From Yoonia sediminilitoris (GTDB lineage Bacteria > Pseudomonadota > Alphaproteobacteria > Rhodobacterales > Rhodobacteraceae): a stretch of 64,000 nucleotides of DNA. The position numbers were made by a program, and so were the translations under genes. The stretch's first letter is position 1, and each line of letters begins with the position of its first letter. This document shows positions 1 through 64,000 of the stretch, piece by piece. The notes under the pieces are model-generated. The model was not told the DNA's origin. It made no database searches and was given only the letters and a program-made list of their open reading frames with translations. The DNA lies in assembly GCF_003058085.1 (NCBI RefSeq), contig NZ_QBUD01000004.1, forward strand, positions 186,001 to 250,000, in the 5' to 3' direction.

Positions 1-231
1 AACCAGCGCAATGCCATGTTGTGCGGCCCATGCCTGCGCCCCGGCTTTGGTCATCGCGTTTTCGTGGGTGCAGGTCAGTCCTGACAGGAACCAAAGGACG
101 GGAACCGGGCCATGTTCTGCCTCTGCGGGCAGGAAAACAGCAAATGTCATGTCGCACTGACACACGTCAGACGCATGTTTATAAACGCCCTGAACGCCGC
201 CAAAACACCGATTTTCTGAAATTGTTTCCAT
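1..231 (-). CDS. fghA: S-formylglutathione hydrolase, N-terminal part (cut by window edge)
   Basis: The reverse strand reads 77 codons from an ATG at 231 down to base 1 without a stop. The peptide begins METISENRCFGGVQGVYKH and contains the VLWFLSGLTCTHEN block, which matches the FrmB/FghA esterase family (fold position of the oxyanion hole). The family hydrolyses S-formylglutathione to glutathione and formate in glutathione-dependent formaldehyde detoxification in the cytoplasm. The catalytic Ser, Asp and His lie beyond the window. The family call is confident; the partner formaldehyde dehydrogenase is not visible. Confidence 0.85.
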   Translation of the reverse strand, partial: METISENRCFGGVQGVYKHASDVCQCDMTFAVFLPAEAEHGPVPVLWFLSGLTCTHENAMTKAGAQAWAAQHGIALV

Positions 232-272
232 GCCAATAACTCCTCGCAATCTGATATAGGCCTACAGCAGCC

Positions 273-1202
273 TCAGAAACTTGTCACCCACGCAATCACG
301 AGCGAAATGGTCAGTACGCTGATTGCTGTCGAAATCAGAATTGAAGCTGAAACCCGCGCAGGGGCCACCCCGTAGTGCTGCGCGATCATATAGACGTTGC
401 CCGCAACAGGCAGGGAAGCCGCAGCAATCATAACGCCCGCTGCATAAGGATCAATGTCGAACACATAAAGCGACATGAATGCCGCCGCCGCCGGATGCAG
501 GATCAGCTTGCAGAAGGAAAGCCAGCCCGCCACGGCCATACGCTCTGCCGATTTGGTGGCCAGCGATGCGCCAATGGCGAACAAGGCACCGGGCGTGGCA
601 GCAGCCCCGAGAAGGGTCAGAAATTCGTTGATGGGCGCGGGGATGGGAACCGCGTAGGCCGACGCCACCAGCCCCAGCGTGATCGCCACGATCATGGGGT
701 TCGTAACCAACCCTAGCCCGATGGTCGCCAAAATGCGCGGCGACATGCGTCCGTCGCGCGAGCCTGTGATCAAGATCACGACCAGACTGCCGAACACAAT
801 CAGATCAACCGCCAGTACCAACAAGATCGGGCCCACCGCCGCCTCGCCCAGCAAGAGGGCCAGCATCGGAATTCCCAGAAAGCCCGCGTTGCCGATGACA
901 CTGCATTGCGCCTCGATCGCGGCCTCTGCCACGCTGACCCCGCGCCAGATCGCCACAACAGTCGCAATGACATAGACAACCGCACAGGCCGACAGATAGG
1001 CCAGAACAAATGGCCAGTTCAGTATATCAGCCAGCGCCAGATTGGCCGAAAAGCGAAACAGCATCGCTGACAGGGCAAAATAAAAGATGAACTTGGTCAG
1101 ATGTGCGGTGGCTTCGGGGCTGAAAAAACGGGTTCGCCCGGCCCCATAGCCGACGCCGATCAGCATGAAGAACGGCAAGGTCTTAAGAAAGATTTCCCAC
1201 AT
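273..1202 (-). CDS. AEC (auxin efflux carrier) family transporter
   Basis: A 309-residue, almost entirely hydrophobic protein with about ten membrane segments. The N-terminal LPFFMLIGVGYGAGR and the NAGFLGIPMLALLLG helix are typical of the AEC family, as is the SLPVAGNVYMIAQHY segment near the C-terminus. AEC members export or import organic acids, amino acids or similar metabolites across the inner membrane. The substrate cannot be read from sequence. Its start codon directly follows the stop of the upstream membrane protein (1203-2159), so the two are probably co-transcribed downstream of greA. Confidence 0.85.
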   Translation of the reverse strand: MWEIFLKTLPFFMLIGVGYGAGRTRFFSPEATAHLTKFIFYFALSAMLFRFSANLALADILNWPFVLAYLSACAVVYVIATVVAIWRGVSVAEAAIEAQCSVIGNAGFLGIPMLALLLGEAAVGPILLVLAVDLIVFGSLVVILITGSRDGRMSPRILATIGLGLVTNPMIVAITLGLVASAYAVPIPAPINEFLTLLGAAATPGALFAIGASLATKSAERMAVAGWLSFCKLILHPAAAAFMSLYVFDIDPYAAGVMIAAASLPVAGNVYMIAQHYGVAPARVSASILISTAISVLTISLVIAWVTSF

Positions 1203-2159
1203 TCAGTCAAAAGTGCCCGTCGTACGGGCCAAAAGAACAAAGGCGCGCGCAGTGCGGGTATCGACAAGGGCCGCGACCTCGCCGTCGGTTGCCTGCTCTT
1301 CGAACTTGGCAAGCATCTGGTCAAACTTGCGCAGGAAATGATGCACCGTATCGCGAAAAATCGCGTCTTCGCGCATCCGCCCGGCCGCCAGCGCAAGAGA
1401 CGCGCGGTCACGGATGCCACCCACCTCCGCCATTGCATCACCGCGCTCACCCTTGGCAAAGCGGCGCCACAGCGCGACATCAGGCTTTCCCGGCTTCAGA
1501 TCATCCATATAGATGCCATCCTGCGACAGCAGAGTCAGCACATCCTGCGATGCCTGCACCAATTTGCGAGCATTTCGATCGCGCAGGGTTCGGCGCAGTG
1601 CGGCAAACCCATCGGTGTCCGCCTCATTGTCGGGGAAATTCAGGCCGCGAATCAGATCTGCGATTTCAAGCGCCGGGTCCAGATCCTCGGACGGGGTGCC
1701 AAGCGGCAAGTCACGCTGTTCTTGCGATGGGTGCGGCGCGGGCATTGGCACAATCAGGCGCGATGTCTGTCGGCTTGAGGTGAAACTGGCCACCGCGTCT
1801 TCGGTCTTTTTGGTCGCTTGCGCGATTTCATCCAGTCTTTTTTCCACGGATGGTTCAGTGGCCGTTTGTTTTGCTTGATTGGCGAGAATGCTTTGGCGCA
1901 AGCCCTCGATCGCGCGGTCCGAGGCGATAGCTTGCGACCGGATCATCTGCCCCACACTGGCCAGCGCCATGACCAGCAAAAGCGGCAAAATCGCTGCCAA
2001 TGCCAGAAACACCACCGTCGGCCCATTGAACGCATCAGCAGGCGGAAACAGCCATGACACGACCGGCACCGCAATCAGCCAAAGCACCGCAACACCAATG
2101 GCAAGCGCTCCCGGTCCGGACCCAAAGTCCGGATCATCGGGTGAAACATGATACGCCAT
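1203..2159 (-). CDS. Hypothetical two-TM membrane protein with long cytoplasmic tail
   Basis: 318 residues from an ATG at 2159 (MAYHVSPDDPDF). The open frame runs further upstream into greA, but that part is low-complexity shadow sequence and is not used. Two hydrophobic segments (about residues 20-40 and 48-70) are followed by a charged, coiled-coil-prone stretch and a helical, soluble C-terminal half. I do not recognise a named family; similar proteins of unknown role are common in Rhodobacterales. It sits between greA and the AEC permease on the same strand with almost no spacing, which suggests an operon. Confidence 0.65.
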   Translation of the reverse strand: MAYHVSPDDPDFGSGPGALAIGVAVLWLIAVPVVSWLFPPADAFNGPTVVFLALAAILPLLLVMALASVGQMIRSQAIASDRAIEGLRQSILANQAKQTATEPSVEKRLDEIAQATKKTEDAVASFTSSRQTSRLIVPMPAPHPSQEQRDLPLGTPSEDLDPALEIADLIRGLNFPDNEADTDGFAALRRTLRDRNARKLVQASQDVLTLLSQDGIYMDDLKPGKPDVALWRRFAKGERGDAMAEVGGIRDRASLALAAGRMREDAIFRDTVHHFLRKFDQMLAKFEEQATDGEVAALVDTRTARAFVLLARTTGTFD

Positions 2160-2175
2160 GCGCAAGGCCCGTCCC

Positions 2176-2646
2176 TTAGGCGAATGTAATCTTGAGAATC
2201 TCGTAGCTGCGTGTGCCGCCGGGCGTCCGAACATCGACACTGTCGCCTTCTTCCTTGCCAATAAGGGCGCGCGACAGGGGCGATTGCATGTTGAGCTTGC
2301 CGTTTTCGATGTCGGCCTCGTATTCGCCCACGATCTGATAGGTTTTTTCTTCGTCAGTATCTTCGTCGACCAGTTCAACCGTAGCACCGAACTTGATCGT
2401 GCCACTCAGCTTGGCCACATCAATCACATCAGCCAGCGAAATGACGCCTTCAAGCTCTTTCACGCGGCCTTCGATAAAGGACTGCTTTTCCTTGGCGGAA
2501 TGATACTCGGCATTTTCAGACAGATCGCCGTGTTCGCGCGCTTCGGAAATGGCACGGATAATGGCCGGACGTTCAACTGTCTTGAGATGCTTCAATTCCG
2601 CATCCAACTTGTTAAAACCCGCGCGGGTAAGTGGTATCTTTTCCAT
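2176..2646 (-). CDS. greA: Transcription elongation factor GreA
   Basis: 156 residues, the usual GreA length. [21 protein letters not shown] opens an N-terminal antiparallel coiled coil carrying the acidic tip (the DLSENAEY motif), which reaches into the RNA polymerase secondary channel and stimulates cleavage of backtracked RNA. The C-terminal FKBP-like domain (about residues 80-156, [18 protein letters not shown]) is complete. It begins at ATG 2646; an ETF-QO gene diverges about 195 bp away. Confidence 0.96.
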
Positions 2647-2841
2647 ATTGCCCCCAAGGCAAAATCTATCAATCGGACGTTCATAGCCTCATAAGGGTCA
2701 TACAAGTCAAGCCCGTGAGCGTTAACATGTCGCGACGTGGACATTTCACGCCGCGTCTTGATTGCCCCTTATTCTTCCTTGAGGTAACCGTTGCCGATGC
2801 TAAATGAAAGAGCAAGCCCTTGCTGACGAGAGGAATTTTTG

Positions 2842-4491
2842 ATGGCCGAGATTGAACGCGAAGCAATGGAATATGACGTGGTGATCGTGGGCGCCGGCCC
2901 CGCCGGCCTGTCAGCGGCCATCAGATTGAAACAGCGTGATCCCGACATGAACGTCGTGGTGCTTGAAAAAGGCTCCGAAGTGGGTGCGCACATCCTGTCT
3001 GGCGCCGTGCTTGACCCGATTGGCCTGAACAAACTGATCCCGGACTGGAAGGAAAAAGGCGCGCCGCTGAATGTCCCAGTGAAAGAGGACAATTTCTATA
3101 TGCTGGGCGAGGCTGGCCAGTTGCGGATTCCAAATTTCGTGATGCCACCGCTGATGAACAACCACGGCAACTACATCGTGTCCATGGGCAACGTCTGCCG
3201 TTGGATGGCTGAACAAGCTGAAGAAATGGGGGTCGAGATTTTCCCGGGCATGTCTTGTTCCGAATTGGTCTATGGCGAAAATGGCGAAGTCAAAGGCGTG
3301 GTTGCCGGTGAGTTCGGCAAAGGCGCCGACGGCACCCCCGGTCCATCTTATGAACCGGGCATGGAACTGCACGGCAAGTATGTGTTCCTGTCCGAGGGCG
3401 TACGCGGGTCCCTGTCCAAACAGGTGATCGCGAAATATGACCTTTCCGCCAATTCGGACGTGCAGAAATACGGCCTTGGCATGAAGGAAATCTGGGAAAT
3501 TGACCCCGAAAAGCACCGCGAAGGCACCGTGACCCATACCATGGGCTGGCCCCTTGGCAGCAATGCCGGTGGCGGATCATTCATCTACCATCTTGATAAC
3601 AATCAGGTTTACGTCGGCTTCGTCACCCATCTGAATTATCGCAACCCGCATCTGTTTCCCTACATGGAATTCCAGCGGTTCAAGCATCACCCGATGGTGG
3701 CTGATTTGCTGAAGGGTGGCAAACGGGTCGCCTATGGTGCACGCGCCATTTCCGAAGGCGGTTTGCAATCGATGCCGAAACTGGCCTTTCCCGGCGGCGC
3801 GCTGCTGGGCTGTTCGGCGGGGATGGTCAACCTGCCGCGCATCAAGGGAAATCATAACGCGATGCTGTCTGGTATTGCGGCAGCTGATGCGGCGGCGGAT
3901 GCGATCAAGGCGGACCGGTCCGGCGATCGGTTGGACGACTACGAAGTTGCCGTGCGCAAAGGCGAAATCGGCAGCGACCTGTCCAAAGTGCGCAACGTAA
4001 AACCCTTGTGGTCGAAATACGGGCTGCTTGGGTCGTTGACCGTTGGCGGCATGGACATGTGGATGAACACCTTTGGAATGAATGTCCTTGGCACGATGCA
4101 CCATGGCAAATCCGATGCAGATGCCACCGAAGAGGCCAGCAAACACGAAAAGATCGACTATCCAAAACCCGATGGCGTGCTGTCATTTGACCGCCTGACC
4201 AATGTGGCCTTCAGCTTTACCAATCACGAGGAAAGCCAGCCCGCACACCTGCATCTGACCGACGCGGATGTCCCAGTCAGCGTGAATTTGGCGAAATACG
4301 CTGGCCCCTCGGCCCGCTATTGCCCCGCAGGCGTCTATGAATTCGTCGAGGAAGAAGGCAAAGACCCGCGCTTTGTCATCAACTTCCAGAACTGTGTGCA
4401 CTGCAAGACCTGCGACATCAAAGACCCCAGCCAGAACATCACATGGACCGTACCGCAAGGCGGCGACGGGCCAAACTATCCCAACATGTAA
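2842..4491 (+). CDS. Electron transfer flavoprotein-ubiquinone oxidoreductase (ETF-QO)
   Basis: 549 residues from ATG 2842, preceded by a purine-rich AGAGGA; a TTG one codon upstream is less likely. The FAD-binding GxGxxG is at residues 17-22 (VGAGPAG). A C-terminal ferredoxin-like domain carries four Cys for one 4Fe-4S cluster (Cys494, and Cys518/521/524 in CVHCKTCDIKDP). The enzyme takes electrons from ETF, reduced by acyl-CoA and other dehydrogenases, into the ubiquinone pool at the inner membrane. Full length and all expected motifs are present. Confidence 0.96.
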   Translation: MAEIEREAMEYDVVIVGAGPAGLSAAIRLKQRDPDMNVVVLEKGSEVGAHILSGAVLDPIGLNKLIPDWKEKGAPLNVPVKEDNFYMLGEAGQLRIPNFVMPPLMNNHGNYIVSMGNVCRWMAEQAEEMGVEIFPGMSCSELVYGENGEVKGVVAGEFGKGADGTPGPSYEPGMELHGKYVFLSEGVRGSLSKQVIAKYDLSANSDVQKYGLGMKEIWEIDPEKHREGTVTHTMGWPLGSNAGGGSFIYHLDNNQVYVGFVTHLNYRNPHLFPYMEFQRFKHHPMVADLLKGGKRVAYGARAISEGGLQSMPKLAFPGGALLGCSAGMVNLPRIKGNHNAMLSGIAAADAAADAIKADRSGDRLDDYEVAVRKGEIGSDLSKVRNVKPLWSKYGLLGSLTVGGMDMWMNTFGMNVLGTMHHGKSDADATEEASKHEKIDYPKPDGVLSFDRLTNVAFSFTNHEESQPAHLHLTDADVPVSVNLAKYAGPSARYCPAGVYEFVEEEGKDPRFVINFQNCVHCKTCDIKDPSQNITWTVPQGGDGPNYPNM

Positions 4492-4502
4492 AAACAGATT
4501 GT

Positions 4503-4529
4503 ACCGTCCGGCGCGTTGTGCCGGGCGGT
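4503..4529. terminator. Candidate hairpin between convergent genes
   Basis: ACCGTCCGGC and GCCGGGCGGT form an imperfect GC-rich stem about 10 bp long around a short loop, just after the ETF-QO stop and before the stop of the convergent membrane-protein gene. There is no clear T-run, so intrinsic termination is only a possibility. Confidence 0.35.
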
Positions 4530-4530
4530 G

Positions 4531-5037
4531 TCAGGCCAAACCGCGCCAGTTCTCAAGCGTTTCTTTCAACGCCTCTGCCTGCCCTGTCCGGGCGAAAAAC
4601 CCATTTCCATCGGCGGGAAGTTTCAGATCAGTCTGTTCTGGCCCGAATAGCAACATGACGTGATCTGCATCACCGTCACGATCATGACCGATCTGGATAT
4701 CGGATAGGGCCGACAGCTGGTAGGACGCGGCCCTGCGACCCCGCAGTGACCTGCGTTTCACGGTGATCTCATCAGCCTCTTTGTCGAAATCAGCGTGAAC
4801 TGATTCGATACTGTTCATGAATATCCGCAAAATGATCGCCAGACAGGCCGCCATGCCCAATGTCAGCAATAGGCTTTTGCCATCCCACGCGCTGATCAGG
4901 AAGCCAACCAAAAACCCACAACCAAGAAAACCGTGCAAGATCGCGCTGACCCACGGCATTGCGTGCAATTTCAGTCGCTTGTCGGATTGTTCAACTATTT
5001 TCACGCACCCGGCCCGTTTGCAGCATCGCCTCTTCAT
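4531..5037 (-). CDS. Hypothetical small membrane protein (two TM segments)
   Basis: 168 residues if started at ATG 5037 (MKRRCCKRAG); a GTG at 5004 would give 157. No strong ribosome binding site decides this. Two adjacent hydrophobic helices (WVSAILHGFLGCGFLVGFL and LLLTLGMAACLAIILRIFM) form a membrane hairpin. A soluble C-terminal part with beta character (ITVKRRSLRGRRAASYQLSA) follows, resembling PH-like or DUF-type cytoplasmic domains. No family assigned. It is convergent with ETF-QO and divergent from the TPR gene. Confidence 0.6.
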   Translation of the reverse strand: MKRRCCKRAGCVKIVEQSDKRLKLHAMPWVSAILHGFLGCGFLVGFLISAWDGKSLLLTLGMAACLAIILRIFMNSIESVHADFDKEADEITVKRRSLRGRRAASYQLSALSDIQIGHDRDGDADHVMLLFGPEQTDLKLPADGNGFFARTGQAEALKETLENWRGLA

Positions 5038-5184
5038 AGCGGAGAAGTCGCGCCAATGACGAGCCAAAACATGCCTAAAAACAAGTAAACCGCAACATTT
5101 TGACGCCCCCGCGATGTCGCAATTGCATGACAGGCTTTGTGTGATTAGGCTCTCAGTAACCAATAAAAAAGGGTAATCGAGACA

Positions 5185-6885
5185 GTGCTTCACCGTTGTT
5201 TTTCCGCAGTCTTGCTGGCGTGCGTCGTATTTCCTGCAAATTCAATCATGGCGGACCCCAACCCGGGGGCCTATCTGGCCGCCAGACAGGCGAATGTCGC
5301 CAATGATTTCGGCAGCAGTGCGCACTATTACACCAAAAGCCTGCTGTCAGATCCGACCAACGCTGCGTTGCTGGAAAAGGCGATGACGTCCTTTATGGCG
5401 CTGGGTCAGCTTGACCGCGCGATCCCTGTGGCACAGGCCATGGTGGAAAAGGGCTATCAAAGCCAGATGGCCAATCTGGCGCTAAGTGCAAAAGCCGCCA
5501 AAGATGGCGATTGGAGCGACATTTTCACAGCCCTTGAGCAGGGGCGCGGCGTGGCCCCGTTAGTCGATGGCCTGTCGCAAGCGTGGGCCCATCTGGGCGA
5601 AGGCGACATGAAAAAGGCGCTGAACAGCTTTGACCAGTTGATCGAAACCGAAGGCATGGCTGTCTATGGCATGACCCACAAAGCCTATGCGCTTGGCCTT
5701 GTCGGCGACTTCGAGGGGGCCGAGGCGGTCTATCTGGAGGCCGCTGCAAAGGGTCAACTGCGCTATAGCGCCAACAGCGCCATGGCTCATGCACAGATCC
5801 TGAGCCAGCTTGACCGCAATGATGATGCGGTCGCTGTTCTGGACAGTGTATTCGGTACCCAACGTGGCCCCAAGGTCGAAGCGATGTACCAAGCCCTGCG
5901 CGCGGGCCGCAATCTGCCGTTCGATACGGTGTCGTCAGCGACTGAAGGGTTGGCCGATATCTTTTTCTCGGTGGCGAACGCGGTCAAAGGCGAAGCCCCG
6001 GATAACTATACGCTGCTCTACACGCAGGCCGCGTCCTATCTGGACCCCGATAACAGCAACTCTGTTATTCTGACGGCGGAACTGCTGGACAATATGAAAC
6101 AGTTCGATCTGGCTAACGAAGCCTATGCGAGCGTATCCCGAGATGACCCTGCCTTTCATGCCGCCGAACTGGGGCGCGCGCAGGTCCTTTTTGCAGCAGG
6201 CCGCAAGGATGCTGCGATCGAGGTGCTTGATGCACTGACCCGCAGCCACCCCGACGTTCCGCAGGTTTACGCCACCAAAGGTGACACTTTGCGCCGCGCG
6301 GGTCGCTACGCGGATGCAACGCCTGCCTATTCGCGAGCGCTTGAGCTTTATGACAGTAGCAGTCCTGTCACATGGTTTGTGCATTACACACGCGGGATCA
6401 CCTACCACAAGACCGACAACTGGACCGCTGCTGAGGCTGACTTTCGCGCGGCGTTGGACATGCGCCCCGACCAGCCACAAGTGTTGAATTATCTGGGCTA
6501 CTCGCTGGTAGAACGCGGCGAGAAACTGGATGAAGCATTGGACATGATCGAAAAGGCCGCCGCAGCACAGCCCGAAAACGGGGCGATCATCGACAGCCTT
6601 GGCTGGGTCCTGTTTCAACTTGGCCGCTACGAAGAAGCCGTCGGTTATATGGAAAGTGCTGCCGCTCTGCTGCCGGTTGATCCTGTCATCAATGACCATC
6701 TGGGCGATGTCTATTGGGCCGTTGGCCGCGAAACAGAGGCGCAGTTTCAATGGCAACGCGCCCTGTCATTTGATCCCGTCGAGGCCGACGCCGACCGTAT
6801 CCGCGACAAGCTGTCCCGTGGGCTGGATCTGGTCTTGCGCGATGAAGGTCTTGACCCAATCCGCATGGCCAGTGGCAACGACTAA
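5185..6885 (+). CDS. Exported tetratricopeptide-repeat (TPR) protein
   Basis: 566 residues from a GTG at 5185 that directly precedes a signal peptide (LHRCFSAVLLACVVFPANSIMA, cleavage near ADPNPGAY). The rest is a helical solenoid of TPR units, clearest in the C-terminal half (residues about 400-530: NYLGYSLVERGEKLDEALDMIEKA, IIDSLGWVLFQLGRYEEAVGYME, VINDHLGDVYWAVGRETEAQ). Such proteins act as periplasmic scaffolds; a specific partner is not evident. It lies 9 bp before ispE and is probably co-transcribed with it. Confidence 0.85.
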   Translation: MLHRCFSAVLLACVVFPANSIMADPNPGAYLAARQANVANDFGSSAHYYTKSLLSDPTNAALLEKAMTSFMALGQLDRAIPVAQAMVEKGYQSQMANLALSAKAAKDGDWSDIFTALEQGRGVAPLVDGLSQAWAHLGEGDMKKALNSFDQLIETEGMAVYGMTHKAYALGLVGDFEGAEAVYLEAAAKGQLRYSANSAMAHAQILSQLDRNDDAVAVLDSVFGTQRGPKVEAMYQALRAGRNLPFDTVSSATEGLADIFFSVANAVKGEAPDNYTLLYTQAASYLDPDNSNSVILTAELLDNMKQFDLANEAYASVSRDDPAFHAAELGRAQVLFAAGRKDAAIEVLDALTRSHPDVPQVYATKGDTLRRAGRYADATPAYSRALELYDSSSPVTWFVHYTRGITYHKTDNWTAAEADFRAALDMRPDQPQVLNYLGYSLVERGEKLDEALDMIEKAAAAQPENGAIIDSLGWVLFQLGRYEEAVGYMESAAALLPVDPVINDHLGDVYWAVGRETEAQFQWQRALSFDPVEADADRIRDKLSRGLDLVLRDEGLDPIRMASGND

Positions 6886-6894
6886 GCGGCACAC

Positions 6895-7767
6895 GTGAAG
6901 ATCTTCAAGCGCGCCGCACCTGCCAAGATCAATCTGACGCTGCACATCACCGGGCAACGTGATGACGGCTACCACTTACTGGACAGTCTGGTCGTCTTTG
7001 CCAATGTCGCCGACCAACTGACGGCGCGCAGAGGACCTGCCTTTGACCTGACCGTATCTGGCCCCTTTGCACAGGGTGTGCCGACAGACGACAGCAACCT
7101 GATAATGCGCGCCGCACGCATGCTTGCGCAGGTGCGCAACGTCCGTGACGGTGCTGCCATCACACTTGAAAAGAATCTGCCGCATGCAGCGGGTATCGGC
7201 AGCGGATCAGCGGACGCCGCTGCGACAGTGAAATTGTTGGCCGACCTGTGGGGGGTGCCCACGCTCGCCCCGAGTACGCCAGAAATTGTTGCCTTGGGCG
7301 CAGATGTACCTGTTTGCATGCGCAGCCCCGCCCCCGCACGCATGTCCGGCATTGGTGATCTTCTCGGTCCCCTGCCCGCTCTACCCAGTTGCGCACTGGT
7401 CCTGGTGCGCCCTCCGGTCGATGTTCCGACAGGCGCAATTTTCAAGGCACTGACCAACCGCACAGGCACTGCGATGGACCCATTGCCGTCGGATTTGAAT
7501 TTAGACGCGATGATCGACTGGCTGCAGGCGCAGCGCAATGACCTCGCGGCCCCTGCGATCAAGATTGCGCCAGACATCGGCAAGGCGATTGCAAAGCTCA
7601 ACGCGATGCCCGCCGTGCGCTATGCAGGAATGTCGGGGTCCGGCGCGACATGCTTCGGGATCGTCAAAGACATGGGTACCGCGCGGCAAGTGGCCCGCAC
7701 AATGCAATTGTCGCACATGGGCTGGTGGGTCGCCCCCGCCGAGGTACTGAAGCCGGGCGCGGCTTAA
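6895..7767 (+). CDS. ispE: 4-diphosphocytidyl-2-C-methyl-D-erythritol kinase
   Basis: 290 residues from GTG 6895. N-terminal APAKINLTLHITGQRDDGYHLLDS is the IspE signature, and LPHAAGIGSGSADAAATV is the GHMP-kinase ATP loop. The C-terminal MSGSGATCFGI is motif 3. It phosphorylates CDP-ME in the MEP route to isoprenoids. The next gene downstream, convergent, is a polyprenyl diphosphate synthase that uses the products of this pathway. Confidence 0.96.
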   Translation: MKIFKRAAPAKINLTLHITGQRDDGYHLLDSLVVFANVADQLTARRGPAFDLTVSGPFAQGVPTDDSNLIMRAARMLAQVRNVRDGAAITLEKNLPHAAGIGSGSADAAATVKLLADLWGVPTLAPSTPEIVALGADVPVCMRSPAPARMSGIGDLLGPLPALPSCALVLVRPPVDVPTGAIFKALTNRTGTAMDPLPSDLNLDAMIDWLQAQRNDLAAPAIKIAPDIGKAIAKLNAMPAVRYAGMSGSGATCFGIVKDMGTARQVARTMQLSHMGWWVAPAEVLKPGAA

Positions 7768-7777
7768 GGCACTGACC

Positions 7778-8776
7778 CTAAGTAATCCGCGCGACCACAT
7801 AGTCGGCCAGTTCAACAAGCATTGTCTTGAGAGGGTGATCAGGGACAACGGACAAGGACTGTTTTGCTTTCTCGGCCCAAGCGATTGCATCAAGGCGCGT
7901 GCTTTCCATCGTGCCATGTTTCCCCAGCAAGGCAATCGCATGGTCAAGGTCGCCCTCGGCCTGCTTGCCCTTCTGGATCGTCCGGACCCAGAATTCCCGC
8001 TCTGTCGTGTCAGCGGCAGCCACCGCGCGGATCACTGGCAAGGTCAGTTTGCGCTCACGAAAATCATCGCCGACGTTCTTGCCCGTGGCTTTGGTCCCGC
8101 CATAATCCAAAAGATCGTCCACGATCTGGAACGCAATGCCCAGTGCATCGCCATAATCAAATAGGGCTTGTTTGGTCGCGGCATCCTGTCCGGCTATCTC
8201 TCCGCCCACTTCCATTGCGGCAGAGAAAAGCGCTGCGGTCTTGCCACGCACGACCTGAATATAAATACCTTCAGTGGTGGCAAGGTCGCTGGCCGCAGTC
8301 AGTTGCAGCACTTCGCCCTCGGCAATGGTGGCCGACGCATTGGCCAGAATATCCAGCACCCTGAGCGACCCGGTTTCCACCATCAACTGGAACGAGCGCG
8401 CGAACAGGTAGTCCCCCACAAGCACGCTTGAGGTATTGTCCCACAGCAGGTTCGCAGTTGGGCGGCCCCGGCGCTGGCTGCTTTCGTCAACAACATCATC
8501 ATGCAGCAATGTGGCAGTGTGAATGAACTCGACCGTGGCGGCCAGATGAATGTGATAAGGGCCGTCATAGCCACACATGCGGGCTGCCGCCAATGTCAGC
8601 ATCGGGCGCAACCGCTTGCCCCCCGCCTCGACCAGATGGGCGGTGACTTCGGGGATACGCGGGGCATGTTCGGACGCCATGCGCGCGCGGATCATGTCGT
8701 TGACTGCATGCAGATCATCAGCAAGCGCCGCGGCGAGCTGTTCGTGTGGTTTGGTGGCGGCGGTATCAAGGCTCAT
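7778..8776 (-). CDS. Long-chain polyprenyl diphosphate synthase (octa/decaprenyl type)
   Basis: 332 residues from ATG 8776 (MSLDTAATKPHEQL); upstream in-frame codons read as non-conserved. Both Asp-rich motifs are present: the first as LLHDDVVDESSQRRGRPTAN, the second as FQIVDDLLDYGG. GGKRLRPML is the IPP-binding region. The enzyme extends an allylic diphosphate with IPP and most likely makes the ubiquinone side chain (Q10 in this group). Chain length (octa versus deca) cannot be read reliably. Confidence 0.93.
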   Translation of the reverse strand: MSLDTAATKPHEQLAAALADDLHAVNDMIRARMASEHAPRIPEVTAHLVEAGGKRLRPMLTLAAARMCGYDGPYHIHLAATVEFIHTATLLHDDVVDESSQRRGRPTANLLWDNTSSVLVGDYLFARSFQLMVETGSLRVLDILANASATIAEGEVLQLTAASDLATTEGIYIQVVRGKTAALFSAAMEVGGEIAGQDAATKQALFDYGDALGIAFQIVDDLLDYGGTKATGKNVGDDFRERKLTLPVIRAVAAADTTEREFWVRTIQKGKQAEGDLDHAIALLGKHGTMESTRLDAIAWAEKAKQSLSVVPDHPLKTMLVELADYVVARIT

Positions 8777-8831
8777 CAACGGTTCCGTCTTGTGAATAGA
8801 CAACAGCGCGTCGTCATCTTAGGTCAGGGAT

Positions 8832-9050
8832 ATGAAAGAGCTTTTGCGCACCAACGACCCCACTGTCATCGCCTTTGCAACCGCCCTGCTGGACGCCGAG
8901 GGTATAGACTGGTTCACCTTCGACGTAAATATGAGCGTGCTCGAAGGCAGCATAGGCATAATGCCGCGCCGCCTGATGGTGATGGATCGGGATTTATTCA
9001 TGGCAGAGGCCGTGATGCGCGACGGAGAGATTGATCTTGGACGGGACTGA
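8832..9050 (+). CDS. DUF2007-family small protein
   Basis: 72 residues: MKELLRTNDPTVIAFATALLDAEGIDWF, then a short beta element and MPRRLMVMDRDLFMAEAVM. This is the pattern of the DUF2007 (putative signal-transducing) family, in which a PII-like ferredoxin fold compares or senses small ligands. It overlaps the start of the downstream methyltransferase gene, a coupling that suggests co-expression. Function is unknown. Confidence 0.8.
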   Translation: MKELLRTNDPTVIAFATALLDAEGIDWFTFDVNMSVLEGSIGIMPRRLMVMDRDLFMAEAVMRDGEIDLGRD

Positions 9051-9798
9051 CGACCTGACATGTGATGATTTTCTGGGCGGGCGTCTGCGCATCTGGCAGC
9101 CGCGTAAAGGCTATCGTGCCGGGGTTGATCCTGTGCTGCTTGGGGCGTCTATCGCAGCCAAACCGGGGCAATCCGTGCTGGAACTTGGCTGTGGCGTGGG
9201 TGTCGCGTCGCTTTGTTTGGCGGCGCGTGTGCCCGGCGTGTCGGTCACAGGCGTTGAGGTGCAGCCTCACTATGCTGACCTTGCCCGCCGAAATGCGCGG
9301 GAAAATAGCGCCGCCTTTCATGTGATTACGGCAGACCTGCGCGCACTTCCCCATGAGGTACGGCAACAACGGTTCGATCACGTTATCATGAATCCGCCGT
9401 ATTTTGACCGGCTTGCAGGCACGGCCTCTGACGATGGCGGGCGCGATATCGCCTTGGGTGGGGGCACGCCGCTGACGGACTGGCTGGATATCGGTGCGCG
9501 GCGTGTCGGCCCAAAAGGATACCTGACCATCATCCAGCGGATCGCGCGGCTGCCTGAGGTGCTATCCGCACTTGAGGGACGACTCGGGTCGATTGTTGTT
9601 TTGCCGATTTCTGGCCGCGAAAGGCGTGCGCCTGAATTATTTTTGCTGCGTGCGCGGCAGGAAGGACGGGCAGCATTTTCCCTGCTTTCGCCGCTCACTA
9701 TGCACGCGGGCGAACGTCATACAGGTGACAAAGACAATTATTTGCCGGAAATTAACGATATTCTCAGAAATGGCGCGGGATTGCCCATCGCTCCTTAA
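9037..9798 (+). CDS. N6-adenine methyltransferase (tRNA1(Val) TrmN6-like)
   Basis: About 253 residues. Two TTG codons (9031, 9037) are possible; 9037 is chosen because GGAGAG at 9024-9029 is 7 nt upstream. SAM-binding motif I is VLELGCGVGVASLCLA. The catalytic NPPY (HVIMNPPYFDR) identifies an amino-MTase acting on the exocyclic N6 of adenine, as in TrmN6/YfiC. The target tRNA is inferred by family only. The gene overlaps the DUF2007 gene. Confidence 0.85.
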   Translation: MDGTDDLTCDDFLGGRLRIWQPRKGYRAGVDPVLLGASIAAKPGQSVLELGCGVGVASLCLAARVPGVSVTGVEVQPHYADLARRNARENSAAFHVITADLRALPHEVRQQRFDHVIMNPPYFDRLAGTASDDGGRDIALGGGTPLTDWLDIGARRVGPKGYLTIIQRIARLPEVLSALEGRLGSIVVLPISGRERRAPELFLLRARQEGRAAFSLLSPLTMHAGERHTGDKDNYLPEINDILRNGAGLPIAP

Positions 9799-9918
9799 TC
9801 TTTTGGCAACACGTTTAGTTGATCTTTGGTTTGTGCCGCCAATGCTGCCTTGCAGCGTGACTTGGCCGGCAAGATGTGGTGCACTGGTAGCACCAACCCT
9901 ATCCAGAGGAGGACGACT

Positions 9919-10083
9919 ATGAGCTTGAGTTCGCATTTGCAGGAACTGAAGAAGAAACACCAAAACCTCTCAGAGTCCGTTGAAGTGCTGCAACGCAGCC
10001 CGGCGACAGATGATCTGGAAATCGCGAAACTGAAGAAAAAGAAGTTGCAGATCAAGGAAGAGATCACGCGACTTAGCCACTAG
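9919..10083 (+). CDS. DUF465 (YdcH-like) small coiled-coil protein
   Basis: 54 residues from ATG 9919, with a strong GAGGAGG ribosome binding site 8 bases upstream. MSLSSHLQELKKKHQNLSESVE and the lysine-rich IAKLKKKKLQIKEEI helix form the two-helix hairpin of the DUF465 family. Its role is not established. It stands alone between the methyltransferase and the PHB locus. Confidence 0.85.
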   Translation: MSLSSHLQELKKKHQNLSESVEVLQRSPATDDLEIAKLKKKKLQIKEEITRLSH

Positions 10084-10255
10084 GCACCATTCCGATGGTC
10101 GGTGGTCGCATGATGACACCGACCCAATAGTGCGCAAGTTGGCGGTCAGCCAACCACTGTTTGCTTGACGAGAATCTTTACGTCGACACCACGCCGGACT
10201 GATAGCGGCATCCCGAATGTGGAATGCAGTGTGCGACACAAACACTCTTCAATGA

Positions 10256-10290
10256 AAAAGGCCACGCGTTACCGCATGGCCTTTTTTACA
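10256..10290 (-). terminator. Rho-independent terminator of phaA-phaB
   Basis: A stem of AAGGCCATGCGG pairing with CGCGTGGCCTT is followed by a T-run in either direction (TTTTTCATT on the minus strand). It lies 20 bp past the phaB stop. Confidence 0.8.
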
Positions 10291-10307
10291 AGTCGCTTGC
10301 GCGGCTT

Positions 10308-11033
10308 TTAGGTCATATACTGACCACCGTTGGCGGAAATCGTCGAGCCTGTGACAAAGCCTGCCTCATCAGCGGCCAGGAATACAACAGCGCGCGCAAT
10401 CTCTTCGGGCTCACCCAGACGACCGACCGGAATTTGCGGCAGGATCACTTCATTCATGACCTTTTCGGGGATGGTGCTCATCATCTCCGTGTTGATGTAA
10501 CCGGGGGCGACGATGTTTACGGTGATACCAGCGCGTGCACCTTCTTGTGCCAGCGACTTGGTAAAGCCGATATCACCGGCCTTGGTCGCGGCATAGTTGG
10601 CTTGGGCAAACTGCCCCTTCTGGCCGTTGATCGAACTGATCGTGACGATCCGCCCAAACTTGCGTTCGCGCATCCCGCCCCAGACATTGTGGGTCATGTT
10701 GAACACACCGTTGAGGTTGGTGTCGATGCATTCGTGCCATTGCTGCGGCGTCATCTTGTGGAAAGGCGCGTCACGGGTGATGCCCGCGTTGTTGACCAAC
10801 ACTTCAACCGGTCCAAGGTCTTCTTCGATCTGCTTGATGCCAGCGGCACAGGCTTCGTAGTTGCCAACGTCCCACTTGTAGGTCTTGATGCCGGTTTCGG
10901 CGGTAAACGCTGCGGCTTTTTCGTCATTGCCAGCGTAAGTCGCCGCAACGGTGTAGCCTGCGTCTTTGAGAGCCGTTGAAATTGCCGCGCCAATACCGCG
11001 CGAGCCGCCTGTTACAAGTGCAACACGAGACAT
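10308..11033 (-). CDS. phaB: NADPH-dependent acetoacetyl-CoA reductase
   Basis: 241 residues, the canonical PhaB length. The SDR cofactor loop is TGGSRGIG, followed by NNAG, catalytic Ser in ISSINGQKGQFAQ, and YAATK. The block after the active site (GQFAQANYAATKAGDIGFTKSLA) is specific to PhaB among SDRs. It reduces acetoacetyl-CoA to (R)-3-hydroxybutyryl-CoA for PHB synthesis. It follows phaA by 78 bp; the polymerase phaC is not in this window. The terminator at 10256-10290 closes the unit. Confidence 0.95.
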   Translation of the reverse strand: MSRVALVTGGSRGIGAAISTALKDAGYTVAATYAGNDEKAAAFTAETGIKTYKWDVGNYEACAAGIKQIEEDLGPVEVLVNNAGITRDAPFHKMTPQQWHECIDTNLNGVFNMTHNVWGGMRERKFGRIVTISSINGQKGQFAQANYAATKAGDIGFTKSLAQEGARAGITVNIVAPGYINTEMMSTIPEKVMNEVILPQIPVGRLGEPEEIARAVVFLAADEAGFVTGSTISANGGQYMT

Positions 11034-11072
11034 ATTTATTTCCTCCAGGAATTCATTGTGTAATCTTATTAT

Positions 11073-11096
11073 AGTTGCGCCACACTGGGCGCAACT
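11073..11096. other. Intercistronic hairpin between phaA and phaB
   Basis: AGTTGCGCC and GGCGCAACT pair perfectly (9 bp) around a 6-base loop in the 78-bp gap between phaA and phaB. No T-run follows on the minus strand, so this is more likely an mRNA-stability or processing element than a terminator. Confidence 0.5.
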
Positions 11097-11111
11097 TTAT
11101 TTCAATGCCAA

Positions 11112-12287
11112 TTATGGGCGTTCAACGCACATGGCAACGCCCATGCCGCCACCAATACACAGGGTCGCAAGTCCCTTTTTCGCACCACGCCGCTTCATTT
11201 CAAACAGCAGCGTATTCAGAACCCGGCAGCCAGATGCACCAATGGGGTGGCCAATCGCAATCGCGCCGCCGTTGACGTTCACGATAGACGGGTCCCAACC
11301 CATGTCTTTGTTGACGGCACAGGCTTGTGCGGCAAAGGCTTCGTTGGCTTCGACAAGATCAAGATCAGCCACGCTCCAACCTGCTTTTTCAAGGGCTTTG
11401 CGTGAGGCCATCACCGGACCCACACCCATGATCGAAGGGTCAAGACCAGCGGTGGCATAGGATGCAATACGGGCAAGCGGCTCAATCCCACGTTTTTCCG
11501 CATCATCGGCAGTCATCAGCAATGTGGCAGCGGCCCCGTCGTTCAAACCCGATGCGTTTGCAGCGGTGACTGATCCCTCTTTCGTAAAGGCCGGCCGCAA
11601 TTTTTGCATCGCTTCCATCGTGGCACCGTGGCGGATGTATTCATCCTGATCGACTGTGATGTCGCCCTTGCGGGTCTTGATGGTAAAGGCGGCAATCTCA
11701 TCCGCGAATTTGCCCGCCTTCTGGGCGGCTTCTGCCTTGTTCTGCGATGCGACGGCAAATTCGTCCTGCATATCGCGGGTAATCTGCCACTGGTCCGCCA
11801 CGTTTTCAGCGGTTTGGCCCATGTGGTAGTTGTTGAATGCATCCCACAGGCCATCGCGGATCATCGTGTCAATATATTTCATGTCGCCCATTTTCTGGCC
11901 AGCGCGCAGGGCAGCGGCGTGGGGCGACAGTGTCATGTTTTCCTGACCGCCAGCGGCAACAATGGCCGCATCGCCCAACTGGATGTGCTGTGCGCCAAGT
12001 GCAACTGCGCGCAAACCGGACCCACAAACCTGATTGATCCCCCAAGCGGCGCTTTCAATCGGAAGACCTGCGTTGATATGCGCCTGACGGGCGGGGTTCT
12101 GGCCCTGTGCAGCGGTGAGAACCTGACCCAGAATTGTTTCGCTCACTTCCGACTTGTCGATGCCCGCGCGTGCGACAACTTCTTCCAAAATTGCGGCGCC
12201 GAGATCATGCGCAGGTGTGTTGGCGAAAGCGCCCATAAAGCTGCCAACGGCAGTCCGTGCGGCAGATGCGATAACAACATTTGTCAT
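11112..12287 (-). CDS. phaA: Acetyl-CoA C-acetyltransferase (beta-ketothiolase)
   Basis: 391 residues. The acyl-accepting Cys is in [14 protein letters not shown], the catalytic His in [14 protein letters not shown] and the second Cys in [13 protein letters not shown]. It condenses two acetyl-CoA to acetoacetyl-CoA, which phaB then reduces. A partial FNR-type box (12391-12404) lies about 105 bp upstream, which could tie PHB synthesis to oxygen limitation. That link is inference. Confidence 0.95.
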
Positions 12288-12390
12288 ATGATAGTCCCTT
12301 CAAGTGATTTCTTGGCAGGACGAGGCCAATGCACACGCTGGGATGCGAGTCAGTCCCCCCTACCACTCGACCACTTGTTTATGTCTTAGG

Positions 12391-12404
12391 TTGACCTAGG
12401 GCAA
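12391..12404. promoter_or_regulatory. Weak FNR/FixK-type box upstream of phaA
   Basis: TTGACCTAGGGCAA matches the left half-site exactly and the right half-site at CAA only. It resembles the intact site upstream of the ftsH-type gene (TTGACCTACGTCAA). Confidence 0.35.
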
Positions 12405-12436
12405 ATCAATTCCCCTATGCAGTACGCGCAACGCTG

Positions 12437-13243
12437 TCAGAGCGTGAATTTCGGTACGCCGTAAAGATAGCCTTGCAGGCAATCAACGCCAATCTCGCGC
12501 AAATAAGTCGCCTCTTCCTCGGTTTCGACACCGTCGGCAATGGCAAACATTTCAAACTGATGCGCGACTGTCACCAGCGCCTCTGTCAGGACTTGGTTGT
12601 CAGGGTCGCTTTGAATGCCTTTGATGAAGCTTTTGTCGATCTTCACCAGGTCAAAAAAGAATTCCTTGAGATAGCGAAAAGCCGTCATCCCCGCCCCAAA
12701 CCCATCAAGTGCAAAAGCAACCCCCTTGGGCTGCATTTCCGCCATGAACCGAATGACATTTTCATGGAGCATCATGGCAGAGGTTTCGCTGATTTCAAAA
12801 ATCAGCCGATCGCCCAGCCCATCATTATCGCGCAAACCCCGGTCAAGGGTGCGCCGCCAAGCCCCGTCCCCGATAGAGCGCGCCGACAGGTTGACAGAAA
12901 GCCGTATCTCCGGATTTTGCTGTAGCATTTTCAGCGCCAAAGACAGTGTGATGCAGTCGATCTGCCGCCCGAACCCGGTTTGTTCGACGAGAGGCATGAA
13001 ATGTGCCGCCGGAATGATCCGCCCCGCATCATCCATAAGCCGCACCAGCCCTTCGTAGAAGGCGACGCGCGGTTCTGCCCCCGCAGTCACAATCGGATGG
13101 AACGCCAGCCGCGCCCGTTCAGCGCTAAGCGCGTCGCCAACCAGCGTCATCACATCCCCATCCCGGCTGGCCATCGCATAGTGCAACGGGTCCAAAAGCG
13201 CTGTTTCATCCATTTCGGAAAACTGGGGTGTGGCGTATTGCAT
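12437..13243 (-). CDS. EAL-domain protein with altered catalytic residues
   Basis: 268 residues from ATG 13243; an EAL domain fills residues about 40-265 with no GGDEF or sensor domain. The EAL signature reads YEGLVRL (E64). SVNLS (N118), FEISET (E150, E153) and KIDKSFI are kept. The metal-binding DDFG is changed to DGFG (D180-G181), and the AEGVE glutamate is Asp (ADGVE, D237). EAL proteins hydrolyse cyclic-di-GMP using these residues, so activity may be lost or weak and the protein may be a c-di-GMP sensor instead. Start choice is moderately certain. Confidence 0.85.
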   Translation of the reverse strand: MQYATPQFSEMDETALLDPLHYAMASRDGDVMTLVGDALSAERARLAFHPIVTAGAEPRVAFYEGLVRLMDDAGRIIPAAHFMPLVEQTGFGRQIDCITLSLALKMLQQNPEIRLSVNLSARSIGDGAWRRTLDRGLRDNDGLGDRLIFEISETSAMMLHENVIRFMAEMQPKGVAFALDGFGAGMTAFRYLKEFFFDLVKIDKSFIKGIQSDPDNQVLTEALVTVAHQFEMFAIADGVETEEEATYLREIGVDCLQGYLYGVPKFTL

Positions 13244-13309
13244 GGGGCAGTTCCATAGTGACCTGCGCAAGATGCCTGATGCTGCCTAACAAATTATGAA
13301 AGACCGCCA

Positions 13310-13909
13310 ATGACAGACCGCTGCGGCTGGGCCGGAAATGATCCAATTTACGTGGCATACCACGACACCGAATGGGGTGTGCCGGAATATGACAGCCGCG
13401 CCCTTTGGGAAAAGCTGATTCTGGATGGGTTTCAGGCAGGCCTGTCGTGGATCACAATCCTCAGGAAGCGCGACAACTTTCGCGCGGCCTTTGCCGGGTT
13501 TGACCCCCATATCATCGCCGAATGGGGCGAGGCAGACGTGGCCCGGCTGCTGGCTGATCCCGGTATCATCCGCCATCGCGGCAAGATCGAAGCCACCATC
13601 GGCAACGCCCGCGCGTGGCAGGAAATTGAGGCCAAGGCAGGGTTTGACCGTTTTCTATGGAATTATGTCGACGGGGTGCCTTTGCGCACCAAACTGGCGG
13701 ACCGGGCACTGATGCCGACCCAATCTGGTCTTTCACAGCAGATATCAAAAGACCTCAAGAAAGCAGGGTTCCGCTTTTGCGGCCCGACGATCGTGTACGC
13801 CTTTATGGAAGCGACAGGCTTGATCAATAACCATCTGACAACATGTTTTCGGCATGAACCCTGCGCCCGCTTGGCACGCGACCCCGCAACGGGCCGCTCA
13901 GCGCGCTAG
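13310..13909 (+). CDS. tag: DNA-3-methyladenine glycosylase I
   Basis: 199 residues. RCGWAGNDPIYVAYHDTEWGVP is the family's hallmark start, including the zinc-ligand Cys and His. The active-site glutamate region is GFQAGLSWITILRKRD, and the remaining zinc ligands are in INNHLTTCFRH. It excises 3-methyladenine from alkylated DNA. It is convergent with rpiB, only 11 bp apart, and stands alone. Confidence 0.95.
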   Translation: MTDRCGWAGNDPIYVAYHDTEWGVPEYDSRALWEKLILDGFQAGLSWITILRKRDNFRAAFAGFDPHIIAEWGEADVARLLADPGIIRHRGKIEATIGNARAWQEIEAKAGFDRFLWNYVDGVPLRTKLADRALMPTQSGLSQQISKDLKKAGFRFCGPTIVYAFMEATGLINNHLTTCFRHEPCARLARDPATGRSAR

Positions 13910-13920
13910 CTCAGGACCCA

Positions 13921-14370
13921 TTAATCCTGCGCTGTCTCGATCATTGCGACACGGGTGGCATGCCGTCCGCCCTCAAATTGCGCGGACAGAAACGCATCGA
14001 CAATATCAAGCGCCAGACCTTCGCCGACCACACGTGCCCCGAGCGACAATATGTTGGCATCGTTGTGCTGGCGGATCATCCGGGCTGAAAACGGATCGCT
14101 ACATACGCCGCAACGGATGCCCTTGACCTTGTTCGCGGCCATCATAATGCCCTGTCCGGTACCGCAAAGAATGATCCCCAACTGGCAATCGCCAGAGGCC
14201 ACGCGCCGCGCTGCCGCATGCCCGTGGTCGGGATAATATGTACTTTCTGGTGTTGTCGGGCCGATATCGACGGCCTCCCAACCTTGCGCAGCAATATGTG
14301 CTGCGATGGTCTGGCGCAGCGCGATTGCGGCGTGATCGCTGGAAAGAACGATGCGTTTATTGGCTGTCAT
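13921..14370 (-). CDS. rpiB: Ribose-5-phosphate isomerase B
   Basis: 149 residues. SSDHAAIALRQTIAAHI at the start, YYPDHGHAAARRV, and the catalytic Cys loop LCGTGQGIMMAANK followed by RCGVCSDPFSARMIRQHNDAN identify the RpiB/LacAB family. It interconverts ribose-5-P and ribulose-5-P in the pentose phosphate pathway. Allose-6-P isomerase activity is possible for this family, but there is no allose context here. Confidence 0.94.
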   Translation of the reverse strand: MTANKRIVLSSDHAAIALRQTIAAHIAAQGWEAVDIGPTTPESTYYPDHGHAAARRVASGDCQLGIILCGTGQGIMMAANKVKGIRCGVCSDPFSARMIRQHNDANILSLGARVVGEGLALDIVDAFLSAQFEGGRHATRVAMIETAQD

Positions 14371-14411
14371 GTGGGGTACGTCCCGTTGTCCTGTTTCATT
14401 CTTGAATCAGA

Positions 14412-14852
14412 CTACCAGCGCTTCAAAGCATCTTCGTCTGCGTCTTTTGCGGCAACCCAATCGGCCCCCTGATCCGTGACTTCCTTTTTCCAGAAAGGGG
14501 CGCGTGATTTGAGATAGTCCATCAGGAAATCGGCGGCTTCGAACGCCGCTGCCCGATGGGCCGCAGCGGTTGCCACCATCATGATCGGCGCGCCGGGTTT
14601 CAACGGGCCATAGCGATGTATTACAAGTGCGTCAGTCAGGGACCAGCGTGCAATGGCTTCCTCGGTGATTTTGGTGATCGCCTTGCTGGTCATGCCGGGG
14701 TAATGTTCGATCAGCATTTCCTGCAGGTTTCCGTCGGTGTCCCGCACCACCCCGGTAAAGCTGACAATCGCGCCCACATCGGTGCGGCCTTGCGAAAAGC
14801 TGTTCAGCTCCGCCCCTGCATCGAACAGGTCCGCCTGTACCCTCACCAGCAT
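14412..14852 (-). CDS. moaE: Molybdopterin synthase catalytic subunit
   Basis: 146 residues. VGAIVSFTGVVRD, LLIEHYPGM-like EMLIEHYPGMTSKAI, VIHRYGPLKPGAPIMMVAT and the catalytic-lysine region PFWKKEV are all present. With MoaD it adds the dithiolene sulfurs to precursor Z. Its start follows the moaD stop with no gap, so translation is coupled. Confidence 0.95.
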   Translation of the reverse strand: MLVRVQADLFDAGAELNSFSQGRTDVGAIVSFTGVVRDTDGNLQEMLIEHYPGMTSKAITKITEEAIARWSLTDALVIHRYGPLKPGAPIMMVATAAAHRAAAFEAADFLMDYLKSRAPFWKKEVTDQGADWVAAKDADEDALKRW

Positions 14853-15098
14853 TCAGCCACCTGTCATGGGCGGGAAAAACGCCACTTCGCGGACACCCTC
14901 CAAGGGTGCGTCGAAATCCGCAAGCTCTTGGTCCAGTGCGACGCGCAGCGCCGTGATGTCGGCAAAGGCGGCCTCGTAGCGCTCTTCGCGCGCGCGCAAC
15001 TCGGCGATCAGGTCGTTCACCGTAGTGGCCTGCGTTTCCACCTTTTCCTGCGGAATGCCGATCCGTTCACGGACCCATGCGAAATATATCACGTTCAT
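14853..15098 (-). CDS. moaD: Molybdopterin synthase sulfur carrier subunit
   Basis: 81 residues from ATG 15098 (MNVIYFAWVRERIG). The fold is ubiquitin-like and ends in FFPPMTGG; the C-terminal Gly-Gly is thiocarboxylated to donate sulfur to MoaE. Its ATG overlaps the pgsA stop by one base, and the moaE gene follows immediately. The order pgsA-moaD-moaE forms one transcription unit. Confidence 0.94.
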   Translation of the reverse strand: MNVIYFAWVRERIGIPQEKVETQATTVNDLIAELRAREERYEAAFADITALRVALDQELADFDAPLEGVREVAFFPPMTGG

Positions 15099-15763
15099 CA
15101 GCCTACGTCCCTGAGATGTGGAAGTGCTTTGCGAAAATAATCCCAGCCGGTCATTAGTGTCAAAACCCCTGCGGCCCAAAGCACCGTAATACCCGCCCAC
15201 CAACTAAGCACCATTCCCTGATATTTCCACCAAAGGCCCAATTCATCAGGGCCTGTGCCGTCAATTGCGGCGCTGACCATTTCATCGGTCATGGCAAGCG
15301 ACTGCATGCCGAAATAATGCTCGAACGCGCCGGTCGCGAACAGCAGTGCGATTCCCACCATCTGCGCCGTTGTTTTCCATTTCGCCAGCACCGTCACCTT
15401 GAGCGTGCCCGCAGTGTCACCCAGAAATTCGCGCAAGCCCGACACAAACACTTCCCGAAAGATGATCACGGTCGCGGGCAGCAAAATCCATGGGTTCATG
15501 CCGGAAAAACCGGTAATGACGACCAACGCTATAATCACCATCGCCTTGTCGGCAATCGGGTCCAGCATCGCGCCCAGCTTGCTTTCCTGTTTCCATTTCC
15601 GGGCCAGATAGCCATCAAGAAAATCGGTCAACGCCGCAGTCACAAACAGGACCAACGCAAACCAGTCCGCCAAGGGCCGGGTGAAGTAAAGAAACATAAC
15701 AACCACCCCCGGCGCAGCCGCGAGACGAAGAATGGTCAGGATATTGGGCACATTCATCTGCAT
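15098..15763 (-). CDS. pgsA: CDP-diacylglycerol-glycerol-3-phosphate 3-phosphatidyltransferase
   Basis: 221 residues with about five membrane helices. The CDP-alcohol phosphotransferase motif is complete (DFLDGYLARKWKQESKLGAMLDPIADK, matching DG..AR........G...D...D). N-terminal NVPNILTILRLAAAP is typical of PgsA. It commits CDP-DAG to phosphatidylglycerol at the inner membrane. A second Met at 15757 is an alternative start. Confidence 0.92.
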   Translation of the reverse strand: MQMNVPNILTILRLAAAPGVVVMFLYFTRPLADWFALVLFVTAALTDFLDGYLARKWKQESKLGAMLDPIADKAMVIIALVVITGFSGMNPWILLPATVIIFREVFVSGLREFLGDTAGTLKVTVLAKWKTTAQMVGIALLFATGAFEHYFGMQSLAMTDEMVSAAIDGTGPDELGLWWKYQGMVLSWWAGITVLWAAGVLTLMTGWDYFRKALPHLRDVG

Positions 15764-15855
15764 AAGGCCACTGGTAACCTGTCAATCAAGCGGACGCCAT
15801 AGCCCACGCGAAAGTCACCGAAAACGTGCACGCATTGCCACTTCGCTACAGACTT

Positions 15856-18519
15856 TTATGACGTGGGGCTTTGGTCGCCGCGCAGGACCGCCCAGCGATT
15901 AAGCCACGCCAACCCCGCCAACGCCAAGCCAAGCCCCAGCAGCGAAAAGACCCGGATCAGGCCGCCCAGCCCGCTGATATCCACGACGAATACCTTGGCC
16001 ACAGCCAGCCCGATCACCAGCAGTCCCGCCTTGCGCAGCACCGCACTTTGCCGGGCCAGCGACTGGTAGAAAAGGCCGGCACCTATCACCAACAGGGCGA
16101 CAGTATAGCTGTAAAGCTCTGGCTGGCCGATATCCGGCAGTTCCATACCCGCAGACCCGCGCCAATAATGCCGGATCGTCAACCCCAGCCACAAGGTGGC
16201 AAGCGCGACGGCAACCGCATTGAACCCCAGCGTGATCAGGCGGGGCAGCGCGTGCAGCCACCGCGCGCCCACCGCAAAGACCACACCAGGCAGCAGATAG
16301 GCCGGGATCAACGTATTCAGCACAGGTGGCCCCAAAACACTGTCGCCCACCAGAGCAAATAGCGGGTTCATGACGGACACCGCCAGCCCAAGCTGAACCA
16401 TCCCGATCAAGAGAAAGATCGTGCCAAAAGCCGCGCGCACAACAAACAGCGGACCACCGATCTGCAACCTGCGCCACTGGCCCATGCCAAGCATGATCCA
16501 TATCGTCGCCCCAAGTCCGAGGGCCCAATGGCTAAAGCTATCAACCTCTGTGCCCCAATATTCGATCGCTCGAAACAGCAGAAGTGACAGCAGTATCGCG
16601 ATGGATGTAAAGACGGCACTTTCCAGCAAGACCAGCGTTCTTGGCCGTTTGGCCGCCCGCGCAAATCCCCATGACACCACAAAGGCGACAGCAGCACCGC
16701 CATGCGCCAGGAGCATTTCCGCCACAGGCGCTGCGAACGCCCAGTCAAGGCCGGGATTAATAATAAGCCGGTAGCCGATGGTCGTGATCCCGGCCAGAAT
16801 GTAGATACCCATCAGGGGGAGGTTGAACTGCCGGTCCAGCCATGCCGCCGCAACAACAGTCACTGCAAATGCAACCGTCAGGGCCGCAGAACTGAACAGG
16901 ATAATGACGCCAAAGGCGATGCTGGCCAAGGCCGACAAGACAGCGAACGACATGCGTTGCCTGTCGCCTGGGCCATCAGCGCGGGCGAACCGTTCGGCCA
17001 TGCCGACCATCAACGCGGCGATGACCATGGCATGCAGCGCCCAGACATAGGGTCCAAGGGTATCGGCGGGATGCCAGAACGCTTCGACCACGATGGCGAT
17101 TGCTGGCGCACAGATCGCAGCCCCCGCCGCGACGAACAGCCTTGCCGACCCGCCCTGCAACGACCGCCATGCGGCCGCAACCGACAGAGCCATGCCGATG
17201 ACAATCATGCTGGTGGGCAACAAGGGCATATCGGCTTCGGGGACCTCTGCCGCAGTCGCCTGCACCGTCCAGACCCAGTCAGCCCCTGCAATGATTGCCA
17301 CCAGCGCCGCCGCAGGCAGGATCGCCAGGTCAATCAGCGCAGGCGCATTGCGTGCCCAGATCAGCAGGGCCAGCACCATACCGGACAATACGGCTACGCT
17401 GGTCCAGAACACATCGGCCCGCCCGACGTCGAACGCAGTCAAAAGGATCAGAACACTGGCGGCCAGAACCGCCCCACCGGCAAGGCGGGTCGGGAACTCC
17501 GGCCATGGTTCACCCTTTTTGCGGGCGAACAATGAAAGGCTAAGCAATGTGCCCGCATGATCAGGCACCAAACGCCGCACCGGAATCGCGATGGCGGCCA
17601 ATACCAGCACCGCGCAGTACATCACAAAATAGGTTTCTGCGATCATGGCTGACCCCAGCATCAACATAACCCCGGCCCCGAACCCAAGGGTCAGGGCGAT
17701 CACCGACACCCATGCCCAGCGACGCAGGGTATCAATCGCCAGCCCGACAATGGTGACGATGGCGAAATAAGCGAATAGCCCTGCCGGGCTATCCGATGAA
17801 CCGCCAATGACAAAGGGTGCCCCCATCGCGCCAATGACCCCGACAGAGGCCAGAAGCGGGCCATAAAACCACCCCAGCACCAGCGCCACAGCGCCCACAA
17901 GCGCCATGCCGACAAGCGCAACCTCTGGCCCGATAAAATCGTAAAGCAACCGCGCCGCGAGCACGGCCCCAAAGAGCGTGACAACCCCCGCACCTGAAAA
18001 GGTGGAGGGCAGGTAGGCGGTGCTGCTGTCCTCTGTGTCGCCAAAGCGCCTGCGAATATATTCGCCTGCCGCGATCAGCACCGCGCCAAAGGCAAAGGCG
18101 GCCAGAACCCGCACGACGGGCGGCAGATAACCCTGCTCGATCCCGTAAAGCACAAGGAAGATTCCGGCGAGCGCCAGCGACATTGCGGACACCACATAAA
18201 ACCAGTTCTGCACGATCCAGTGCATCAGCTTTTGCAGATTGGCACGGTGCACGACGACGGCTTTGGGCGGGCCTTCGGTGGGTTGCGCGGGCGCAGGTGC
18301 CTTGGCGGCAATAGCAACAGGAGGGGACGGCTTGGCGGGTTGTTCTGCAATTTCCGGGGGAGGTTCAGGCGCTTTTCGGGGTGCGTCCGGCGCGCCTGCA
18401 AGTTGCGCCTCAAGCGCTGCAACACGCCCCCTGAGTCCGGCATTGGAGATCAGTAAGTAGATCACAGCCACCGGAATGGCGAGGATAACAAGTGCGACGA
18501 AGACAAGCAGAGATTCCAC
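15856..18519 (-). CDS. DUF2339 giant polytopic membrane protein
   Basis: 887 residues. An N-terminal helix is followed by a short coiled coil (VAALEAQLAGAP) and a Pro/Ala-rich linker (about residues 45-85). More than twenty hydrophobic segments fill the rest. This matches the DUF2339 family of large inner-membrane proteins. Their function is unknown; a link to cell-surface glycan or envelope chemistry has been suggested by others but nothing here tests it. It stands alone, with a 280-bp gap upstream. Confidence 0.85.
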   Translation of the reverse strand: MESLLVFVALVILAIPVAVIYLLISNAGLRGRVAALEAQLAGAPDAPRKAPEPPPEIAEQPAKPSPPVAIAAKAPAPAQPTEGPPKAVVVHRANLQKLMHWIVQNWFYVVSAMSLALAGIFLVLYGIEQGYLPPVVRVLAAFAFGAVLIAAGEYIRRRFGDTEDSSTAYLPSTFSGAGVVTLFGAVLAARLLYDFIGPEVALVGMALVGAVALVLGWFYGPLLASVGVIGAMGAPFVIGGSSDSPAGLFAYFAIVTIVGLAIDTLRRWAWVSVIALTLGFGAGVMLMLGSAMIAETYFVMYCAVLVLAAIAIPVRRLVPDHAGTLLSLSLFARKKGEPWPEFPTRLAGGAVLAASVLILLTAFDVGRADVFWTSVAVLSGMVLALLIWARNAPALIDLAILPAAALVAIIAGADWVWTVQATAAEVPEADMPLLPTSMIVIGMALSVAAAWRSLQGGSARLFVAAGAAICAPAIAIVVEAFWHPADTLGPYVWALHAMVIAALMVGMAERFARADGPGDRQRMSFAVLSALASIAFGVIILFSSAALTVAFAVTVVAAAWLDRQFNLPLMGIYILAGITTIGYRLIINPGLDWAFAAPVAEMLLAHGGAAVAFVVSWGFARAAKRPRTLVLLESAVFTSIAILLSLLLFRAIEYWGTEVDSFSHWALGLGATIWIMLGMGQWRRLQIGGPLFVVRAAFGTIFLLIGMVQLGLAVSVMNPLFALVGDSVLGPPVLNTLIPAYLLPGVVFAVGARWLHALPRLITLGFNAVAVALATLWLGLTIRHYWRGSAGMELPDIGQPELYSYTVALLVIGAGLFYQSLARQSAVLRKAGLLVIGLAVAKVFVVDISGLGGLIRVFSLLGLGLALAGLAWLNRWAVLRGDQSPTS

Positions 18520-18799
18520 GAAGTGTCGTCCAATTCTTTTGCAGGTCCTTCCTGATCGTTAACAGAAACCCCTGTCAAATCAAGCAAGGGTGCAGTTCCG
18601 ACCCCCATCCAAGGCCATAAAAAGTCACGATCAATTGATCTGATCAGGGAGGCAAAAAGGGCCCGATTGCGGTATGGATCTCTAAAGACGCGAGGACAGC
18701 AAAGCTGATTTTCCAGTGTCGCTTGTCAGCGTAGAATGTGGACAAATCCGTCAAACGCACCATTTTTCACCATGATTTGCCATGAAAGGATTAATTCTG

Positions 18800-19285
18800 A
18801 TGAAGTTACCCTTTTACAATCGCCGGTCTTTCCTTGTTGCGGCAGGTGCAAGTGCCGCCGCCATGGGTGTTGCCCCCGCGACACCCGCCTTTGCCCAGAC
18901 GTTCGCACCCACGCAGACGATGCGCGGAGGGAGCAATAATTACCGGCCCAACGCGCCACTGGTCAAAAGCCTTGGCACAGGTTTCATGATGTCGGGCATT
19001 GTGCGCGCTGCGGGCACTGGCGTGCCGCTGGAAGGTGTACGTATCCAGATCTGGGCTGCGACAACGCTTGGTGGTGAACGCGAACCGCGCAACCACGGCA
19101 GCGTGCTGACGCAGGCGGATGGATCATTTGCACTTGAGATGAAACAGATCGTGCCGAATTTCGGCCAACCGCACGCGCATCTGGCTTATGATGACCCGCA
19201 GTTCCAGACAGTGTTCCTGCGTCCAGTCATGCCAAGCGCCAATGACACGGCCCTGCAAGCCGATTTCAACCTCGTGCCAGCTTGA
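18800..19285 (+). CDS. Tat-exported intradiol-dioxygenase-like protein
   Basis: 161 residues from ATG 18800 with GAAAGGA 10 bases upstream. The twin-arginine signal NRRSFLVAAGASAAAMGVAP ends near AFA-QT. The mature part is a beta-sandwich like the intradiol (protocatechuate/catechol) dioxygenase fold: SGIVRAAGTGVPLEGVRIQIWAA, then TQADGSFAL and PHAHLAYDD. The HxH pair resembling the iron-ligand histidines is present, but the Tyr ligands and the usual R..FRTI.PG.Y segment are not clear. It may not be a catecholic dioxygenase. It is 3 bp from a heme-type membrane gene. Confidence 0.75.
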   Translation: MKLPFYNRRSFLVAAGASAAAMGVAPATPAFAQTFAPTQTMRGGSNNYRPNAPLVKSLGTGFMMSGIVRAAGTGVPLEGVRIQIWAATTLGGEREPRNHGSVLTQADGSFALEMKQIVPNFGQPHAHLAYDDPQFQTVFLRPVMPSANDTALQADFNLVPA

Positions 19286-19288
19286 ATA

Positions 19289-19909
19289 TTGTTTAAGGGC
19301 CGCCTGATAAAAGCGGGCGTTTGGGGTGTGGTGGCCAGTCTGATCGTCGTGCCAGTGGCGATTGCAGCCAGCAGCCCCTATCTGCCCAGCCGCAATGCGG
19401 CCTATGTGGTCGCTGGCTTCGCGGGTATTGTATGCTTGGGCCTGTTTCTGCTCCAACCGCTTTTGGGAGCGGGCTATCTGCCGGGTGTGCAGCCTTGGCA
19501 AGCCCGCAAATGGCACCGTTTCCTTGGGACCGGAATCGCCCTGTGCGTTGCACTGCATGTCGGGGGCCTCTATCTTACCAGCCCACCAGACACGATGGAC
19601 GCATTGGTCCTTGCCTCGCCCACGCCATTTTCTGTGTTTGGCGTGACGGCCATGTGGGGCATTATATTGACCCTGATGCTCGTGGCAGGGCGGCGGCGGC
19701 TTGGGTTGCGTTACCCCGCTTGGCACGTGGTGCATAACCTGCTGGCGCTGATTGTCGTCACCTCGACCGTGATCCACGCAGTCCAAATCGACGGTACGAT
19801 GGGCACTGTGTCGAAATGGGTCTTGTGTGTCGCCGTGTTGGCCGCAACCTGCACGGCACTGGTTGATGTGCGCCTGCTTCGGCGCAGGCGTGCGACGAAC
19901 ATCGGTTGA
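19289..19909 (+). CDS. Ferric-reductase-like bis-heme transmembrane protein
   Basis: 206 residues from TTG 19289; no ATG is available, so the start is tentative. About six membrane helices. Helix 3 carries WHRFLGTGIALCVALHV and helix 5 WHVVHNLLALIVVTSTVIHAV, giving His pairs about 13-14 residues apart, as in the FRD/NOX/MsrQ superfamily that carries two b-type hemes across the membrane. No flavin domain follows. It is coupled to the Tat-exported gene just upstream, so the two may form a membrane electron-transfer pair. Confidence 0.75.
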   Translation: MFKGRLIKAGVWGVVASLIVVPVAIAASSPYLPSRNAAYVVAGFAGIVCLGLFLLQPLLGAGYLPGVQPWQARKWHRFLGTGIALCVALHVGGLYLTSPPDTMDALVLASPTPFSVFGVTAMWGIILTLMLVAGRRRLGLRYPAWHVVHNLLALIVVTSTVIHAVQIDGTMGTVSKWVLCVAVLAATCTALVDVRLLRRRRATNIG

Positions 19910-19960
19910 CCCGCCCCTGTGAAAGCATAGGTTCACTCCAAATCATGAAAAAGGTGCACC

Positions 19961-21196
19961 ATGTCCGACCATATTGACCCCGCCAAACTTGACCGTCTTG
20001 CCGAAGTTGCCGTGCGCACAGGGGTCAACCTGCAACCGGGCCAAGACCTTGTGATCACTGCCCCCATGGCCGCACTGCCGCTGGTGCGCCGGATCGCCGT
20101 TCACGCCTACAAGGCAGGTGGCGGGATCGTGACGCCGTTTTTCAATGACGATGCAATCACGTTGGCACGCTACGAGAACGCCCCGGACGAAAGCTTTGAC
20201 CGCGCGCCAAACTGGTTGTTTGAGGGGATGGCGGCAGCCTTCAAAGGGGGTGCCGCCCGCATGGCGATCACCGGGGATGATCCTATGCTGCTGGCCGATC
20301 AGGACCCCGAAAAGGTGGCCCGCCTTAGCAAAGCCACGTCCATTGCTGCCAAACCGGCCATGGACCCTATCGTGGGGTTCGAGGTGAACTGGAACATCGT
20401 CGCCTACCCCGGTGCGGCATGGGCATCGCGGGTTTACCCCGATCTGCCGGTGGAGGAAGCGCAAGGCAAGTTGATGGATGCAATCTATGCCGCATCACGA
20501 CTGGATGGCGATGATCCGGTCGCAAACTGGGCGGAACATACCGCCACGCTGAAAGAGCGGGTGAACTGGCTGAACGATCATAACTTCAGCGCGCTGCATT
20601 ACACTGGCCCCGGAACCGATTTGCATCTGGGGCTTGCGGACGGGCACATCTGGAAAGGGGGTGCATCACCGGCCCTGAACGGCGTTGTCTGCCAGCCGAA
20701 TATTCCCACAGAAGAGGTCTTTACCTGCCCCCATGCCTACAAGGTCGATGGGACTGTGGCCGCAACGAAACCGCTCGCCCATCAGGGCAGCGTGATCGAA
20801 AACATTGCCGTACGGTTCGAGGCCGGACGCATTGTCGAAGCGACCGCCACGAAAGGCGCGGACGTGCTGAACGCACTGCTGAAAACCGACGACGGGGCCA
20901 GCCGGATCGGTGAGGTGGCGCTGGTCCCGCACTCAAGCCCGATCAGCCAGTCCGGCACACTGTTCTTCAACACGTTGTTTGATGAAAACGCGTCATGCCA
21001 CATCGCGCTGGGCCAATGCTATGCCGACACAATCGAGGGTGGGTCAGACCTGTCTCCCGAAGAGATAAAGCAAAAGGGCGGCAACCAGAGCATTATTCAT
21101 GTTGACTGGATGATGGGGTCGGACGCGGTGGATATCGACGGGATCACAAAGACAGGTGAACGGGTGCCCGTAATGCGCAGCGGTGAGTGGGCCTGA
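19961..21196 (+). CDS. M29-family (thermophilic-type) aminopeptidase
   Basis: 411 residues. The two-metal M29 active-site blocks are visible: NIPTEEVFTCPH (first Glu), GEVALVPHSSPI (second Glu), ASCHIALGQCY (His) and IIHVDWMMGSDAVDIDG (His, Asp). These enzymes remove N-terminal amino acids from peptides in the cytoplasm. SD-like AAAAAGGTG precedes the ATG. It is a single gene and convergent with nothing nearby. Confidence 0.93.
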   Translation: MSDHIDPAKLDRLAEVAVRTGVNLQPGQDLVITAPMAALPLVRRIAVHAYKAGGGIVTPFFNDDAITLARYENAPDESFDRAPNWLFEGMAAAFKGGAARMAITGDDPMLLADQDPEKVARLSKATSIAAKPAMDPIVGFEVNWNIVAYPGAAWASRVYPDLPVEEAQGKLMDAIYAASRLDGDDPVANWAEHTATLKERVNWLNDHNFSALHYTGPGTDLHLGLADGHIWKGGASPALNGVVCQPNIPTEEVFTCPHAYKVDGTVAATKPLAHQGSVIENIAVRFEAGRIVEATATKGADVLNALLKTDDGASRIGEVALVPHSSPISQSGTLFFNTLFDENASCHIALGQCYADTIEGGSDLSPEEIKQKGGNQSIIHVDWMMGSDAVDIDGITKTGERVPVMRSGEWA

Positions 21197-21876
21197 CGGC
21201 GACGGAGCCATTGGCCACCCATCACCCTGTGCGTTGTGGCGTGCCCGGCTGTTCCGGCAGCGGGGCAATCAATGTAGGGCACGTCTTGGTCAAACAGGGT
21301 GACCTGCACTGAAAACCTGTCCGTGACTTTCTCTCATTCACACATTGCGGCGGTATCTGCTCGTACAATGAGCGTTTTTTCGCAACGTTGGGTCTGCGTT
21401 CCGGTTATTTTTTTCGCGGTTGCGCGAGCAACGGGCTGCGCGGCCAGGGACAGAATGCGGGTTTCAAACGGTGAAACCTTCACACGATTTGAACGGCAAA
21501 GCCCATTGAACATGTCGAAATCAATAACCCTGTCAAAATCCAATTCACCAGATTTCAGACGAAACGCTGCGGCACCATGGATGGTCAAGTCGTCCAGAGT
21601 TATCCGACAGCGGCCACAAATACCCCCGAAGGACAGTAATTCGAAGTAGTCGTTGAACTTGATCGCGAATGCATCGGCGAAGCACTCCAAGAGCGTAGCA
21701 TTCGCTCAGGCATGGAAGTCACCGCGACGATCCCGAGAGGGAACATGTCTGTGCTTGAATATGTCACAGAGCCTTCTGTCGGACCGTTTCGGCGCGCTAT
21801 CTACGAACGATGAAAGAGTGGAAGACATTCACTATTCAAACGTGTCGGCACATTATCGAATGACATAATCTCCTGA
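21197..21876. other. 680-bp region without a convincing intact gene
   Basis: Between the aminopeptidase stop and the TauE-type gene there is only the PilZ-like fragment (21334-21690) and a short rightward frame (21653-21868) without family features. Base composition is more AT-rich than the flanks. No tRNA, repeat or regulatory box was seen. Confidence 0.5.
21334..21690 (-). pseudogene. Possible remnant of a small PilZ-like protein
   Basis: An open frame of 118 codons with no ATG near its beginning: a TGA lies just upstream, the first usable start is TTG 21690, and there is no ribosome binding site. The middle (CGRCRITLDDLTIHGAAAF followed by FDRVIDFDM) vaguely follows the PilZ pattern of a ligand loop then a beta strand. 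This is weak. It may be a 5'-truncated gene or a chance frame. Confidence 0.25.
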
Positions 21877-22635
21877 TCATCCAAGTTCTGACGCGACTGT
21901 CAGCAACAGTCCCAGACCGCTCAGCACCAGCAGCAGCCACAAGACAACGTGCCTGAATGTCTCTGGCCGTGCGGCTGCGAAATGCCGTGACCCCAGCCAG
22001 ACCCCAAGCGCCAGAACCGGCAGCGACACTGCGATGCGCGCAAAGATGATACTGTCGTAAAACCCCGCAGCCAGCAGGATGCCACCGGCCCAGAAATCCG
22101 CCAGAAACAGATAGGCGATCATGGTCGCACGAATCTTTGCCGGACTGTTGTCGGTGAGGGCCAGAAACAGGGCGAGGACCAGCCCGCTTAGGGCCGTAGC
22201 ACCGTTAATGATACCAACTGACGCTCCAGCTAGCGCATAGGTCCAACCCGAAAATCGACGCGGATGTCTGCGCGACAGCACGAGGTAGCAGCTGGCGCCA
22301 AGAATGAATGCAAGCACCAGAATCCGCAACGCAAGATCGTGCATAAAGGCCAGCGAATAAATCCCGATGGGGGTACTTAAAGCCCCCGTAACCGCCAGGA
22401 TCGCCAGTTTTTTCCAGTCGACATTGCGCAAGATGCCGCGCGCTTGCGCCGCAGACGCTGCCAATTCCAGTGCAATGGACAAAGGTACGATTTCGGCGAT
22501 GGGCAAGCCCGTCGATAACCCGATCATCAGCACCGCTGTGAATCCAAATCCAGAGAATCCACGCACGTAGGAAGCACCAAACAGGACAACCGCAAACCAA
22601 ATTGCCACAGGCAAGGGCAGGTTGAGATAGGCTTG
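21877..22635 (-). CDS. TauE/SafE-family anion exporter
   Basis: 252 residues from ATG 22635 (MQAYLNLPLPVAIW); ATG 22668 is an alternative with no better ribosome binding site. About eight hydrophobic helices are present. The family repeat is visible as YVRGFSGFGFTAVLM and VGIINGATALSGLVLALFLAL. Members export sulfite, sulfoacetate or other small organosulfur anions. The substrate is unknown. It diverges from the ftsH-type gene across a 180-bp region containing an FNR-type box. Confidence 0.85.
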   Translation of the reverse strand, partial: QAYLNLPLPVAIWFAVVLFGASYVRGFSGFGFTAVLMIGLSTGLPIAEIVPLSIALELAASAAQARGILRNVDWKKLAILAVTGALSTPIGIYSLAFMHDLALRILVLAFILGASCYLVLSRRHPRRFSGWTYALAGASVGIINGATALSGLVLALFLALTDNSPAKIRATMIAYLFLADFWAGGILLAAGFYDSIIFARIAVSLPVLALGVWLGSRHFAAARPETFRHVVLWLLLVLSGLGLLLTVASELG

Positions 22636-22738
22636 CATGAATGTACCGTTGGTGCAGGTCACGGGCATCTGTCTGCAACAGACGCAGGCGCGGCGATGAA
22701 GTCTGCGTTTCCTGATACATTCGATTTGCGACGATGAA

Positions 22739-22752
22739 TTGACCTACGTCAA
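22739..22752. promoter_or_regulatory. FNR/FixK-type box upstream of the accessory ftsH
   Basis: TTGACCTACGTCAA has both half-sites intact. Centre 22745.5 would place a -41.5 activated start near 22787, giving a 29-nt leader for the gene at 22816. Confidence 0.65.
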
Positions 22753-22815
22753 AGTGCAGACCTCGCAAATCGCCGACGATCAGCTGACTTTGGGACCCCA
22801 GCGAAAGCTTTTGCG

Positions 22816-24723
22816 ATGCCGCAGGATACTGGACAGACCGATGAACCGGACCCTCCAAATCAGCCTGGCCGGCTGGCTTGGGCGTTGCTTGCCGCGTTTG
22901 CATCCGTGCTGCTTCTGCTCAGTCTGCTAAACGATCCCGAGGTCGCAACACCCATCTTGCCCTATAGCACAGTCAAACAGATGGTGCGTGACGGTGAAAT
23001 CGGGACTGCGGAATTTCGCGATTATGCCATCGTCGTGACCGCAAACCAATCCGACCCAGATGGTGTGACAACATTCCGTGCCGTGGTCCCGCAGCAGGGT
23101 GATCCTGACCTTTTGCCCCTACTCGAAGAACACAACGTCGAGGTCAGCGCACGCGAACCGACGGGTGACTCGCTGCTGGTCTATTTCCTGCCATGGGTGC
23201 TGATCCTTGCCGTCTATCTGTGGCTTCAGCGGCGGATGATGGGCAATGTCGTCGGTGGGCCGGGTGGCACGATGGGCACACTGCTGGGTGGGCGGTTTGG
23301 CAAGCCATCAATCAGCAAGCAGACCGTGACCTTTGCCGATGTCGCCGGTCAAGATCAGGCAAAGCGCGAGGTGTCCGAACTTGTGGATTTCCTGCGCGAG
23401 CCCGATCGGTTCCAGCGTGTCGGTGCCGAGGTTCCGCACGGGGTCTTGCTGGTGGGCCCTCCCGGAACCGGCAAGACGCTTTTGGCAAAGGCACTGGCTG
23501 GCGAAGCAAATGTGCCTTTCTTTTCGACGTCCGGCTCTGAATTCATCGAAATTTTCGTAGGCGTTGGTGCGGGCCGGGTGCGCAAGATGTTCGAAGCCGC
23601 GCGCAAAGCAGCACCTTCCATCATTTTCATCGACGAACTCGACAGTATCGGGCGCACCCGCGGGACCGGGCTGGGCGGCGGCCATGACGAACGGGAACAG
23701 ACGCTGAACCAGATATTGGCAGAGCTTGATGGCTTTGGCGGGCGCGAGGCCGTGGTCGTCTTGGCGGCGACGAACCGGCCCGATGTGCTTGACCCCGCAC
23801 TGCTGCGGCCCGGACGGTTTGACAGGCATGTCACCCTGAACCTGCCCGACAAACCAGCGCGCCGCGCGATCCTTGATATCCATGCCAAGGGCCTGCCGAT
23901 CGAAGACCCTGCCGATCTGGATATGATTGCGGCAGGCACGCCGGGTTTTTCCGGGGCCGATCTGAAAAACCTGCTGAACGAAGCGGCAATCACCGCCGCG
24001 CGCCGTGATGGCCGCCTGATCACCCGCGATGATCTGGGCGAAGCGCGCGACAAGGTGATGATGGGTACCGTGCGGTCGCTGGCGATCCGTCCCGAGGAAA
24101 AGCATCGGCTTGCGGTCCACGAATCCGGGCACACGGCTGCGGCATTCTATACGCCCGGCGCCGACCCAATATACAAGGTCACGATCATCCCGCGCGGGCA
24201 TGCGCTTGGCGGGACCCATATGCTGCCCGAGACCGAACGGCATACCCTTGATGAGGAATACCTGAAAATCCAGCTTGTTACCCTTCTGGCCGGACGTGCC
24301 GCCGAACGGGTGTTCCTGAAAACAGTCAGTTCCGGTGCTGACGATGACATCCACCGGGCCACCGAGATTGCGCGTTCGATGGTAGCGCGTTGGGGGATGA
24401 CCGACGATATCGGCCCCGTTGACCTGCGACAAAGCGAGGATCACCCGTTCCTTGGCCAGTCCATCGCGCAACCGCGCGACCATGCAGACGCCACCGCCGC
24501 ACAGGTGGACGCCGCAGTCATCGCGATACTCAAAACTGCCGAGGACCAAGCCATCAAAGTGCTGACCAATCACAAGGACCGCATTCAGCAACTGGTTGAA
24601 AGGCTAGAGGCCAAGGAAACGCTTGAACTGGCCGAGATTGCGCAATGCCTTGACCCCGACAGCAAAGTGACCTCGATCCAGCGCCCCGCAAAGGGACTGG
24701 ACCACATCCCGCCTGTCAGATGA
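22816..24723 (+). CDS. ftsH: FtsH-family AAA+ membrane metalloprotease (accessory type)
   Basis: 635 residues. TM1 (about 20-40) and TM2 (about 118-136) flank a periplasmic domain. Walker A GPPGTGKT begins at G214. Walker B is [11 protein letters not shown] and the SRH ends in RPGRFDRHV. The zinc site is HESGH (H435, H439) with the distal acidic ligand region [12 protein letters not shown]. It degrades membrane and some cytosolic proteins using ATP. The N-terminus ([15 protein letters not shown]) and sequence differ from housekeeping FtsH, and the flanking context is not hflK/tilS. It is therefore probably a second, stress-linked copy, consistent with the upstream FNR-type box. Confidence 0.93.
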
Positions 24724-24820
24724 ACCGTGCAATCTTGTCGTGGCGGTGGCGCGTTTCCACATGGCGATCTTCGCTTTTTCTTGGTATCTGTCGGGGTGCA
24801 AAGCGAATAGAAAGCCTGAT

Positions 24821-25588
24821 ATGTCACTGACCCTCTTTGATCTGAACAAAAAAACCGCACTGATTACCGGGTCCTCGCAAGGGATAGGTTTTGCCTTGGC
24901 AAAGGGGCTGGCCGAGGCCGGGGCCGCTGTGGTGTTGAATGGGCGTGACGCGGAAAAACTCGGCCAGGCGGCGACCGCTTTGCAGGCGGCGGGTGCTACA
25001 GTGCATCAGTTGGCATTTGACGCCACAGACCACGCCGCCGTTCAGGCAGCGGTGGACGGATTTGAGTCGGACACAGGCCCGATAGACATTCTGGTCAACA
25101 ACGCGGGCATGCAGTTTCGCACCCCGTTGGAAGACTATCCCGCAGATATGTTCGCCAAGCTCATGACCACAAATGTCACCTCTGTTTTCAATGTGGGTCA
25201 GGCGGCGGCGCGGCATATGATCAAGCGTGGCGCAGGCAAGATCATCAATATCGCATCAGTGCAAACGTCGCTGGCCCGGCCCGGCATTGCCCCCTATACG
25301 GCCACCAAGGGCGCGGTTGGCAATCTGACCAAGGGCATGGCGACCGATTGGGCCAAATACGGCCTGCAATGCAACGCCATCGCGCCGGGCTATTTCGACA
25401 CGCCGTTAAACGCCGCTTTGGTCGCTGACCCCGAATTCAGCGCGTGGCTGGAAAAGCGCACGCCCGCAGGACGCTGGGGGCGGGTCGAAGAACTGGTGGG
25501 CGCTTGCGTGTTCCTGAGTTCTGCCGCGTCAGGGTTTGTGAATGGCCAGACGATTTATGTGGATGGCGGCATCACCGCCAGCCTTTAG
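24821..25588 (+). CDS. idnO: SDR family gluconate 5-dehydrogenase
   Basis: 255 residues from ATG 24821. Cofactor loop ITGSSQGIG, NNAG, active-site SVQTSLARPGIAPYTATK and C-terminal GQTIYVDGGITASL. The combination MQFRTPLEDYPADMF and the following idonate dehydrogenase point to gluconate 5-dehydrogenase (IdnO), which reduces 5-ketogluconate to gluconate. It is 4 bp from the next gene, so the pair likely converts L-idonate via 5-ketogluconate to gluconate. Confidence 0.85.
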   Translation: MSLTLFDLNKKTALITGSSQGIGFALAKGLAEAGAAVVLNGRDAEKLGQAATALQAAGATVHQLAFDATDHAAVQAAVDGFESDTGPIDILVNNAGMQFRTPLEDYPADMFAKLMTTNVTSVFNVGQAAARHMIKRGAGKIINIASVQTSLARPGIAPYTATKGAVGNLTKGMATDWAKYGLQCNAIAPGYFDTPLNAALVADPEFSAWLEKRTPAGRWGRVEELVGACVFLSSAASGFVNGQTIYVDGGITASL

Positions 25589-25592
25589 ACCC

Positions 25593-26630
25593 ATGCGCGC
25601 ACTCGTAATCCACGCCCCAAAAGACCTGCGGCTCGAAGAAATTGACATGCCCGGCCCCGGTGCGGGCGAGGTGCTGATCCGGATGGCTGTGGGTGGTATC
25701 TGCGGGTCGGACCTGCATTACTACAACCACGGTGGTTTTGGCGCGATCAGGATCAAAGAGCCGATGATCCTAGGCCATGAAGTGGCGGGCCATGTGGCCG
25801 AACTGGGGGCCGGGGTTGACGGGCTTGCGGTTGGCGATCTTGTCGCTGTGTCCCCGTCGCGGCCCTGCGGCACCTGCCACTATTGCGGGATTGGCTTGCG
25901 CAACCACTGCGAAAACATGCGGTTCTATGGCTCCGCGATGCCGTTTCCCCATATTCAGGGCGCCTTCCGCGAGGTGCTGGTCGCCGACGCCACCCAATGC
26001 GTCAAGGCGGATGGGCTGACCGCAGCAGAGGCGGCAATGGCCGAACCTTTGGCTGTTTGCCTGCACGCGACGCGCCGGGCGGGCGACCTGTTTGGCAAGC
26101 GGGTTCTGATTACCGGATCGGGGCCGATTGGCACGCTGTCTGTGCTCGCCGCCCGCGCCGCAGGTGCAGCACAGGTTGTCGTCACCGACCTGATGGATAG
26201 CGCACTGGATTTCGCGACAGCCGTGGGGGCCGACCGGACCATCAACATGGCCACGGATGCCAGCGATCTGACAGAGTATCAGACGGGCAAAGGCTATTTT
26301 GACGTGCTTTACGAATGTTCAGGGGCCGCACCCGCACTGGCCGCAGGGATTGCGGCGATGCGCCCGCGCGGTGTTGTCATGCAATTGGGATTGGGGGGTG
26401 ATATGACCATCCCGATGCAGTCCCTGACCGCCAAAGAGCTTGATCTGCGCGGATCGTTCCGCTTTCACGAAGAATTCGCCGACGCCGTTGCGCTGATGCG
26501 CAGCGGCAAGATCGACTTGAAACCCTTGATTTCGCATAGTGTTACGTTGGAAGACGCGGAAAAAGGATTTGTCCTGGCCAATGATCGCAGTCAGGCGATG
26601 AAAACACAGATTATCTTTGCGAAAGGCTAA
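25593..26630 (+). CDS. idnD: L-idonate 5-dehydrogenase (zinc MDR family)
   Basis: 345 residues from ATG 25593. Catalytic zinc ligands ICGSDLHYYNHGG and GHEVAGHV; structural zinc motif CGTCHYCGIGLRNHCENM. The Rossmann loop ITGSGPIGTLSV and C-terminal RGSFRFHEEFADAV follow. These place it near L-idonate 5-dehydrogenase. It oxidises L-idonate to 5-ketogluconate, handing on to the SDR gene upstream. No idn permease or kinase is adjacent. A MITE lies 13 bp past its stop. Confidence 0.85.
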   Translation: MRALVIHAPKDLRLEEIDMPGPGAGEVLIRMAVGGICGSDLHYYNHGGFGAIRIKEPMILGHEVAGHVAELGAGVDGLAVGDLVAVSPSRPCGTCHYCGIGLRNHCENMRFYGSAMPFPHIQGAFREVLVADATQCVKADGLTAAEAAMAEPLAVCLHATRRAGDLFGKRVLITGSGPIGTLSVLAARAAGAAQVVVTDLMDSALDFATAVGADRTINMATDASDLTEYQTGKGYFDVLYECSGAAPALAAGIAAMRPRGVVMQLGLGGDMTIPMQSLTAKELDLRGSFRFHEEFADAVALMRSGKIDLKPLISHSVTLEDAEKGFVLANDRSQAMKTQIIFAKG

Positions 26631-26642
26631 GAGCTGGCCCGC

Positions 26643-27181
26643 TAGGGTTAGGGTCCATTCATCCTGCATCATCAGTCTGTCAGATTTTTTCTCCGACAAG
26701 GCACATCTGCGCAGGAATGGTCGCTCACCTTCAAGCAGACTTAACGCTCCCTCTCGGGCATGGCTGCGCAATACCCTGCAGGGCAGCGGATCAGCGGGAG
26801 TTTGCGCAGGAACAACAAGATGTCCGGGGGACCTTTTCAGGCGCGAACGGGCGGAGCCCTGAAGCGTTTCGCCTTTGACCTGAGGCATCAGATAAAAGCG
26901 AAACGCCCACAACATATGAACGTTGCGCGGTGTTTCCCGGAAAGCTGTGGATCAGGTCCAAGGCGAAACGCTGTGGGCAAGCCCGCAGAGTGTTGATTTC
27001 ACATCATCTCAGCGGAGTACGCCGCTTGTCCACAGAATAACCATGCCCGTCGCAGCGCAAGCCGAGGCTCCGCCCGTTCAGGGCTGAAACGATCCTCTGG
27101 ATCGTTTCCAATACGCCCCTTACCCACTGATATTTCGTGAAATCATCGCTGACGGCGCAGGATGAATGGGCCCTGACCCTA
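26643..27181. mobile_element. MITE copy 1 with TA target duplication (539 bp)
   Basis: Terminal inverted repeats of about 30 bp: the left begins GGGTTAGGGTCCATTCATCC, and the right, reverse-complemented, begins GGGTCAGGGCCCATTCATCC. They are flanked by TA on each side (26643-26644 and 27180-27181). The outer arms (26645-26779 and 27052-27179) are near-identical to those of the copy at 43.5 kb. A 272-bp internal segment (26780-27051) is found only here. No transposase is encoded. The TA duplication and short TIRs suggest mobilisation by an IS630/Tc1-mariner-type transposase. Confidence 0.88.
27086..27108. repeat. Perfect 10-bp palindrome inside MITE right arm
   Basis: GAAACGATCC and GGATCGTTTC face each other across TCT. 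The 43.5-kb copy carries the same hairpin with one stem mismatch, so it is a fixed part of the element. It has no T-run, so it is not a terminator. Confidence 0.65.
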
Positions 27182-28033
27182 ATGGGCCATCAATACAGGC
27201 ATTTTTTCCTGCTCCATCATGGAGCGGGTGGTGCCGCCGAAGATGCGTTCGTTCAGACGGCTACGCCCATAGGCCCCCATGACCACCAAGTCGGCGCCGG
27301 TTTCTGCGGCTCTGTCCATGATTGCAGCCGATGTCTTTTTGCCACCGCTCGCATATTCCTGCACCGTCACCCGGCAACCATGATGGCTGAGCCAACTGGC
27401 CAGATCAGCACCGGGGCTTTCACCGTCGGCCCATTTCTTGGGGTCCGGATCAATGCAGGCAACGGTCACTTCTTTGGCAGACCGCAGCAAAGGCAGGGCA
27501 CCGCGCACAGCGCGCGCGGCTGGCAGGCTGCTGTTCCACGCAATCAGCACGTTCTCGGGGGCGAGCGCCTTGGCTTTCTTTTCAGAGTTCAAAATGACAG
27601 GTCCCGGCGCTTCAAAAAGAAGCCCGTAGACGGTGTTTTCAAAGGCGGTCGTTTCTTCGCGCAGACTATTCAGCACCACAGATAAATCCGCAAAAATCGC
27701 GCGGACACCGATTTGTGTATGCAATCCCGTGGGTTCGACACATAAAGTGGCTACCTCACCTGTCAGTCCCTGCTTTTTCAGCAATTCGCGCGTCTGGGTC
27801 TGCTTTTCTGCCATCTTTTCGATCATGGCATTGCGTTTTGTGACCCAGTCATCTGGCATGTAGGGCACCGCATAGGGCGCCGCGCCAACCGAATAAGCAG
27901 GCAAAAGCGGGACAGGCCCGACATGCAAAACGGACAAACGCCCGTTGTTTGCTATTGCCGCATCAATCAGGGGCGCAAGGTCGGCATCCCTGCCGTTAGG
28001 GCCCTGAAGGGCAAGAATGGTTGCATTTTGCAT
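27179..28033 (-). CDS. Tandem universal stress protein (two UspA-like domains)
   Basis: 284 residues, two Usp folds. The C-terminal one keeps the ATP-loop pattern (GAYGRSRLNERIFGGTTRSMM, G-x2-G-x9-G-T). The N-terminal domain is divergent. Usp proteins of this architecture are induced in respiratory or energy stress. Stop codon: its TAG is made from the MITE target TA plus the element's first base; removing the element restores the same TAG. It diverges from cbpA across a symmetric FNR-type box (28089-28102); AAAGAGG is the ribosome binding site. Confidence 0.88.
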   Translation of the reverse strand: MQNATILALQGPNGRDADLAPLIDAAIANNGRLSVLHVGPVPLLPAYSVGAAPYAVPYMPDDWVTKRNAMIEKMAEKQTQTRELLKKQGLTGEVATLCVEPTGLHTQIGVRAIFADLSVVLNSLREETTAFENTVYGLLFEAPGPVILNSEKKAKALAPENVLIAWNSSLPAARAVRGALPLLRSAKEVTVACIDPDPKKWADGESPGADLASWLSHHGCRVTVQEYASGGKKTSAAIMDRAAETGADLVVMGAYGRSRLNERIFGGTTRSMMEQEKMPVLMAH

Positions 28034-28088
28034 GGTGGACCTCTTTGATTAAAACATCGTCACCTTAAGGCCACCAAAGCATTTAACA

Positions 28089-28102
28089 TTGAGATAGGTC
28101 AA
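28089..28102. promoter_or_regulatory. FNR/FixK-type box between usp and cbpA
   Basis: TTGAGATAGGTCAA, both half-sites intact. Its centre (28095.5) would put -41.5 starts near 28137 rightward (19-nt leader to cbpA) and near 28054 leftward (21-nt leader to usp). A single site could therefore serve both directions. Confidence 0.65.
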
Positions 28103-28155
28103 ACTATTCGCTGTGCAGATTGGCTAGACATGACTAGACCAAGCGGGACAGAACT

Positions 28156-29079
28156 ATGGTTGACAATACACATTACGAAGCGCTTGGCGTGCCGCGTGAC
28201 GCCAGCGCTGACGACATCAAGCGGGCCTATCGCAAGATGGCGCGCAAATATCACCCGGATGTCGCCACTGATCCCGATGCGGATGCAAAGTTCAAAGCCG
28301 CAGGAGAGGCCTATTCGGTCCTGAGCGACCCGGAATCCCGGGCCGCCTATGACCGCTACGGCGCTGATTGGGATCAGCCGCGCCCTGAGCCCGACCAACA
28401 AAGAGCCGGTGCGGGGTCGCGGTGGGGTGGCGGCTTTGCCTTTGATGACCGCGACATCAATGCCGACAGTTTCCGCGACTTTTTTGGTGGCCGGTTTGGC
28501 GGTGGATTTGGTGGTGGATTTGACAGGTCAGCAATGCAACGCGATCAACACGCCCGCATCGAAATACCGCTGGAGGATGCCGTCGCTGGCGCCAAGCGGG
28601 CGGTGACGCTGCAAATGCCGCAGCTTGACCAGACAGGTCACGTCACGATGGAGCAACGCACGATTGATCTGACCATTCCCAAAGGTGTCATGCCGGGTCA
28701 ACAACTGCGTTTACGAGGGCTGGGGACCGCTGGTGGCGACCTGTTCGTCGAAATCGCGTTTCAGCCCCATCCTGTTTACAGGATAGAGGGGCGCGATCTT
28801 TTTGTAGCCCTGCCCGTCACCCCTTGGGAAGCTGCCTTGGGCGGCAAGGTTAAAATGCCGACACCGACAGGCAAGGTGGACCTTAAAATCCCCCCAAATG
28901 CGCGGCATGGCCAGAAATTGCGCCTGCGCGGTCGTGGATTGCCCGGCGCACAAAAGGGCGATCTGTACGCTGTGCTGCATATCGTGAACCCGCCAAACCT
29001 GTCGCAAAAGGCCCGCGACCTGTACCGCCAGTTGGCAAGCGAATCCAGCTATGATCCGCGATCAAACTTAGGAGCATGA
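28156..29079 (+). CDS. cbpA: CbpA-type DnaJ family co-chaperone
   Basis: 307 residues. J domain 7-70 with HPD at 33-35 (KYHPDVATDPDADAKF). A Gly/Phe-rich stretch (GGRFGGGFGGGF) follows, then two DnaJ C-terminal substrate-binding domains (RIEIPLEDAVAGAKRAVTL; VKMPTPTGKVDLKIPPNARHGQKLRLRGRG). There is no zinc-finger repeat, so it is CbpA/DjlA-type rather than DnaJ. It delivers clients to DnaK and may bind curved DNA. It is followed 4 bp later by its modulator cbpM. Confidence 0.93.
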   Translation: MVDNTHYEALGVPRDASADDIKRAYRKMARKYHPDVATDPDADAKFKAAGEAYSVLSDPESRAAYDRYGADWDQPRPEPDQQRAGAGSRWGGGFAFDDRDINADSFRDFFGGRFGGGFGGGFDRSAMQRDQHARIEIPLEDAVAGAKRAVTLQMPQLDQTGHVTMEQRTIDLTIPKGVMPGQQLRLRGLGTAGGDLFVEIAFQPHPVYRIEGRDLFVALPVTPWEAALGGKVKMPTPTGKVDLKIPPNARHGQKLRLRGRGLPGAQKGDLYAVLHIVNPPNLSQKARDLYRQLASESSYDPRSNLGA

Positions 29080-29083
29080 GATC

Positions 29084-29401
29084 ATGAAAAAGGCCGTCAA
29101 ACGCAATCCATCCGTCGATATGATCGAGACCCTGACGCTATCAGAGCTCACCATTTTCTGTGACACCAACGCTGATTGGGTTTTGGGGCTGGTCGAGCAT
29201 GGGATCGTCACCCCGATTGCCAAACCGTCGACAGAGCTGCAATTTGAACCGGCACACATTGCCCGGGCCCGCAAAGCCAGCCGGCTAATGCGTGATCTGG
29301 GCCTGAATTTTGCCGGTGTCGGCCTTGTGCTGGACCTGATCGAAGAACGCGACGCACTGGCCCGCAAGCTGGCGATGTTTGATACCTACGATCATGCCTG
29401 A
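29084..29401 (+). CDS. cbpM: CbpM-type chaperone modulator (MerR-fold)
   Basis: 105 residues. The helix-rich ELTIFCDTNADWVLGLVEHGIVTPI with the trailing AHIARARKASRLMRDLGLNFAGVGLVLDLIE is the CbpM pattern. CbpM binds the J domain of CbpA and blocks its activity. Immediate coupling to cbpA supports the assignment. It is convergent with the decayed PAS-EAL gene. Confidence 0.9.
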   Translation: MKKAVKRNPSVDMIETLTLSELTIFCDTNADWVLGLVEHGIVTPIAKPSTELQFEPAHIARARKASRLMRDLGLNFAGVGLVLDLIEERDALARKLAMFDTYDHA

Positions 29402-29418
29402 ACACGACAGCCCAGACA

Positions 29419-30594
29419 CTACCGATCGGTGTTCCTGTCGGCACGCATGAACCCAATAAGCTCGTCCTCGGGCATCGGGCGCGCGAAGACAAAACCCTGC
29501 AAGGTCCTACACCTCAAATCCCGCAGCATTCGGGCATGTTCCAAAGACTCCACACCTTCGGCCGTCAAATCAATTTTCAGGGTCTGACCGATCCCGACGA
29601 TAGCCCCGACCAGCGCCTCAAATGCGGGGTCGTCGCGAATTGGCATGATCAGACGCTTGTCAATCTTGAGCGTAACCGGCGCAACATTCATCACACAAAT
29701 GATAGAGTCATGACCTGATCCGAAGTCATCGACATCAATGTCGATGTTGTTCTCTTCAAGGGTATCGATGTGTTGGCTGAAGGTCGGCCCTTCTTCCTCA
29801 AGAAAAATAGATTCCAGAAGCTCGAAAGTCACTGTACTGCCGAGTTTTCCAAGCTCTTTGACAGAGCAAATGATTTCTGGGCCAAGAACCCGCCCGGCGG
29901 GCCCGATCCTGGCATAAGATCCGTCTTTGCGCCGCAGTCGAAAATGACCGCTATAGCGCCGGTTTTCGCTTTGCGGGCCGCTTTCAAAAACTTCGAACAC
30001 CTGTGCGATATCATCCCGATGCAAGAGCGACACAAATGTATCAAGAGAGTCTTCCGGTTCGCCTTTTACGAAACCGAGCGCCTGAAACCAGCTATCAGAA
30101 TACCATGTTGCGCGGGTATCGGGGTACGGGTTAGCTGATCAAATAATGGCCTGCGTCTTTGCGTCAATGACTGGCTTTCGTCGCAACCTGTCACGCAAAA
30201 ATACGACAAGCGCGGTGGCGCTGGGGTCAAACCCCGCGCTGGCCGGTGGCTCCACGATGTATAGATCGACATCCCTGACCAAGCCTGAACCGGGTTTGAG
30301 CAAAAAAAGTCCGTCGCCCCGGAAACTGCCCGCGCGTTTCCGACTGACCATATTTCAAATCATTCAGCGCAATGCGGTCCACGACCGGCACAAAGTTTTT
30401 GAGCAGTTCCCCGATGATCTGTGACTTGGGCGCCGCAAGCATGTCCGCAAAAACCTGATTGCCACGCAATCATCCTGTGGTAATCGCGCAGTACCAGACT
30501 GGCCCCGAATGCATCGAAGACGCCATTTCCGGTCGTTGGCAATCAGCGGGTAAAAGCAGGTCTCGTGGTCACAGGCTTCTTCCAAACAGGACAT
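29419..30594 (-). pseudogene. Decayed PAS-EAL signalling gene with frameshifts and an internal deletion
   Basis: Read right to left, PAS-like fragments appear in shifted frames: MSCLEEACDHETC, then GVFDAFGASLVLRDYHRM, then NQVFADMLAAPKSQIIGELL, then SGLVRDVDLYIVEPPASAGF. They are interrupted by at least three frame changes and in-frame stops near 30100-30140. An intact downstream part (to 30033) has a PAS_3-like segment (HFRLRRKDGSYARIGPAG) joined straight onto the C-terminal half of an EAL domain (VDDFGSGHDSI, LTAEGVESLEHARML). The GGDEF and EAL N-terminus are missing. The whole is best read as a dead c-di-GMP enzyme. Only the last 205 codons are uninterrupted. Confidence 0.75.
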
Positions 30595-30669
30595 AATGGC
30601 CTTTGCTATCCAAACAGGCTTGATGACGCTTTATTGGCCGCCTTCACCGTTGGATATTTCATGAAGCTT

Positions 30670-31839
30670 TTACCTACCTGCAATTTCAGAGCGAGCTTGA
30701 TCGAACAGAATAAATTCAGGGGCTGCTCGCCCACCGCGCATGTAAACAACAGGGTTTGACGGGTTGGTCAGACGCCCGAGATCATCTGTATGCCGCAAAA
30801 TCCCAGCCGGTGTTGTGGTCGCCCGCCTGACCGCACTGGCCATGTCATCGCCGACCGCGTTGACCATGACAGACACCGCTTGCGCCATCTCAAGATCGGC
30901 CCCGGCAAGGGTGCCATCGCAAAGCGTAAGACGGTCGTCTTTTCGCAAGACATCGCGGCCATTGAGCTGAAACTGCTTGATCGTGGAACCAGCCGTTGCC
31001 ATCGCATCAGTCACAAGGAAAAGCCTGTCATTGTTGGACCTTGCAGCGAGGGCAGTGCGCAGTGACGCAGGGTGTACATGGATTCCATCGGCAATCATCC
31101 CGGCATAAATATCGTCGCGCAGCATCGCCGCGCCGACCAGACCGGGCTCACGGCCCTGCAACTGGCTCATTGCGTTGAAAAGATGGGTGACACATCGTGC
31201 GCCCGCGTCAAATGCGGCCAAACAGGTTGCCATATCCGCATCGGTGTGACCAAGCGAGACGACAACGCCCGCGTCTGACAGCTTGCTGATCTGGGTATTT
31301 GTGGTGTTTTCGGGGGCCACAGTGACCATGACATTTGGTAGCCGTTCCGCCGCGCGGATGATCAGCCCAAGATCATCGTCCGTCATGGGACGGATCAGGC
31401 CCGGGTCATGCGCGCCCTTGCGGGCAACCGACAAATGTGGCCCCTCAAGGTGAATGCCAACAATCCCCGCGACCTTTTCCGCAATCGCCATTTCAACGGC
31501 GTCAATTGCAGCGGCAGTGCGCTCCGGCGTGTCAGTGATGAGCGTTGGTAACAGGGCCGACGTTCCAATTGTGGCATGGGCGCGTGCGATTGTCCGCAGA
31601 GCGCCAACGGATTGGTCATCATTGAACATGATACCGCCGCCACCATTGACCTGAAGGTCAACAAAGCCGGGAGCGATCAAACCACCATTGCGTGTTTCCA
31701 GCGGCCAGTCAGGCAGGACCGCATCGCGTGGGCGGATGCTGCGCTGTCCATCCTGTGTGACCACCAAAGCGTGATTGTCATACAGGCTTTCCCCGTCATG
31801 GATTTGCGCCCCGACGATGGCTTTAACGACATCTGTCAT
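30670..31839 (-). CDS. nagA: N-acetylglucosamine-6-phosphate deacetylase
   Basis: 389 residues. Metal/active-site blocks of the NagA amidohydrolase: GIHLEGPHLS, VSLGHTDAD, THLFNAMSQLQGREPG (H then N) and the catalytic Asp in LVTDAMATAGS. It removes acetate from GlcNAc-6-P. Its ATG overlaps the stop of the SIS gene by 4 bases (ATGA). It is the last gene of a leftward operon (kinase, GntR, SIS deaminase, nagA). Confidence 0.95.
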   Translation of the reverse strand: MTDVVKAIVGAQIHDGESLYDNHALVVTQDGQRSIRPRDAVLPDWPLETRNGGLIAPGFVDLQVNGGGGIMFNDDQSVGALRTIARAHATIGTSALLPTLITDTPERTAAAIDAVEMAIAEKVAGIVGIHLEGPHLSVARKGAHDPGLIRPMTDDDLGLIIRAAERLPNVMVTVAPENTTNTQISKLSDAGVVVSLGHTDADMATCLAAFDAGARCVTHLFNAMSQLQGREPGLVGAAMLRDDIYAGMIADGIHVHPASLRTALAARSNNDRLFLVTDAMATAGSTIKQFQLNGRDVLRKDDRLTLCDGTLAGADLEMAQAVSVMVNAVGDDMASAVRRATTTPAGILRHTDDLGRLTNPSNPVVYMRGGRAAPEFILFDQARSEIAGR

Positions 31840-32861
31840 ACCGTTTCGGTTACTTTCATAAGATGGCGTGGGGCGTCGGGGTTGATCCCCCGCGATGCGG
31901 CCACCTGTTCGACCATCGCGTAAAAGCTGGCTATCAGCGCGATCGGATCAGTTAGCGGATGGCCCGATCGCGTGGCTTGCAACTGCGTTGCTTTGCTTGC
32001 CTTGTCACTTGTAACCGATACGACGGCCCCTTTGGATGCAATCTCGTCTACGACCTGCGCAAGAACCTGCTCTGCGTCGTCTTGTGCGGCAAGTGCGATA
32101 ACAGGAAAACCGCTGTCAACAATTGACACCGGGCCATGAAGAACCTCTGCGGAGGAATATGCCTCTGCGTGGATTTGGCATGTCTCCTTCAATTTCAGGG
32201 CTGCCTCATTCGCGATTGCATATGATGGGCCCCGGCCCAGGCAAAAGACGGACTGACGTGCGCCAAGGGCCGCGCGGGCCGTCGGCCAGTCATTCTGGAC
32301 CGCTTTTTCAAGTACCGCAGGCAGATCGGCGATAGCGCGCAGCAGTGCGTCATCCTGCGCCCATTCAGCCAGAAGCCAGATGCCGGCAATCGTAGAATTC
32401 ACAAATGTTTTTGTCGCGGCAACGCTGATTTCAGGACCAGCATGCAGGTCAAGAGTATGATCGGCCACTTGCGCCAATGGGCTGTCGGGGTGGTTTGTCA
32501 TGGCAATCGACAGGGCACCGCAGTCACGCGCCATGCGTGCCATTTCAACAATGTCGGGGCTTTTGCCGGATTGGGAAACCGACAGGCAGACGCTGCCATC
32601 CAACTTGAGCTTGCGTTTGTAAACAGAGGCGATTGATGGCCCGATAGATGCAATTGGCGTGCCGGTCAGCAGCTCGGATGCATATTTCAGGTAGGTGGCG
32701 ACATGATCAGACGATCCGCGTGCGACGCTCACCAGAAATTGCGGGTCGCGCGCACGCATGGCAGCTGCCGCACGGCGAATATCGTCGCCCCCGTGCGCGA
32801 GAAGTCGCGCCGCTGCGATAGGGATTTCCAGCACTTCCTGACGCATTTGCGTGGTGGTCAT
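31836..32861 (-). CDS. SIS-type glucosamine-6-phosphate deaminase (NagB-II like)
   Basis: 341 residues with two SIS domains. Phosphosugar-binding loops are SVARGSSDHVATYLKY and SVSQSGKSPDIVEMA in the first and FCLGRGPSYAIANEAALKLKET in the second. It lacks the glutaminase half of GlmS. In this operon, between GntR and nagA, it most likely converts glucosamine-6-P to fructose-6-P and ammonia (NagB-II). AgaS-type activity is an alternative. Start at ATG 32861, 9 bp after the GntR stop. Confidence 0.9.
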   Translation of the reverse strand: MTTTQMRQEVLEIPIAAARLLAHGGDDIRRAAAAMRARDPQFLVSVARGSSDHVATYLKYASELLTGTPIASIGPSIASVYKRKLKLDGSVCLSVSQSGKSPDIVEMARMARDCGALSIAMTNHPDSPLAQVADHTLDLHAGPEISVAATKTFVNSTIAGIWLLAEWAQDDALLRAIADLPAVLEKAVQNDWPTARAALGARQSVFCLGRGPSYAIANEAALKLKETCQIHAEAYSSAEVLHGPVSIVDSGFPVIALAAQDDAEQVLAQVVDEIASKGAVVSVTSDKASKATQLQATRSGHPLTDPIALIASFYAMVEQVAASRGINPDAPRHLMKVTETV

Positions 32862-32870
32862 ATGGTCTTC

Positions 32871-33629
32871 CTACTCTTTGGCAAGGCGAAGTTCGGCCAC
32901 GAAATTGTAAGCATCTCCGCGATAGATGGATTGGGTGAATTCGACAACACGGCCGTCAGGCAGGTATGAGGTCCGCTCGATCCGCAGCCCCGCCATGCCG
33001 GGTGCGACGTCCAACAGCTTTGCAGTGTCGTCGGCAAGGTTGATGGCTGAAATTTTCTGCAAGGCGCGCACGGGCCGCAGGCCGGACGCTTCAAGCACTT
33101 CGTAAAGCGAGCTTTCGACCAGCAAAGGGTCTGGCAGCACCTCGGTCGACAGGGATGCACGTTCAATCGCCATCGGTTTATCGTCGGCGGCGCGAAGCCG
33201 CGCCAGCCGTGATACGGACGCATCGGGTGACAGTGCCAAAGCCAGAACTTCATCAGGTGACGGCATGAAGATGCCACGCTCGAGCCAAGCGCTTGATGAC
33301 ATCATACCCCGGCGCGCCATATCCTCGCTGAACGACGTCAGCCGTGACAGGGACTGTTCGATTTTCGGGGTGTGAGATGCCACAAATGACCCTGACCCCT
33401 GCTTCTGAACGACAATGCCATCTTGGGCAAGCGACTGGATCGCCTTGCGGACCGTCACACGCGAAAGCCCCGTGATGCTCGCAATTTCGCGCTCCGGGGG
33501 CAAAGGGTTGCCTGCTTTCAAAAGCCCCTGATCAACCCCTTCGCTCAGACGTTTTCGCAATTGAACGTATCTTGGGCCGGCGTCCGGTTGCAGCCAGTTT
33601 TCAGGGCTGAGGAAATTCACAACGCTCAT
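32871..33629 (-). CDS. GntR/HutC-family regulator of amino-sugar catabolism (NagR-like)
   Basis: 252 residues from ATG 33629. N-terminal winged helix (about 15-80: LPPEREIASITGLSRVTVRKAIQSL) and C-terminal UTRA effector domain. In this operon it probably senses GlcN-6-P or GlcNAc-6-P. The likely operators are the paired 21-bp repeats in the divergent promoter (34521-34541 and 34639-34659), though binding is inference. Its start overlaps the kinase stop by 4 bases. Confidence 0.88.
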   Translation of the reverse strand: MSVVNFLSPENWLQPDAGPRYVQLRKRLSEGVDQGLLKAGNPLPPEREIASITGLSRVTVRKAIQSLAQDGIVVQKQGSGSFVASHTPKIEQSLSRLTSFSEDMARRGMMSSSAWLERGIFMPSPDEVLALALSPDASVSRLARLRAADDKPMAIERASLSTEVLPDPLLVESSLYEVLEASGLRPVRALQKISAINLADDTAKLLDVAPGMAGLRIERTSYLPDGRVVEFTQSIYRGDAYNFVAELRLAKE

Positions 33630-34522
33630 TGGCAGTCCCCGGATGATTGCAAAAGAGCGGATTTTGCGAGTTGAAACGCGCCATCCAGCGCACTGCCCCG
33701 GCACGCGGTCTGCCCTGCAAGCACCCGCGTCGGCAGATAGGCGGCATAATGCGGCCCGACACCACCTGTCAGGCAAACGGTGTCGCCGGGCGCAAAGCCC
33801 AATGCATCCAGGCAAAGTGCCAGATGATCCGCGCCGGTTTTCATGATGGCGCGCCCCCAAGGATCGCCAGTCGACGCGTCCGCTATGATCCTTGGGGCAA
33901 ATGTGCCGAAATCGCCCGGTGTCGCAGTGACGCCGAATGCCACGACACGGCTTGGGTCATTGTCAAACATCGCAAACAAGGCAAGCGTCAGATCGGTGTG
34001 TTCGGCCAAACCGTCGTGGCACAAAAGGACCTGCTGCAATCCCGCACGCCCCAGCCACGCGCCGGATGCCTGATCCCCCAGTTGAAGCCCCCAGCCGCCG
34101 ATGGTGCGGAAAGTACCGTCCGTCTTTGCGGCAGCAAAGGCACCGGTACCCACAGCCAGAACAAAGCCGTCTTCGCCGCCAAGTGCGCCGGTCAGGGCCG
34201 TGGGCCGATCATCCGTTACGGTCGTGTGTCCATAGGGCAAGGCGGCGGCGATGCGCGCACTGTCTTGCGGTGTCATAATGCCAGCAAGCCCCAAATGCGC
34301 CTGCGCCCGCTCCAATGTTTCAACCGCGACGCCCGCTTTGGCCGCTGCGGCATTCACTGTGCTGATGATGTTGGCAGTTGCCGCGCGGGCGTCAGAGGTC
34401 ACGTTTGCTGCCCCACCGGTTGCCCCCGCAAGGATACCTTGGGCCGCTGTGCCAATGGCCGCGCGACATCCCGTACCGCCACCATCGACAGCCACCAGCA
34501 ATGTTTGAGTCGGATGCGTCAT
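33626..34522 (-). CDS. BadF/BcrA-family amino-sugar kinase (GlcNAc/MurNAc kinase)
   Basis: 298 residues with the ASKHA fold of the BadF/BcrA family: phosphate 1 VAVDGGGTGCRAAIG, phosphate 2 AVGTGAFAAAKTD, adenosine loop CLTGGVGPHYAAYLP. Members of this branch phosphorylate GlcNAc, and in Clostridium MurNAc as well (MurK). The neighbouring murQ needs MurNAc-6-P, so a MurK-like dual role is plausible. First gene of the leftward operon; its start codon overlaps an operator-like repeat. Confidence 0.85.
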   Translation of the reverse strand: MTHPTQTLLVAVDGGGTGCRAAIGTAAQGILAGATGGAANVTSDARAATANIISTVNAAAAKAGVAVETLERAQAHLGLAGIMTPQDSARIAAALPYGHTTVTDDRPTALTGALGGEDGFVLAVGTGAFAAAKTDGTFRTIGGWGLQLGDQASGAWLGRAGLQQVLLCHDGLAEHTDLTLALFAMFDNDPSRVVAFGVTATPGDFGTFAPRIIADASTGDPWGRAIMKTGADHLALCLDALGFAPGDTVCLTGGVGPHYAAYLPTRVLAGQTACRGSALDGAFQLAKSALLQSSGDCQ

Positions 34523-34541
34523 TAGATACCTTTACAATACC
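34521..34541 (-). promoter_or_regulatory. Operator-like repeat, left copy
   Basis: On the minus strand GGTATTGTAAAGGTATCTAA(T), nearly the same as the right copy at 34639-34659. Inside it GGTATT and GGTATC repeat with 11-base spacing. It overlaps the kinase start codon by two bases, a position where binding would block expression. Confidence 0.6.
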
Positions 34542-34638
34542 TCTTCTTGGAAAGATAGCGCCATTTTGCGTTCATATATCGCAGCTTTTGCCTATCCACT
34601 ATCAGAATTACAACATTTACATAATTTTGTGGACAACA

Positions 34639-34659
34639 GGTCTTATAAAGGTATTAGAT
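34639..34659 (+). promoter_or_regulatory. Operator-like repeat, right copy
   Basis: GGTCTTATAAAGGTATTAGA(T) reads toward murQ, whose start lies 20 bases further on, so this copy sits at the expected promoter or leader. With the left copy it forms an inverted pair about 97 bp apart. Confidence 0.6.
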
Positions 34660-34678
34660 TGATCCAAGGGGATTCTCT

Positions 34679-35581
34679 ATGCGCTTGCCGACCACAGAAA
34701 CAGTGCCTGACGGACATGCTATTGATGCGTGTGCCCCGCTGGATGCCGTAGCGATGATGCTCGACGCCCAGCAGGCTGCTTTGGCCACCGTGCGCGCGGT
34801 GTCGGCCGAGATTGCACAAGGTGCAGTACTCATGGAATCGGCTGTCCGCGCGGGGCGCCACATTCATTATGCAGCCGCAGGCAGTTCGGGTTTGATGGCG
34901 CTTGCGGATGCGTGCGAACTGTCGGGCACATTCGGACTTCCGGCAAAAGCGATCCACATTCACATGGCAGGCGGCGTGCCCGTCGATGGGATCATGCCCG
35001 GCGATACAGAAGATGACATCGCGGCAGGCGAACAGGTTGCACAGCAAATGACGCCGGGCGATGTGCTCATTGTCCTGACGGCAAGCGGCAAGACGCCCTA
35101 TGCCCTCGATATCGCGCACCGGGCCAAGGCGACAGGGGCAACTGTCATTGGTTTTGCAAATAACCCCGGCACACCATTGCTGGACATGGCTGATCTTCCG
35201 GTCTGTCTTGCCACCCCGCCCGAGGTGATTGCCGGATCAACCCGTCTTGGGGCCGGAACCGCGCAGAAAGTGGCATTGAACGTCATGTCCTCATTGATGG
35301 GGATTGGCTTGGGCCATGTCTTTCAGGGCCAGATGGTCAATCTTGTCGCTGACAACACCAAACTTGTGGGGCGGGCTGAGGGTATCGTGGCACAGATTGC
35401 CGGCGTGCCGTTGCAGGTGGCCAAGGATGCGCTGGCGCGTACCAAAGGTGCGACCAAACCGGCCATTCTTGTCGCGTCAGGCAGTGCGCCTGAAGAGGCA
35501 CTACAGCTTTTGGCCATACATCAGGGCCATCTGGCCCCTTGCTTTCAATCACTGAAGTCCAACCAAAACCAAATCGTATAA
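34679..35581 (+). CDS. murQ: N-acetylmuramic acid 6-phosphate etherase
   Basis: 300 residues with a single SIS domain. YAAAGSSGLMALADACELSGTFG holds the substrate loop and the first catalytic Glu, and GDTEDDIAAG is the second conserved block. It cleaves the lactyl ether of MurNAc-6-P to give GlcNAc-6-P and D-lactate, which nagA then uses. SD AAGGGGA precedes the ATG. First gene of the rightward operon; the ABC transporter follows 14 bp later. Confidence 0.93.
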   Translation: MRLPTTETVPDGHAIDACAPLDAVAMMLDAQQAALATVRAVSAEIAQGAVLMESAVRAGRHIHYAAAGSSGLMALADACELSGTFGLPAKAIHIHMAGGVPVDGIMPGDTEDDIAAGEQVAQQMTPGDVLIVLTASGKTPYALDIAHRAKATGATVIGFANNPGTPLLDMADLPVCLATPPEVIAGSTRLGAGTAQKVALNVMSSLMGIGLGHVFQGQMVNLVADNTKLVGRAEGIVAQIAGVPLQVAKDALARTKGATKPAILVASGSAPEEALQLLAIHQGHLAPCFQSLKSNQNQIV

Positions 35582-35595
35582 TAAGGGAGAATAAC

Positions 35596-36849
35596 ATGAC
35601 AAAGTCCAAATTCATCGGGGCCATGCTTGCCACAACATTTATCGCAGGCACTGCCAACGCGCAGGATGTCACGCTGACCATCGAAAGCTGGCGCAATGAT
35701 GACCTGGCGATCTGGCAAAACGAAATCATTCCAGCATTTGAAGCTGCGCACCCGGGTATCAAGCTGAACTTCACCCCTTCTGCACCCGCAGAATACAACG
35801 CTGTTCTGAATTCCAAACTGGATGCAGGGTCGGCGGGCGATATCATCACCTGCCGTCCGTTTGATGCGTCGCTGGCGCTGTTCGAGGCAGGACATCTGGC
35901 CGATATCACCGACATTGAAGGCATGGCGAATTTCTCTCCTGTCGCCAAGTCAGGCTGGAGCACGGATGACGCCTCCGTACAATTCTGCGTCCCCATGGCA
36001 TCAGTCATTCATGGCTTTATCTACAACAAGGAGGCGTTTGACGAACTGGGTATCGCAGAGCCAACGACCGAAGCCGAGTTCTTTGCCGCGTTGGACAAGA
36101 TCAAAGAGGACGGCAGCTATATCCCGATGGCGATGGGCACCAATGACCAGTGGGAAGCGGCCACGATGGGTTATAACAACATCGGGCCAAACTACTGGAA
36201 AGGCGAAGAGGGGCGCCTGGCGCTTCTGTCGGGTGAGCAGAAACTGACGGATGAGCCATGGGTGGCGCCGTACCGTCAACTGGCTAAATGGGGCGCATAT
36301 CTGGGGGACGGGTTCGAGGCCCAGACATATCCTGACAGCCAGAATATCTTTACCCTTGGCCGCGCGGCGATCTATCCAACCGGATCTTGGGAAATTTCGG
36401 GCTTCAATGGATTGGCCGACTTTGAAATGGGTGCATTCTATCCGCCGGTGCAGAATGCAGGCGATACCTGCTATATCTCTGACCATACCGACATCGGGAT
36501 CGGGATGAACGCGGCAACAGCAAACCCGGAAGCCGCCAAGACCTTTCTGAACTGGGTGGGTTCGCCGGAGTTTGCGACGATCTTTGCCAATGCGCTGCCG
36601 GGCTTCTTCCCGCTGTCTTCCACGCCGGTAACGCTGGAAGATCCACTGGCGCAGGAATTCATTTCTTGGCGCGGTGAATGCGAAAGCTCGATCCGGTCAA
36701 CATATCAGATCCTGTCGCGCGGCACGCCGAACCTTGAAAATGATACATGGAACGCGTCGGTGGCTGTGATCAAGGGCGAAGAGAGCCCCGAGGACGCAGG
36801 CAAGCGCCTGCAGGAAGGCCTGGCAAGCTGGTACGACCCGCAAAAGTAA
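35596..36849 (+). CDS. ABC sugar-binding protein (family 1)
   Basis: 417 residues from ATG 35596, with a good SD (AAGGGAG). Signal peptide MTKSKFIGAMLATTFIAGTA, cleaved near NAQ-DV. The rest follows MalE/UgpB-type binding proteins (QNEIIPAFEAAHPGIKLNF early, FNGLADFEMGAFYPP, NPEAAKTFLNWVGSPEF late). By position it brings in GlcNAc, MurNAc or chitobiose-like sugars, an inference from the flanking genes. Confidence 0.93.
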   Translation: MTKSKFIGAMLATTFIAGTANAQDVTLTIESWRNDDLAIWQNEIIPAFEAAHPGIKLNFTPSAPAEYNAVLNSKLDAGSAGDIITCRPFDASLALFEAGHLADITDIEGMANFSPVAKSGWSTDDASVQFCVPMASVIHGFIYNKEAFDELGIAEPTTEAEFFAALDKIKEDGSYIPMAMGTNDQWEAATMGYNNIGPNYWKGEEGRLALLSGEQKLTDEPWVAPYRQLAKWGAYLGDGFEAQTYPDSQNIFTLGRAAIYPTGSWEISGFNGLADFEMGAFYPPVQNAGDTCYISDHTDIGIGMNAATANPEAAKTFLNWVGSPEFATIFANALPGFFPLSSTPVTLEDPLAQEFISWRGECESSIRSTYQILSRGTPNLENDTWNASVAVIKGEESPEDAGKRLQEGLASWYDPQK

Positions 36850-36860
36850 GTCCTGAACCT

Positions 36861-36893
36861 GCGCGCCGGGCGGCACATGCCCTACCGGCGCGC
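36861..36893 (+). other. Intercistronic stem-loop after binding-protein gene
   Basis: GCGCGCCGG and CCGGCGCGC pair perfectly (9 bp) around a 15-base loop between the binding protein and the first permease. Such hairpins commonly raise binding-protein mRNA relative to the membrane genes. No T-run follows. Confidence 0.6.
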
Positions 36894-36930
36894 ATCCCCA
36901 TCACACCAGTCGCAAACGTCAGGATTCCCC

Positions 36931-37857
36931 ATGGCAGTGGAGCCGCAAAAACCAAAGTTCAGATGGCACATTGTCGTTTTTCTGGCGCCTGCGGTGCTGG
37001 TCTATACGGCGGTGATGATCTATCCGCTGTTCAACACGCTGCGGCTATCGCTGTTTACAGAAGTGGACCAAACCCGCGTGTTTGTGGGTTTGCAGAACTT
37101 TCGGACACTGTTTGGTGAAACGGTCTGGTCGAACCAGTTCTGGAATGCTCTTGGCAACAACTTCTGGTTCTTCGTGGTCCATATGCTGGTGCAAAATCCC
37201 ATCGGCATCGCGCTCGCGGCAATCCTGAGTCACCCAAGGCTGCGCTTTGCTGCCTTCTACCGCTCCGCGATCTTTATCCCCACGATCCTTAGCTTTGTAA
37301 TCGTCGGCTTCGCATGGAAGCTGATCCTGTCGCCAATCTGGGGCATCGCGCCGGGGATGCTGGACGCGGTCGGCCTGAAATCGCTTTACGCACCTTGGCT
37401 CGGCAAGGAAGCATACGCGCTGACGACGTTGTCATTGGTGTCTGTCTGGCAATTTGTGGGCATCCCGATGATGCTGATTTACGCTGCACTCCTGTCGATT
37501 CCGGACGAAATCCTTGAGGCGGCCGAAGTCGAGGGAATCACCGGCCTGTCCGCATTCTGGAAAATCAAGCTGCCCCTGATCCTGCCGTCGATCGGAATCA
37601 TTTCGATCCTGACATTTGTTGCCAACTTCAATGCTTTCGATCTGATCTATGCCGCACAGGGCGCGCTGGCAGGGCCGGACTTTTCGACCGATATTCTGGG
37701 CACGTTCATGTACCGCACGTTCTTTGGCTTCCAGCTGCAACTAGGCGACCCGCACATGGGGTCCACCATCGCGTCGGCCATGTTTGCCATCATCCTCATC
37801 GGTGTGTGCCTGTATCTGTTCGGGATTCAGTCGCGCATGCGCCGCTATCAGTTCTGA
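36931..37857 (+). CDS. ABC sugar permease 1 (MalF type)
   Basis: 308 residues from ATG 36931, six predicted membrane helices. The EAA loop is EILEAAEVEGITGLSAFWKIKLPLILPSI, the coupling site for the ATPase, typical of MalF/UgpA. It forms a heterodimer with the next gene, 10 bp downstream. Confidence 0.93.
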   Translation: MAVEPQKPKFRWHIVVFLAPAVLVYTAVMIYPLFNTLRLSLFTEVDQTRVFVGLQNFRTLFGETVWSNQFWNALGNNFWFFVVHMLVQNPIGIALAAILSHPRLRFAAFYRSAIFIPTILSFVIVGFAWKLILSPIWGIAPGMLDAVGLKSLYAPWLGKEAYALTTLSLVSVWQFVGIPMMLIYAALLSIPDEILEAAEVEGITGLSAFWKIKLPLILPSIGIISILTFVANFNAFDLIYAAQGALAGPDFSTDILGTFMYRTFFGFQLQLGDPHMGSTIASAMFAIILIGVCLYLFGIQSRMRRYQF

Positions 37858-37867
37858 GGAGATTGAT

Positions 37868-38707
37868 ATGACTATTGCCCGCCAGAACCGCCTGAATACA
37901 GCCGCCGCACATGGCGCCCTGATCCTCTATACGTTAATCGCGCTGTTTCCGGTTTTTGTGATCGTGATCAACAGCTTCAAGACCCGCAAAGCGATCTTTC
38001 GCGAACCATTGGCCTTGCCTGACGCCGACAGTTTTTCACTGATCGGTTACGAGACCGTTCTGAAGCAAGGGGATTTTTTCCTGTACTTTCAGAACTCGAT
38101 GATCGTCACGGTAGGGTCGTTGTTCTTCATTTTGTTGTTCGGTGCGATGGCGGCATTTGCGCTGGCTGAATATCGTTTCAGGGGCAATCTTCTGATGGGT
38201 CTGTATCTGGCATTGGGGATCATGATCCCCATTCGGATCGGGACTGTCGCCATTCTTGAAATGATGGTGCAGACCGGCCTTGTGAATACGCTCTGGGCTC
38301 TGATCCTTGTCTATACGGCCCAAGGGCTTCCGCTGGCTGTTTTTATCCTCTCCGAATTCATGCGGCAGGTCAGCGATGACCTGAAAAACGCGGGCCGCAT
38401 TGACGGTCTGTCGGAATATCGCATCTTTTTCCGGCTCGTCCTGCCGCTTGTCCGGCCAGCGATGGCAACGGTTGCGGTCTTTAACATGATTCCCATCTGG
38501 AACGACCTGTGGTTTCCGCTGATCCTGGCGCCCGCAGAAGAGGTCAAGACGCTGACGCTGGGCAGTCAGGTTTTCATTGGCCAGTTTGTGACCGACTGGA
38601 ACGCTGTTCTATCCGCCCTTTCCCTTGCCATTCTGCCAGTCATGGTACTTTACGTGATCTTTTCGCGCCAACTGATCAGGGGTATCACTTCGGGGGCAGT
38701 GAAATGA
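37868..38707 (+). CDS. ABC sugar permease 2 (MalG type)
   Basis: 279 residues from ATG 37868 with GAGGAG upstream. Six helices; the EAA loop is DLKNAGRIDGLSEYRIFFRLVLPLVRPAM. The stop overlaps the next gene's start (ATGA). Confidence 0.93.
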   Translation: MTIARQNRLNTAAAHGALILYTLIALFPVFVIVINSFKTRKAIFREPLALPDADSFSLIGYETVLKQGDFFLYFQNSMIVTVGSLFFILLFGAMAAFALAEYRFRGNLLMGLYLALGIMIPIRIGTVAILEMMVQTGLVNTLWALILVYTAQGLPLAVFILSEFMRQVSDDLKNAGRIDGLSEYRIFFRLVLPLVRPAMATVAVFNMIPIWNDLWFPLILAPAEEVKTLTLGSQVFIGQFVTDWNAVLSALSLAILPVMVLYVIFSRQLIRGITSGAVK

Positions 38708-39729
38708 GGGTACTTGTCGCAGGCCTTGGCAATATGGGGCGCAGCCATGCGCTTGCCTATCACGCGCATCCAAACGCCGAAATTGTGGGTTTGGTGAACC
38801 GTTCTGATGTGGATTTGCCCGCGGAACTTGCGGGCTATCGGCGCTTTCGAACTTTCGAACAGGGTCTTGCGTTGAAACCTGATCTGGTTTGCATCGCGAC
38901 CTATTCCGACAGTCACGCGGACTATGCCATTGCGGCGATGGAGGCAGGGGCTGACGTTTTTGTCGAAAAGCCGCTGGCTTCGGCGGTTGCAGACGCACAG
39001 CGTGTTGTCGCCACTGCCAAACGGCTGAACCGCAAGCTGGTTGTTGGCTATATCCTGCGTCATCACCCCAGTTGGCAAAGGTTGATTGCCGAGGCGCGTG
39101 GTTTGGGTGGCCCTTTCGTTTTTCGTATGAACCTGAACCAGCAGTCGACCGGACCCACTTGGGAAACACACAAGGCATTGATGCAAAGCACCAGCCCGCT
39201 TGTTGATTGCGGCGTGCATTACGTGGATGTGATGTGCCAGATCACCGACGCCCCACCCGTCAGGGTGAGCGGCATGGGACTGCGCCTTTCGGATGAACTT
39301 GCGCCGGATATGTATAACTATGGCCAGTTGCAGGTTTGGTTTTCTGACGGCTCTGTCGGCTGGTACGAGGCAGGTTGGGGCCCGATGATGTCTGAAACAG
39401 CCTTTTTCGTGAAAGATGTGGTATCGCCCAACGGGGCGGTTTCCATCACGGATGGCAACAAGGGCGCATCGGACGATGTTGACGGCCATACCAAGGTCGG
39501 TGGCATTCTGGTGCATCGCCCAAGCTGCGACCAACTGATCGAGATGCCCGATGAACCCGGCCATCAGGCACTTTGTGATGCTGAGCAGGCGTTCATGATC
39601 AATGCAATCTTGCAGGACATAGATCTGACACGACACATGAATGATGCGGTGCAATCCTTGGCCATTTGTCTGGCGGCGGATGAAAGCATCCGCACGGGTC
39701 ACCCCATAGAACTAGGAGCCGCGCAATGA
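38704..39729 (+). CDS. Gfo/Idh/MocA-family NAD(P) oxidoreductase
   Basis: 341 residues from ATG 38704 (4-base overlap with the permease). N-terminal Rossmann VLVAGLGNMGRSHALAYH, conserved FVEKPLA (EKP), and active-site region LVDCGVHYVDVM with the His used for proton transfer. Members oxidise a sugar C-OH, often at C3. The step it performs here is not obvious, as murQ, kinase and nagA already give a complete route. It may handle anhydro-, oxidised or side-chain-modified sugars. Confidence 0.85.
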   Translation: MRVLVAGLGNMGRSHALAYHAHPNAEIVGLVNRSDVDLPAELAGYRRFRTFEQGLALKPDLVCIATYSDSHADYAIAAMEAGADVFVEKPLASAVADAQRVVATAKRLNRKLVVGYILRHHPSWQRLIAEARGLGGPFVFRMNLNQQSTGPTWETHKALMQSTSPLVDCGVHYVDVMCQITDAPPVRVSGMGLRLSDELAPDMYNYGQLQVWFSDGSVGWYEAGWGPMMSETAFFVKDVVSPNGAVSITDGNKGASDDVDGHTKVGGILVHRPSCDQLIEMPDEPGHQALCDAEQAFMINAILQDIDLTRHMNDAVQSLAICLAADESIRTGHPIELGAAQ

Positions 39730-40733
39730 CCGCCCTGACCCTGACCAATGTCTGCAAGTCTTTCGGGGATGTTGAAGTCCTGTCGGATATCAACCTGACC
39801 GTTGAAGACGGTGAATTTGTGGTTTTTGTCGGTCCGTCCGGCTGCGGCAAATCTACTTTGCTGCGGGTGATCGCAGGGCTTGAGGATGCCTCGGCGGGAA
39901 CCGTTGAAATCGGCGGTCAGGTGGTAAACCACATCCCGCCCGCCAAGCGTGGGATCGCAATGGTGTTTCAGTCCTATGCGCTCTACCCTCATCTGAGCGT
40001 GCGCGACAATATGGCGTTGGGATTAAAGCAGGAAAAGCAGCCAAAATCGGTGATTGAGGCACGGGTCGACAAGGCGGTGCAGATGCTTGATCTGGGCGCC
40101 TATGTTGACCGCCGCCCGTCCGATCTGTCGGGGGGACAGCGCCAGCGGGTTGCCATCGGGCGCGCGATTGTCCGCGAACCAAAGCTGTTCTTGTTCGATG
40201 AACCGCTGTCAAATCTGGACGCGGCTTTGCGCATGAATACCCGCATTGAAATTGCGGAACTGCATCGCACGCTGAGTGCGTCCATGATTTATGTGACCCA
40301 CGACCAGACCGAGGCCATGACGCTTGCGGACAAGATCGTCGTTCTGCGGGATGGCCGCGTTGAACAGGTGGGCACTCCGATGGAATTATACAATAATCCC
40401 ACCAACAGGTTTGTAGCCGGTTTTCTGGGTTCACCTGCGATGAATTTCCTCACAAAAGCGCCAGTGGATATACCGCCCGGCGGCACCCTCGGGGTCCGTC
40501 CAGAGCATCTGCGGCTGGTACAGACCGGGCGCGTCAATGGACGGGTCACGCATGTTGAACGGCTGGGCGGTGACACCAACCTGTTGGTCGTCACGGACCA
40601 GGACGAAACCGTCACGGTGCGCCTGTTCGGGCAGGACCCGACTGCCGTGGGCGACATTGTCGGACTGGATTTTGATGACGCCAATGCCTTTGTCTTTGAC
40701 GTGGATGGTCAACGCGTCCCTTTTGGGCGGTGA
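39726..40733 (+). CDS. ABC sugar-import ATPase (MalK/UgpC family)
   Basis: 335 residues, ATG overlaps the upstream stop. Walker A GPSGCGKST, Q-loop VFQSYALYPHLSV, signature LSGGQRQRVAIGRA, Walker B LFLFDEPLSNLDAA and H-loop VTHDQTEAM. A C-terminal TOBE/MOP-like region (LGVRPEHLRLV) is typical of the group that energises MalFG-type permeases. It completes the import system; the next gene is convergent. Confidence 0.95.
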   Translation: MTALTLTNVCKSFGDVEVLSDINLTVEDGEFVVFVGPSGCGKSTLLRVIAGLEDASAGTVEIGGQVVNHIPPAKRGIAMVFQSYALYPHLSVRDNMALGLKQEKQPKSVIEARVDKAVQMLDLGAYVDRRPSDLSGGQRQRVAIGRAIVREPKLFLFDEPLSNLDAALRMNTRIEIAELHRTLSASMIYVTHDQTEAMTLADKIVVLRDGRVEQVGTPMELYNNPTNRFVAGFLGSPAMNFLTKAPVDIPPGGTLGVRPEHLRLVQTGRVNGRVTHVERLGGDTNLLVVTDQDETVTVRLFGQDPTAVGDIVGLDFDDANAFVFDVDGQRVPFGR

Positions 40734-40771
40734 ATTGCGCAACAGGCACGTTACACCGCCCCCCACCCCTT

Positions 40772-41611
40772 CTATTTTGAGTAAAGGACCGGGATTTTTG
40801 CATCGCTCAACAATGCACGCGACACCGCACCGATGACGAAATCATAGGTACGCGAATGGCCAAAGGCGCCTGTGACAAGAAGGTCTGCGCCGATTTCGAA
40901 TGCCTCATGGCTTAGAACGTCAGCGACCTTTTCGCCGGCCTGTTCACGGTGGATAACCGACACATCGTGTCCGTAACGCGCCAATGCAGCAGCAAGGTCA
41001 TTTGTGTCAAAGTCCGACAATTCGTCGCCAGTCGCCTTGTCGATCCGCAATATGCTGACTTTTGCGTCCGGGCTGATCACCTGTTCCATGTCATGCGCGG
41101 CGCGGGTTGCTTCGCGTGTGGGGCTCCACCCCAGAACGACGGTGTCGCCCAATGTGTCAGCCTGATAACCGCGCGGGATGACCAGTACCGGGCGGCCGGA
41201 TTCGCGGATGACGCGCTCTTGCAGGTTGTTCATCATCGTGCGGTCGTGACTGTCGTCTTCCTGCGCCATCACCACCAGATCAACGCTGCGGGCGCTTTCG
41301 ACGATGCGGTCGGCCACGGTCGCCGTGTCACTGGCCAGATGACGCCATTCGCTGGGAAAACCCTCTGCCCGGGTCTGTGCATCGAATATGTCCTTTAGAT
41401 CCTGCGTGTGGCCTTTTTGGCTGGTCGCAAAGGTCTGGTAGGTTATGTCGGGGATATGCATTGCAATACTGGGATAAACGATCAGTGACTCCGTGACATG
41501 CAACCCGATGACATGCGCATTGTCGCGCCGCGCGAGGATTGCAGCACATTTCATCACGTCGGCGGCAGAAGAAGTGTTGGTCAGGCAAACGAGGATGGTA
41601 CGCAAGGTCAT
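40772..41611 (-). CDS. Tandem universal stress protein
   Basis: 279 residues, two Usp domains; the C-terminal one keeps a GAFGHSRTYDFVIGAVSRALL-type nucleotide loop, with Ser replaced in part. It sits 56 bp after the hsp20 gene with a stem-loop in between, so read-through from the FNR-box promoter at 42227 is likely. Not close in sequence to the usp at 27.2 kb, although of equal architecture. Confidence 0.88.
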   Translation of the reverse strand: MTLRTILVCLTNTSSAADVMKCAAILARRDNAHVIGLHVTESLIVYPSIAMHIPDITYQTFATSQKGHTQDLKDIFDAQTRAEGFPSEWRHLASDTATVADRIVESARSVDLVVMAQEDDSHDRTMMNNLQERVIRESGRPVLVIPRGYQADTLGDTVVLGWSPTREATRAAHDMEQVISPDAKVSILRIDKATGDELSDFDTNDLAAALARYGHDVSVIHREQAGEKVADVLSHEAFEIGADLLVTGAFGHSRTYDFVIGAVSRALLSDAKIPVLYSK

Positions 41612-41635
41612 GATGGATACTCCCTATATTGAAGA

Positions 41636-41657
41636 CACCCGGCCAATGGGCCGGGTG
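41636..41657 (-). other. Stem-loop between hsp20 and usp
   Basis: CACCCGGCC pairs with GGCCGGGTG across a 4-base loop. No T-run on the minus strand. It may attenuate read-through or stabilise the mRNA; a strong terminator is unlikely. Confidence 0.45.
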
Positions 41658-41667
41658 CTGGCTTTTG

Positions 41668-42153
41668 TCAGGCTGACTTGACCGGAATCTTGCGATGGGT
41701 TGTCTTGGCTTCTGCGGGCTTTGCGATGGTCAGCTTGAGAACCCCGTCAGCGAAAGTGACATCGATGGCATCATCGGCAGGCGTGAAGCCCAAAGGCATC
41801 TGGCGGCGGAAACTGCCAAAGCTGCGTTCATGCAGGTGGTAGTCCTTTTCGTCTTCGGTGCGTTCTTGCGATTTCTCGCCTTTGATGACGAGGACATCAC
41901 CGTTCAGGCTGACGTCCAGATCGTCTGACGAAACACCGGGTATTTCGGCGGTAATTTCAAGTGTATCATCAGTTTCGGCCATATCGATGGCGGGCGATAG
42001 GGCCGCTCCCATGCCAAGCTGCGACAGTCCTTCATTGATGCGTGGATAGCCGCGAATCCGGTCCAGCATGCGTTCCATTTCCTGCTGAAGCTGTTCAAAG
42101 AACGGTTGCGGCGGCGTTGTTTTCGGTTGGACAGAAGGGGTTTTGGTGTCCAT
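41668..42153 (-). CDS. Hsp20/alpha-crystallin small heat-shock protein
   Basis: 161 residues. N-terminal helix region (FEQLQQEMERMLDRI), then the alpha-crystallin domain: AIDMAETDDTLEITAEIPGVSSDDLDVS, VLVIKGEKSQ, and the GVLKLTI strand. It holds unfolding proteins. GGAGA precedes the ATG. Probably driven from the FNR-type box at 42227-42240. Confidence 0.93.
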   Translation of the reverse strand: MDTKTPSVQPKTTPPQPFFEQLQQEMERMLDRIRGYPRINEGLSQLGMGAALSPAIDMAETDDTLEITAEIPGVSSDDLDVSLNGDVLVIKGEKSQERTEDEKDYHLHERSFGSFRRQMPLGFTPADDAIDVTFADGVLKLTIAKPAEAKTTHRKIPVKSA

Positions 42154-42226
42154 ATCGCGTCTCCATTTTCTGATCCGACACCCAGTCGTGTCCTACTGTT
42201 TCTATGCCAGCAAGCGTGGCACCGGT

Positions 42227-42240
42227 TTGATATTGCTCAA
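42227..42240. promoter_or_regulatory. FNR/FixK-type box between hsp20 and the bactofilin-like gene
   Basis: TTGATATTGCTCAA has both half-sites intact. Its centre gives -41.5 starts near 42192 leftward and 42275 rightward, with leaders of 39 and 27 nt. Confidence 0.6.
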
Positions 42241-42301
42241 TCACCGGGCATGGCAGGGCGGCTAGATATGGGGCAACCGTCTATTTTCAGGAGAATGCGC
42301 C

Positions 42302-43489
42302 ATGCGACAGCTATTAATGTGCGTCATCGTTGGTCTGGCCACCGCACTTGGCCCGGCCTCCGCCCAAGAGATGAGCCGCACCCATGGCGGTGATACATTT
42401 ATCGCAGCCGAGTCTGTCACCAAGAACCTGTCTGCCCCCGGCGACGTGTTTGCGGCGGGCAGCGCCATTACGACCTCAGGCAGTGCCAGTGGCGATATTC
42501 ATATTGCTGGATTTGATCTGGATATTTCAACGCAGGTGGGTGGAAATCTGTATGCGGCTGGCAGCAGCATCACGATTGGCGCGCCCGTCGCACAGGATGT
42601 GACGGCAGCGGGTTTTAGCCTGCGCAGCACGGCTGATGCAATCACAGACGGCAACTTGCGTTTCTTTGGGCGAAACCTGACGATTGAAGGGCCTGTTGCG
42701 GGCGCACTGACGGCCATGGGGGGTAACATCCACCTGAACGCGCCAGTGCAGGGCGAAGCGTGGATCGTGGCTGAAAGCGTGACCTACGGGCCGCAAGCGC
42801 GCATTGATGGCAATCTCATCCTGTCGGTTGAGGACGGCAAGCCGGTCCCGGTACGTGTACTGCCGGCAGAACGGATCACTCTTGAGGACTGGGACCGCGA
42901 TGAGGTCTTTGCAGAGTTGGAACGCAATTGGGACAGGGTCGAGATGCCTGGCTTGCCGATCTGGATGTCGCTGTTTTCGGCATTCCTGATCACGACCATC
43001 TTCCTGCTGCTCGTCGCGGCGGTATTCCTGACATTTGCTCCCAAGAGAGTGGAGCGATTGCGTGTACGGGTCACGGCCCAGCCGTTGCAGACTTTTTTGC
43101 TGGGGGTCATCGGCCTGTCGGCCTTGTTTGGCGTGGTGCCTGTGGCTGCACTGACGCTGATCGGGATACCTTTCATTCCGTTCGCGTTGCTGCTGATCGT
43201 TGTTGCTTGGACGCTGGGCTATCTGCTGGCTGCCTATGCTGTGGCGCGGCGCATTCTGGTGGCGTTCGGTGGTGCGCCTGATCCGTCTGTCGGGGTCAGG
43301 CTACTGGCTGTCGCTGGCGCGCTTGTCGCTGTGGCGATTTTGAACTTCATTCCATTCGTGGGCTGGGTCATCAACTATACGCTGGTACTGCTTGGAGTGG
43401 GTGCAATCACCGCTTGGCTCTTGTCCTCTTTCATCCCTGACCCTGACCCGGCTTTGGAATTGAACATGCGCGACAAGGCACCGGACTAG
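42302..43489 (+). CDS. Bactofilin-like beta-helix domain fused to polytopic membrane domain
   Basis: 395 residues. Signal peptide (LLMCVIVGLATALGPASAQ), then a repetitive beta-helix of the polymer-forming/bactofilin kind (residues about 35-170, with recurring GDVFAAGS, GDIHIAG, GNLYAAGS, GALTAMGGNIHLNA units). A hydrophobic C-terminal half with four or more TM helices (residues 215-380) follows. Function is unknown. Its stop TAG is created by MITE copy 2: the target TA plus the element's first G. The pre-insertion stop would have been TAA at the same codon. Confidence 0.78.
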   Translation: MRQLLMCVIVGLATALGPASAQEMSRTHGGDTFIAAESVTKNLSAPGDVFAAGSAITTSGSASGDIHIAGFDLDISTQVGGNLYAAGSSITIGAPVAQDVTAAGFSLRSTADAITDGNLRFFGRNLTIEGPVAGALTAMGGNIHLNAPVQGEAWIVAESVTYGPQARIDGNLILSVEDGKPVPVRVLPAERITLEDWDRDEVFAELERNWDRVEMPGLPIWMSLFSAFLITTIFLLLVAAVFLTFAPKRVERLRVRVTAQPLQTFLLGVIGLSALFGVVPVAALTLIGIPFIPFALLLIVVAWTLGYLLAAYAVARRILVAFGGAPDPSVGVRLLAVAGALVAVAILNFIPFVGWVINYTLVLLGVGAITAWLLSSFIPDPDPALELNMRDKAPD

Positions 43490-43756
43490 GGTCAGGCCCC
43501 ATTCATCCTGCATCGTCAGTTTGTCAGATTTTTTCTCTGACAAGGCACATCTGCGCAGGAATGGTCATTTACCTTCAAGCAGATGTAACGCCCCCTCTCG
43601 GGCATTGCTGCGCAATACCCTGCCTTGCAGCGCAAGCCGGGGATCCGCCTGTTCAGGGCTGAAACGATTCTCTGGATCGTTTCCAAGACGCCCTTTACCC
43701 ACTGATATTTCGTGAAATCCACGCTGACGGCGCAGGATGAATGGGTTTCGACCCTA
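43487..43756. mobile_element. MITE copy 2 with TA target duplication (270 bp)
   Basis: Flanked by TA at 43487-43488 and 43755-43756. The left end begins GGGTCAGGCCCCATTCATCC; the right end, reverse-complemented, begins GGGTCGAAACCCATTCATCC. The arms align along their length with copy 1 (26643-27181), which carries 272 extra internal bases. No coding capacity. The left TA falls inside the stop codon of the gene at 42302-43489. Confidence 0.88.
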
Positions 43757-43782
43757 AGAGCAAAAAGTGTCAAAGCATGCAA

Positions 43783-43820
43783 AAACCCTGTTTTTGCGCG
43801 ATTTGCAGAAACAGGGTTGT
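43783..43820 (-). terminator. Terminator of the Crp/Fnr gene
   Basis: AACCCTGTTT pairs with AAACAGGGTT around a 15-base loop; on the minus strand it runs into TTTTTGC. It sits 40 bp past the regulator's stop. Confidence 0.65.
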
Positions 43821-43836
43821 TAGGGTCAGGACCCTA
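43821..43836. repeat. TIR-tip palindrome (possible MITE excision footprint)
   Basis: TAGGGTCAGGACCCTA: TA, the first 8 bases of the MITE end (GGGTCAGG), then the outer tip of the other end (ACCC) and TA. This is what imprecise excision of the same element could leave. It lies 65 bp from MITE copy 2. Confidence 0.45.
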
Positions 43837-43860
43837 TGTCGCTTTCGTTTTGTGTCCGCT

Positions 43861-44535
43861 TCAGTCGTCTTGACCCTCTGCAATGCTGCGCAAGGCCTTC
43901 GGCTTGAGGATGATCACCGTATTGATATGGTCAATCGCAACGATCTTGGATTTGCGCAGTTGCGTAAAGGTCCGACTGACTGTTTCAGTGGTCAGCCCCA
44001 GAAAATCCGCGATATCGGACCGGGTCATTGGCAGGCTGACCTGCGTGAAGTCGCCCAGTGGGGTGCCCACGCGGTCTGTCAGGACCATCAGGAAAGACGC
44101 CAGTTTCTCAACCGAGGATTTGCGCCCCAACATCATGAAGTGATCCTGCATCGCGCTGATTTCGCGCAGCGCAGCCCTAAGCAGCCGTTGGTGCAGCGCC
44201 GCATCCCCTTTGGACGTTTCAAGATCGGACCGGCGGTGCACCACAAGTGTTGTGGGCACAATCGCGTCGCAATCGGTATGATAATAGCCGTCGCTTGGAA
44301 ATCCGACAGTGTCGCCGGGATAACCAAAAGCGATCACCTGCCTGCGCCCGTCTTCCAACATACGAGTCAGACGCAAAACACCGGAAGTCACTTCATAGAT
44401 ACGGTTGGCCGGATCACCTTCGAGAAACAGATGTTTCCCGGGTTTCAACGTCATCGTCCGGCGGTGCGTAATTTCCGGCACAATTTTGTCATCATCATAA
44501 GTCTCAACGAATTGGGTAGGGTCAGTCACATACAT
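43861..44535 (-). CDS. Crp/Fnr-family regulator (FixK/DNR-like, no FNR cysteine cluster)
   Basis: 224 residues from ATG 44535 (SD GGAAAGGAAG). Cyclic-nucleotide-type beta-barrel (about 20-130) and winged helix with recognition helix DFLGLTTETVSRTFTQLRK. The E183-T-V-S-R187 residues match regulators binding TTGA-N6-TCAA. Only one Cys is present in the sensor domain, so it cannot bind an FNR 4Fe-4S cluster. This resembles FixK/DNR-type regulators in which the signal is redox or NO via heme or upstream kinases. It is the best local candidate to read the boxes listed here. Confidence 0.88.
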   Translation of the reverse strand: MYVTDPTQFVETYDDDKIVPEITHRRTMTLKPGKHLFLEGDPANRIYEVTSGVLRLTRMLEDGRRQVIAFGYPGDTVGFPSDGYYHTDCDAIVPTTLVVHRRSDLETSKGDAALHQRLLRAALREISAMQDHFMMLGRKSSVEKLASFLMVLTDRVGTPLGDFTQVSLPMTRSDIADFLGLTTETVSRTFTQLRKSKIVAIDHINTVIILKPKALRSIAEGQDD

Positions 44536-44699
44536 GGCAGCTTCCTTTCCTGACGATGGAAAGAAACTGCGCGGTGCTTGTATCCGGCGGTAGTTGGGCC
44601 GCGTATCCGATTGTATCAATTTGTAACCGCAACCTAAATATGCTAGAAATGGAATGTGAATTCCCCAACTATTGTTTCAGACAAGCGGAGTGGGTGAGC

Positions 44700-45437
44700 A
44701 TGGTGAACAATGCAACAATCTTGGTCGTTGACGACGACCCGAAGATTAGGACGCTGCTGCGTCGCTGCCTTGAAGGCGATGGAAACAGCGTCGTCGAAGC
44801 TTTTGACAGGCACAGTACGCTGAATGCTGTGGCCCATGCCCCCATTGATCTGATTACCCTCGATCTTAACCTTGGTCCGGACGACGGGGTCGAGATTGCG
44901 CGCCAGATAAGAACTAAATCAGATGTGCCGATCATCATGGTCACGGCCAAGCAAGACGTGATCGACCGGGTCGTGGGGCTGGAGATTGGTGCAGATGACT
45001 ATATCACCAAACCGTTTCACCCCCGCGAGGTCGTCGCACGAATCAGGTCAGTCTTGCGGCGTGCGCGCGGGATCGCGCCGCCTGCTGCTACTGGTGTGCC
45101 AAGCGACTGTTTGTGCTTTGACGGGATGAATGTTGTCCTTGACCAGATGTCATTGTGGGATCGCGATGGCAAATCGGTCGATTTGACCAGCGGCGAATTC
45201 AAACTGCTTGAGGTCTTTCTGACGCGCCCTAAACGCGTCCTGTCGCGCGAACAGTTGATGGATCTGGTTGGCGGACACAGCTATGCCCCGCTGGACCGTA
45301 CCATCGACAACCAGATTGCAAGGCTACGTAAGAAAATCGAACGGGACCCTGCACGTCCAAAGCTGATTTCGACCATCCGGGGGATCGGCTATTCCTTCAC
45401 CTGCGAAGTCGAAAAGAAAGAGGATCAGCGGGCCTGA
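44700..45437 (+). CDS. OmpR-family response regulator
   Basis: 245 residues from ATG 44700. Receiver with acidic pocket D11-D13, phospho-acceptor D55 (LITLDLNLGPDDG) and K104 (YITKPFHP). The C-terminal winged helix is about 150-235 (LTSGEFKLLEVFLTRPKRVLSREQL, ending RTIDNQIARLRKKIERDP..ISTIRGIGYSF). It diverges from the Crp/Fnr gene, and its end overlaps the tail of the hybrid kinase gene by 13 bases, the two being convergent. The cognate kinase is uncertain. Confidence 0.93.
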   Translation: MVNNATILVVDDDPKIRTLLRRCLEGDGNSVVEAFDRHSTLNAVAHAPIDLITLDLNLGPDDGVEIARQIRTKSDVPIIMVTAKQDVIDRVVGLEIGADDYITKPFHPREVVARIRSVLRRARGIAPPAATGVPSDCLCFDGMNVVLDQMSLWDRDGKSVDLTSGEFKLLEVFLTRPKRVLSREQLMDLVGGHSYAPLDRTIDNQIARLRKKIERDPARPKLISTIRGIGYSFTCEVEKKEDQRA

Positions 45438-46954
45438 AACAGCGCCGCAAGTGCCTTGGCCAAATCAGATTGCCGATAAGGTTTGCACAGAATTTCGTGG
45501 TTCAGTGTTTCGCCTTGTCGGCTCAGGATATCTTCGGCGTAGCCGGAGGTGAGCAAGACGCGGATATGCGGGTAGGTGGCTACGACGTGTCGCGCCAGCG
45601 CCAACCCGTCCAGGTCCCCGGGCATGACAAGGTCGGTAAAGACGGCGTCAATGTCAGGGTCATCGCGCAGGATACCGGCAGCCGTGTCCCCGCTATCAGC
45701 CTCGCGGACGTTGTAGCCCAAGTCATTCACCCGCGCGACGCTTAGCTTGCGAACCTGCGCATTGTCTTCGACGATCAGCACCGTCTGGTCCTTGCCGCGC
45801 GGCGGATGAATATCGTTGTTTTGTTGTGATGTATTTGCATTCAGCGGATCAATAATTGGAAAATACAGCCCAATCGTCGTGCCGTGCCCGATCTCACTAT
45901 AGACTGTGACATGCCCGCCCGATTGCCGCACGAACCCATAGACCATCGCCAGCCCCAATCCGCTGCCTTTGCCGACAGGCTTGGTCGTAAAAAACGGTTC
46001 AAACACCCGCTGTTGCGTATCAGGCCCCATGCCGCGCCCGGTGTCGGCAACGCTGATGCGCACATAGGCGCCTTGGGCCACATCAAGTTCCTGGGCAATA
46101 TAGGTGTCGTCGATATCTACCAGTTCGGTCTTGACGATCAGCGTCCCCCCATCGCCCATAGCTTCGCGGGCGTTCAGTGCGATATTGATCAGGGCAGATT
46201 GCAGTTGCGTGCTGTCGGTAATAACCGGCGGTAGATCCTCACTCAAATGCGCCGTGATGACATAACGGGGATCAAAGGTGCGCCGCAACAGCGAAAGGGC
46301 GGCATTACACGATGTATTTATGTCCGTGGGCTGACTGTGGCTCGGTGCCTTGCGCGCAAAGGCGTTCAGTCCGTCCGTCAGGTCTGCGCCCAGTTCGGCA
46401 GCTTCAAGCGCATCGCGCACCATCGCTTGCGCGGTATCATCGGACAGATGGGGTTCCAACAGTTCAAGATTGCCGATCACGACCGTCAGCAGGTTGCTGA
46501 AATCATGGCTGATGCCACCGGTCATCTGCCCAATGGCATCAAGCCGGGCAGAGCGGGACAGCGCCTCTTGGGTGGCGTGCCGCTGAGAGAGGTCATGCAG
46601 GATGGCGACAAAATGTGGGCCCCCGTCGTGGTCGGCCCGCCCGATCGACAGATGCAATGGAAAGGTGTCACCATTGCGCCGAAGCCCTTCGACCGTGCGA
46701 CCGCGACCGATAATCCGGGCCTGCCCTGTCTCCAGATGCCCCTGCATGAAATCATCATGCCGTTTCGCCAGCGCGCGGGGCATGATCATATTTACCCGAT
46801 TGCCCACCATGTCGGCCGGGTCGTGGCCGAACAGTTTGCCCGCCGCACTGTTGGCGCGAGTAATCGTACCCGCCGCGTCACTCATCACAACGGCGTCTGG
46901 TATTGCGTCAAGCAACGCGCCCAAGAGATGAGTATCAGAGGTTCGGTCATTCAT
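45425..46954 (-). CDS. Hybrid histidine kinase: PAS, HisKA, HATPase, receiver
   Basis: 509 residues from ATG 46954. PAS domain 10-125 (VVMSDAAGTITRANSAAGKLFG), H150 in GISHDFSNLL, HATPase N box NIALNAREAM, G1 ADTGRGMGP and G2 GKGSGLGLAMVYG. A receiver follows with phospho-acceptor D441 (VFTDLVMPG) and K491. No membrane helix, so it is cytoplasmic. The PAS HIGRADHDGG region resembles FixL-type PAS (MIMPRALAKRHDDF is FixL-like), but heme binding cannot be shown. A FixL-like role next to a FixK-like regulator is plausible. Confidence 0.9.
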   Translation of the reverse strand: MNDRTSDTHLLGALLDAIPDAVVMSDAAGTITRANSAAGKLFGHDPADMVGNRVNMIMPRALAKRHDDFMQGHLETGQARIIGRGRTVEGLRRNGDTFPLHLSIGRADHDGGPHFVAILHDLSQRHATQEALSRSARLDAIGQMTGGISHDFSNLLTVVIGNLELLEPHLSDDTAQAMVRDALEAAELGADLTDGLNAFARKAPSHSQPTDINTSCNAALSLLRRTFDPRYVITAHLSEDLPPVITDSTQLQSALINIALNAREAMGDGGTLIVKTELVDIDDTYIAQELDVAQGAYVRISVADTGRGMGPDTQQRVFEPFFTTKPVGKGSGLGLAMVYGFVRQSGGHVTVYSEIGHGTTIGLYFPIIDPLNANTSQQNNDIHPPRGKDQTVLIVEDNAQVRKLSVARVNDLGYNVREADSGDTAAGILRDDPDIDAVFTDLVMPGDLDGLALARHVVATYPHIRVLLTSGYAEDILSRQGETLNHEILCKPYRQSDLAKALAALFQAR

Positions 46955-47008
46955 TACGCGCCTACTGTCTGGTATCGACGCAAGATAAGCTAGTCTTCCG
47001 CCCGCACC

Positions 47009-47022
47009 ATGACATAGATCAT
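47009..47022. promoter_or_regulatory. Weak FNR-type box between hybrid kinase and attachment gene
   Basis: ATGACATAGATCAT is a near-palindrome that misses one outer base in each half-site of TTGA-N6-TCAA. It lies 60 bp from the rightward gene. Confidence 0.3.
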
Positions 47023-47068
47023 ATCTGTCTTCGATTGCCAGTCTAGTTTGCGCAGGCAAGACAGGAGA

Positions 47069-47512
47069 ATGATGATGAAGAAAACGAAGACTTGGATCGT
47101 TTTGGCGGACACTTCCGCCGTCCGTATTGCCGTCAACGACGGGCCGGCCAAAGGCGTCTACGGGATCAGCACGAAAGAACTGCAAGCCCCCACTGTCACA
47201 GAGCTATCGGACGAACCGGGGATGACCAAAGCACCCTTTGGCCCTGACCGGGGCAATATCTCTGACCCTGATCTGAAAGGACAGGCCGCAGCAGCTTTCG
47301 CAACAGATATCGTCAATTTTCTGGATGCAGAGCAGGCCAAAGACAGCTTTCAGCGGCTTGTTCTGGTGGCTCCTCCGGCGATGCTGGGCCTTCTGCGCGA
47401 CCGTCTGACCCCGCGCCTGCGTGACATTTTGCGCGCTGACATTCCCAAGGATCTGACGCATCTGCCGCTGGACAAGCTGCCCGCGCATCTGGAGGATGTT
47501 CTGCCCGTTTAG
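47069..47512 (+). CDS. Host-attachment-family (DUF/AtsE-like) protein
   Basis: 147 residues from three consecutive ATGs (47069, 47072, 47075) after AGGAG; the last has the best spacing. TWIVLADTSAVRIAVNDG at the start, GRNISD-like DRGNISDPDLK, and FQRLVLVAPPAMLGLLRDRL followed by DLTHLP match the 'protein required for attachment to host cells' family. The family name comes from one study of plant attachment; the general role, possibly RNA/ribosome or stress-related, is not settled. Confidence 0.8.
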   Translation: MMMKKTKTWIVLADTSAVRIAVNDGPAKGVYGISTKELQAPTVTELSDEPGMTKAPFGPDRGNISDPDLKGQAAAAFATDIVNFLDAEQAKDSFQRLVLVAPPAMLGLLRDRLTPRLRDILRADIPKDLTHLPLDKLPAHLEDVLPV

Positions 47513-47522
47513 GGGCGGGATT

Positions 47523-48239
47523 CTAGGGGTGAAACATGCGCCCCACTGCAAATGCAAGAACCGCAGCAAGCCCCCCGATCAGCAGGGTTTCAAGGCCTGA
47601 CTTCCACCAGGGCGCCAGCGACCAGCGTGATTTCGCAGCGCCGATGCCGAAAAAGCAGGCCGCCGAAGTCACAACCGACCATGAAAAAGCATCGGGCAAT
47701 CCAATCAGATAGGGCAGAAGGGGCAACATACCTGCCGCCACAAAGGCACCGAAAATCACAAACGCGGCCTGAATCGGGCGCGGGTCGGTAATAGGCAACC
47801 CGTATTCTTCGGCCAGCATCAGGGAAATCCACTGTTCCTTGTCCTCGCTGATCATGATGCCCGCATCCTGCCGGACCTGACCGCGCAGGCCCTTGCGCGC
47901 AAGGATCTGGTCCAGTTCGTCCAACTCGCCCTGCCTGTTCACGGCGATATGGCGCTCTTCGACGGCCCAAAGCCTGCGCCTGTCATCGGCAAGCGCCTTT
48001 GTCCCCGAAAAGTTGCCCGCAGCCATCGAAAAACCGTCGGCCAGCACATTCGCCAGACCAAGGGCCACGACAATGCCTGTGGACAGTCCCGCCCCCTGTA
48101 CACCCGCGACAATCGCAAAGGTGGTCACAGTCCCGTCAATCCCGCCGAAAATCGCATCGCGCAGCCGTCCGCTATCATTATTTTGCTGATCCAGCCGGGC
48201 TGCGATCTCTTCCATGGAATGCCCGTGTTCAAGTGCCAT
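47523..48239 (-). CDS. VIT1/CCC1-family divalent-metal transporter
   Basis: 238 residues. RLRDAIFGGIDGTVTTFAIVAGVQGA is the first TM of the family, with a metal-binding cytoplasmic helix region (DRRRLWAVEERHIAVNRQGELDELDQIL) and four more helices. Members move Fe2+/Mn2+ out of the cytoplasm. It overlaps the P-type ATPase by 11 bases and is read after it, so the two are likely co-translated. Confidence 0.9.
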   Translation of the reverse strand: MALEHGHSMEEIAARLDQQNNDSGRLRDAIFGGIDGTVTTFAIVAGVQGAGLSTGIVVALGLANVLADGFSMAAGNFSGTKALADDRRRLWAVEERHIAVNRQGELDELDQILARKGLRGQVRQDAGIMISEDKEQWISLMLAEEYGLPITDPRPIQAAFVIFGAFVAAGMLPLLPYLIGLPDAFSWSVVTSAACFFGIGAAKSRWSLAPWWKSGLETLLIGGLAAVLAFAVGRMFHP

Positions 48240-50820
48240 TGCTATCTCCTGTGATGCGGATCGTTTTGATCAATTCTGGCAGAAGGATCAGCGGCAGGCA
48301 AAACAGGCCGATCATCTGCCATTCTGCCCAGCCCAGCGCGGTCGTGTGCAGCAAGCTCTGCAAGGGTGGCCAATAGACGGCCGCCACCTGCGCGCCCAAT
48401 GTCACTACCAGCGCCAGCAGCAGAAACGGATTGCTGAGTAACCCGATTTTCCAGCAGGGCGACCGCAACGACCGAAAGGCAAAGACGCTGAATTTCTCGA
48501 ACGCAACCATGGCCGTGAACGCCGCCGTTCGCGCCAGCGTTTCGTCAACGGGCAGGAGTTGCCAGAAAATCCACAGGCTGCAAAGCCCCGTATAGACCCC
48601 AAAGACCGCGATCATCGCAAAGCCGGACCAGCCAAGGACAGGGGCGTTGATCTTGCGGGGCGGGTCTTTCATCTGGCCCGGTTCCGGTTTTTCCAGCCCC
48701 AATGCCACGGCGGTCAGCCCGTCGGTGATCAGGTTCATCCAAAGGATCTGTGTCGCCAGAAAGATCAGCGGCCCGCCGATCAGGATGTTGCAAAGGATCG
48801 CCACGACCTCGCCCGCGTTTGACGACAGCAGATAGCGCACGAATTTGCGCAGGTTATCGAACTGCCGCCGTCCTTCGCGCATGGCGGCGATTATCGTGGC
48901 GAAATTATCGTCGAGCAGCACCAGATCAGCGGCATCCTTGGCAACATCCGTGCCCCTTATCCCCATGGCGATCCCGATGTCGGCCTGTTCGAGCGCTGGT
49001 GCGTCATTCACCCCGTCGCCGGTCATGGCCACGATCTGCCCTTGCTTTTGCAGCAGCGACACGATCCGCATCTTGTCGGCAGGTTGGGCACGCGCAATCA
49101 GCATATCCTGCGCCAGTCCGTCCGCCAGGTCGGCGTCTGACATGGCAGCCAGCGCGTCGTGGGTGATGACCCAGTCGGGTTGCAGGCCGACGCTTTGCGC
49201 GATGGCCTTGGCAGTGACGGGACTATCGCCGGTGATCATGATGATCCTTGCCCCGGCAGAGTGGGCCTGCGCCACGGCATCGGGAATTTCCGGGCGCGGC
49301 GGGTCGATGATGCCCACCAATCCCAAAAAAACCAGCCCTTCTTCGCGCAGGATGCCATCGGGGGCAGGTGCGGTCGCAAGAGCGATCACCCGGTGCCCGT
49401 TTTCGGCAAGTGCTGTATAGGCGGCGTCGATTTCCGCGCGCCCCGCGTCCGTCAGCGGCACCGGCCCATCCGGCCCTAAAATTTCACTGCAAAGATCGCG
49501 CAGTTTTTCCGGCGCGCCCTTGGTGAAGACCTGCGGGCCATCTGCAGTCTGGCGCAGCACGCTCATCCTTTTGCGGTCACTGTTAAAAGGGCGTTCATCA
49601 AGAATGTTTTCAGGGTCAGGCAATGGCGCCCAACCTTTGTAGGCAAGGGTGATCAGTGCGCCTTCGGTCGGACTGCCGATCATGGTCCAGCCGGTCCGGT
49701 CATGCTGGAGCGTGGCATTGTTGCAACCGGCACAGACCGCCAAAAGCTGCGCTAGCAGCGGATCGTTCGACGCGCGGCGCTTGGCCTGTCCGGCGGCAAT
49801 ATACCCTGCGGGGTCGTAGCCAGTGCCAGTGATCTGGTATTGTTCTTGCGGAGTCCAGATCCGCGTGGCGGTCATCTTGTTTTCGGTCAGGGTGCCGGTT
49901 TTGTCCGTGCAGATGACAGAGGCCGCGCCAAGCGCCTCGATTGCTTGCAAGCGCCGCGTTAAAGCGTGTTGCCGGACCAATGCCGCCGCACCAAGTGCGA
50001 TGGTTATAGTGACAACGGCGGGAAGCCCCTCTGGTACCATGGCGACGGCCAGTGAAATCGCAGTCATGAACATTTCGGTCGCCGGGCGGCCGTAAAGCAG
50101 GCCCAGCAGCATCACGCCAGCCCCGATCATCAATGCCGCCGCACCCAATTGCCGGGCGAGCTGGCCCAGTTGCTGTTGCATGTGGGTCTGGCGCGGGATG
50201 ACCGAGCCGGTCAGTAGCGCGATCTCGCCAAATTGGGTCTGGGTGCCAATATCTGTAACACGCGCCATGCCGCGCCCTTCGACGATGTTTGTTCCCATCA
50301 GGATGGTGGCATCATCACTGTCTTTGCTGACCGGTACGGATTCGCCGGTCAGCGCGCTTTCATCAGCTGAAAGCGCGGTCTGTTCGATCAGCGCGGCGTC
50401 TGCTGGCACCCTGTCACCAGTGGCAACCAAGATGATATCGCCGGGCACAAGATCACGGGCCGGGATTTGTAACTGGCGGCCATTGCGCAGCACGGTCGCT
50501 TGCGGGGACAGCATATTGCGCAAAGCATGCAGGGCATTCTCGGCCCGCCATTCCTGCACAAAACCCAAAGCCCCATTCAGAAAAATGACGACCCCGATTG
50601 CAATCGTATCTATACGCTCGCCCGCGACAAAGGCGATGGCGGCTGCAATTACAAGGATCACCACCAGAACATTGGTGAACTGCCGCAAAAGGATACGCAG
50701 CGCCGAAGGGCCCGCCGTTTGCGGTAATTCGTTCCACCCGTGGGACTTGTGCAGAGCCGAAACCTGTTGGCTTGTCAGCCCAACTGTCTGATCGTCATTC
50801 ATCACATGGCAATCCGTCAT
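48229..50820 (-). CDS. P2A-type (Ca2+/Mn2+) P-type ATPase
   Basis: 863 residues if started at ATG 50820; ATG 50802 is an alternative. Phosphorylation site D306 in CTDKTGTLTENKM. TM4 VPEGLP and TM6 MNLITDGLTAVALG match Ca2+-site residues of SERCA-type pumps. TGDGVNDAPAL hinge and TGES present. It exports Ca2+ or Mn2+ from the cytoplasm. A box at 50837-50850 lies just upstream and would predict a start at or near 50802. Spacing to VIT1/CCC1 is negative (11 bases overlap). Confidence 0.93.
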   Translation of the reverse strand: MTDCHVMNDDQTVGLTSQQVSALHKSHGWNELPQTAGPSALRILLRQFTNVLVVILVIAAAIAFVAGERIDTIAIGVVIFLNGALGFVQEWRAENALHALRNMLSPQATVLRNGRQLQIPARDLVPGDIILVATGDRVPADAALIEQTALSADESALTGESVPVSKDSDDATILMGTNIVEGRGMARVTDIGTQTQFGEIALLTGSVIPRQTHMQQQLGQLARQLGAAALMIGAGVMLLGLLYGRPATEMFMTAISLAVAMVPEGLPAVVTITIALGAAALVRQHALTRRLQAIEALGAASVICTDKTGTLTENKMTATRIWTPQEQYQITGTGYDPAGYIAAGQAKRRASNDPLLAQLLAVCAGCNNATLQHDRTGWTMIGSPTEGALITLAYKGWAPLPDPENILDERPFNSDRKRMSVLRQTADGPQVFTKGAPEKLRDLCSEILGPDGPVPLTDAGRAEIDAAYTALAENGHRVIALATAPAPDGILREEGLVFLGLVGIIDPPRPEIPDAVAQAHSAGARIIMITGDSPVTAKAIAQSVGLQPDWVITHDALAAMSDADLADGLAQDMLIARAQPADKMRIVSLLQKQGQIVAMTGDGVNDAPALEQADIGIAMGIRGTDVAKDAADLVLLDDNFATIIAAMREGRRQFDNLRKFVRYLLSSNAGEVVAILCNILIGGPLIFLATQILWMNLITDGLTAVALGLEKPEPGQMKDPPRKINAPVLGWSGFAMIAVFGVYTGLCSLWIFWQLLPVDETLARTAAFTAMVAFEKFSVFAFRSLRSPCWKIGLLSNPFLLLALVVTLGAQVAAVYWPPLQSLLHTTALGWAEWQMIGLFCLPLILLPELIKTIRITGDSNGT

Positions 50821-50836
50821 GTGGGTGCATTGTGCG

Positions 50837-50850
50837 TTGATCAAGATCAA
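50837..50850. promoter_or_regulatory. Perfect FNR-type box between the P-ATPase and the phasin-like gene
   Basis: TTGATCAAGATCAA is a perfect match to TTGAT-N4-ATCAA. The -41.5 geometry gives a start near 50885 rightward (25-nt leader to 50910), and near 50802 leftward. Confidence 0.7.
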
Positions 50851-50909
50851 TCAGGGATTAATAACTGCTGCTAAACGTCGCGCCATCTGTTCGTTCACAG
50901 GAGGCGACG

Positions 50910-51257
50910 ATGGCAAAAAAGACAACTGAAAGCACCCTGTCGGCGGGTGAATTGGCAATTGAACATCTGCAAGAAGTGGGCATCAGACCAATGACCGCCA
51001 TGGGTGCGGCGTGGATCGAAAGCATGGCTGATCTGAACAGGGAAATGATCGGCTTTGTTGCGGACAGGATCAAGGAAGATGTGAAGGTGCAGCAGCAATT
51101 GCTGCACTGCAAGCGCCCCGCAGATTTTCAAAAGGTGCAGTTGGCCTTTTTTGAAAAAGCCTATCGGCAATATACGGACCAAACCGGCAAATTGCTGAAG
51201 ATGAGCATGGAACTGCTGCCCCGCGCATCGGGCGGGGCCAAGAGCACACCCCTTTAG
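50910..51257 (+). CDS. Phasin-family-like protein
   Basis: 115 residues from ATG 50910 with CAGGAGG upstream. Amphipathic helices with the phasin pattern: MAAWIE-like MGAAWIESMADLNREMIGFVADRIKEDVKVQQQLLHCK and FEKAYRQYTDQTGKLLKM. Phasins coat PHB granules. Here the gene is not with phaAB or phaC but next to an FNR-type box, so it may serve low-oxygen PHB storage or be a general membrane-coating protein. Confidence 0.75.
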   Translation: MAKKTTESTLSAGELAIEHLQEVGIRPMTAMGAAWIESMADLNREMIGFVADRIKEDVKVQQQLLHCKRPADFQKVQLAFFEKAYRQYTDQTGKLLKMSMELLPRASGGAKSTPL

Positions 51258-51267
51258 GGTGTGCTCT
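51241..51267. terminator. Bidirectional hairpin between phasin-like gene and MBL hydrolase
   Basis: AGAGCACACCC and GGGTGTGCTCT pair perfectly (11 bp) across a 5-base loop that includes part of the phasin stop codon. T-run is absent, but the convergent layout fits a shared terminator. Confidence 0.55.
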
Positions 51268-51278
51268 GGCTGCGATGG

Positions 51279-52160
51279 TCAGAGCTTGTTCACCGGGACT
51301 TTCAGCATCTCGTTGCCGTCTGCATCTGTGGGAATTTCACCCGCCCGCATGTTGACCTGCAACGACGGGATGATCAGCCGTGGCATACCAAGTGTTGCAT
51401 CCCGTTCGGTCCGGAATTTGATGAAATCCTCACGGGTCTTGCCGCCACCGACATGGATGTTGTCGGCCTTTTCTTCGGCGACTGTCGTTTCCCATTTGAA
51501 ATCTCGTCCGTTTGGCCCGTAATCGTGGCACATATAAAGTCGCATCTCGTCAGGCAGCGCCAGTACCTTTTGAATGCTGTCGTAAAGTGTTCCTGCGTCG
51601 CCGCCGGGGAAGTCGGCGCGCGCTGACCCGCCATCAGGCATGAAAAGCGTATCACCGACAAAGCAGGCGTCGCCAATCACGTGAACCATGCAGGCGGGCG
51701 TGTGGCCGGGGGTTGATATCGCGAACCCTTGCATGGTGCCTATCCTGTAGGTGTCGCCATCTTTGAAAAGCGCGTCAAACTGCGACCCGTCGCGCTGGAA
51801 TTCGGTGCCTTCGTTAAAGACCTTGCCGAATGTGTCCTGCACCACGGTAATCTTATCACCGACGCCGATTTTACCGCCCAGCTTTTGCTGGATATAGGGG
51901 GCGGCACTCAGATGGTCTGCATGAACGTGGGTTTCGATGATCCAGTCCAGTTTCAGATCGCGGCGCTTGATTTCGGCGATGATCGCATCGGCGCTGTCAA
52001 AGGTAATGCGGCCCGCCGCATAGTCGATATCCATCACGCTGTCGATAACAGCGCAATGGTCGCTGGCAGGGTCATGTACGATGTAGCTGATCGTGTTGGT
52101 GGCCTCATCAAAAAACGCCGACACATCGGGTTTGACGGACATATTCACGGGGTAGGACAT
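51279..52160 (-). CDS. Persulfide-dioxygenase-like MBL-fold metallohydrolase (Blh/ETHE1 type)
   Basis: 293 residues. Metal ligands H78, H80, D82, H83 in ETHVHADHLS, then H in STPGHTPACMV, D in GDTLFMPDGG and H in YMCHDYG. The insert after the active site (GGSARADFPGGDAGTLYDSIQ) is that of sulfur-oxidising ETHE1/Blh enzymes, which oxidise glutathione persulfide to sulfite. No rhodanese domain. An FNR-type box lies 66-79 bp upstream. Confidence 0.88.
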   Translation of the reverse strand: MSYPVNMSVKPDVSAFFDEATNTISYIVHDPASDHCAVIDSVMDIDYAAGRITFDSADAIIAEIKRRDLKLDWIIETHVHADHLSAAPYIQQKLGGKIGVGDKITVVQDTFGKVFNEGTEFQRDGSQFDALFKDGDTYRIGTMQGFAISTPGHTPACMVHVIGDACFVGDTLFMPDGGSARADFPGGDAGTLYDSIQKVLALPDEMRLYMCHDYGPNGRDFKWETTVAEEKADNIHVGGGKTREDFIKFRTERDATLGMPRLIIPSLQVNMRAGEIPTDADGNEMLKVPVNKL

Positions 52161-52225
52161 GTTGTTTCCTCACGCTGCCTTGGGTCAATTATTGGGCCAA
52201 GATAGCCGCCCGGACCAAGGCAACA

Positions 52226-52239
52226 TTGATCCGGATCAA
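52226..52239. promoter_or_regulatory. Perfect FNR-type box upstream of MBL hydrolase
   Basis: TTGATCCGGATCAA is a perfect palindromic match. The -41.5 start would be near 52191, giving a 31-nt leader. It overlaps the last codons of the DksA/TraR-like gene. Confidence 0.7.
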
Positions 52240-52568
52240 CGTGACGCTTCGGCCTGCGCTGCACAGACCCGGCAAACCTGCGCATAGAGCACTGCATTCA
52301 GCCGTTCGGGCGAAATATCATCGCCACATTTCTGGCAGATGCCGTAAGTGCCGTCTTTGATCCGGTCCAGAGCCTGACCCAATAAACGTACTTCTTGCTG
52401 GTTGGCCTGCGCGATCCCTTCCAGCACCTCGTCATCTTCAAGGTCAATGGCCTGATCTTCCAGATCTGAGTCCAGCGGTTGCTCAAGATCCTTTTCGATC
52501 CGTCGTATGTTCTTCGTCAGTTCGGCAATCCGGTCACTGATCAGTGTTTCATACTGTTTGATGTCCAA
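52236..52568 (-). CDS. DksA/TraR-family C4 zinc-finger protein
   Basis: 110 residues from TTG 52568 with AAGGAGA upstream (LDIKQYETLI); longer starts lack a ribosome binding site. A coiled coil (LEQPLDSDLEDQAIDLEDDEV) leads to CQKCGDDISPERLNAVLYAQVCRVC, the C4 zinc finger. The acidic tip of DksA is partly kept. Such short relatives act on RNA polymerase or are stress-linked. An intact FNR-type box (52627-52640) lies upstream. Confidence 0.85.
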   Translation of the reverse strand: MDIKQYETLISDRIAELTKNIRRIEKDLEQPLDSDLEDQAIDLEDDEVLEGIAQANQQEVRLLGQALDRIKDGTYGICQKCGDDISPERLNAVLYAQVCRVCAAQAEASR

Positions 52569-52626
52569 TGGAGGTCTCCTTGCGATGAATGGCTTGGCTA
52601 TTCTGGATGGATCGGCGCGGGCCCAA

Positions 52627-52640
52627 TTGACGAAGATCAA
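52627..52640. promoter_or_regulatory. FNR-type box upstream of DksA/TraR gene
   Basis: TTGACGAAGATCAA, both half-sites intact. Centre 52633.5 gives a -41.5 start near 52592 and a 24-nt leader to TTG 52568. Confidence 0.65.
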
Positions 52641-52659
52641 TGCATCGTTCGCAAATCCG

Positions 52660-53268
52660 TCAGGTGGACCGTGTTGTGACCCATGCCACCACATCGGGCA
52701 GCAGGCTATCCAGCAGTTGTTGAAAACCGCGTGTGATCGGTTCGGGCTGGTCGCTGCCAATCAGCAGATCGCCTGCGAATTGCCGCGTCCCAAGGACGCG
52801 CTGGTCGCGGTCGCGCAGCATTGTCAGTTCAACAGCGACCTGCACGCGGAATTGGCCGTCGCCCGTCACATCGACACCAAACTGGTCGATGCGCGAGAGA
52901 AGTACCGTATCGGGGACAGGCCCTGCCCCTTGCGCCCCTACAAACCCGATGCGCCCCGACGCGGCAAGCGACTGGATCAGAACAGATTGCAGCATATCGG
53001 GCACGGCAGCAGACCAGCGCACATCGGGCAGATAGGTCACAGACAGGGGCGATTTCCGGATCAGGATACGATCAGATGCAATTGCCGCCGGTGCCGTAGG
53101 GTCCAGCACCAGCAGTGTGCCTGCCGACCGCCTGCCGGCCATCGCGCGGCGCACAGGCTGCAATTCATAGGTGTCACGCGGCGTTGCGGCCTCATTCAGC
53201 GATTGGATTGCGGCACAACCCGGCAACGAAGCCAGACCAAGTATCACAAGACGGCGGGGTATCATCAT
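52660..53268 (-). CDS. PqiC/LetC-like ABC transport auxiliary lipoprotein
   Basis: 202 residues. Lipobox LPGC (MMIPRRLVILGLASLPGC) makes a periplasm-facing lipoprotein. TYELQPVRRAMAGRRSAGTLLVLDPTA and the RDQRVLGTRQF block match the PqiC/YmbA family, which works with MCE-domain transporters at the outer membrane. It is the last gene of the mla-like operon, 6 bp after mlaD. Confidence 0.85.
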   Translation of the reverse strand: MMIPRRLVILGLASLPGCAAIQSLNEAATPRDTYELQPVRRAMAGRRSAGTLLVLDPTAPAAIASDRILIRKSPLSVTYLPDVRWSAAVPDMLQSVLIQSLAASGRIGFVGAQGAGPVPDTVLLSRIDQFGVDVTGDGQFRVQVAVELTMLRDRDQRVLGTRQFAGDLLIGSDQPEPITRGFQQLLDSLLPDVVAWVTTRST

Positions 53269-53274
53269 CTGGGT

Positions 53275-54474
53275 CTACCTTCTGTATTCAGGGACGCGAT
53301 TATCAAGCAGGAAACCTGTGGGGTTCTGATTGATGTTACGGGCGAGATCATTCAGCGTGCGGACCAATGTGCGCGCCTCGCTGGCCAAACGGCTGAAATC
53401 GCGAATGCCCGGTCCTGCCGCTCCAATGGCGCCGCGACCCTCGGCGGTTGCCGCGCGCAGATCGGTCAGAATGCCCGGAATATCAGCGTTCAGCGTTGTC
53501 ATGGTTTCGCGGAATGCTGCCATGGCCTGCTGCGTGTCCGACAGAACCGGCCCAAGGTCAGAAGCCATGATCCCGTCTGCCCGCGCAAACGCATCATTGG
53601 CGCTGCCAAGTGCGGTGTCGGCGTTCTGCAATGTTGTTTGCAGCCCATCAGCAAGTGGCGGCAGGTCGTTTTCCATCAGGCTTTGCACCTCGGCCAGAAC
53701 CTCGTTTGCCCGTGTGATGGTGGGTTGCAGCGCATCCAATGTCTGATTTGCGGTCTCGAAGGTGTCGGTGATGGTCGCTAGGGACGTATCAGCATTGCCA
53801 AGGGTCGTCTGGGCGCTGTCGCGCAAAATATCCAACCCGTCTGTGAATTGCGTGATCTCGTCAGCCGCTCTGCGCAGACTGGTCGAGATGTCGGAAAAAT
53901 CTTGCAGTGCCGTGTCAAGTCCGGCGGTCGCCGCATCGATGTTTTGCAGGATACGGCGCACATATTCCTGATTTTCGGGGCCAGTCAGCTTTTCCAGTTG
54001 TTTCAGCAACGCAGTGGCATCCCCCAAAAGATCGGGCGCACTACTGACCAGCGACTGAAAAGAAGATTGCCGCGAGGGGATGATCGGCGGACCTTCCAGT
54101 TCAGGCGTCAACCGTTCTGCGTTTGGCGACCCACCCGATAGGGCGATATAGGCAACGCCTGTAACCCCTTGGGATTCAAGCTGTGCGACCGTATCCACAG
54201 CGATGGGCGTGTTGGAGTCGATCTCGATGGCCACATAGACTTTGCTGGGGTCTTTTTCCCAGATCCGAATACCGACCACACGCCCGACACCAACCCCGTT
54301 GAAAAGTACATCAGCCGACTGGTCCAGACCGGACACATTGTCGAACAGGATGCCATACTGCGCCCACTGCCGGTCAATCTGCACGCTGGACAGCCAGACA
54401 AAAAAGCCGAGCCCGCCCAGAACGCCAAAAATCGCGAACAAGCCGATAATGATAAAATTAGCGCGTGTTTCCAT
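53275..54474 (-). CDS. mlaD: MlaD-type MCE-domain lipid transporter subunit
   Basis: 399 residues. One N-terminal TM (FIIIGLFAIFGVLGGLGFFVWL), an MCE domain (about residues 35-120: VLFNGVGVGRVVGIRIWEKDP), then a very long heptad-rich coiled coil (LLKQLEKLTGPENQEYVRRI to the C-terminus). It makes the periplasmic hexamer that passes phospholipid or sterol-like lipids. The coiled coil is longer than in E. coli MlaD and typical of alphaproteobacteria. It overlaps mlaF by one base. Confidence 0.92.
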   Translation of the reverse strand: METRANFIIIGLFAIFGVLGGLGFFVWLSSVQIDRQWAQYGILFDNVSGLDQSADVLFNGVGVGRVVGIRIWEKDPSKVYVAIEIDSNTPIAVDTVAQLESQGVTGVAYIALSGGSPNAERLTPELEGPPIIPSRQSSFQSLVSSAPDLLGDATALLKQLEKLTGPENQEYVRRILQNIDAATAGLDTALQDFSDISTSLRRAADEITQFTDGLDILRDSAQTTLGNADTSLATITDTFETANQTLDALQPTITRANEVLAEVQSLMENDLPPLADGLQTTLQNADTALGSANDAFARADGIMASDLGPVLSDTQQAMAAFRETMTTLNADIPGILTDLRAATAEGRGAIGAAGPGIRDFSRLASEARTLVRTLNDLARNINQNPTGFLLDNRVPEYRR

Positions 54475-55253
54475 TAACTTGCAGCTTTCTGGACCAGTGC
54501 CGCACGGGCGCGCGGCCCCTTAAAGTAGGCCTGAACCCAAGGGTGATCAATCTCTTGCATTTCGGCCATGGTGCCGGTGGCCAGCACCCGCCCTTCGGCC
54601 AGCACGGCAACCCGGTCACAAATGGCGTGCAGGCTGTCCAGATCATGCGTGACAAGAAACACCGTCAGCCCCAGCGCACGGCGCAACTGCCCGATCAGCG
54701 TATCAAAGGCCGCAGCCCCGATCGGGTCAAGCCCGGCGGTCGGTTCATCCAGAAACACGATTTCGGGGTCCAGCGCGATGGCGCGTGCAAATCCGGCCCG
54801 TTTGCGCATACCGCCAGACAATTCGGCCGGAAACTTGTGCAAAGCGTCTTCGGGCAGACCCACCATACGGACCTTGATCGCGGCCAGTGCCGCGCGGGTT
54901 TGCGGCGACAGGTCCAATTGTTCGCGCATGGGCGCTTCGACGTTTTGCTGTACATCAAGCGATGAAAACAGCGCGCCCCCTTGAAACATGACGCCCCAGC
55001 GGCGGCGCAGGCGGCGGTATTCCTCGGGTGCTGTATCACGCACGTTTTCGCCGAAGACCGTGATTTGCCCGCCAGCAGGTTTCAGCAACCCCACGACAGC
55101 CCGCAGCAGCACCGATTTACCGGTGCCCGACCCGCCCACAACGCCGATGACCTCTCCGCGTTGCACGTCAAGATCAAGCCCGTCATGTACGGTATGTTTG
55201 CCGAAACGGGTCACAAGCCCCCGCACGCTGATGATCGGGTCATCCGGGATCAT
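54474..55253 (-). CDS. mlaF: MlaF-type ABC ATPase
   Basis: 259 residues. Walker A GGSGTGKSV, Q-loop MFQGGALFSSLDVQQN, signature LSGGMRKRAGFARAIA, Walker B IVFLDEPTAGLD, H-loop VTHDLDSLHAIC. The family specificity is clear from the LFSSLDVQQN insert. It energises the MlaE permease, whose stop overlaps its start by 4 bases. Confidence 0.94.
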   Translation of the reverse strand: MIPDDPIISVRGLVTRFGKHTVHDGLDLDVQRGEVIGVVGGSGTGKSVLLRAVVGLLKPAGGQITVFGENVRDTAPEEYRRLRRRWGVMFQGGALFSSLDVQQNVEAPMREQLDLSPQTRAALAAIKVRMVGLPEDALHKFPAELSGGMRKRAGFARAIALDPEIVFLDEPTAGLDPIGAAAFDTLIGQLRRALGLTVFLVTHDLDSLHAICDRVAVLAEGRVLATGTMAEMQEIDHPWVQAYFKGPRARAALVQKAAS

Positions 55254-56368
55254 ACGCCCACCAATTCAAAAAATATGGAAAACAGCGCATCTGCCGCAAT
55301 CACTAGGAAAATGCTTAACACAACAGAGGTCGAGGTCAGCCGCCCCAGCGATTCAACGTCGCCTTTGACCTGCATGCCTTCGAAACAGCCGACAATTCCG
55401 ATAATAAGCGCAAAAAACGGTGCCTTGATCAAGCCAACGCCCAGATGCCAAACGCTGGTATTGCTGGCCAGACGTGACTGAAAAACGCCCGGCGATACAC
55501 CCAGTTCGATCCACGACATCAGGGCGCCGCCGAGCAGCCCGGAAAAGTTGGCGATCACGCCCAGAACCGGCAACATCAGGATCAGGGCCATGACACGCGG
55601 CAGGACCAGCACCTCGATCGGGTTCAGGCCAAGCGTGCGCATTGCGTCGATTTCTTCGCGCATCTTCATGGACCCGATGGCAGCAGTAAAGGCCGACCCC
55701 GACCGCCCGGCGACGATGATGGCGGTCAGCAAGATGCCCAATTCGCGCAGCACCGAAATCGCGATCAGATCGACGACAAACACCTCTGCCCCGAACTGGC
55801 GCAACTGGGCCGCCCCCTGAAAGGCCAGTACGACCCCAATCAGGAACGACATTAACGCCACGATGGGCACGGCGCTGAGCCCGACCTGCTGCATATGGTG
55901 CACGAGTGCAGTCCACCTGATCCGCGAGGGATGCGCGAAAAGGGATAAAAACGTCGCAACGGTCTGACCCAGAAAGCCGATGATAGCCATCATTTTTTGA
56001 AAGGATGCAACGGTTGTGCGCCCAACCATTTCCAGCCTGTCATTCAGCGTGATGGACTTTTCGGTTTGGTCGTCTTTTGCAGGCATGTTCTGACGAACCG
56101 TGCCAATGAGATCGCTTTGCAGTTGGCTTGCACCGGTGATTTCCGGCGCAGTCCCGGCCTGTTGCAGACGCCGCTCCAGTGTCACGATGGCCCATGCGCC
56201 CGCCGTGTCGATGCGGCCGACCTGCCCAAGGTCAATCACCTGTGCCCCCTTTTGTCCCAGATCGAGTTGTTCAACCGTCCCGATCAACAAATCACCAGAA
56301 AGCACGATCCTTTGGTCAACGACTGTCAGCCGCGCAGGCTGCAACCTATCTGGTGAATGGGCATTCAT
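55250..56368 (-). CDS. mlaE: MlaE permease with fused N-terminal STAS domain
   Basis: 372 residues. Residues about 10-100 are a STAS domain (VVDQRIVLSGDLLIGTVEQLD, QVIDLGQVGRIDTAGAWAI), which in E. coli is a separate protein, MlaB. Residues 125-372 are the MlaE permease (VALMSFLIGVVLAFQGAAQLRQFGAE, VAGRSGSAFTAAIGSMKMREEIDAM, LGGALMSWIELG). The fusion removes the need for a separate mlaB. It is the first gene of the operon; an intact FNR-type box lies 100-113 bp upstream. Confidence 0.92.
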   Translation of the reverse strand: MNAHSPDRLQPARLTVVDQRIVLSGDLLIGTVEQLDLGQKGAQVIDLGQVGRIDTAGAWAIVTLERRLQQAGTAPEITGASQLQSDLIGTVRQNMPAKDDQTEKSITLNDRLEMVGRTTVASFQKMMAIIGFLGQTVATFLSLFAHPSRIRWTALVHHMQQVGLSAVPIVALMSFLIGVVLAFQGAAQLRQFGAEVFVVDLIAISVLRELGILLTAIIVAGRSGSAFTAAIGSMKMREEIDAMRTLGLNPIEVLVLPRVMALILMLPVLGVIANFSGLLGGALMSWIELGVSPGVFQSRLASNTSVWHLGVGLIKAPFFALIIGIVGCFEGMQVKGDVESLGRLTSTSVVLSIFLVIAADALFSIFFELVGV

Positions 56369-56467
56369 CCGTTTGTCCCTTGCACAGACAACACTATCCG
56401 TTCACGCATCCGGGCGCACGGGTCTTGCCAACAGTAGCAAGGTTAATTCTCGCCGACGATGGAAATT

Positions 56468-56481
56468 TTGACAAACATCAA
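56468..56481. promoter_or_regulatory. FNR-type box upstream of mla operon
   Basis: TTGACAAACATCAA, both half-sites intact. A -41.5 start would fall near 56433, giving a 65-nt leader to mlaE. Confidence 0.6.
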
Positions 56482-56562
56482 TTGCGTCAGGTGAAGGGAA
56501 ATTTTTGCAATGCAGTCCAGATGGTTAGCATTGGGACCCGGTGCGTGATGCCCGCACCCCCA

Positions 56563-57252
56563 TCAGGCGTTTTCGAAGTAAGATGGAAAATCAGCACGCA
56601 CACGCTCTACGATGGCCTGCACGCCTTGGATATGGTCGCGCAGTGCCGCTTCAGCGGCTCCGGCATCGTCCCGTTTGATTGCGCAGACGATGGACTGGTG
56701 TTCGTCACATACGATCTGGCGGCGCTCTTTGGACAGGCTGAGAAAACGGATGCGGTCCAGATGGGCCTTTTGTTCCTTGATCAGCGTCCAGATGTGCGCA
56801 TGGCCAGCCACGTCGCAAATGATTTCATGAAACCTTTCGTCCAATGTATGAAATCTGGCGGTCTCTGCGCCAATGGCGTCTTGCTGCTGTTGCAGCGTGC
56901 TTTGCAACGCAGCGAGAAGTGCCTTGCCAGAATTTGACATCGCGGTGCGCAGACATTCGGTTTCCAGCGCCGTGCGTGTAAAGACAGCGTCGTTCACCTT
57001 GCCAAGCGATATCCGGGTGATCAGCGTGGCGCGCTGCGGCCGTATCGCGATAAAACCCAGATTAGCCAACCGAAAGAAGGCGTCACGCACCGGTTGCCGT
57101 GACACCCCGAGTTGTTTGGCGATTTCCCCTTCGGACACTTTGGTACCGGGCGGGAGCGCGACCGAGACGACTGCATCATAAAGCGTATCAAAGACTCTGT
57201 CTGTTGCAGAAACCTGGGGCGTTTCAATCGGAGCAATGTCCAAAGCTGCCAT
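56563..57252 (-). CDS. GntR/FCD-family regulator of uronate catabolism
   Basis: 229 residues from ATG 57252. Winged helix about 15-75 (VSEGEIAKQLGVSRQPVRDAFFRL) and FCD domain (metal/ligand residues in FHTLDERFHEIIC, AGHAHIW, EHQSIVCAIKRDD). It diverges from uxaC, so it most likely controls the uronate operon as UxuR/ExuR or KdgR relatives do. No operator could be picked with confidence in the 110-bp promoter gap. Confidence 0.88.
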   Translation of the reverse strand: MAALDIAPIETPQVSATDRVFDTLYDAVVSVALPPGTKVSEGEIAKQLGVSRQPVRDAFFRLANLGFIAIRPQRATLITRISLGKVNDAVFTRTALETECLRTAMSNSGKALLAALQSTLQQQQDAIGAETARFHTLDERFHEIICDVAGHAHIWTLIKEQKAHLDRIRFLSLSKERRQIVCDEHQSIVCAIKRDDAGAAEAALRDHIQGVQAIVERVRADFPSYFENA

Positions 57253-57362
57253 CGGTGTGTCCCTTGAAATTACGGGATCTCCTTTAGCGCAGAAATGATT
57301 TTGACACAACTGACCATCTAGCATATTAGCAGTACAGTTTTCCTGAGTTTGGATATCAAACC

Positions 57363-58769
57363 ATGCCGCTCACCGCGCCAGATCGGCTTTTTCCGCCGGA
57401 ACAGAAACAAAAAGACCTCGCGCGTGCGCTGTACCGGTCGGTTGCCGATCTTCCGATCATCAGTCCGCACGGGCATTGTGACCCACGCTGGTTTGCCGAA
57501 GATCGCAGGTTTCCGAACCCCTCTGACTTGTTCGTCGTGCCCGATCATTATGTGTTTCGGATGCTGGTCAGTCAGGGCGTGCGCATGGCTGATCTTGGCA
57601 TTCCGCGTCTGGACGAGGGGCCGTCGGAAACCGACCCGCGCAAGGTTTGGGCCCGCTTTGCGCAGAATTACCACCTGTTTCGCGGCACCCCGTCCGCATT
57701 GTGGCTGGACCATTCCTTTGAACATGTTTTCGGGATTGATCAGGTCCTGTCGGCGGACACGGCCACAGCAATCTATGACCAGATAGAGGCAAAACTGGCC
57801 GATGATGCCTTTCGCCCCCGCGCCTTGTTTGAACGGTTTGGCATTGAATTGCTGGCCACAACCGAAGGGGCGTTGGATGATCTGGCGTGGCACCGGCAAA
57901 TCCGTGAAAGTGGATGGTCTGGCCGTGTTGTCACGACCTACCGGCCCGATGCCGTTGTTGACCCCGACTTTGAAGGGTTTGCCGCGAACGTCGCGGCCCT
58001 TGGTGCCCTGACGGACGAAGATACCCAAAGTTGGACCGGCTATCTTGCCGCCCATCGCAAGCGCCGCGCGTTCTTCAAATCCTTCGGTGCAACGGCAAGC
58101 GATCACGGCCACCCCAGCGCGCATACTGAAAACCTGTCGCACGCCGATGCAGCAGCACTGTTTGCCAAGGTTTTGTCAGGCGATTTCACAACAATCGAGG
58201 CAGAGGCATTTCGCGGCCAGATGCTATTGGAAATGGCAAGAATGAGCCTTGATGACGGGTTGACCATGCAAATACATGCAGGGTCACGGCGCAACCACGC
58301 GGCACCCGTCTTTGCAAAGTTCGGGCGGGACATGGGCTTTGATATCCCCGGCCCCACCGATTACGTTGTTGCGCTCAAACCGCTGCTGGATGCCGTGGGG
58401 ATGGAGCCCGATCTGAAGATCATCCTGTTTACGCTGGATGAAACGGCCTATAGCCGCGAGCTGGCACCACTGGCCGGGGCCTATCCAGCGCTAAGGCTTG
58501 GCCCGCCCTGGTGGTTTTTCGACAGTTACGAGGGGATCAAGCGGTTCCGCGAAACGACGACCGAAACCTGCGGCTTCTATAACACCGCCGGGTTCAACGA
58601 TGACACGCGGGCGTTCTGCTCAATCCCGGCGCGCCATGACGTGTCCCGCCGCGCGGACAGCGCCTATCTTGCTACGCTGGTGACCACAGGCCGCCTCCGC
58701 GAGGCCGAGGCCTTTGAGATAGCCCCCGACCTTGCCTACGGGCTTGCCAAAACAGCCTATAACCTTTGA
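57363..58769 (+). CDS. uxaC: Glucuronate isomerase (uronate isomerase)
   Basis: 468 residues. ISPHGHCDPRWFAEDRRFPNPSDL holds the first metal-binding His pair, and HAGSRRNH with the later WWFFDSYEGIKRFRETTTETCGFYNT block is unique to UxaC. It converts D-glucuronate to D-fructuronate, or galacturonate to tagaturonate. First gene of the rightward operon; kduI starts 15 bp later. Confidence 0.95.
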   Translation: MPLTAPDRLFPPEQKQKDLARALYRSVADLPIISPHGHCDPRWFAEDRRFPNPSDLFVVPDHYVFRMLVSQGVRMADLGIPRLDEGPSETDPRKVWARFAQNYHLFRGTPSALWLDHSFEHVFGIDQVLSADTATAIYDQIEAKLADDAFRPRALFERFGIELLATTEGALDDLAWHRQIRESGWSGRVVTTYRPDAVVDPDFEGFAANVAALGALTDEDTQSWTGYLAAHRKRRAFFKSFGATASDHGHPSAHTENLSHADAAALFAKVLSGDFTTIEAEAFRGQMLLEMARMSLDDGLTMQIHAGSRRNHAAPVFAKFGRDMGFDIPGPTDYVVALKPLLDAVGMEPDLKIILFTLDETAYSRELAPLAGAYPALRLGPPWWFFDSYEGIKRFRETTTETCGFYNTAGFNDDTRAFCSIPARHDVSRRADSAYLATLVTTGRLREAEAFEIAPDLAYGLAKTAYNL

Positions 58770-58784
58770 AACGAGAGAGCCTTG

Positions 58785-59606
58785 ATGACAAACACCCAAA
58801 CCCGATATGCGATTGATCCCGAGGCAGCAAAGAGCTTTGATACCGACAAGCTGCGCGAACATTTTCATGTAGGTGATCTATTCAAGCCGGATGAAATCCG
58901 GCTGGTCTATTCGCATTATGACCGCTTGATCCTTGGCTCTGCTGTGCCCCAAAGCAGGCCTCTCACGCTGGACCATGTGCCTGAAACTGGAACGGCAACC
59001 TTTTTGGAGCGCCGCGAGATGGCGATCCTGAACCTGGGTGAGACAGGCAAAGTGTCGGTGGGTGGCGAGGATTACGGCATTGCACGGGGCGAGGTTTTGT
59101 ACATCGGCATGGGGGCGGGTCCGGTGACGATGGAAGGCGGGCGGTTCTATCTGCTCTCCGCCCCGGCCCATCGCACCTGCCCCACAACGCTGATCAGACT
59201 GTCTGATGCACGCCGCGTCGAAATGGGCGCGCGTGAAACTGCGAACGAACGCGTCATTATCCAGTTTCTGCACCCCGAAGTCTGCGAAAGCTGCCAGCTT
59301 TTGATGGGCTATACCCAGTTTGCCCCCGGCTCCATCTGGAACACCATGCCCGCGCACACGCACGACCGCCGGATGGAGGCTTATCTCTACTTTGATGTGC
59401 CACAGGATCAGCGTGTCTTTCACTTCATGGGCCAACCCGATGAAACCCGTCATATCGTCATGGCGAATGAAGAGGCGGTGATTTCCCCGCCATGGTCTAT
59501 CCACTGCGGGGCGGGCACCGCGTCCTATACGTTCTGCTGGGCAATGGCAGGCGACAATATTGATTTCACGGATATGGACATGGTGTCGATGGAGACCCTG
59601 CGATGA
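58785..59606 (+). CDS. kduI: 5-keto-4-deoxyuronate isomerase
   Basis: 273 residues from ATG 58785. LILGSAVPQSRPLTLDHV, then cupin metal residues in NTMPAHTHDRRMEAYLYFDV and HIVMANEEAVISPPWSIHCGAGTASYTF identify KduI. It isomerises 5-keto-4-deoxyuronate (from unsaturated uronates of pectin or alginate-like chains) to the substrate of kduD. The kduD start overlaps its stop by 4 bases. Confidence 0.95.
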   Translation: MTNTQTRYAIDPEAAKSFDTDKLREHFHVGDLFKPDEIRLVYSHYDRLILGSAVPQSRPLTLDHVPETGTATFLERREMAILNLGETGKVSVGGEDYGIARGEVLYIGMGAGPVTMEGGRFYLLSAPAHRTCPTTLIRLSDARRVEMGARETANERVIIQFLHPEVCESCQLLMGYTQFAPGSIWNTMPAHTHDRRMEAYLYFDVPQDQRVFHFMGQPDETRHIVMANEEAVISPPWSIHCGAGTASYTFCWAMAGDNIDFTDMDMVSMETLR

Positions 59607-60337
59607 GAGATCCGTTTCGGCTGGACGGCAAACGCGCTCTTGTAACGGGGGCCAATACGGGCATTGGGCAGGCGATTGCTATCGGTCTTGCCCAAGCGGG
59701 CGCCCATGTGATCGCTGCCGGTCGGTCGTCGTGTGATGAAACCGTCGCAATGATGGGCGGGGGTGAGGCGCTGATGCTGGAGCTTGCCGACCCTGCTGCG
59801 GCAGCGGCGGTTGTTGCAGAACATAAGACGCTCGATATCCTTGTGAACAACGCTGGGATCATTCGCCGTGAAGACAGCGTAGATTATAGCGAGGCTGACT
59901 GGGATGACGTGATGGATGTAAACCTCAAGGCGGTTTTTATGCTGTCCCAGAGTTTCGCCAAATCCGCGATGGCACGCGGGGCGGGCGGGCGGATTGTGAA
60001 CATCGCCTCGCTGCTCAGCTTTCAAGGGGGCATCCGCGTGCCTGCCTATACCGCGACCAAACATGGGGTGGCGGGGCTGACCAAGGCGCTGGCCAACGAA
60101 TGGGCGCGTAACGGGATCAACGTGAATGCGGTAGCCCCCGGCTATATCGCTACCAACAACACCACGGCCCTGCGCGAGGACCCAAAGCGCAGCGCGGAAA
60201 TCCTGTCGCGGATTCCTGCGGGCCGCTGGGGTGATCCGGCCGATATCGCGGGTGCCGTGACGTTTCTATGCGGCGCTGCGTCAGGATATGTGACGGGGGC
60301 TGTTCTGAACGTCGACGGGGGCTGGCTTGCCCGATAG
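59603..60337 (+). CDS. kduD: 2-deoxy-D-gluconate 3-dehydrogenase / 2,5-diketo-3-deoxygluconate reductase
   Basis: 244 residues. SDR loop VTGANTGIGQAIA, NNAG, catalytic Ser in IASLLSFQGGIRVPAYTATK and C-terminal SGYVTGAVLNVDGGW. The order right after kduI and the typical length give KduD. Product is 2-keto-3-deoxygluconate, which needs kdgK/kdgA (not seen here). Confidence 0.93.
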   Translation: MRDPFRLDGKRALVTGANTGIGQAIAIGLAQAGAHVIAAGRSSCDETVAMMGGGEALMLELADPAAAAAVVAEHKTLDILVNNAGIIRREDSVDYSEADWDDVMDVNLKAVFMLSQSFAKSAMARGAGGRIVNIASLLSFQGGIRVPAYTATKHGVAGLTKALANEWARNGINVNAVAPGYIATNNTTALREDPKRSAEILSRIPAGRWGDPADIAGAVTFLCGAASGYVTGAVLNVDGGWLAR

Positions 60338-61766
60338 TCCAAGGCTGCAACGCAAGGGCCCAAAGCCCCGGGCAGGGATCGTTCATCTGGGACCAGGTGC
60401 CTTTTTTCGGGCGTTCAATGCGGTTTACACCGATCAGGCGATGGCGGCGGCGGGTGGCGATTGGGGGATTATCGCGGTCAGCCTGCGCAGCCCGACCGCG
60501 CGGGCCCAACTGCTGCCGCAGGACGGCGTCTATACCACTGTCACCGCGTCAGAGACCGCACCCGATAGCGCGATCATCGGGTCGATCGTGGACGTCATGG
60601 CAGCACAAACCGACACCGATCGCACGGCGATTATCGACGCCATGGCTGATCCTGCGATCAAGATCATTTCGCTGACCATTACCGAAAAAGGCTATGGGCA
60701 TGATCCTGCGACTGGCGGAATCGACCGGCAGCATCCTGACATTGCGGCAGATCTGGAAAACCCGAACCGGCCTGCGTCAGCGGTTGGCTTAATCGTTGCT
60801 GCCCTGCAAGTGCGGCAGAAGACCGGTGCCGGGCCTGTCACCTTGCTCAGCTGTGATAACCTGCCTGCGAACGGGGCTGTGCTTCGGTCCGTCGTACTGG
60901 ACTATGCGCGCGCAGTGAACAGCCCAGATCTGGCAGACTGGATCGCGGCGCATGTCACTTTTCCCGCCACGATGGTCGACCGCATTACCCCTGCCACAAC
61001 GGCCGCTGACATTGCGCAACTGGCCGAAACCGCTGGTTATTACGACCCGGGCTGCGTGATGCATGAAGCGTTTCGGCAGTGGGTGATCGAAGATGATTTT
61101 GCATGCGGCCGCCCGGCATGGGATCAGGTGGGCGCACAATTGGTGGCGTCAGTGGAACCTTTCGAGATGATGAAGCTGCGCTGCCTGAACGGGACCCATT
61201 CAACGCTCGCTTATCTTGGGTATCTTGCCGGGTTTGAAACGATTGCGGATTGTGTTGCCGATGCGGATTTTGCGGCACTTTGCGAACGGCTATGGGCGGA
61301 TGAAATCACGCCCGTTGTTCCGCAGCCCGACGGGGAGGACCTGAATAGCTATTGCGCGGCACTGATGAACCGCTACCGCGATCCGGCGATCCGTCATCGG
61401 ACATGGCAAATTGCGATGGATGGCAGCCAAAAGCTGCCGCAGCGCATACTGGGGACAATCGCAGACAACCTAGCCGCAGGGCGGGTGCCTGCTGGTCTGT
61501 GCATGGCCGTGGCGGGATGGATGAAATATGTCGGCGGCGTCGATGAGAATGGTGCCGCGATTGACGTGCGCGACCCGATGGCGGGCGTGCTGAAACAAAC
61601 CAGCGACGCGGCGTCCGACAAGGTTGCGGCGCTTTTGGGGATTGAAGAGGTCTTTGGCAAGGCGCTTCCCAAACACGTGGGTTTCTGCGCGGCGGTGGCC
61701 CAAGCCTATGACAAGCTTGACAGCTTGGGCGCTCATGGCGCTGTGCGGGATTATCTGCGGTCGTGA
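60327..61766 (+). CDS. uxuB: Mannitol-dehydrogenase-family fructuronate reductase
   Basis: 479 residues from TTG 60327, overlapping kduD by 11 bases (weak GGGGG upstream). IVHLGPGAFFRAFNAVYTDQAM is the N-terminal Rossmann motif of the polyol/mannonate family; LRCLNGTHSTLAYLGYLAG is the catalytic helix and lysine region. It reduces fructuronate to mannonate, using the uxaC product. Tagaturonate or mannitol activity cannot be excluded. uxuA (mannonate dehydratase) is not in the window. Confidence 0.9.
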   Translation: MPDSPRLQRKGPKPRAGIVHLGPGAFFRAFNAVYTDQAMAAAGGDWGIIAVSLRSPTARAQLLPQDGVYTTVTASETAPDSAIIGSIVDVMAAQTDTDRTAIIDAMADPAIKIISLTITEKGYGHDPATGGIDRQHPDIAADLENPNRPASAVGLIVAALQVRQKTGAGPVTLLSCDNLPANGAVLRSVVLDYARAVNSPDLADWIAAHVTFPATMVDRITPATTAADIAQLAETAGYYDPGCVMHEAFRQWVIEDDFACGRPAWDQVGAQLVASVEPFEMMKLRCLNGTHSTLAYLGYLAGFETIADCVADADFAALCERLWADEITPVVPQPDGEDLNSYCAALMNRYRDPAIRHRTWQIAMDGSQKLPQRILGTIADNLAAGRVPAGLCMAVAGWMKYVGGVDENGAAIDVRDPMAGVLKQTSDAASDKVAALLGIEEVFGKALPKHVGFCAAVAQAYDKLDSLGAHGAVRDYLRS

Positions 61767-61784
61767 CCCTTTGGGATGGCGATG

Positions 61785-62189
61785 CTATTGCGGCTGTGCC
61801 TGAATGGACTCAAGGAAGGTGACAAGATCAATGATCGGCTGACTGGTCATGATCAGAATCCCTTCTTCGCCACGCATGGCCACCCCTTTTCCTTCGAAAA
61901 AGCCGCCGAACACGGGCATCGGGCTCCCGTGCGACAACAGCGTGTCGCGCCCATCCACCTTGGCGATGATCCCTGATATGGGGAAGGTTCCGCCCGCCTT
62001 GGTTGTCAGTTGGGTCAGGTCCGTGGGCTGGATCAGCAGCACCGATGCCATCGGACCCTGCCCACGCGCGTCAAGCCCGTGGCAAGTCGCGCAATGGGTT
62101 TCATAAAGTACGCGCCCGACTGCGGCATCCTGTGCAAAGGCTGTCGTCGCAGAGACCAGAAGGCTCAGTGTAATTGCCAGACGTTTCAT
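61785..62189 (-). CDS. Small periplasmic c-type cytochrome
   Basis: 134 residues. Signal peptide MKRLAITLSLLVSATTAFAQ. One CXXCH (CATCHGLDARG) and an axial Met in MPVFGGFF. A monoheme class I protein, probably a soluble electron donor. The upstream gap holds a near-palindrome TGATCTAGATCA (62269-62280), an FNR-like box with one mismatch per half-site, which hints at oxygen control. Confidence 0.9.
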   Translation of the reverse strand: MKRLAITLSLLVSATTAFAQDAAVGRVLYETHCATCHGLDARGQGPMASVLLIQPTDLTQLTTKAGGTFPISGIIAKVDGRDTLLSHGSPMPVFGGFFEGKGVAMRGEEGILIMTSQPIIDLVTFLESIQAQPQ

Positions 62190-62267
62190 GGCTGTCCTTT
62201 CCTGTGTTGATCAGCGGGGCGCGTGCCCTGAGTGATATCAGCCTAGTTTGGCTGACGAGGCCCCGCC

Positions 62268-62281
62268 ATGATCTAGATCAG
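62268..62281. promoter_or_regulatory. Weak FNR-type box upstream of cytochrome c
   Basis: ATGATCTAGATCAG differs at one outer base in each half-site from TTGAT-N4-ATCAA. It lies 79 bp from the cytochrome gene's start. Confidence 0.4.
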
Positions 62282-62291
62282 ACAATGCGCG

Positions 62292-63506
62292 TTAGTTCAG
62301 AGCCGTCCTTTCGATGATCGTTGCACCTGATTGAAGTTGGTCATTGGGGTGGGTGACCACCCTGTCCCCTGCTGACAGGCCATCAATGACTTCTGCAAAC
62401 TGTCTGTTCTGGCGCCCGATGCTGATTGTCTGCTCACGCGCAGTTCCCGCTTCGGCCACAAAGACCGTCCAGGCGTCGTTACGTTTGAAAATGGCGCTCA
62501 GCGGAACTTGCAACACATCTTCCTTTCGCCATTCCGTGATCCGGAGGAAAACCGCAAAACCGTCACCCAGACTGGCGCGATCCTGCGGCGGGCTGGTGAT
62601 GTCAAAGATGGCATCAAGGCGCTGTTCCTCGATCCCCAGCGCCGAGATTTTCGTCTGTGCGGCGGGCGCGATGCTGGTCAGAACTGCCGACAGAGGCGCA
62701 GGACCGCCCCAGCGATCCACGACCGCAGTGGCCCCCTTTTGCAAACGGACCGCATCGGTTGAAAGCAGGTCAGCGACAATTTCCAGATTTGCAGGATCGC
62801 CGATTTTCAGCAGCGGGGCACCCGTGACCACGGGCCGTTCGCTGGTGTCTGCCACTGACAGAACAACACCGTCGGCAGGGGCCTTGATCTCAAGACAGCA
62901 GACTGCGGTACTCTCTTCGGTATCTGCCGGGGTTTGCAGCATGGTTCTGGTCCGTGCCAGCGTGCTTTCGGCCATATCGACACGGGCATTGGCGGCCTCA
63001 ACAGTAGCGTTGGCCACGGCAAGTCGCTGTGCGGCGTCTTCCAGACGGGTCAGCGAAGCAACCTCGCGGCGCACAAGGGTTTGGGTGCGTTCAAACTGTG
63101 ATTTGGCCAGATCCTGATCGTCAATCGCGCGGGCAAGGTCGGCTTGGGCGACATGCAATGCCGCTTCGGCCTCTTGTACCGATGCTTGCGCTTGCAACAG
63201 GCTGCGACTGTCCAGCAATCCCGGCGTGACCGGACGGACGGCAGCAACCAGCGTTTCGCCCGCCGCAACCGGATCACCCACCTTCACAGGCGACCGCAGA
63301 GCGGTGCCCGTGATTGGGCTGGCCACATCGTAAATGTCCTTGATCCGGGTAACGCCGTCTGCATTGATCGTCACCACAAGCGGGCTGCGGGTGACGGTAT
63401 GCAGGTCCACCGGGACAGGATCGGTCCGGAATGTGACATAGGCCAGCCCGACCACAAGGGCCGCACCCATAGCTGTCAGCCCAATTGTGCGCGGTTTCCA
63501 CGTCAT
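62292..63506 (-). CDS. HlyD/MacA-type efflux adaptor subunit
   Basis: 404 residues. One N-terminal TM (GLTAMGAALVVGLAYV), lipoyl-like halves on each side of an alpha-hairpin (SLLQAQASVQEAEAALHVAQADLARAIDDQ, TLVRREVASLTRLEDAAQ), and a beta-barrel domain. It bridges an inner-membrane pump to an outer-membrane channel. The pump is the ABC permease of the next gene in the operon, which starts 3 bp upstream. Confidence 0.92.
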   Translation of the reverse strand: MTWKPRTIGLTAMGAALVVGLAYVTFRTDPVPVDLHTVTRSPLVVTINADGVTRIKDIYDVASPITGTALRSPVKVGDPVAAGETLVAAVRPVTPGLLDSRSLLQAQASVQEAEAALHVAQADLARAIDDQDLAKSQFERTQTLVRREVASLTRLEDAAQRLAVANATVEAANARVDMAESTLARTRTMLQTPADTEESTAVCCLEIKAPADGVVLSVADTSERPVVTGAPLLKIGDPANLEIVADLLSTDAVRLQKGATAVVDRWGGPAPLSAVLTSIAPAAQTKISALGIEEQRLDAIFDITSPPQDRASLGDGFAVFLRITEWRKEDVLQVPLSAIFKRNDAWTVFVAEAGTAREQTISIGRQNRQFAEVIDGLSAGDRVVTHPNDQLQSGATIIERTALN

Positions 63507-63509
63507 CGC

Positions 63510-64000
63510 CTACTCCCTTACCTTCATTACTGAAACGAGATCTTGCCTATCCAGCCTGCGCCGCACCAGCATGACAGAACCGAAGCTAGCCAGCAGCACC
63601 ACCAGACTTGCCTTGGCAAAAATCGCCGGGCGCAGGACCACGGGCATATTGTACAGGTCGCTGGAAAAGCCCGTCGCCATCGCGGTGGCAATCTGCGCCC
63701 CGATCAGCCAGCCAAGCGGTTGTGCCAACAGGGCCAGCAACATGGTTTCACCGATCAAAATATACGATACTTCGGCACGGGTGAACCCAAGGATGCGCAG
63801 GCTTGCCAGTTCCCGCGCGCGTTCCGACAACAGGATGCGCGCCCCGTTATAGGTCACACCAATGGTGATCAGTAGCGCAATGACGAGATAGACGGTGTTC
63901 ATCAAGCCAATGGTTTGCTCGATTGTTTCAGAAAACGACCTGCGCGAATCCGTCATCATCACAACACCGACCAGATTGGGAATATCTTTCAGCGCCGCGT
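63510..64000 (-). CDS. ABC permease of FtsX/MacB-DevC type (partial, cut by window edge)
   Basis: The reverse strand reads without a stop from 64000 to the stop at 63510; 163 residues of the C-terminal part are visible (AALKDIPNLVGVVMMTDSRR at the start). The last three TM helices (TVYLVIALLITIGVTYNGARIL, SYILIGETMLLALLAQPLG, FAKASLVVLLASFGSVMLV) and the ERARELASLRILGFTRAEV loop are typical of FtsX-family permeases. The N-terminus and cognate ATPase lie outside. Confidence 0.9.
   Translation of the reverse strand, partial: AALKDIPNLVGVVMMTDSRRSFSETIEQTIGLMNTVYLVIALLITIGVTYNGARILLSERARELASLRILGFTRAEVSYILIGETMLLALLAQPLGWLIGAQIATAMATGFSSDLYNMPVVLRPAIFAKASLVVLLASFGSVMLVRRRLDRQDLVSVMKVRE

Follow-up and report, generated by a model that had tools for sequence, protein, structure and literature searches.

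The window, a 64-kb stretch of the Yoonia sediminilitoris genome, very likely encodes an oxygen-responsive two-step gene switch together with the island of genes that it targets, as judged from sequence comparison. A FixK-type activator, a response regulator, a FixL-type hybrid kinase and two kinds of DNA switch were found together, and they match a circuit known from another lineage, placed here beside stress genes and not nitrogen-fixation genes (Table 1). The initial annotation had proposed that a FixK-like protein, next to a FixL-like hybrid kinase, lies amid a low-oxygen/stress cluster, which our results support, and every gene that it named between 40772 and 52568 (Usp, Hsp20, Crp/Fnr, hybrid kinase, P-ATPase/VIT1, phasin and sulfur hydrolase) was recovered by Pfam search. 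Genes that it had not named are those for the bactofilin-like, baeRF12/Host_attach and DksA/TraR-like proteins. No RNA families or tRNAs were found in the 64-kb window.

Table 1. Genes, boxes and other features of the island and its surroundings in the window.
Feature	Position	Strand	Evidence or remark
Anaerobox TTGACCTACGTCAA	22739..22752		between TauE-like (-) and FtsH protease (+) genes
Anaerobox, 1 mismatch	28089..28102		between second Usp (27179-28033, -) and CbpA-CbpM (28156-29401, +)
Tandem universal stress protein (Usp)	40772..41611	-	PF00582; no anaerobox of its own here
Hsp20 small heat-shock chaperone	41668..42153	-	PF00011
Anaerobox TTGATATTGCTCAA, 1 mismatch	42227..42240		between divergent Hsp20 (centre -80.5) and bactofilin-like (centre -68.5)
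Bactofilin-like protein	42302..43489	+	N-terminal hydrophobic helix, beta-solenoid domain, then long helices
Dispersed repeat element, inverted ends	43490..43758	.	no part of the conserved island
FixK-type Crp/Fnr activator (fixK)	43861..44535	-	Pfam; orthologue comparison
Third K-box half-site GATACG	44602-44607		beside fixK K-box
K-box GTTACA-AATT-GATACA, 1 mismatch	44612..44627	-	upstream of fixK
OmpR-type response regulator, FxkR clade	44700..45437, start inferred	+	PF00072+PF00486
Hybrid histidine kinase, hFixL-like, PAS-HisKA-HATPase-REC	45425..46954, start inferred	-	Pfam
Degenerate anaerobox ATGACATAGATCAT, 2 mismatches	47009..47022		between kinase (centre -61.5) and baeRF (-32.5)
baeRF family 12 / Host_attach protein	47048..47512	+	PF10116, PF18856
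VIT1-family divalent metal transporter	47523..48239	-	PF01988; PDB 6iu3, E 2.7e-26
PMR1/SPCA-like Ca/Mn type-II P-type ATPase	48229..50850	-	TIGR01522; PDB 8iww
Anaerobox TTGATCAAGATCAA, exact	50837..50850		between P-ATPase and phasin
Phasin-like protein	50910..51257	+	PF09361 (Phasin_2)
Persulfide-dioxygenase-type MBL protein	51279..52160	-	Pfam, NCBIfam, PDB matches
Anaerobox TTGATCCGGATCAA, exact	52226..52239		centre -72.5 from persulfide dioxygenase gene
DksA/TraR-like protein	frame 52236-52760, start uncertain; domain begins near 52553	-	PF21173, PF01258
Anaerobox TTGACGAAGATCAA, exact	52627..52640		upstream of DksA-like domain; 59 bases past 52568

The window was compared with 64 orthologous loci (L065-L128, including L125 from a Cohaesibacteraceae MAG) and 16 distant ones (L129-L144; the contig of L133, from Rhodobacterales, is truncated and offers no upstream DNA), both drawn from the best 80 of 129 fixK relatives. 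Some species recur across sets of loci, as with L042 and L070. A promoter motif shared by most genes had been claimed earlier, and for the effector genes this holds. Among loci with at least 250 bases of upstream DNA, an anaerobox with at most one mismatch was present within 300 bases upstream of Hsp20 in 36 of 36, the bactofilin-like gene in 41 of 42, baeRF in 20 of 20, phasin in 25 of 26, VIT1 in 20 of 23 and the P-ATPase in 16 of 26, against 3.1% of random 300-mers. The place of the TTGATATTGCTCAA box is conserved among the orthologous loci; Usp had a box of its own in only 11 of 43, and here its gene is probably co-transcribed with that of Hsp20 across a 56 bp gap. The claim fails for fixK (0/64) and the response regulator (0/63), neither of which has a box at the same stringency within 150 bases, whereas the kinase has one in 28 of 59 loci (random 150-mers 1.8%; loci covering under 80% of the stretch omitted). 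The regulator and kinase counts were taken from inferred starts, the listed frames beginning 48 and 77 codons further upstream, from which they become 1/63 and 2/59; the idea that all three regulators lack an anaerobox was rejected on the count from the inferred kinase start. In the whole window TTGAYN4RTCAA with at most one mismatch matched 13 times, compared to 6.6 +/- 2.4 in shuffles, a number reached by 2 of 100 shuffles, and the genome (4.67 Mb) holds exact TTGATN4ATCAA at 24 sites, two of which are here, while the reversed control pattern gave 0. The P-ATPase frame has ATG starts at 50820 and 50802.

As for the protein that would read these boxes, the initial annotation's FixK-like regulator without FeS cysteines, beside a hybrid kinase and a response regulator, was borne out. 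Its best NCBIfam match is FixK (152 bits, under the 300-bit cut-off), its first 30 residues hold zero cysteines, and the N-terminal cysteine motif of the direct FeS sensors FnrL and FnrN is absent. Among 64 FixK orthologues, the first 30 positions held no cysteine in 38, one in 20 and two in 6, and only 54 orthologues matched the recognition-helix pattern. The same genome encodes an FnrL that has the cysteine motif (contig C4) and adjoins a ccoN-like gene with an anaerobox between the two. It is conceivable, though unlikely, that FnrL is the true activator of the island, FixK being redundant and the fixK-regulator-kinase triad serving other targets. Three Usp genes are directly activated by FnrL in Dinoroseobacter shibae (excerpts of PMC5398030), and a small heat-shock gene with an anaerobox needs FnrN in R. 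leguminosarum (excerpts of PMC11784457). However, FnrL lies about 213 kb from fixK on the same contig, whereas the island genes adjoin the triad, with the regulator near fixK in 63 of 64 loci and the kinase in 62; L085 is uninformative on the regulator, its contig running out 135 bases upstream of fixK. Such linkage is no proof of control, and FixK and FnrL may both act.

The kinase is, by its sequence, a hybrid with a putative FixL-type heme PAS, similar to hFixL. The best PDB matches of its PAS were FixL structures (E about 1e-26), and the window kinase has the heme His, the distal Arg and the REC Asp. In an alignment of 63 kinases (the window, 58 loci with matches over more than 450 query residues, and 4 rhizobial proteins), the distal Arg, HisKA His and REC Asp were each kept in all 63. 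The PAS starts no more than about 20 residues after the inferred start and a C-terminal receiver is present, which would set the protein apart from the membrane-bound FixL of the FixLJ-FixK cascade. With R. johnstonii hFixL9 as query, a CheB-CheR fusion kinase on contig C10 scored 494 bits compared to 399 for the window kinase, which thus fails the reciprocal best-hit test. A PAS that senses something else, namely NO, CO or redox state, is improbable: NO and CO can bind heme PAS domains, and the heme His is missing in three kinases (L099, L118 and L128), but it is kept in the remaining 60 of 63, and the closest solved relative of the domain is FixL.

Our reading of the kinase as an oxygen sensor is joined by a regulator predicted to be the FxkR orthologue. 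It is OmpR-type, unlike the FixJ-type regulator of the FixLJ-FixK cascade, and it was the best match of R. johnstonii FxkR9 in its own genome (217 bits, the next 157). In a tree, FxkR and the Rhodobacterales regulators were set apart from seven other OmpR-type regulators of the genome with a support of 0.96. Scoring at most 13 candidates per genome, we found fixK and an FxkR-type regulator co-inherited in 22 of the 23 family genomes with fixK; G188, the sole genome with fixK and without such a regulator, is also without a K-box. Searching for GTTACA-N4-GTTACA, we found a K-box before fixK with at most 3 mismatches in 63 of 65 upstream regions and at most 2 in 45 of 65, compared to 56 and 11, respectively, of 1280 random 200-mers of the same loci. 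Half-site columns had a mean major-base frequency of 0.89 versus 0.45 elsewhere, and the same search recovered rhizobial sites at 0-1 mismatch. Despite a regulator nearby, no K-box within 3 mismatches was found in L046, L048, L089 and the distant locus L138. This second switch had gone unnoticed in the initial annotation. A wide K-box regulon was unsupported, since exact GWTACA-N4-GWTACA occurred at two sites in the whole genome and its reversed control at one.

The gene order of the cluster recurs among the orthologous loci, so the absence of a conserved order, named beforehand as the outcome that would speak against the cluster, did not occur. Usp was found in 43 of 64 loci (a count that may include paralogous Usp matches), Hsp20 in 36 and the P-ATPase in 29. 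No control region out of 20 had any of the three; these regions were shifted coordinates in fixK-bearing family genomes and not random draws. The bactofilin-like gene was present in 42 loci, baeRF in 20, VIT1 in 23 and phasin in 26; the phasin-side counts are lower bounds, since the 10-kb flanks may end before those genes, and the counts are not independent because the loci come from related species. Rhodobacteraceae do not keep the cluster as often as had been supposed, with a fixK orthologue (at least 40% identity and 132 bits) in only 23 of 198 family genomes, one of them the genome of the window. A chance neighbourhood or mobile stress island without common control can hardly be credited: the genes are functionally unrelated, Sulfitobacter, Tropicibacter and Sinorhizobium have relatives of the triad on plasmids, and a dispersed repeat lies inside the island, but the recurrent order, the 0/20 in control regions, the boxes at fixed distances and a G+C content close to that of the remaining window speak against it. 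A plasmid origin was rejected, as the contig also carries FnrL beside the ccoN-like gene and the window has no composition step.

The sulfur enzyme, earlier counted as an island member, was not next to phasin in any of the 20 loci that extend 1 kb or more past that gene; 3 of 64 loci had one, on the opposite flank. It matched NCBIfam NF040641 (sulfur transferase/dioxygenase Blh) with 365 bits over the MBL part, under the 625-bit cut-off, and PDB entries 9g8t, 4efz and 4ysk with E about 1e-100 to 1e-105 (ETHE1 4chl, 1e-18). The DksA/TraR-like gene was found in 5 of 64 loci. Both genes carry boxes here, but by these counts they do not belong to the conserved island. The box between Usp2 and CbpA-CbpM is a possible outlying part of the regulon; CbpA was found in 15 and CbpM in 18 of 64 loci. 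The P-ATPase scored 641 bits with TIGR01522, under the 798-bit cut-off. The bactofilin-like protein is presumably membrane-located; its AlphaFold model (pLDDT 87.5, pTM 0.53) gave no PDB match at E < 0.001 in a fold search, so that the assignment comes from a weak Pfam signal, the Bactofilin profile matching 14 of 30 homologues (from 29 of the 40 usable loci, with the window member added; best E 4.5e-5) and not the window member itself.

In the circuit that we propose, the hybrid kinase would bind heme in its PAS, loss of oxygen would activate it, and it would phosphorylate the convergent OmpR-type regulator, as orthology with FxkR suggests. Comparative footprints are consistent with this regulator binding the K-box to switch fixK on, and with cysteine-free FixK then binding the anaeroboxes of Hsp20-Usp, the bactofilin-like gene, baeRF, P-ATPase-VIT1 and phasin to activate these genes. 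The box at the kinase gene in about half of the relatives would give a feedback loop, and in the window genome the persulfide dioxygenase, the DksA-like gene and perhaps Usp2/CbpAM and FtsH may have been recruited to the regulon. The output would ready cells for micro-oxic energy limitation, and FnrL probably reads the same anaeroboxes at lower oxygen.

Excerpts of PMC4999443 and PMC7888657 describe the hFixL-FxkR-FixK cascade of Rhizobium etli and R. leguminosarum, with which the island shares a hybrid FixL-type kinase, a non-FixJ regulator, a K-box before fixK, a cysteine-free FixK and anaeroboxes on targets; fixK and fxkR are divergent with the K-box between, an arrangement that cluster 2 of strain 3841 also has. 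Unlike the rhizobial cascade, it is hosted by Rhodobacterales, its neighbours are stress genes and not fixNOQP, and the kinase gene is convergent with fxkR and shares no operon with fixK. The K-box is nearer GWTACA-N4-GATACA and mostly at -91 to -95 from the start codon, compared to -101 to -106 in rhizobia. Sinorhizobium meliloti plasmids pSmeSM11a and LMB1 pB likewise carry the triad, with a K-box of 0 or 1 mismatch, in the neighbourhood of Usp, BON and acyl-CoA ligase genes (on LMB1 pB also a P-type ATPase), but gene order differs, and Hsp20 and phasin are not annotated in the stretches compared. The lxa locus of Burkholderia cenocepacia, with about 50 genes, is much larger than the island. 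It resembles the island in gene content, with six Usp genes, metabolic genes, a metallo-beta-lactamase-fold gene and a FixK-like CRP regulator proposed in control, but it is betaproteobacterial, and its FixK homologue BCAM0049 maps outside the locus and, in B. dolosa, responds to FixLJ (excerpts of PMC6127331). CrpK of Rhodobacter sphaeroides is, like the window FixK, a Crp/Fnr protein without the four cysteines; it binds FnrL-like sites and acts as an activator of a Usp gene and of a TraR-like gene (excerpts of PMC4263372). In the D. shibae FnrL regulon, too, Usp genes are controlled by an Fnr-type regulator when oxygen is low, through direct FeS sensing unlike the relay here, and the excerpted text of PMC5398030 mentions no FixL or FixK.

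A survey published in 2016 that covered 50 genomes of Alphaproteobacteria (excerpts of PMC4999443) found FnrN alone in Rhodobacterales and traced the cascade to a Rhizobiaceae ancestor. The relay was probably not a symbiosis invention of Rhizobiaceae, the orthologous relay of Roseobacteraceae being a dedicated switch of a micro-oxic survival island, a heme tier before FnrL, with sensor feedback and new effectors (bactofilin-like, baeRF12). If true, the cascade and K-box in Roseobacteraceae would alter that published history, and a graded oxygen response would be predicted in marine bacteria. Our literature search, with most subscription papers outside its scope, found FxkR together with Rhodobacterales only in PMC4999443, no hFixL or FxkR paper with Roseobacter, and none joining FixL, universal stress, Roseobacter and Fnr or joining CrpK, FixK and Rhodobacter. 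The relay would supply a likely signal for conserved genes whose role is unclear (bactofilin-like, baeRF12, phasin, Ca/Mn ATPase with VIT1) and a possible input for cysteine-free Crp/Fnr proteins of Rhodobacterales such as CrpK. Finally, between the bactofilin-like gene and fixK, where the dispersed repeat lies in the window, L066 has a gap of about 170 bp.

The first predicted step is a K-box (FxkR-type site) ahead of fixK and its neighbouring OmpR-type regulator, and the second is an anaerobox (FixK/Fnr-type site, TTGAYN4RTCAA) ahead of the effector genes and, for about half of the loci, of the hybrid kinase too. This placement points to a cascade of two steps in which the sensor may itself receive feedback; oxygen sensing, phosphotransfer, DNA binding and expression of the circuit we infer from sequence. 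The genes named in the initial annotation, on contig C4 of the 4.67-Mb genome, were borne out by Pfam, which added two further proteins. For the kinase, listed with a frame of 586 codons, the most likely start is 46954, which gives 509 residues; for the regulator it is 44700. The bactofilin-like protein had no match in its own Pfam search; 14 of 30 of its homologues weakly matched Bactofilin, and its predicted model was a beta-solenoid followed by long helices.

Coordinates of features in the window and on contig C10
Feature	Position	Strand	Remark
Bactofilin-like gene	42302-43489		
Dispersed repeat with inverted ends	26646-27182; 43490-43758		
fixK	43861-44535	-	
Third half-site GATACG	44602-44607		4 bases past the K-box, extending it at 10-bp spacing
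K-box GTTACA-AATT-GATACA	44612-44627		Predicted; fixK/regulator intergenic region
OmpR-type regulator (FxkR-like)	44700-45437	+	
Hybrid kinase (hFixL-like)	45425-46954	-	
baeRF12/Host_attach protein	47048-47512		Pfam; beyond the initial annotation
DksA/TraR-like protein	end at 52236		Pfam; beyond the initial annotation
Anaeroboxes	22739; 28089; 42227; 47009; 50837; 52226; 52627		Site at 47009 degenerate
Stretch with outlying anaeroboxes	22739-29401		
CheB-CheR-PAS-kinase-receiver fusion, 1505 aa	10491-15008 of locus L224 (contig C10)		PAS FixL-like

Among the closest records listed for the locus were an uncultured Rhodobacteraceae bacterium (FixK identity 80%) and Yoonia maricola (85% across residues 20-223). 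The gene order from phasin to Usp was colinear in the latter. Copies of the dispersed repeat also occur on contigs C12, C3 and C1, and since Y. maricola lacks it at the place matching 43490-43758, the repeat is perhaps a recent MITE-like insertion. In 64 orthologous loci, collected by FixK alone and phylogenetically related, so that the tallies are not independent trials, the regulator was found in 63 and the kinase in 62, followed by Usp (43), the bactofilin-like gene (42), Hsp20 (36), P-ATPase (29), phasin (26), VIT1 (23) and baeRF (20). Twenty control regions of 20 kb gave one match each for regulator and kinase, and zero for the other island genes. CbpA and CbpM, separated from Usp in the window by 11 to 12.6 kb, were present in 15 and 18 loci, Usp2 in 40 (a count that includes matches to the other Usp) and the DksA-like gene in 5. 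Twenty loci had 1 kb of DNA or more beyond phasin, and in none of them did persulfide dioxygenase adjoin it; in 3 of 64 loci it lay on the other flank. Across 198 Rhodobacteraceae genomes, 23 had a fixK orthologue, and these included all 22 in which the regulator scored at least 235 bits.

According to excerpts of two papers, the rhizobial FxkR site is GTTACA-N4-GTTACA (PMC4999443, PMC7888657). Counting the window and the 64 loci, this K-box was found with up to 3 mismatches in 63 of 65 and with up to 2 in 45. It always shared the strand of fixK and in most cases lay 91 to 95 bases upstream; among 1280 random 200-mers from these loci, 56 and 11 had a site at the two thresholds. The site was not found at 3 mismatches in L089 (4 mismatches) and L085, whose contig stops just upstream. 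When 64 intergenic regions were aligned, the longest conserved stretch was that of the half-site columns, with a mean major-base frequency of 0.89 vs 0.45 elsewhere; the third half-site was less conserved. The same method recovered the sites of R. etli fixKf and R. johnstonii fixK9a (0 mismatches) and fixK9b (1), and those on two Sinorhizobium plasmids (0 and 1). The family sample supplied 22 loci, of which 19 had a K-box and L046, L047 and L048 had none detected; L047 is an informative exception, as its genome (G188) has fixK, no such regulator and no K-box. Among the 16 distant fixK loci (with the 64, the best 80 of 129 FixK relatives), regulator and kinase were both nearby in two, L131 and L138, and only L131 had a K-box, on the opposite strand.

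Searched with R. johnstonii FxkR9 (pRL9), the whole genome gave the island regulator as top match (217 bits vs 157 for the next regulator), and a FastTree tree set FxkR proteins and Rhodobacterales regulators apart from 7 other OmpR-type regulators of the genome (support 0.96). The kinase is a weaker case for orthology because R. johnstonii hFixL9 prefers the C10 fusion, so that the island kinase is not its reciprocal best match. The PAS domain of the island kinase had FixL structures as first matches (E about 1e-26), and in the alignment it shares the heme histidine and the distal arginine of these, residues that we take to play those roles in FixL-type PAS domains. Of 63 aligned kinases, 60 conserve the histidine and all 63 the arginine; the three that lost the histidine (L099, L118, L128) retain the arginine and perhaps have a changed signal. 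The C10 fusion, with an Hsp20 gene and an anaerobox in its vicinity, is a possible second heme sensor.

Effector genes were scored for anaeroboxes with at most 1 mismatch within 300 bases upstream. These preceded Hsp20 in 36/36 orthologues (31 exact), the bactofilin-like gene in 41/42 (38), baeRF in 20/20 (11), phasin in 25/26 (6), VIT1 in 20/23 (1), P-ATPase in 16/26 (3) and Usp in 11/43 (all exact), against 3.1% of random 300-mers (0.15% exact). The density of exact sites was 1.05 per 10 kb in island loci vs 0.075 in the 20 control regions. For the triad genes, scored within 150 bases of inferred starts (background in random 150-mers, 1.8%), no anaerobox was found for fixK (0/64) or the regulator (0/63), and 28 of 59 kinases had one, 17 exact and mostly near -70; at 300 bases fixK had 9/63, at -173 to -300. 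Kinase sites occurred in 18/20 loci with baeRF vs 10/39 without. In those 18, the baeRF/kinase intergenic site is common to both genes, which makes feedback on the sensor possible; it is degenerate in the window. The Hsp20 box in the window is centred at -80.5; in R. leguminosarum UPM791, as excerpted, a small heat-shock gene whose anaerobox is at -87.5 shows about 50-fold, FnrN-dependent micro-oxic induction (PMC11784457). The island Crp/Fnr protein, with no cysteine among its first 30 residues, had FixK as its best NCBIfam match, below cut-off. FnrL, present in the genome with a cysteine motif and adjoining a ccoN-like gene, may be a second regulator of the anaeroboxes or even the main one. 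Further anaeroboxes lie between TauE and FtsH, and between Usp2 and CbpA-CbpM; other genes, including an ABC transporter, stand between them and Usp, and they possibly mark an outlying part of this regulon.

The island agrees with the hFixL-FxkR-FixK cascade in anatomy and both DNA sites, but its kinase disagrees in the reciprocal test. According to the portion consulted of a 2016 survey, Rhodobacterales have FnrN alone and the cascade arose in the Rhizobiaceae ancestor (PMC4999443); among the papers covered by our literature search, none extended it beyond that picture. The rhizobial cascade neighbours cbb3 oxidase and fixGHIS-type genes, whereas the island neighbours stress and metal genes. 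An intermediate case is a Sulfitobacter plasmid where the triad, Usp genes, cbb3 oxidase and fixGHIS-type genes lie side by side; on Sinorhizobium plasmids the triad is found together with Usp. The Burkholderia lxa locus, as described in excerpt, resembles the island in gene content (PMC6127331), with putative relatedness. On a 49-kb Tropicibacter oceani plasmid (L230), fixK and regulator are side by side, adjoining a CBS-domain gene; the kinase sits about 30 kb away, adjoining P-type ATPase and cytochrome c genes, so on a small plasmid the three genes need not lie together.
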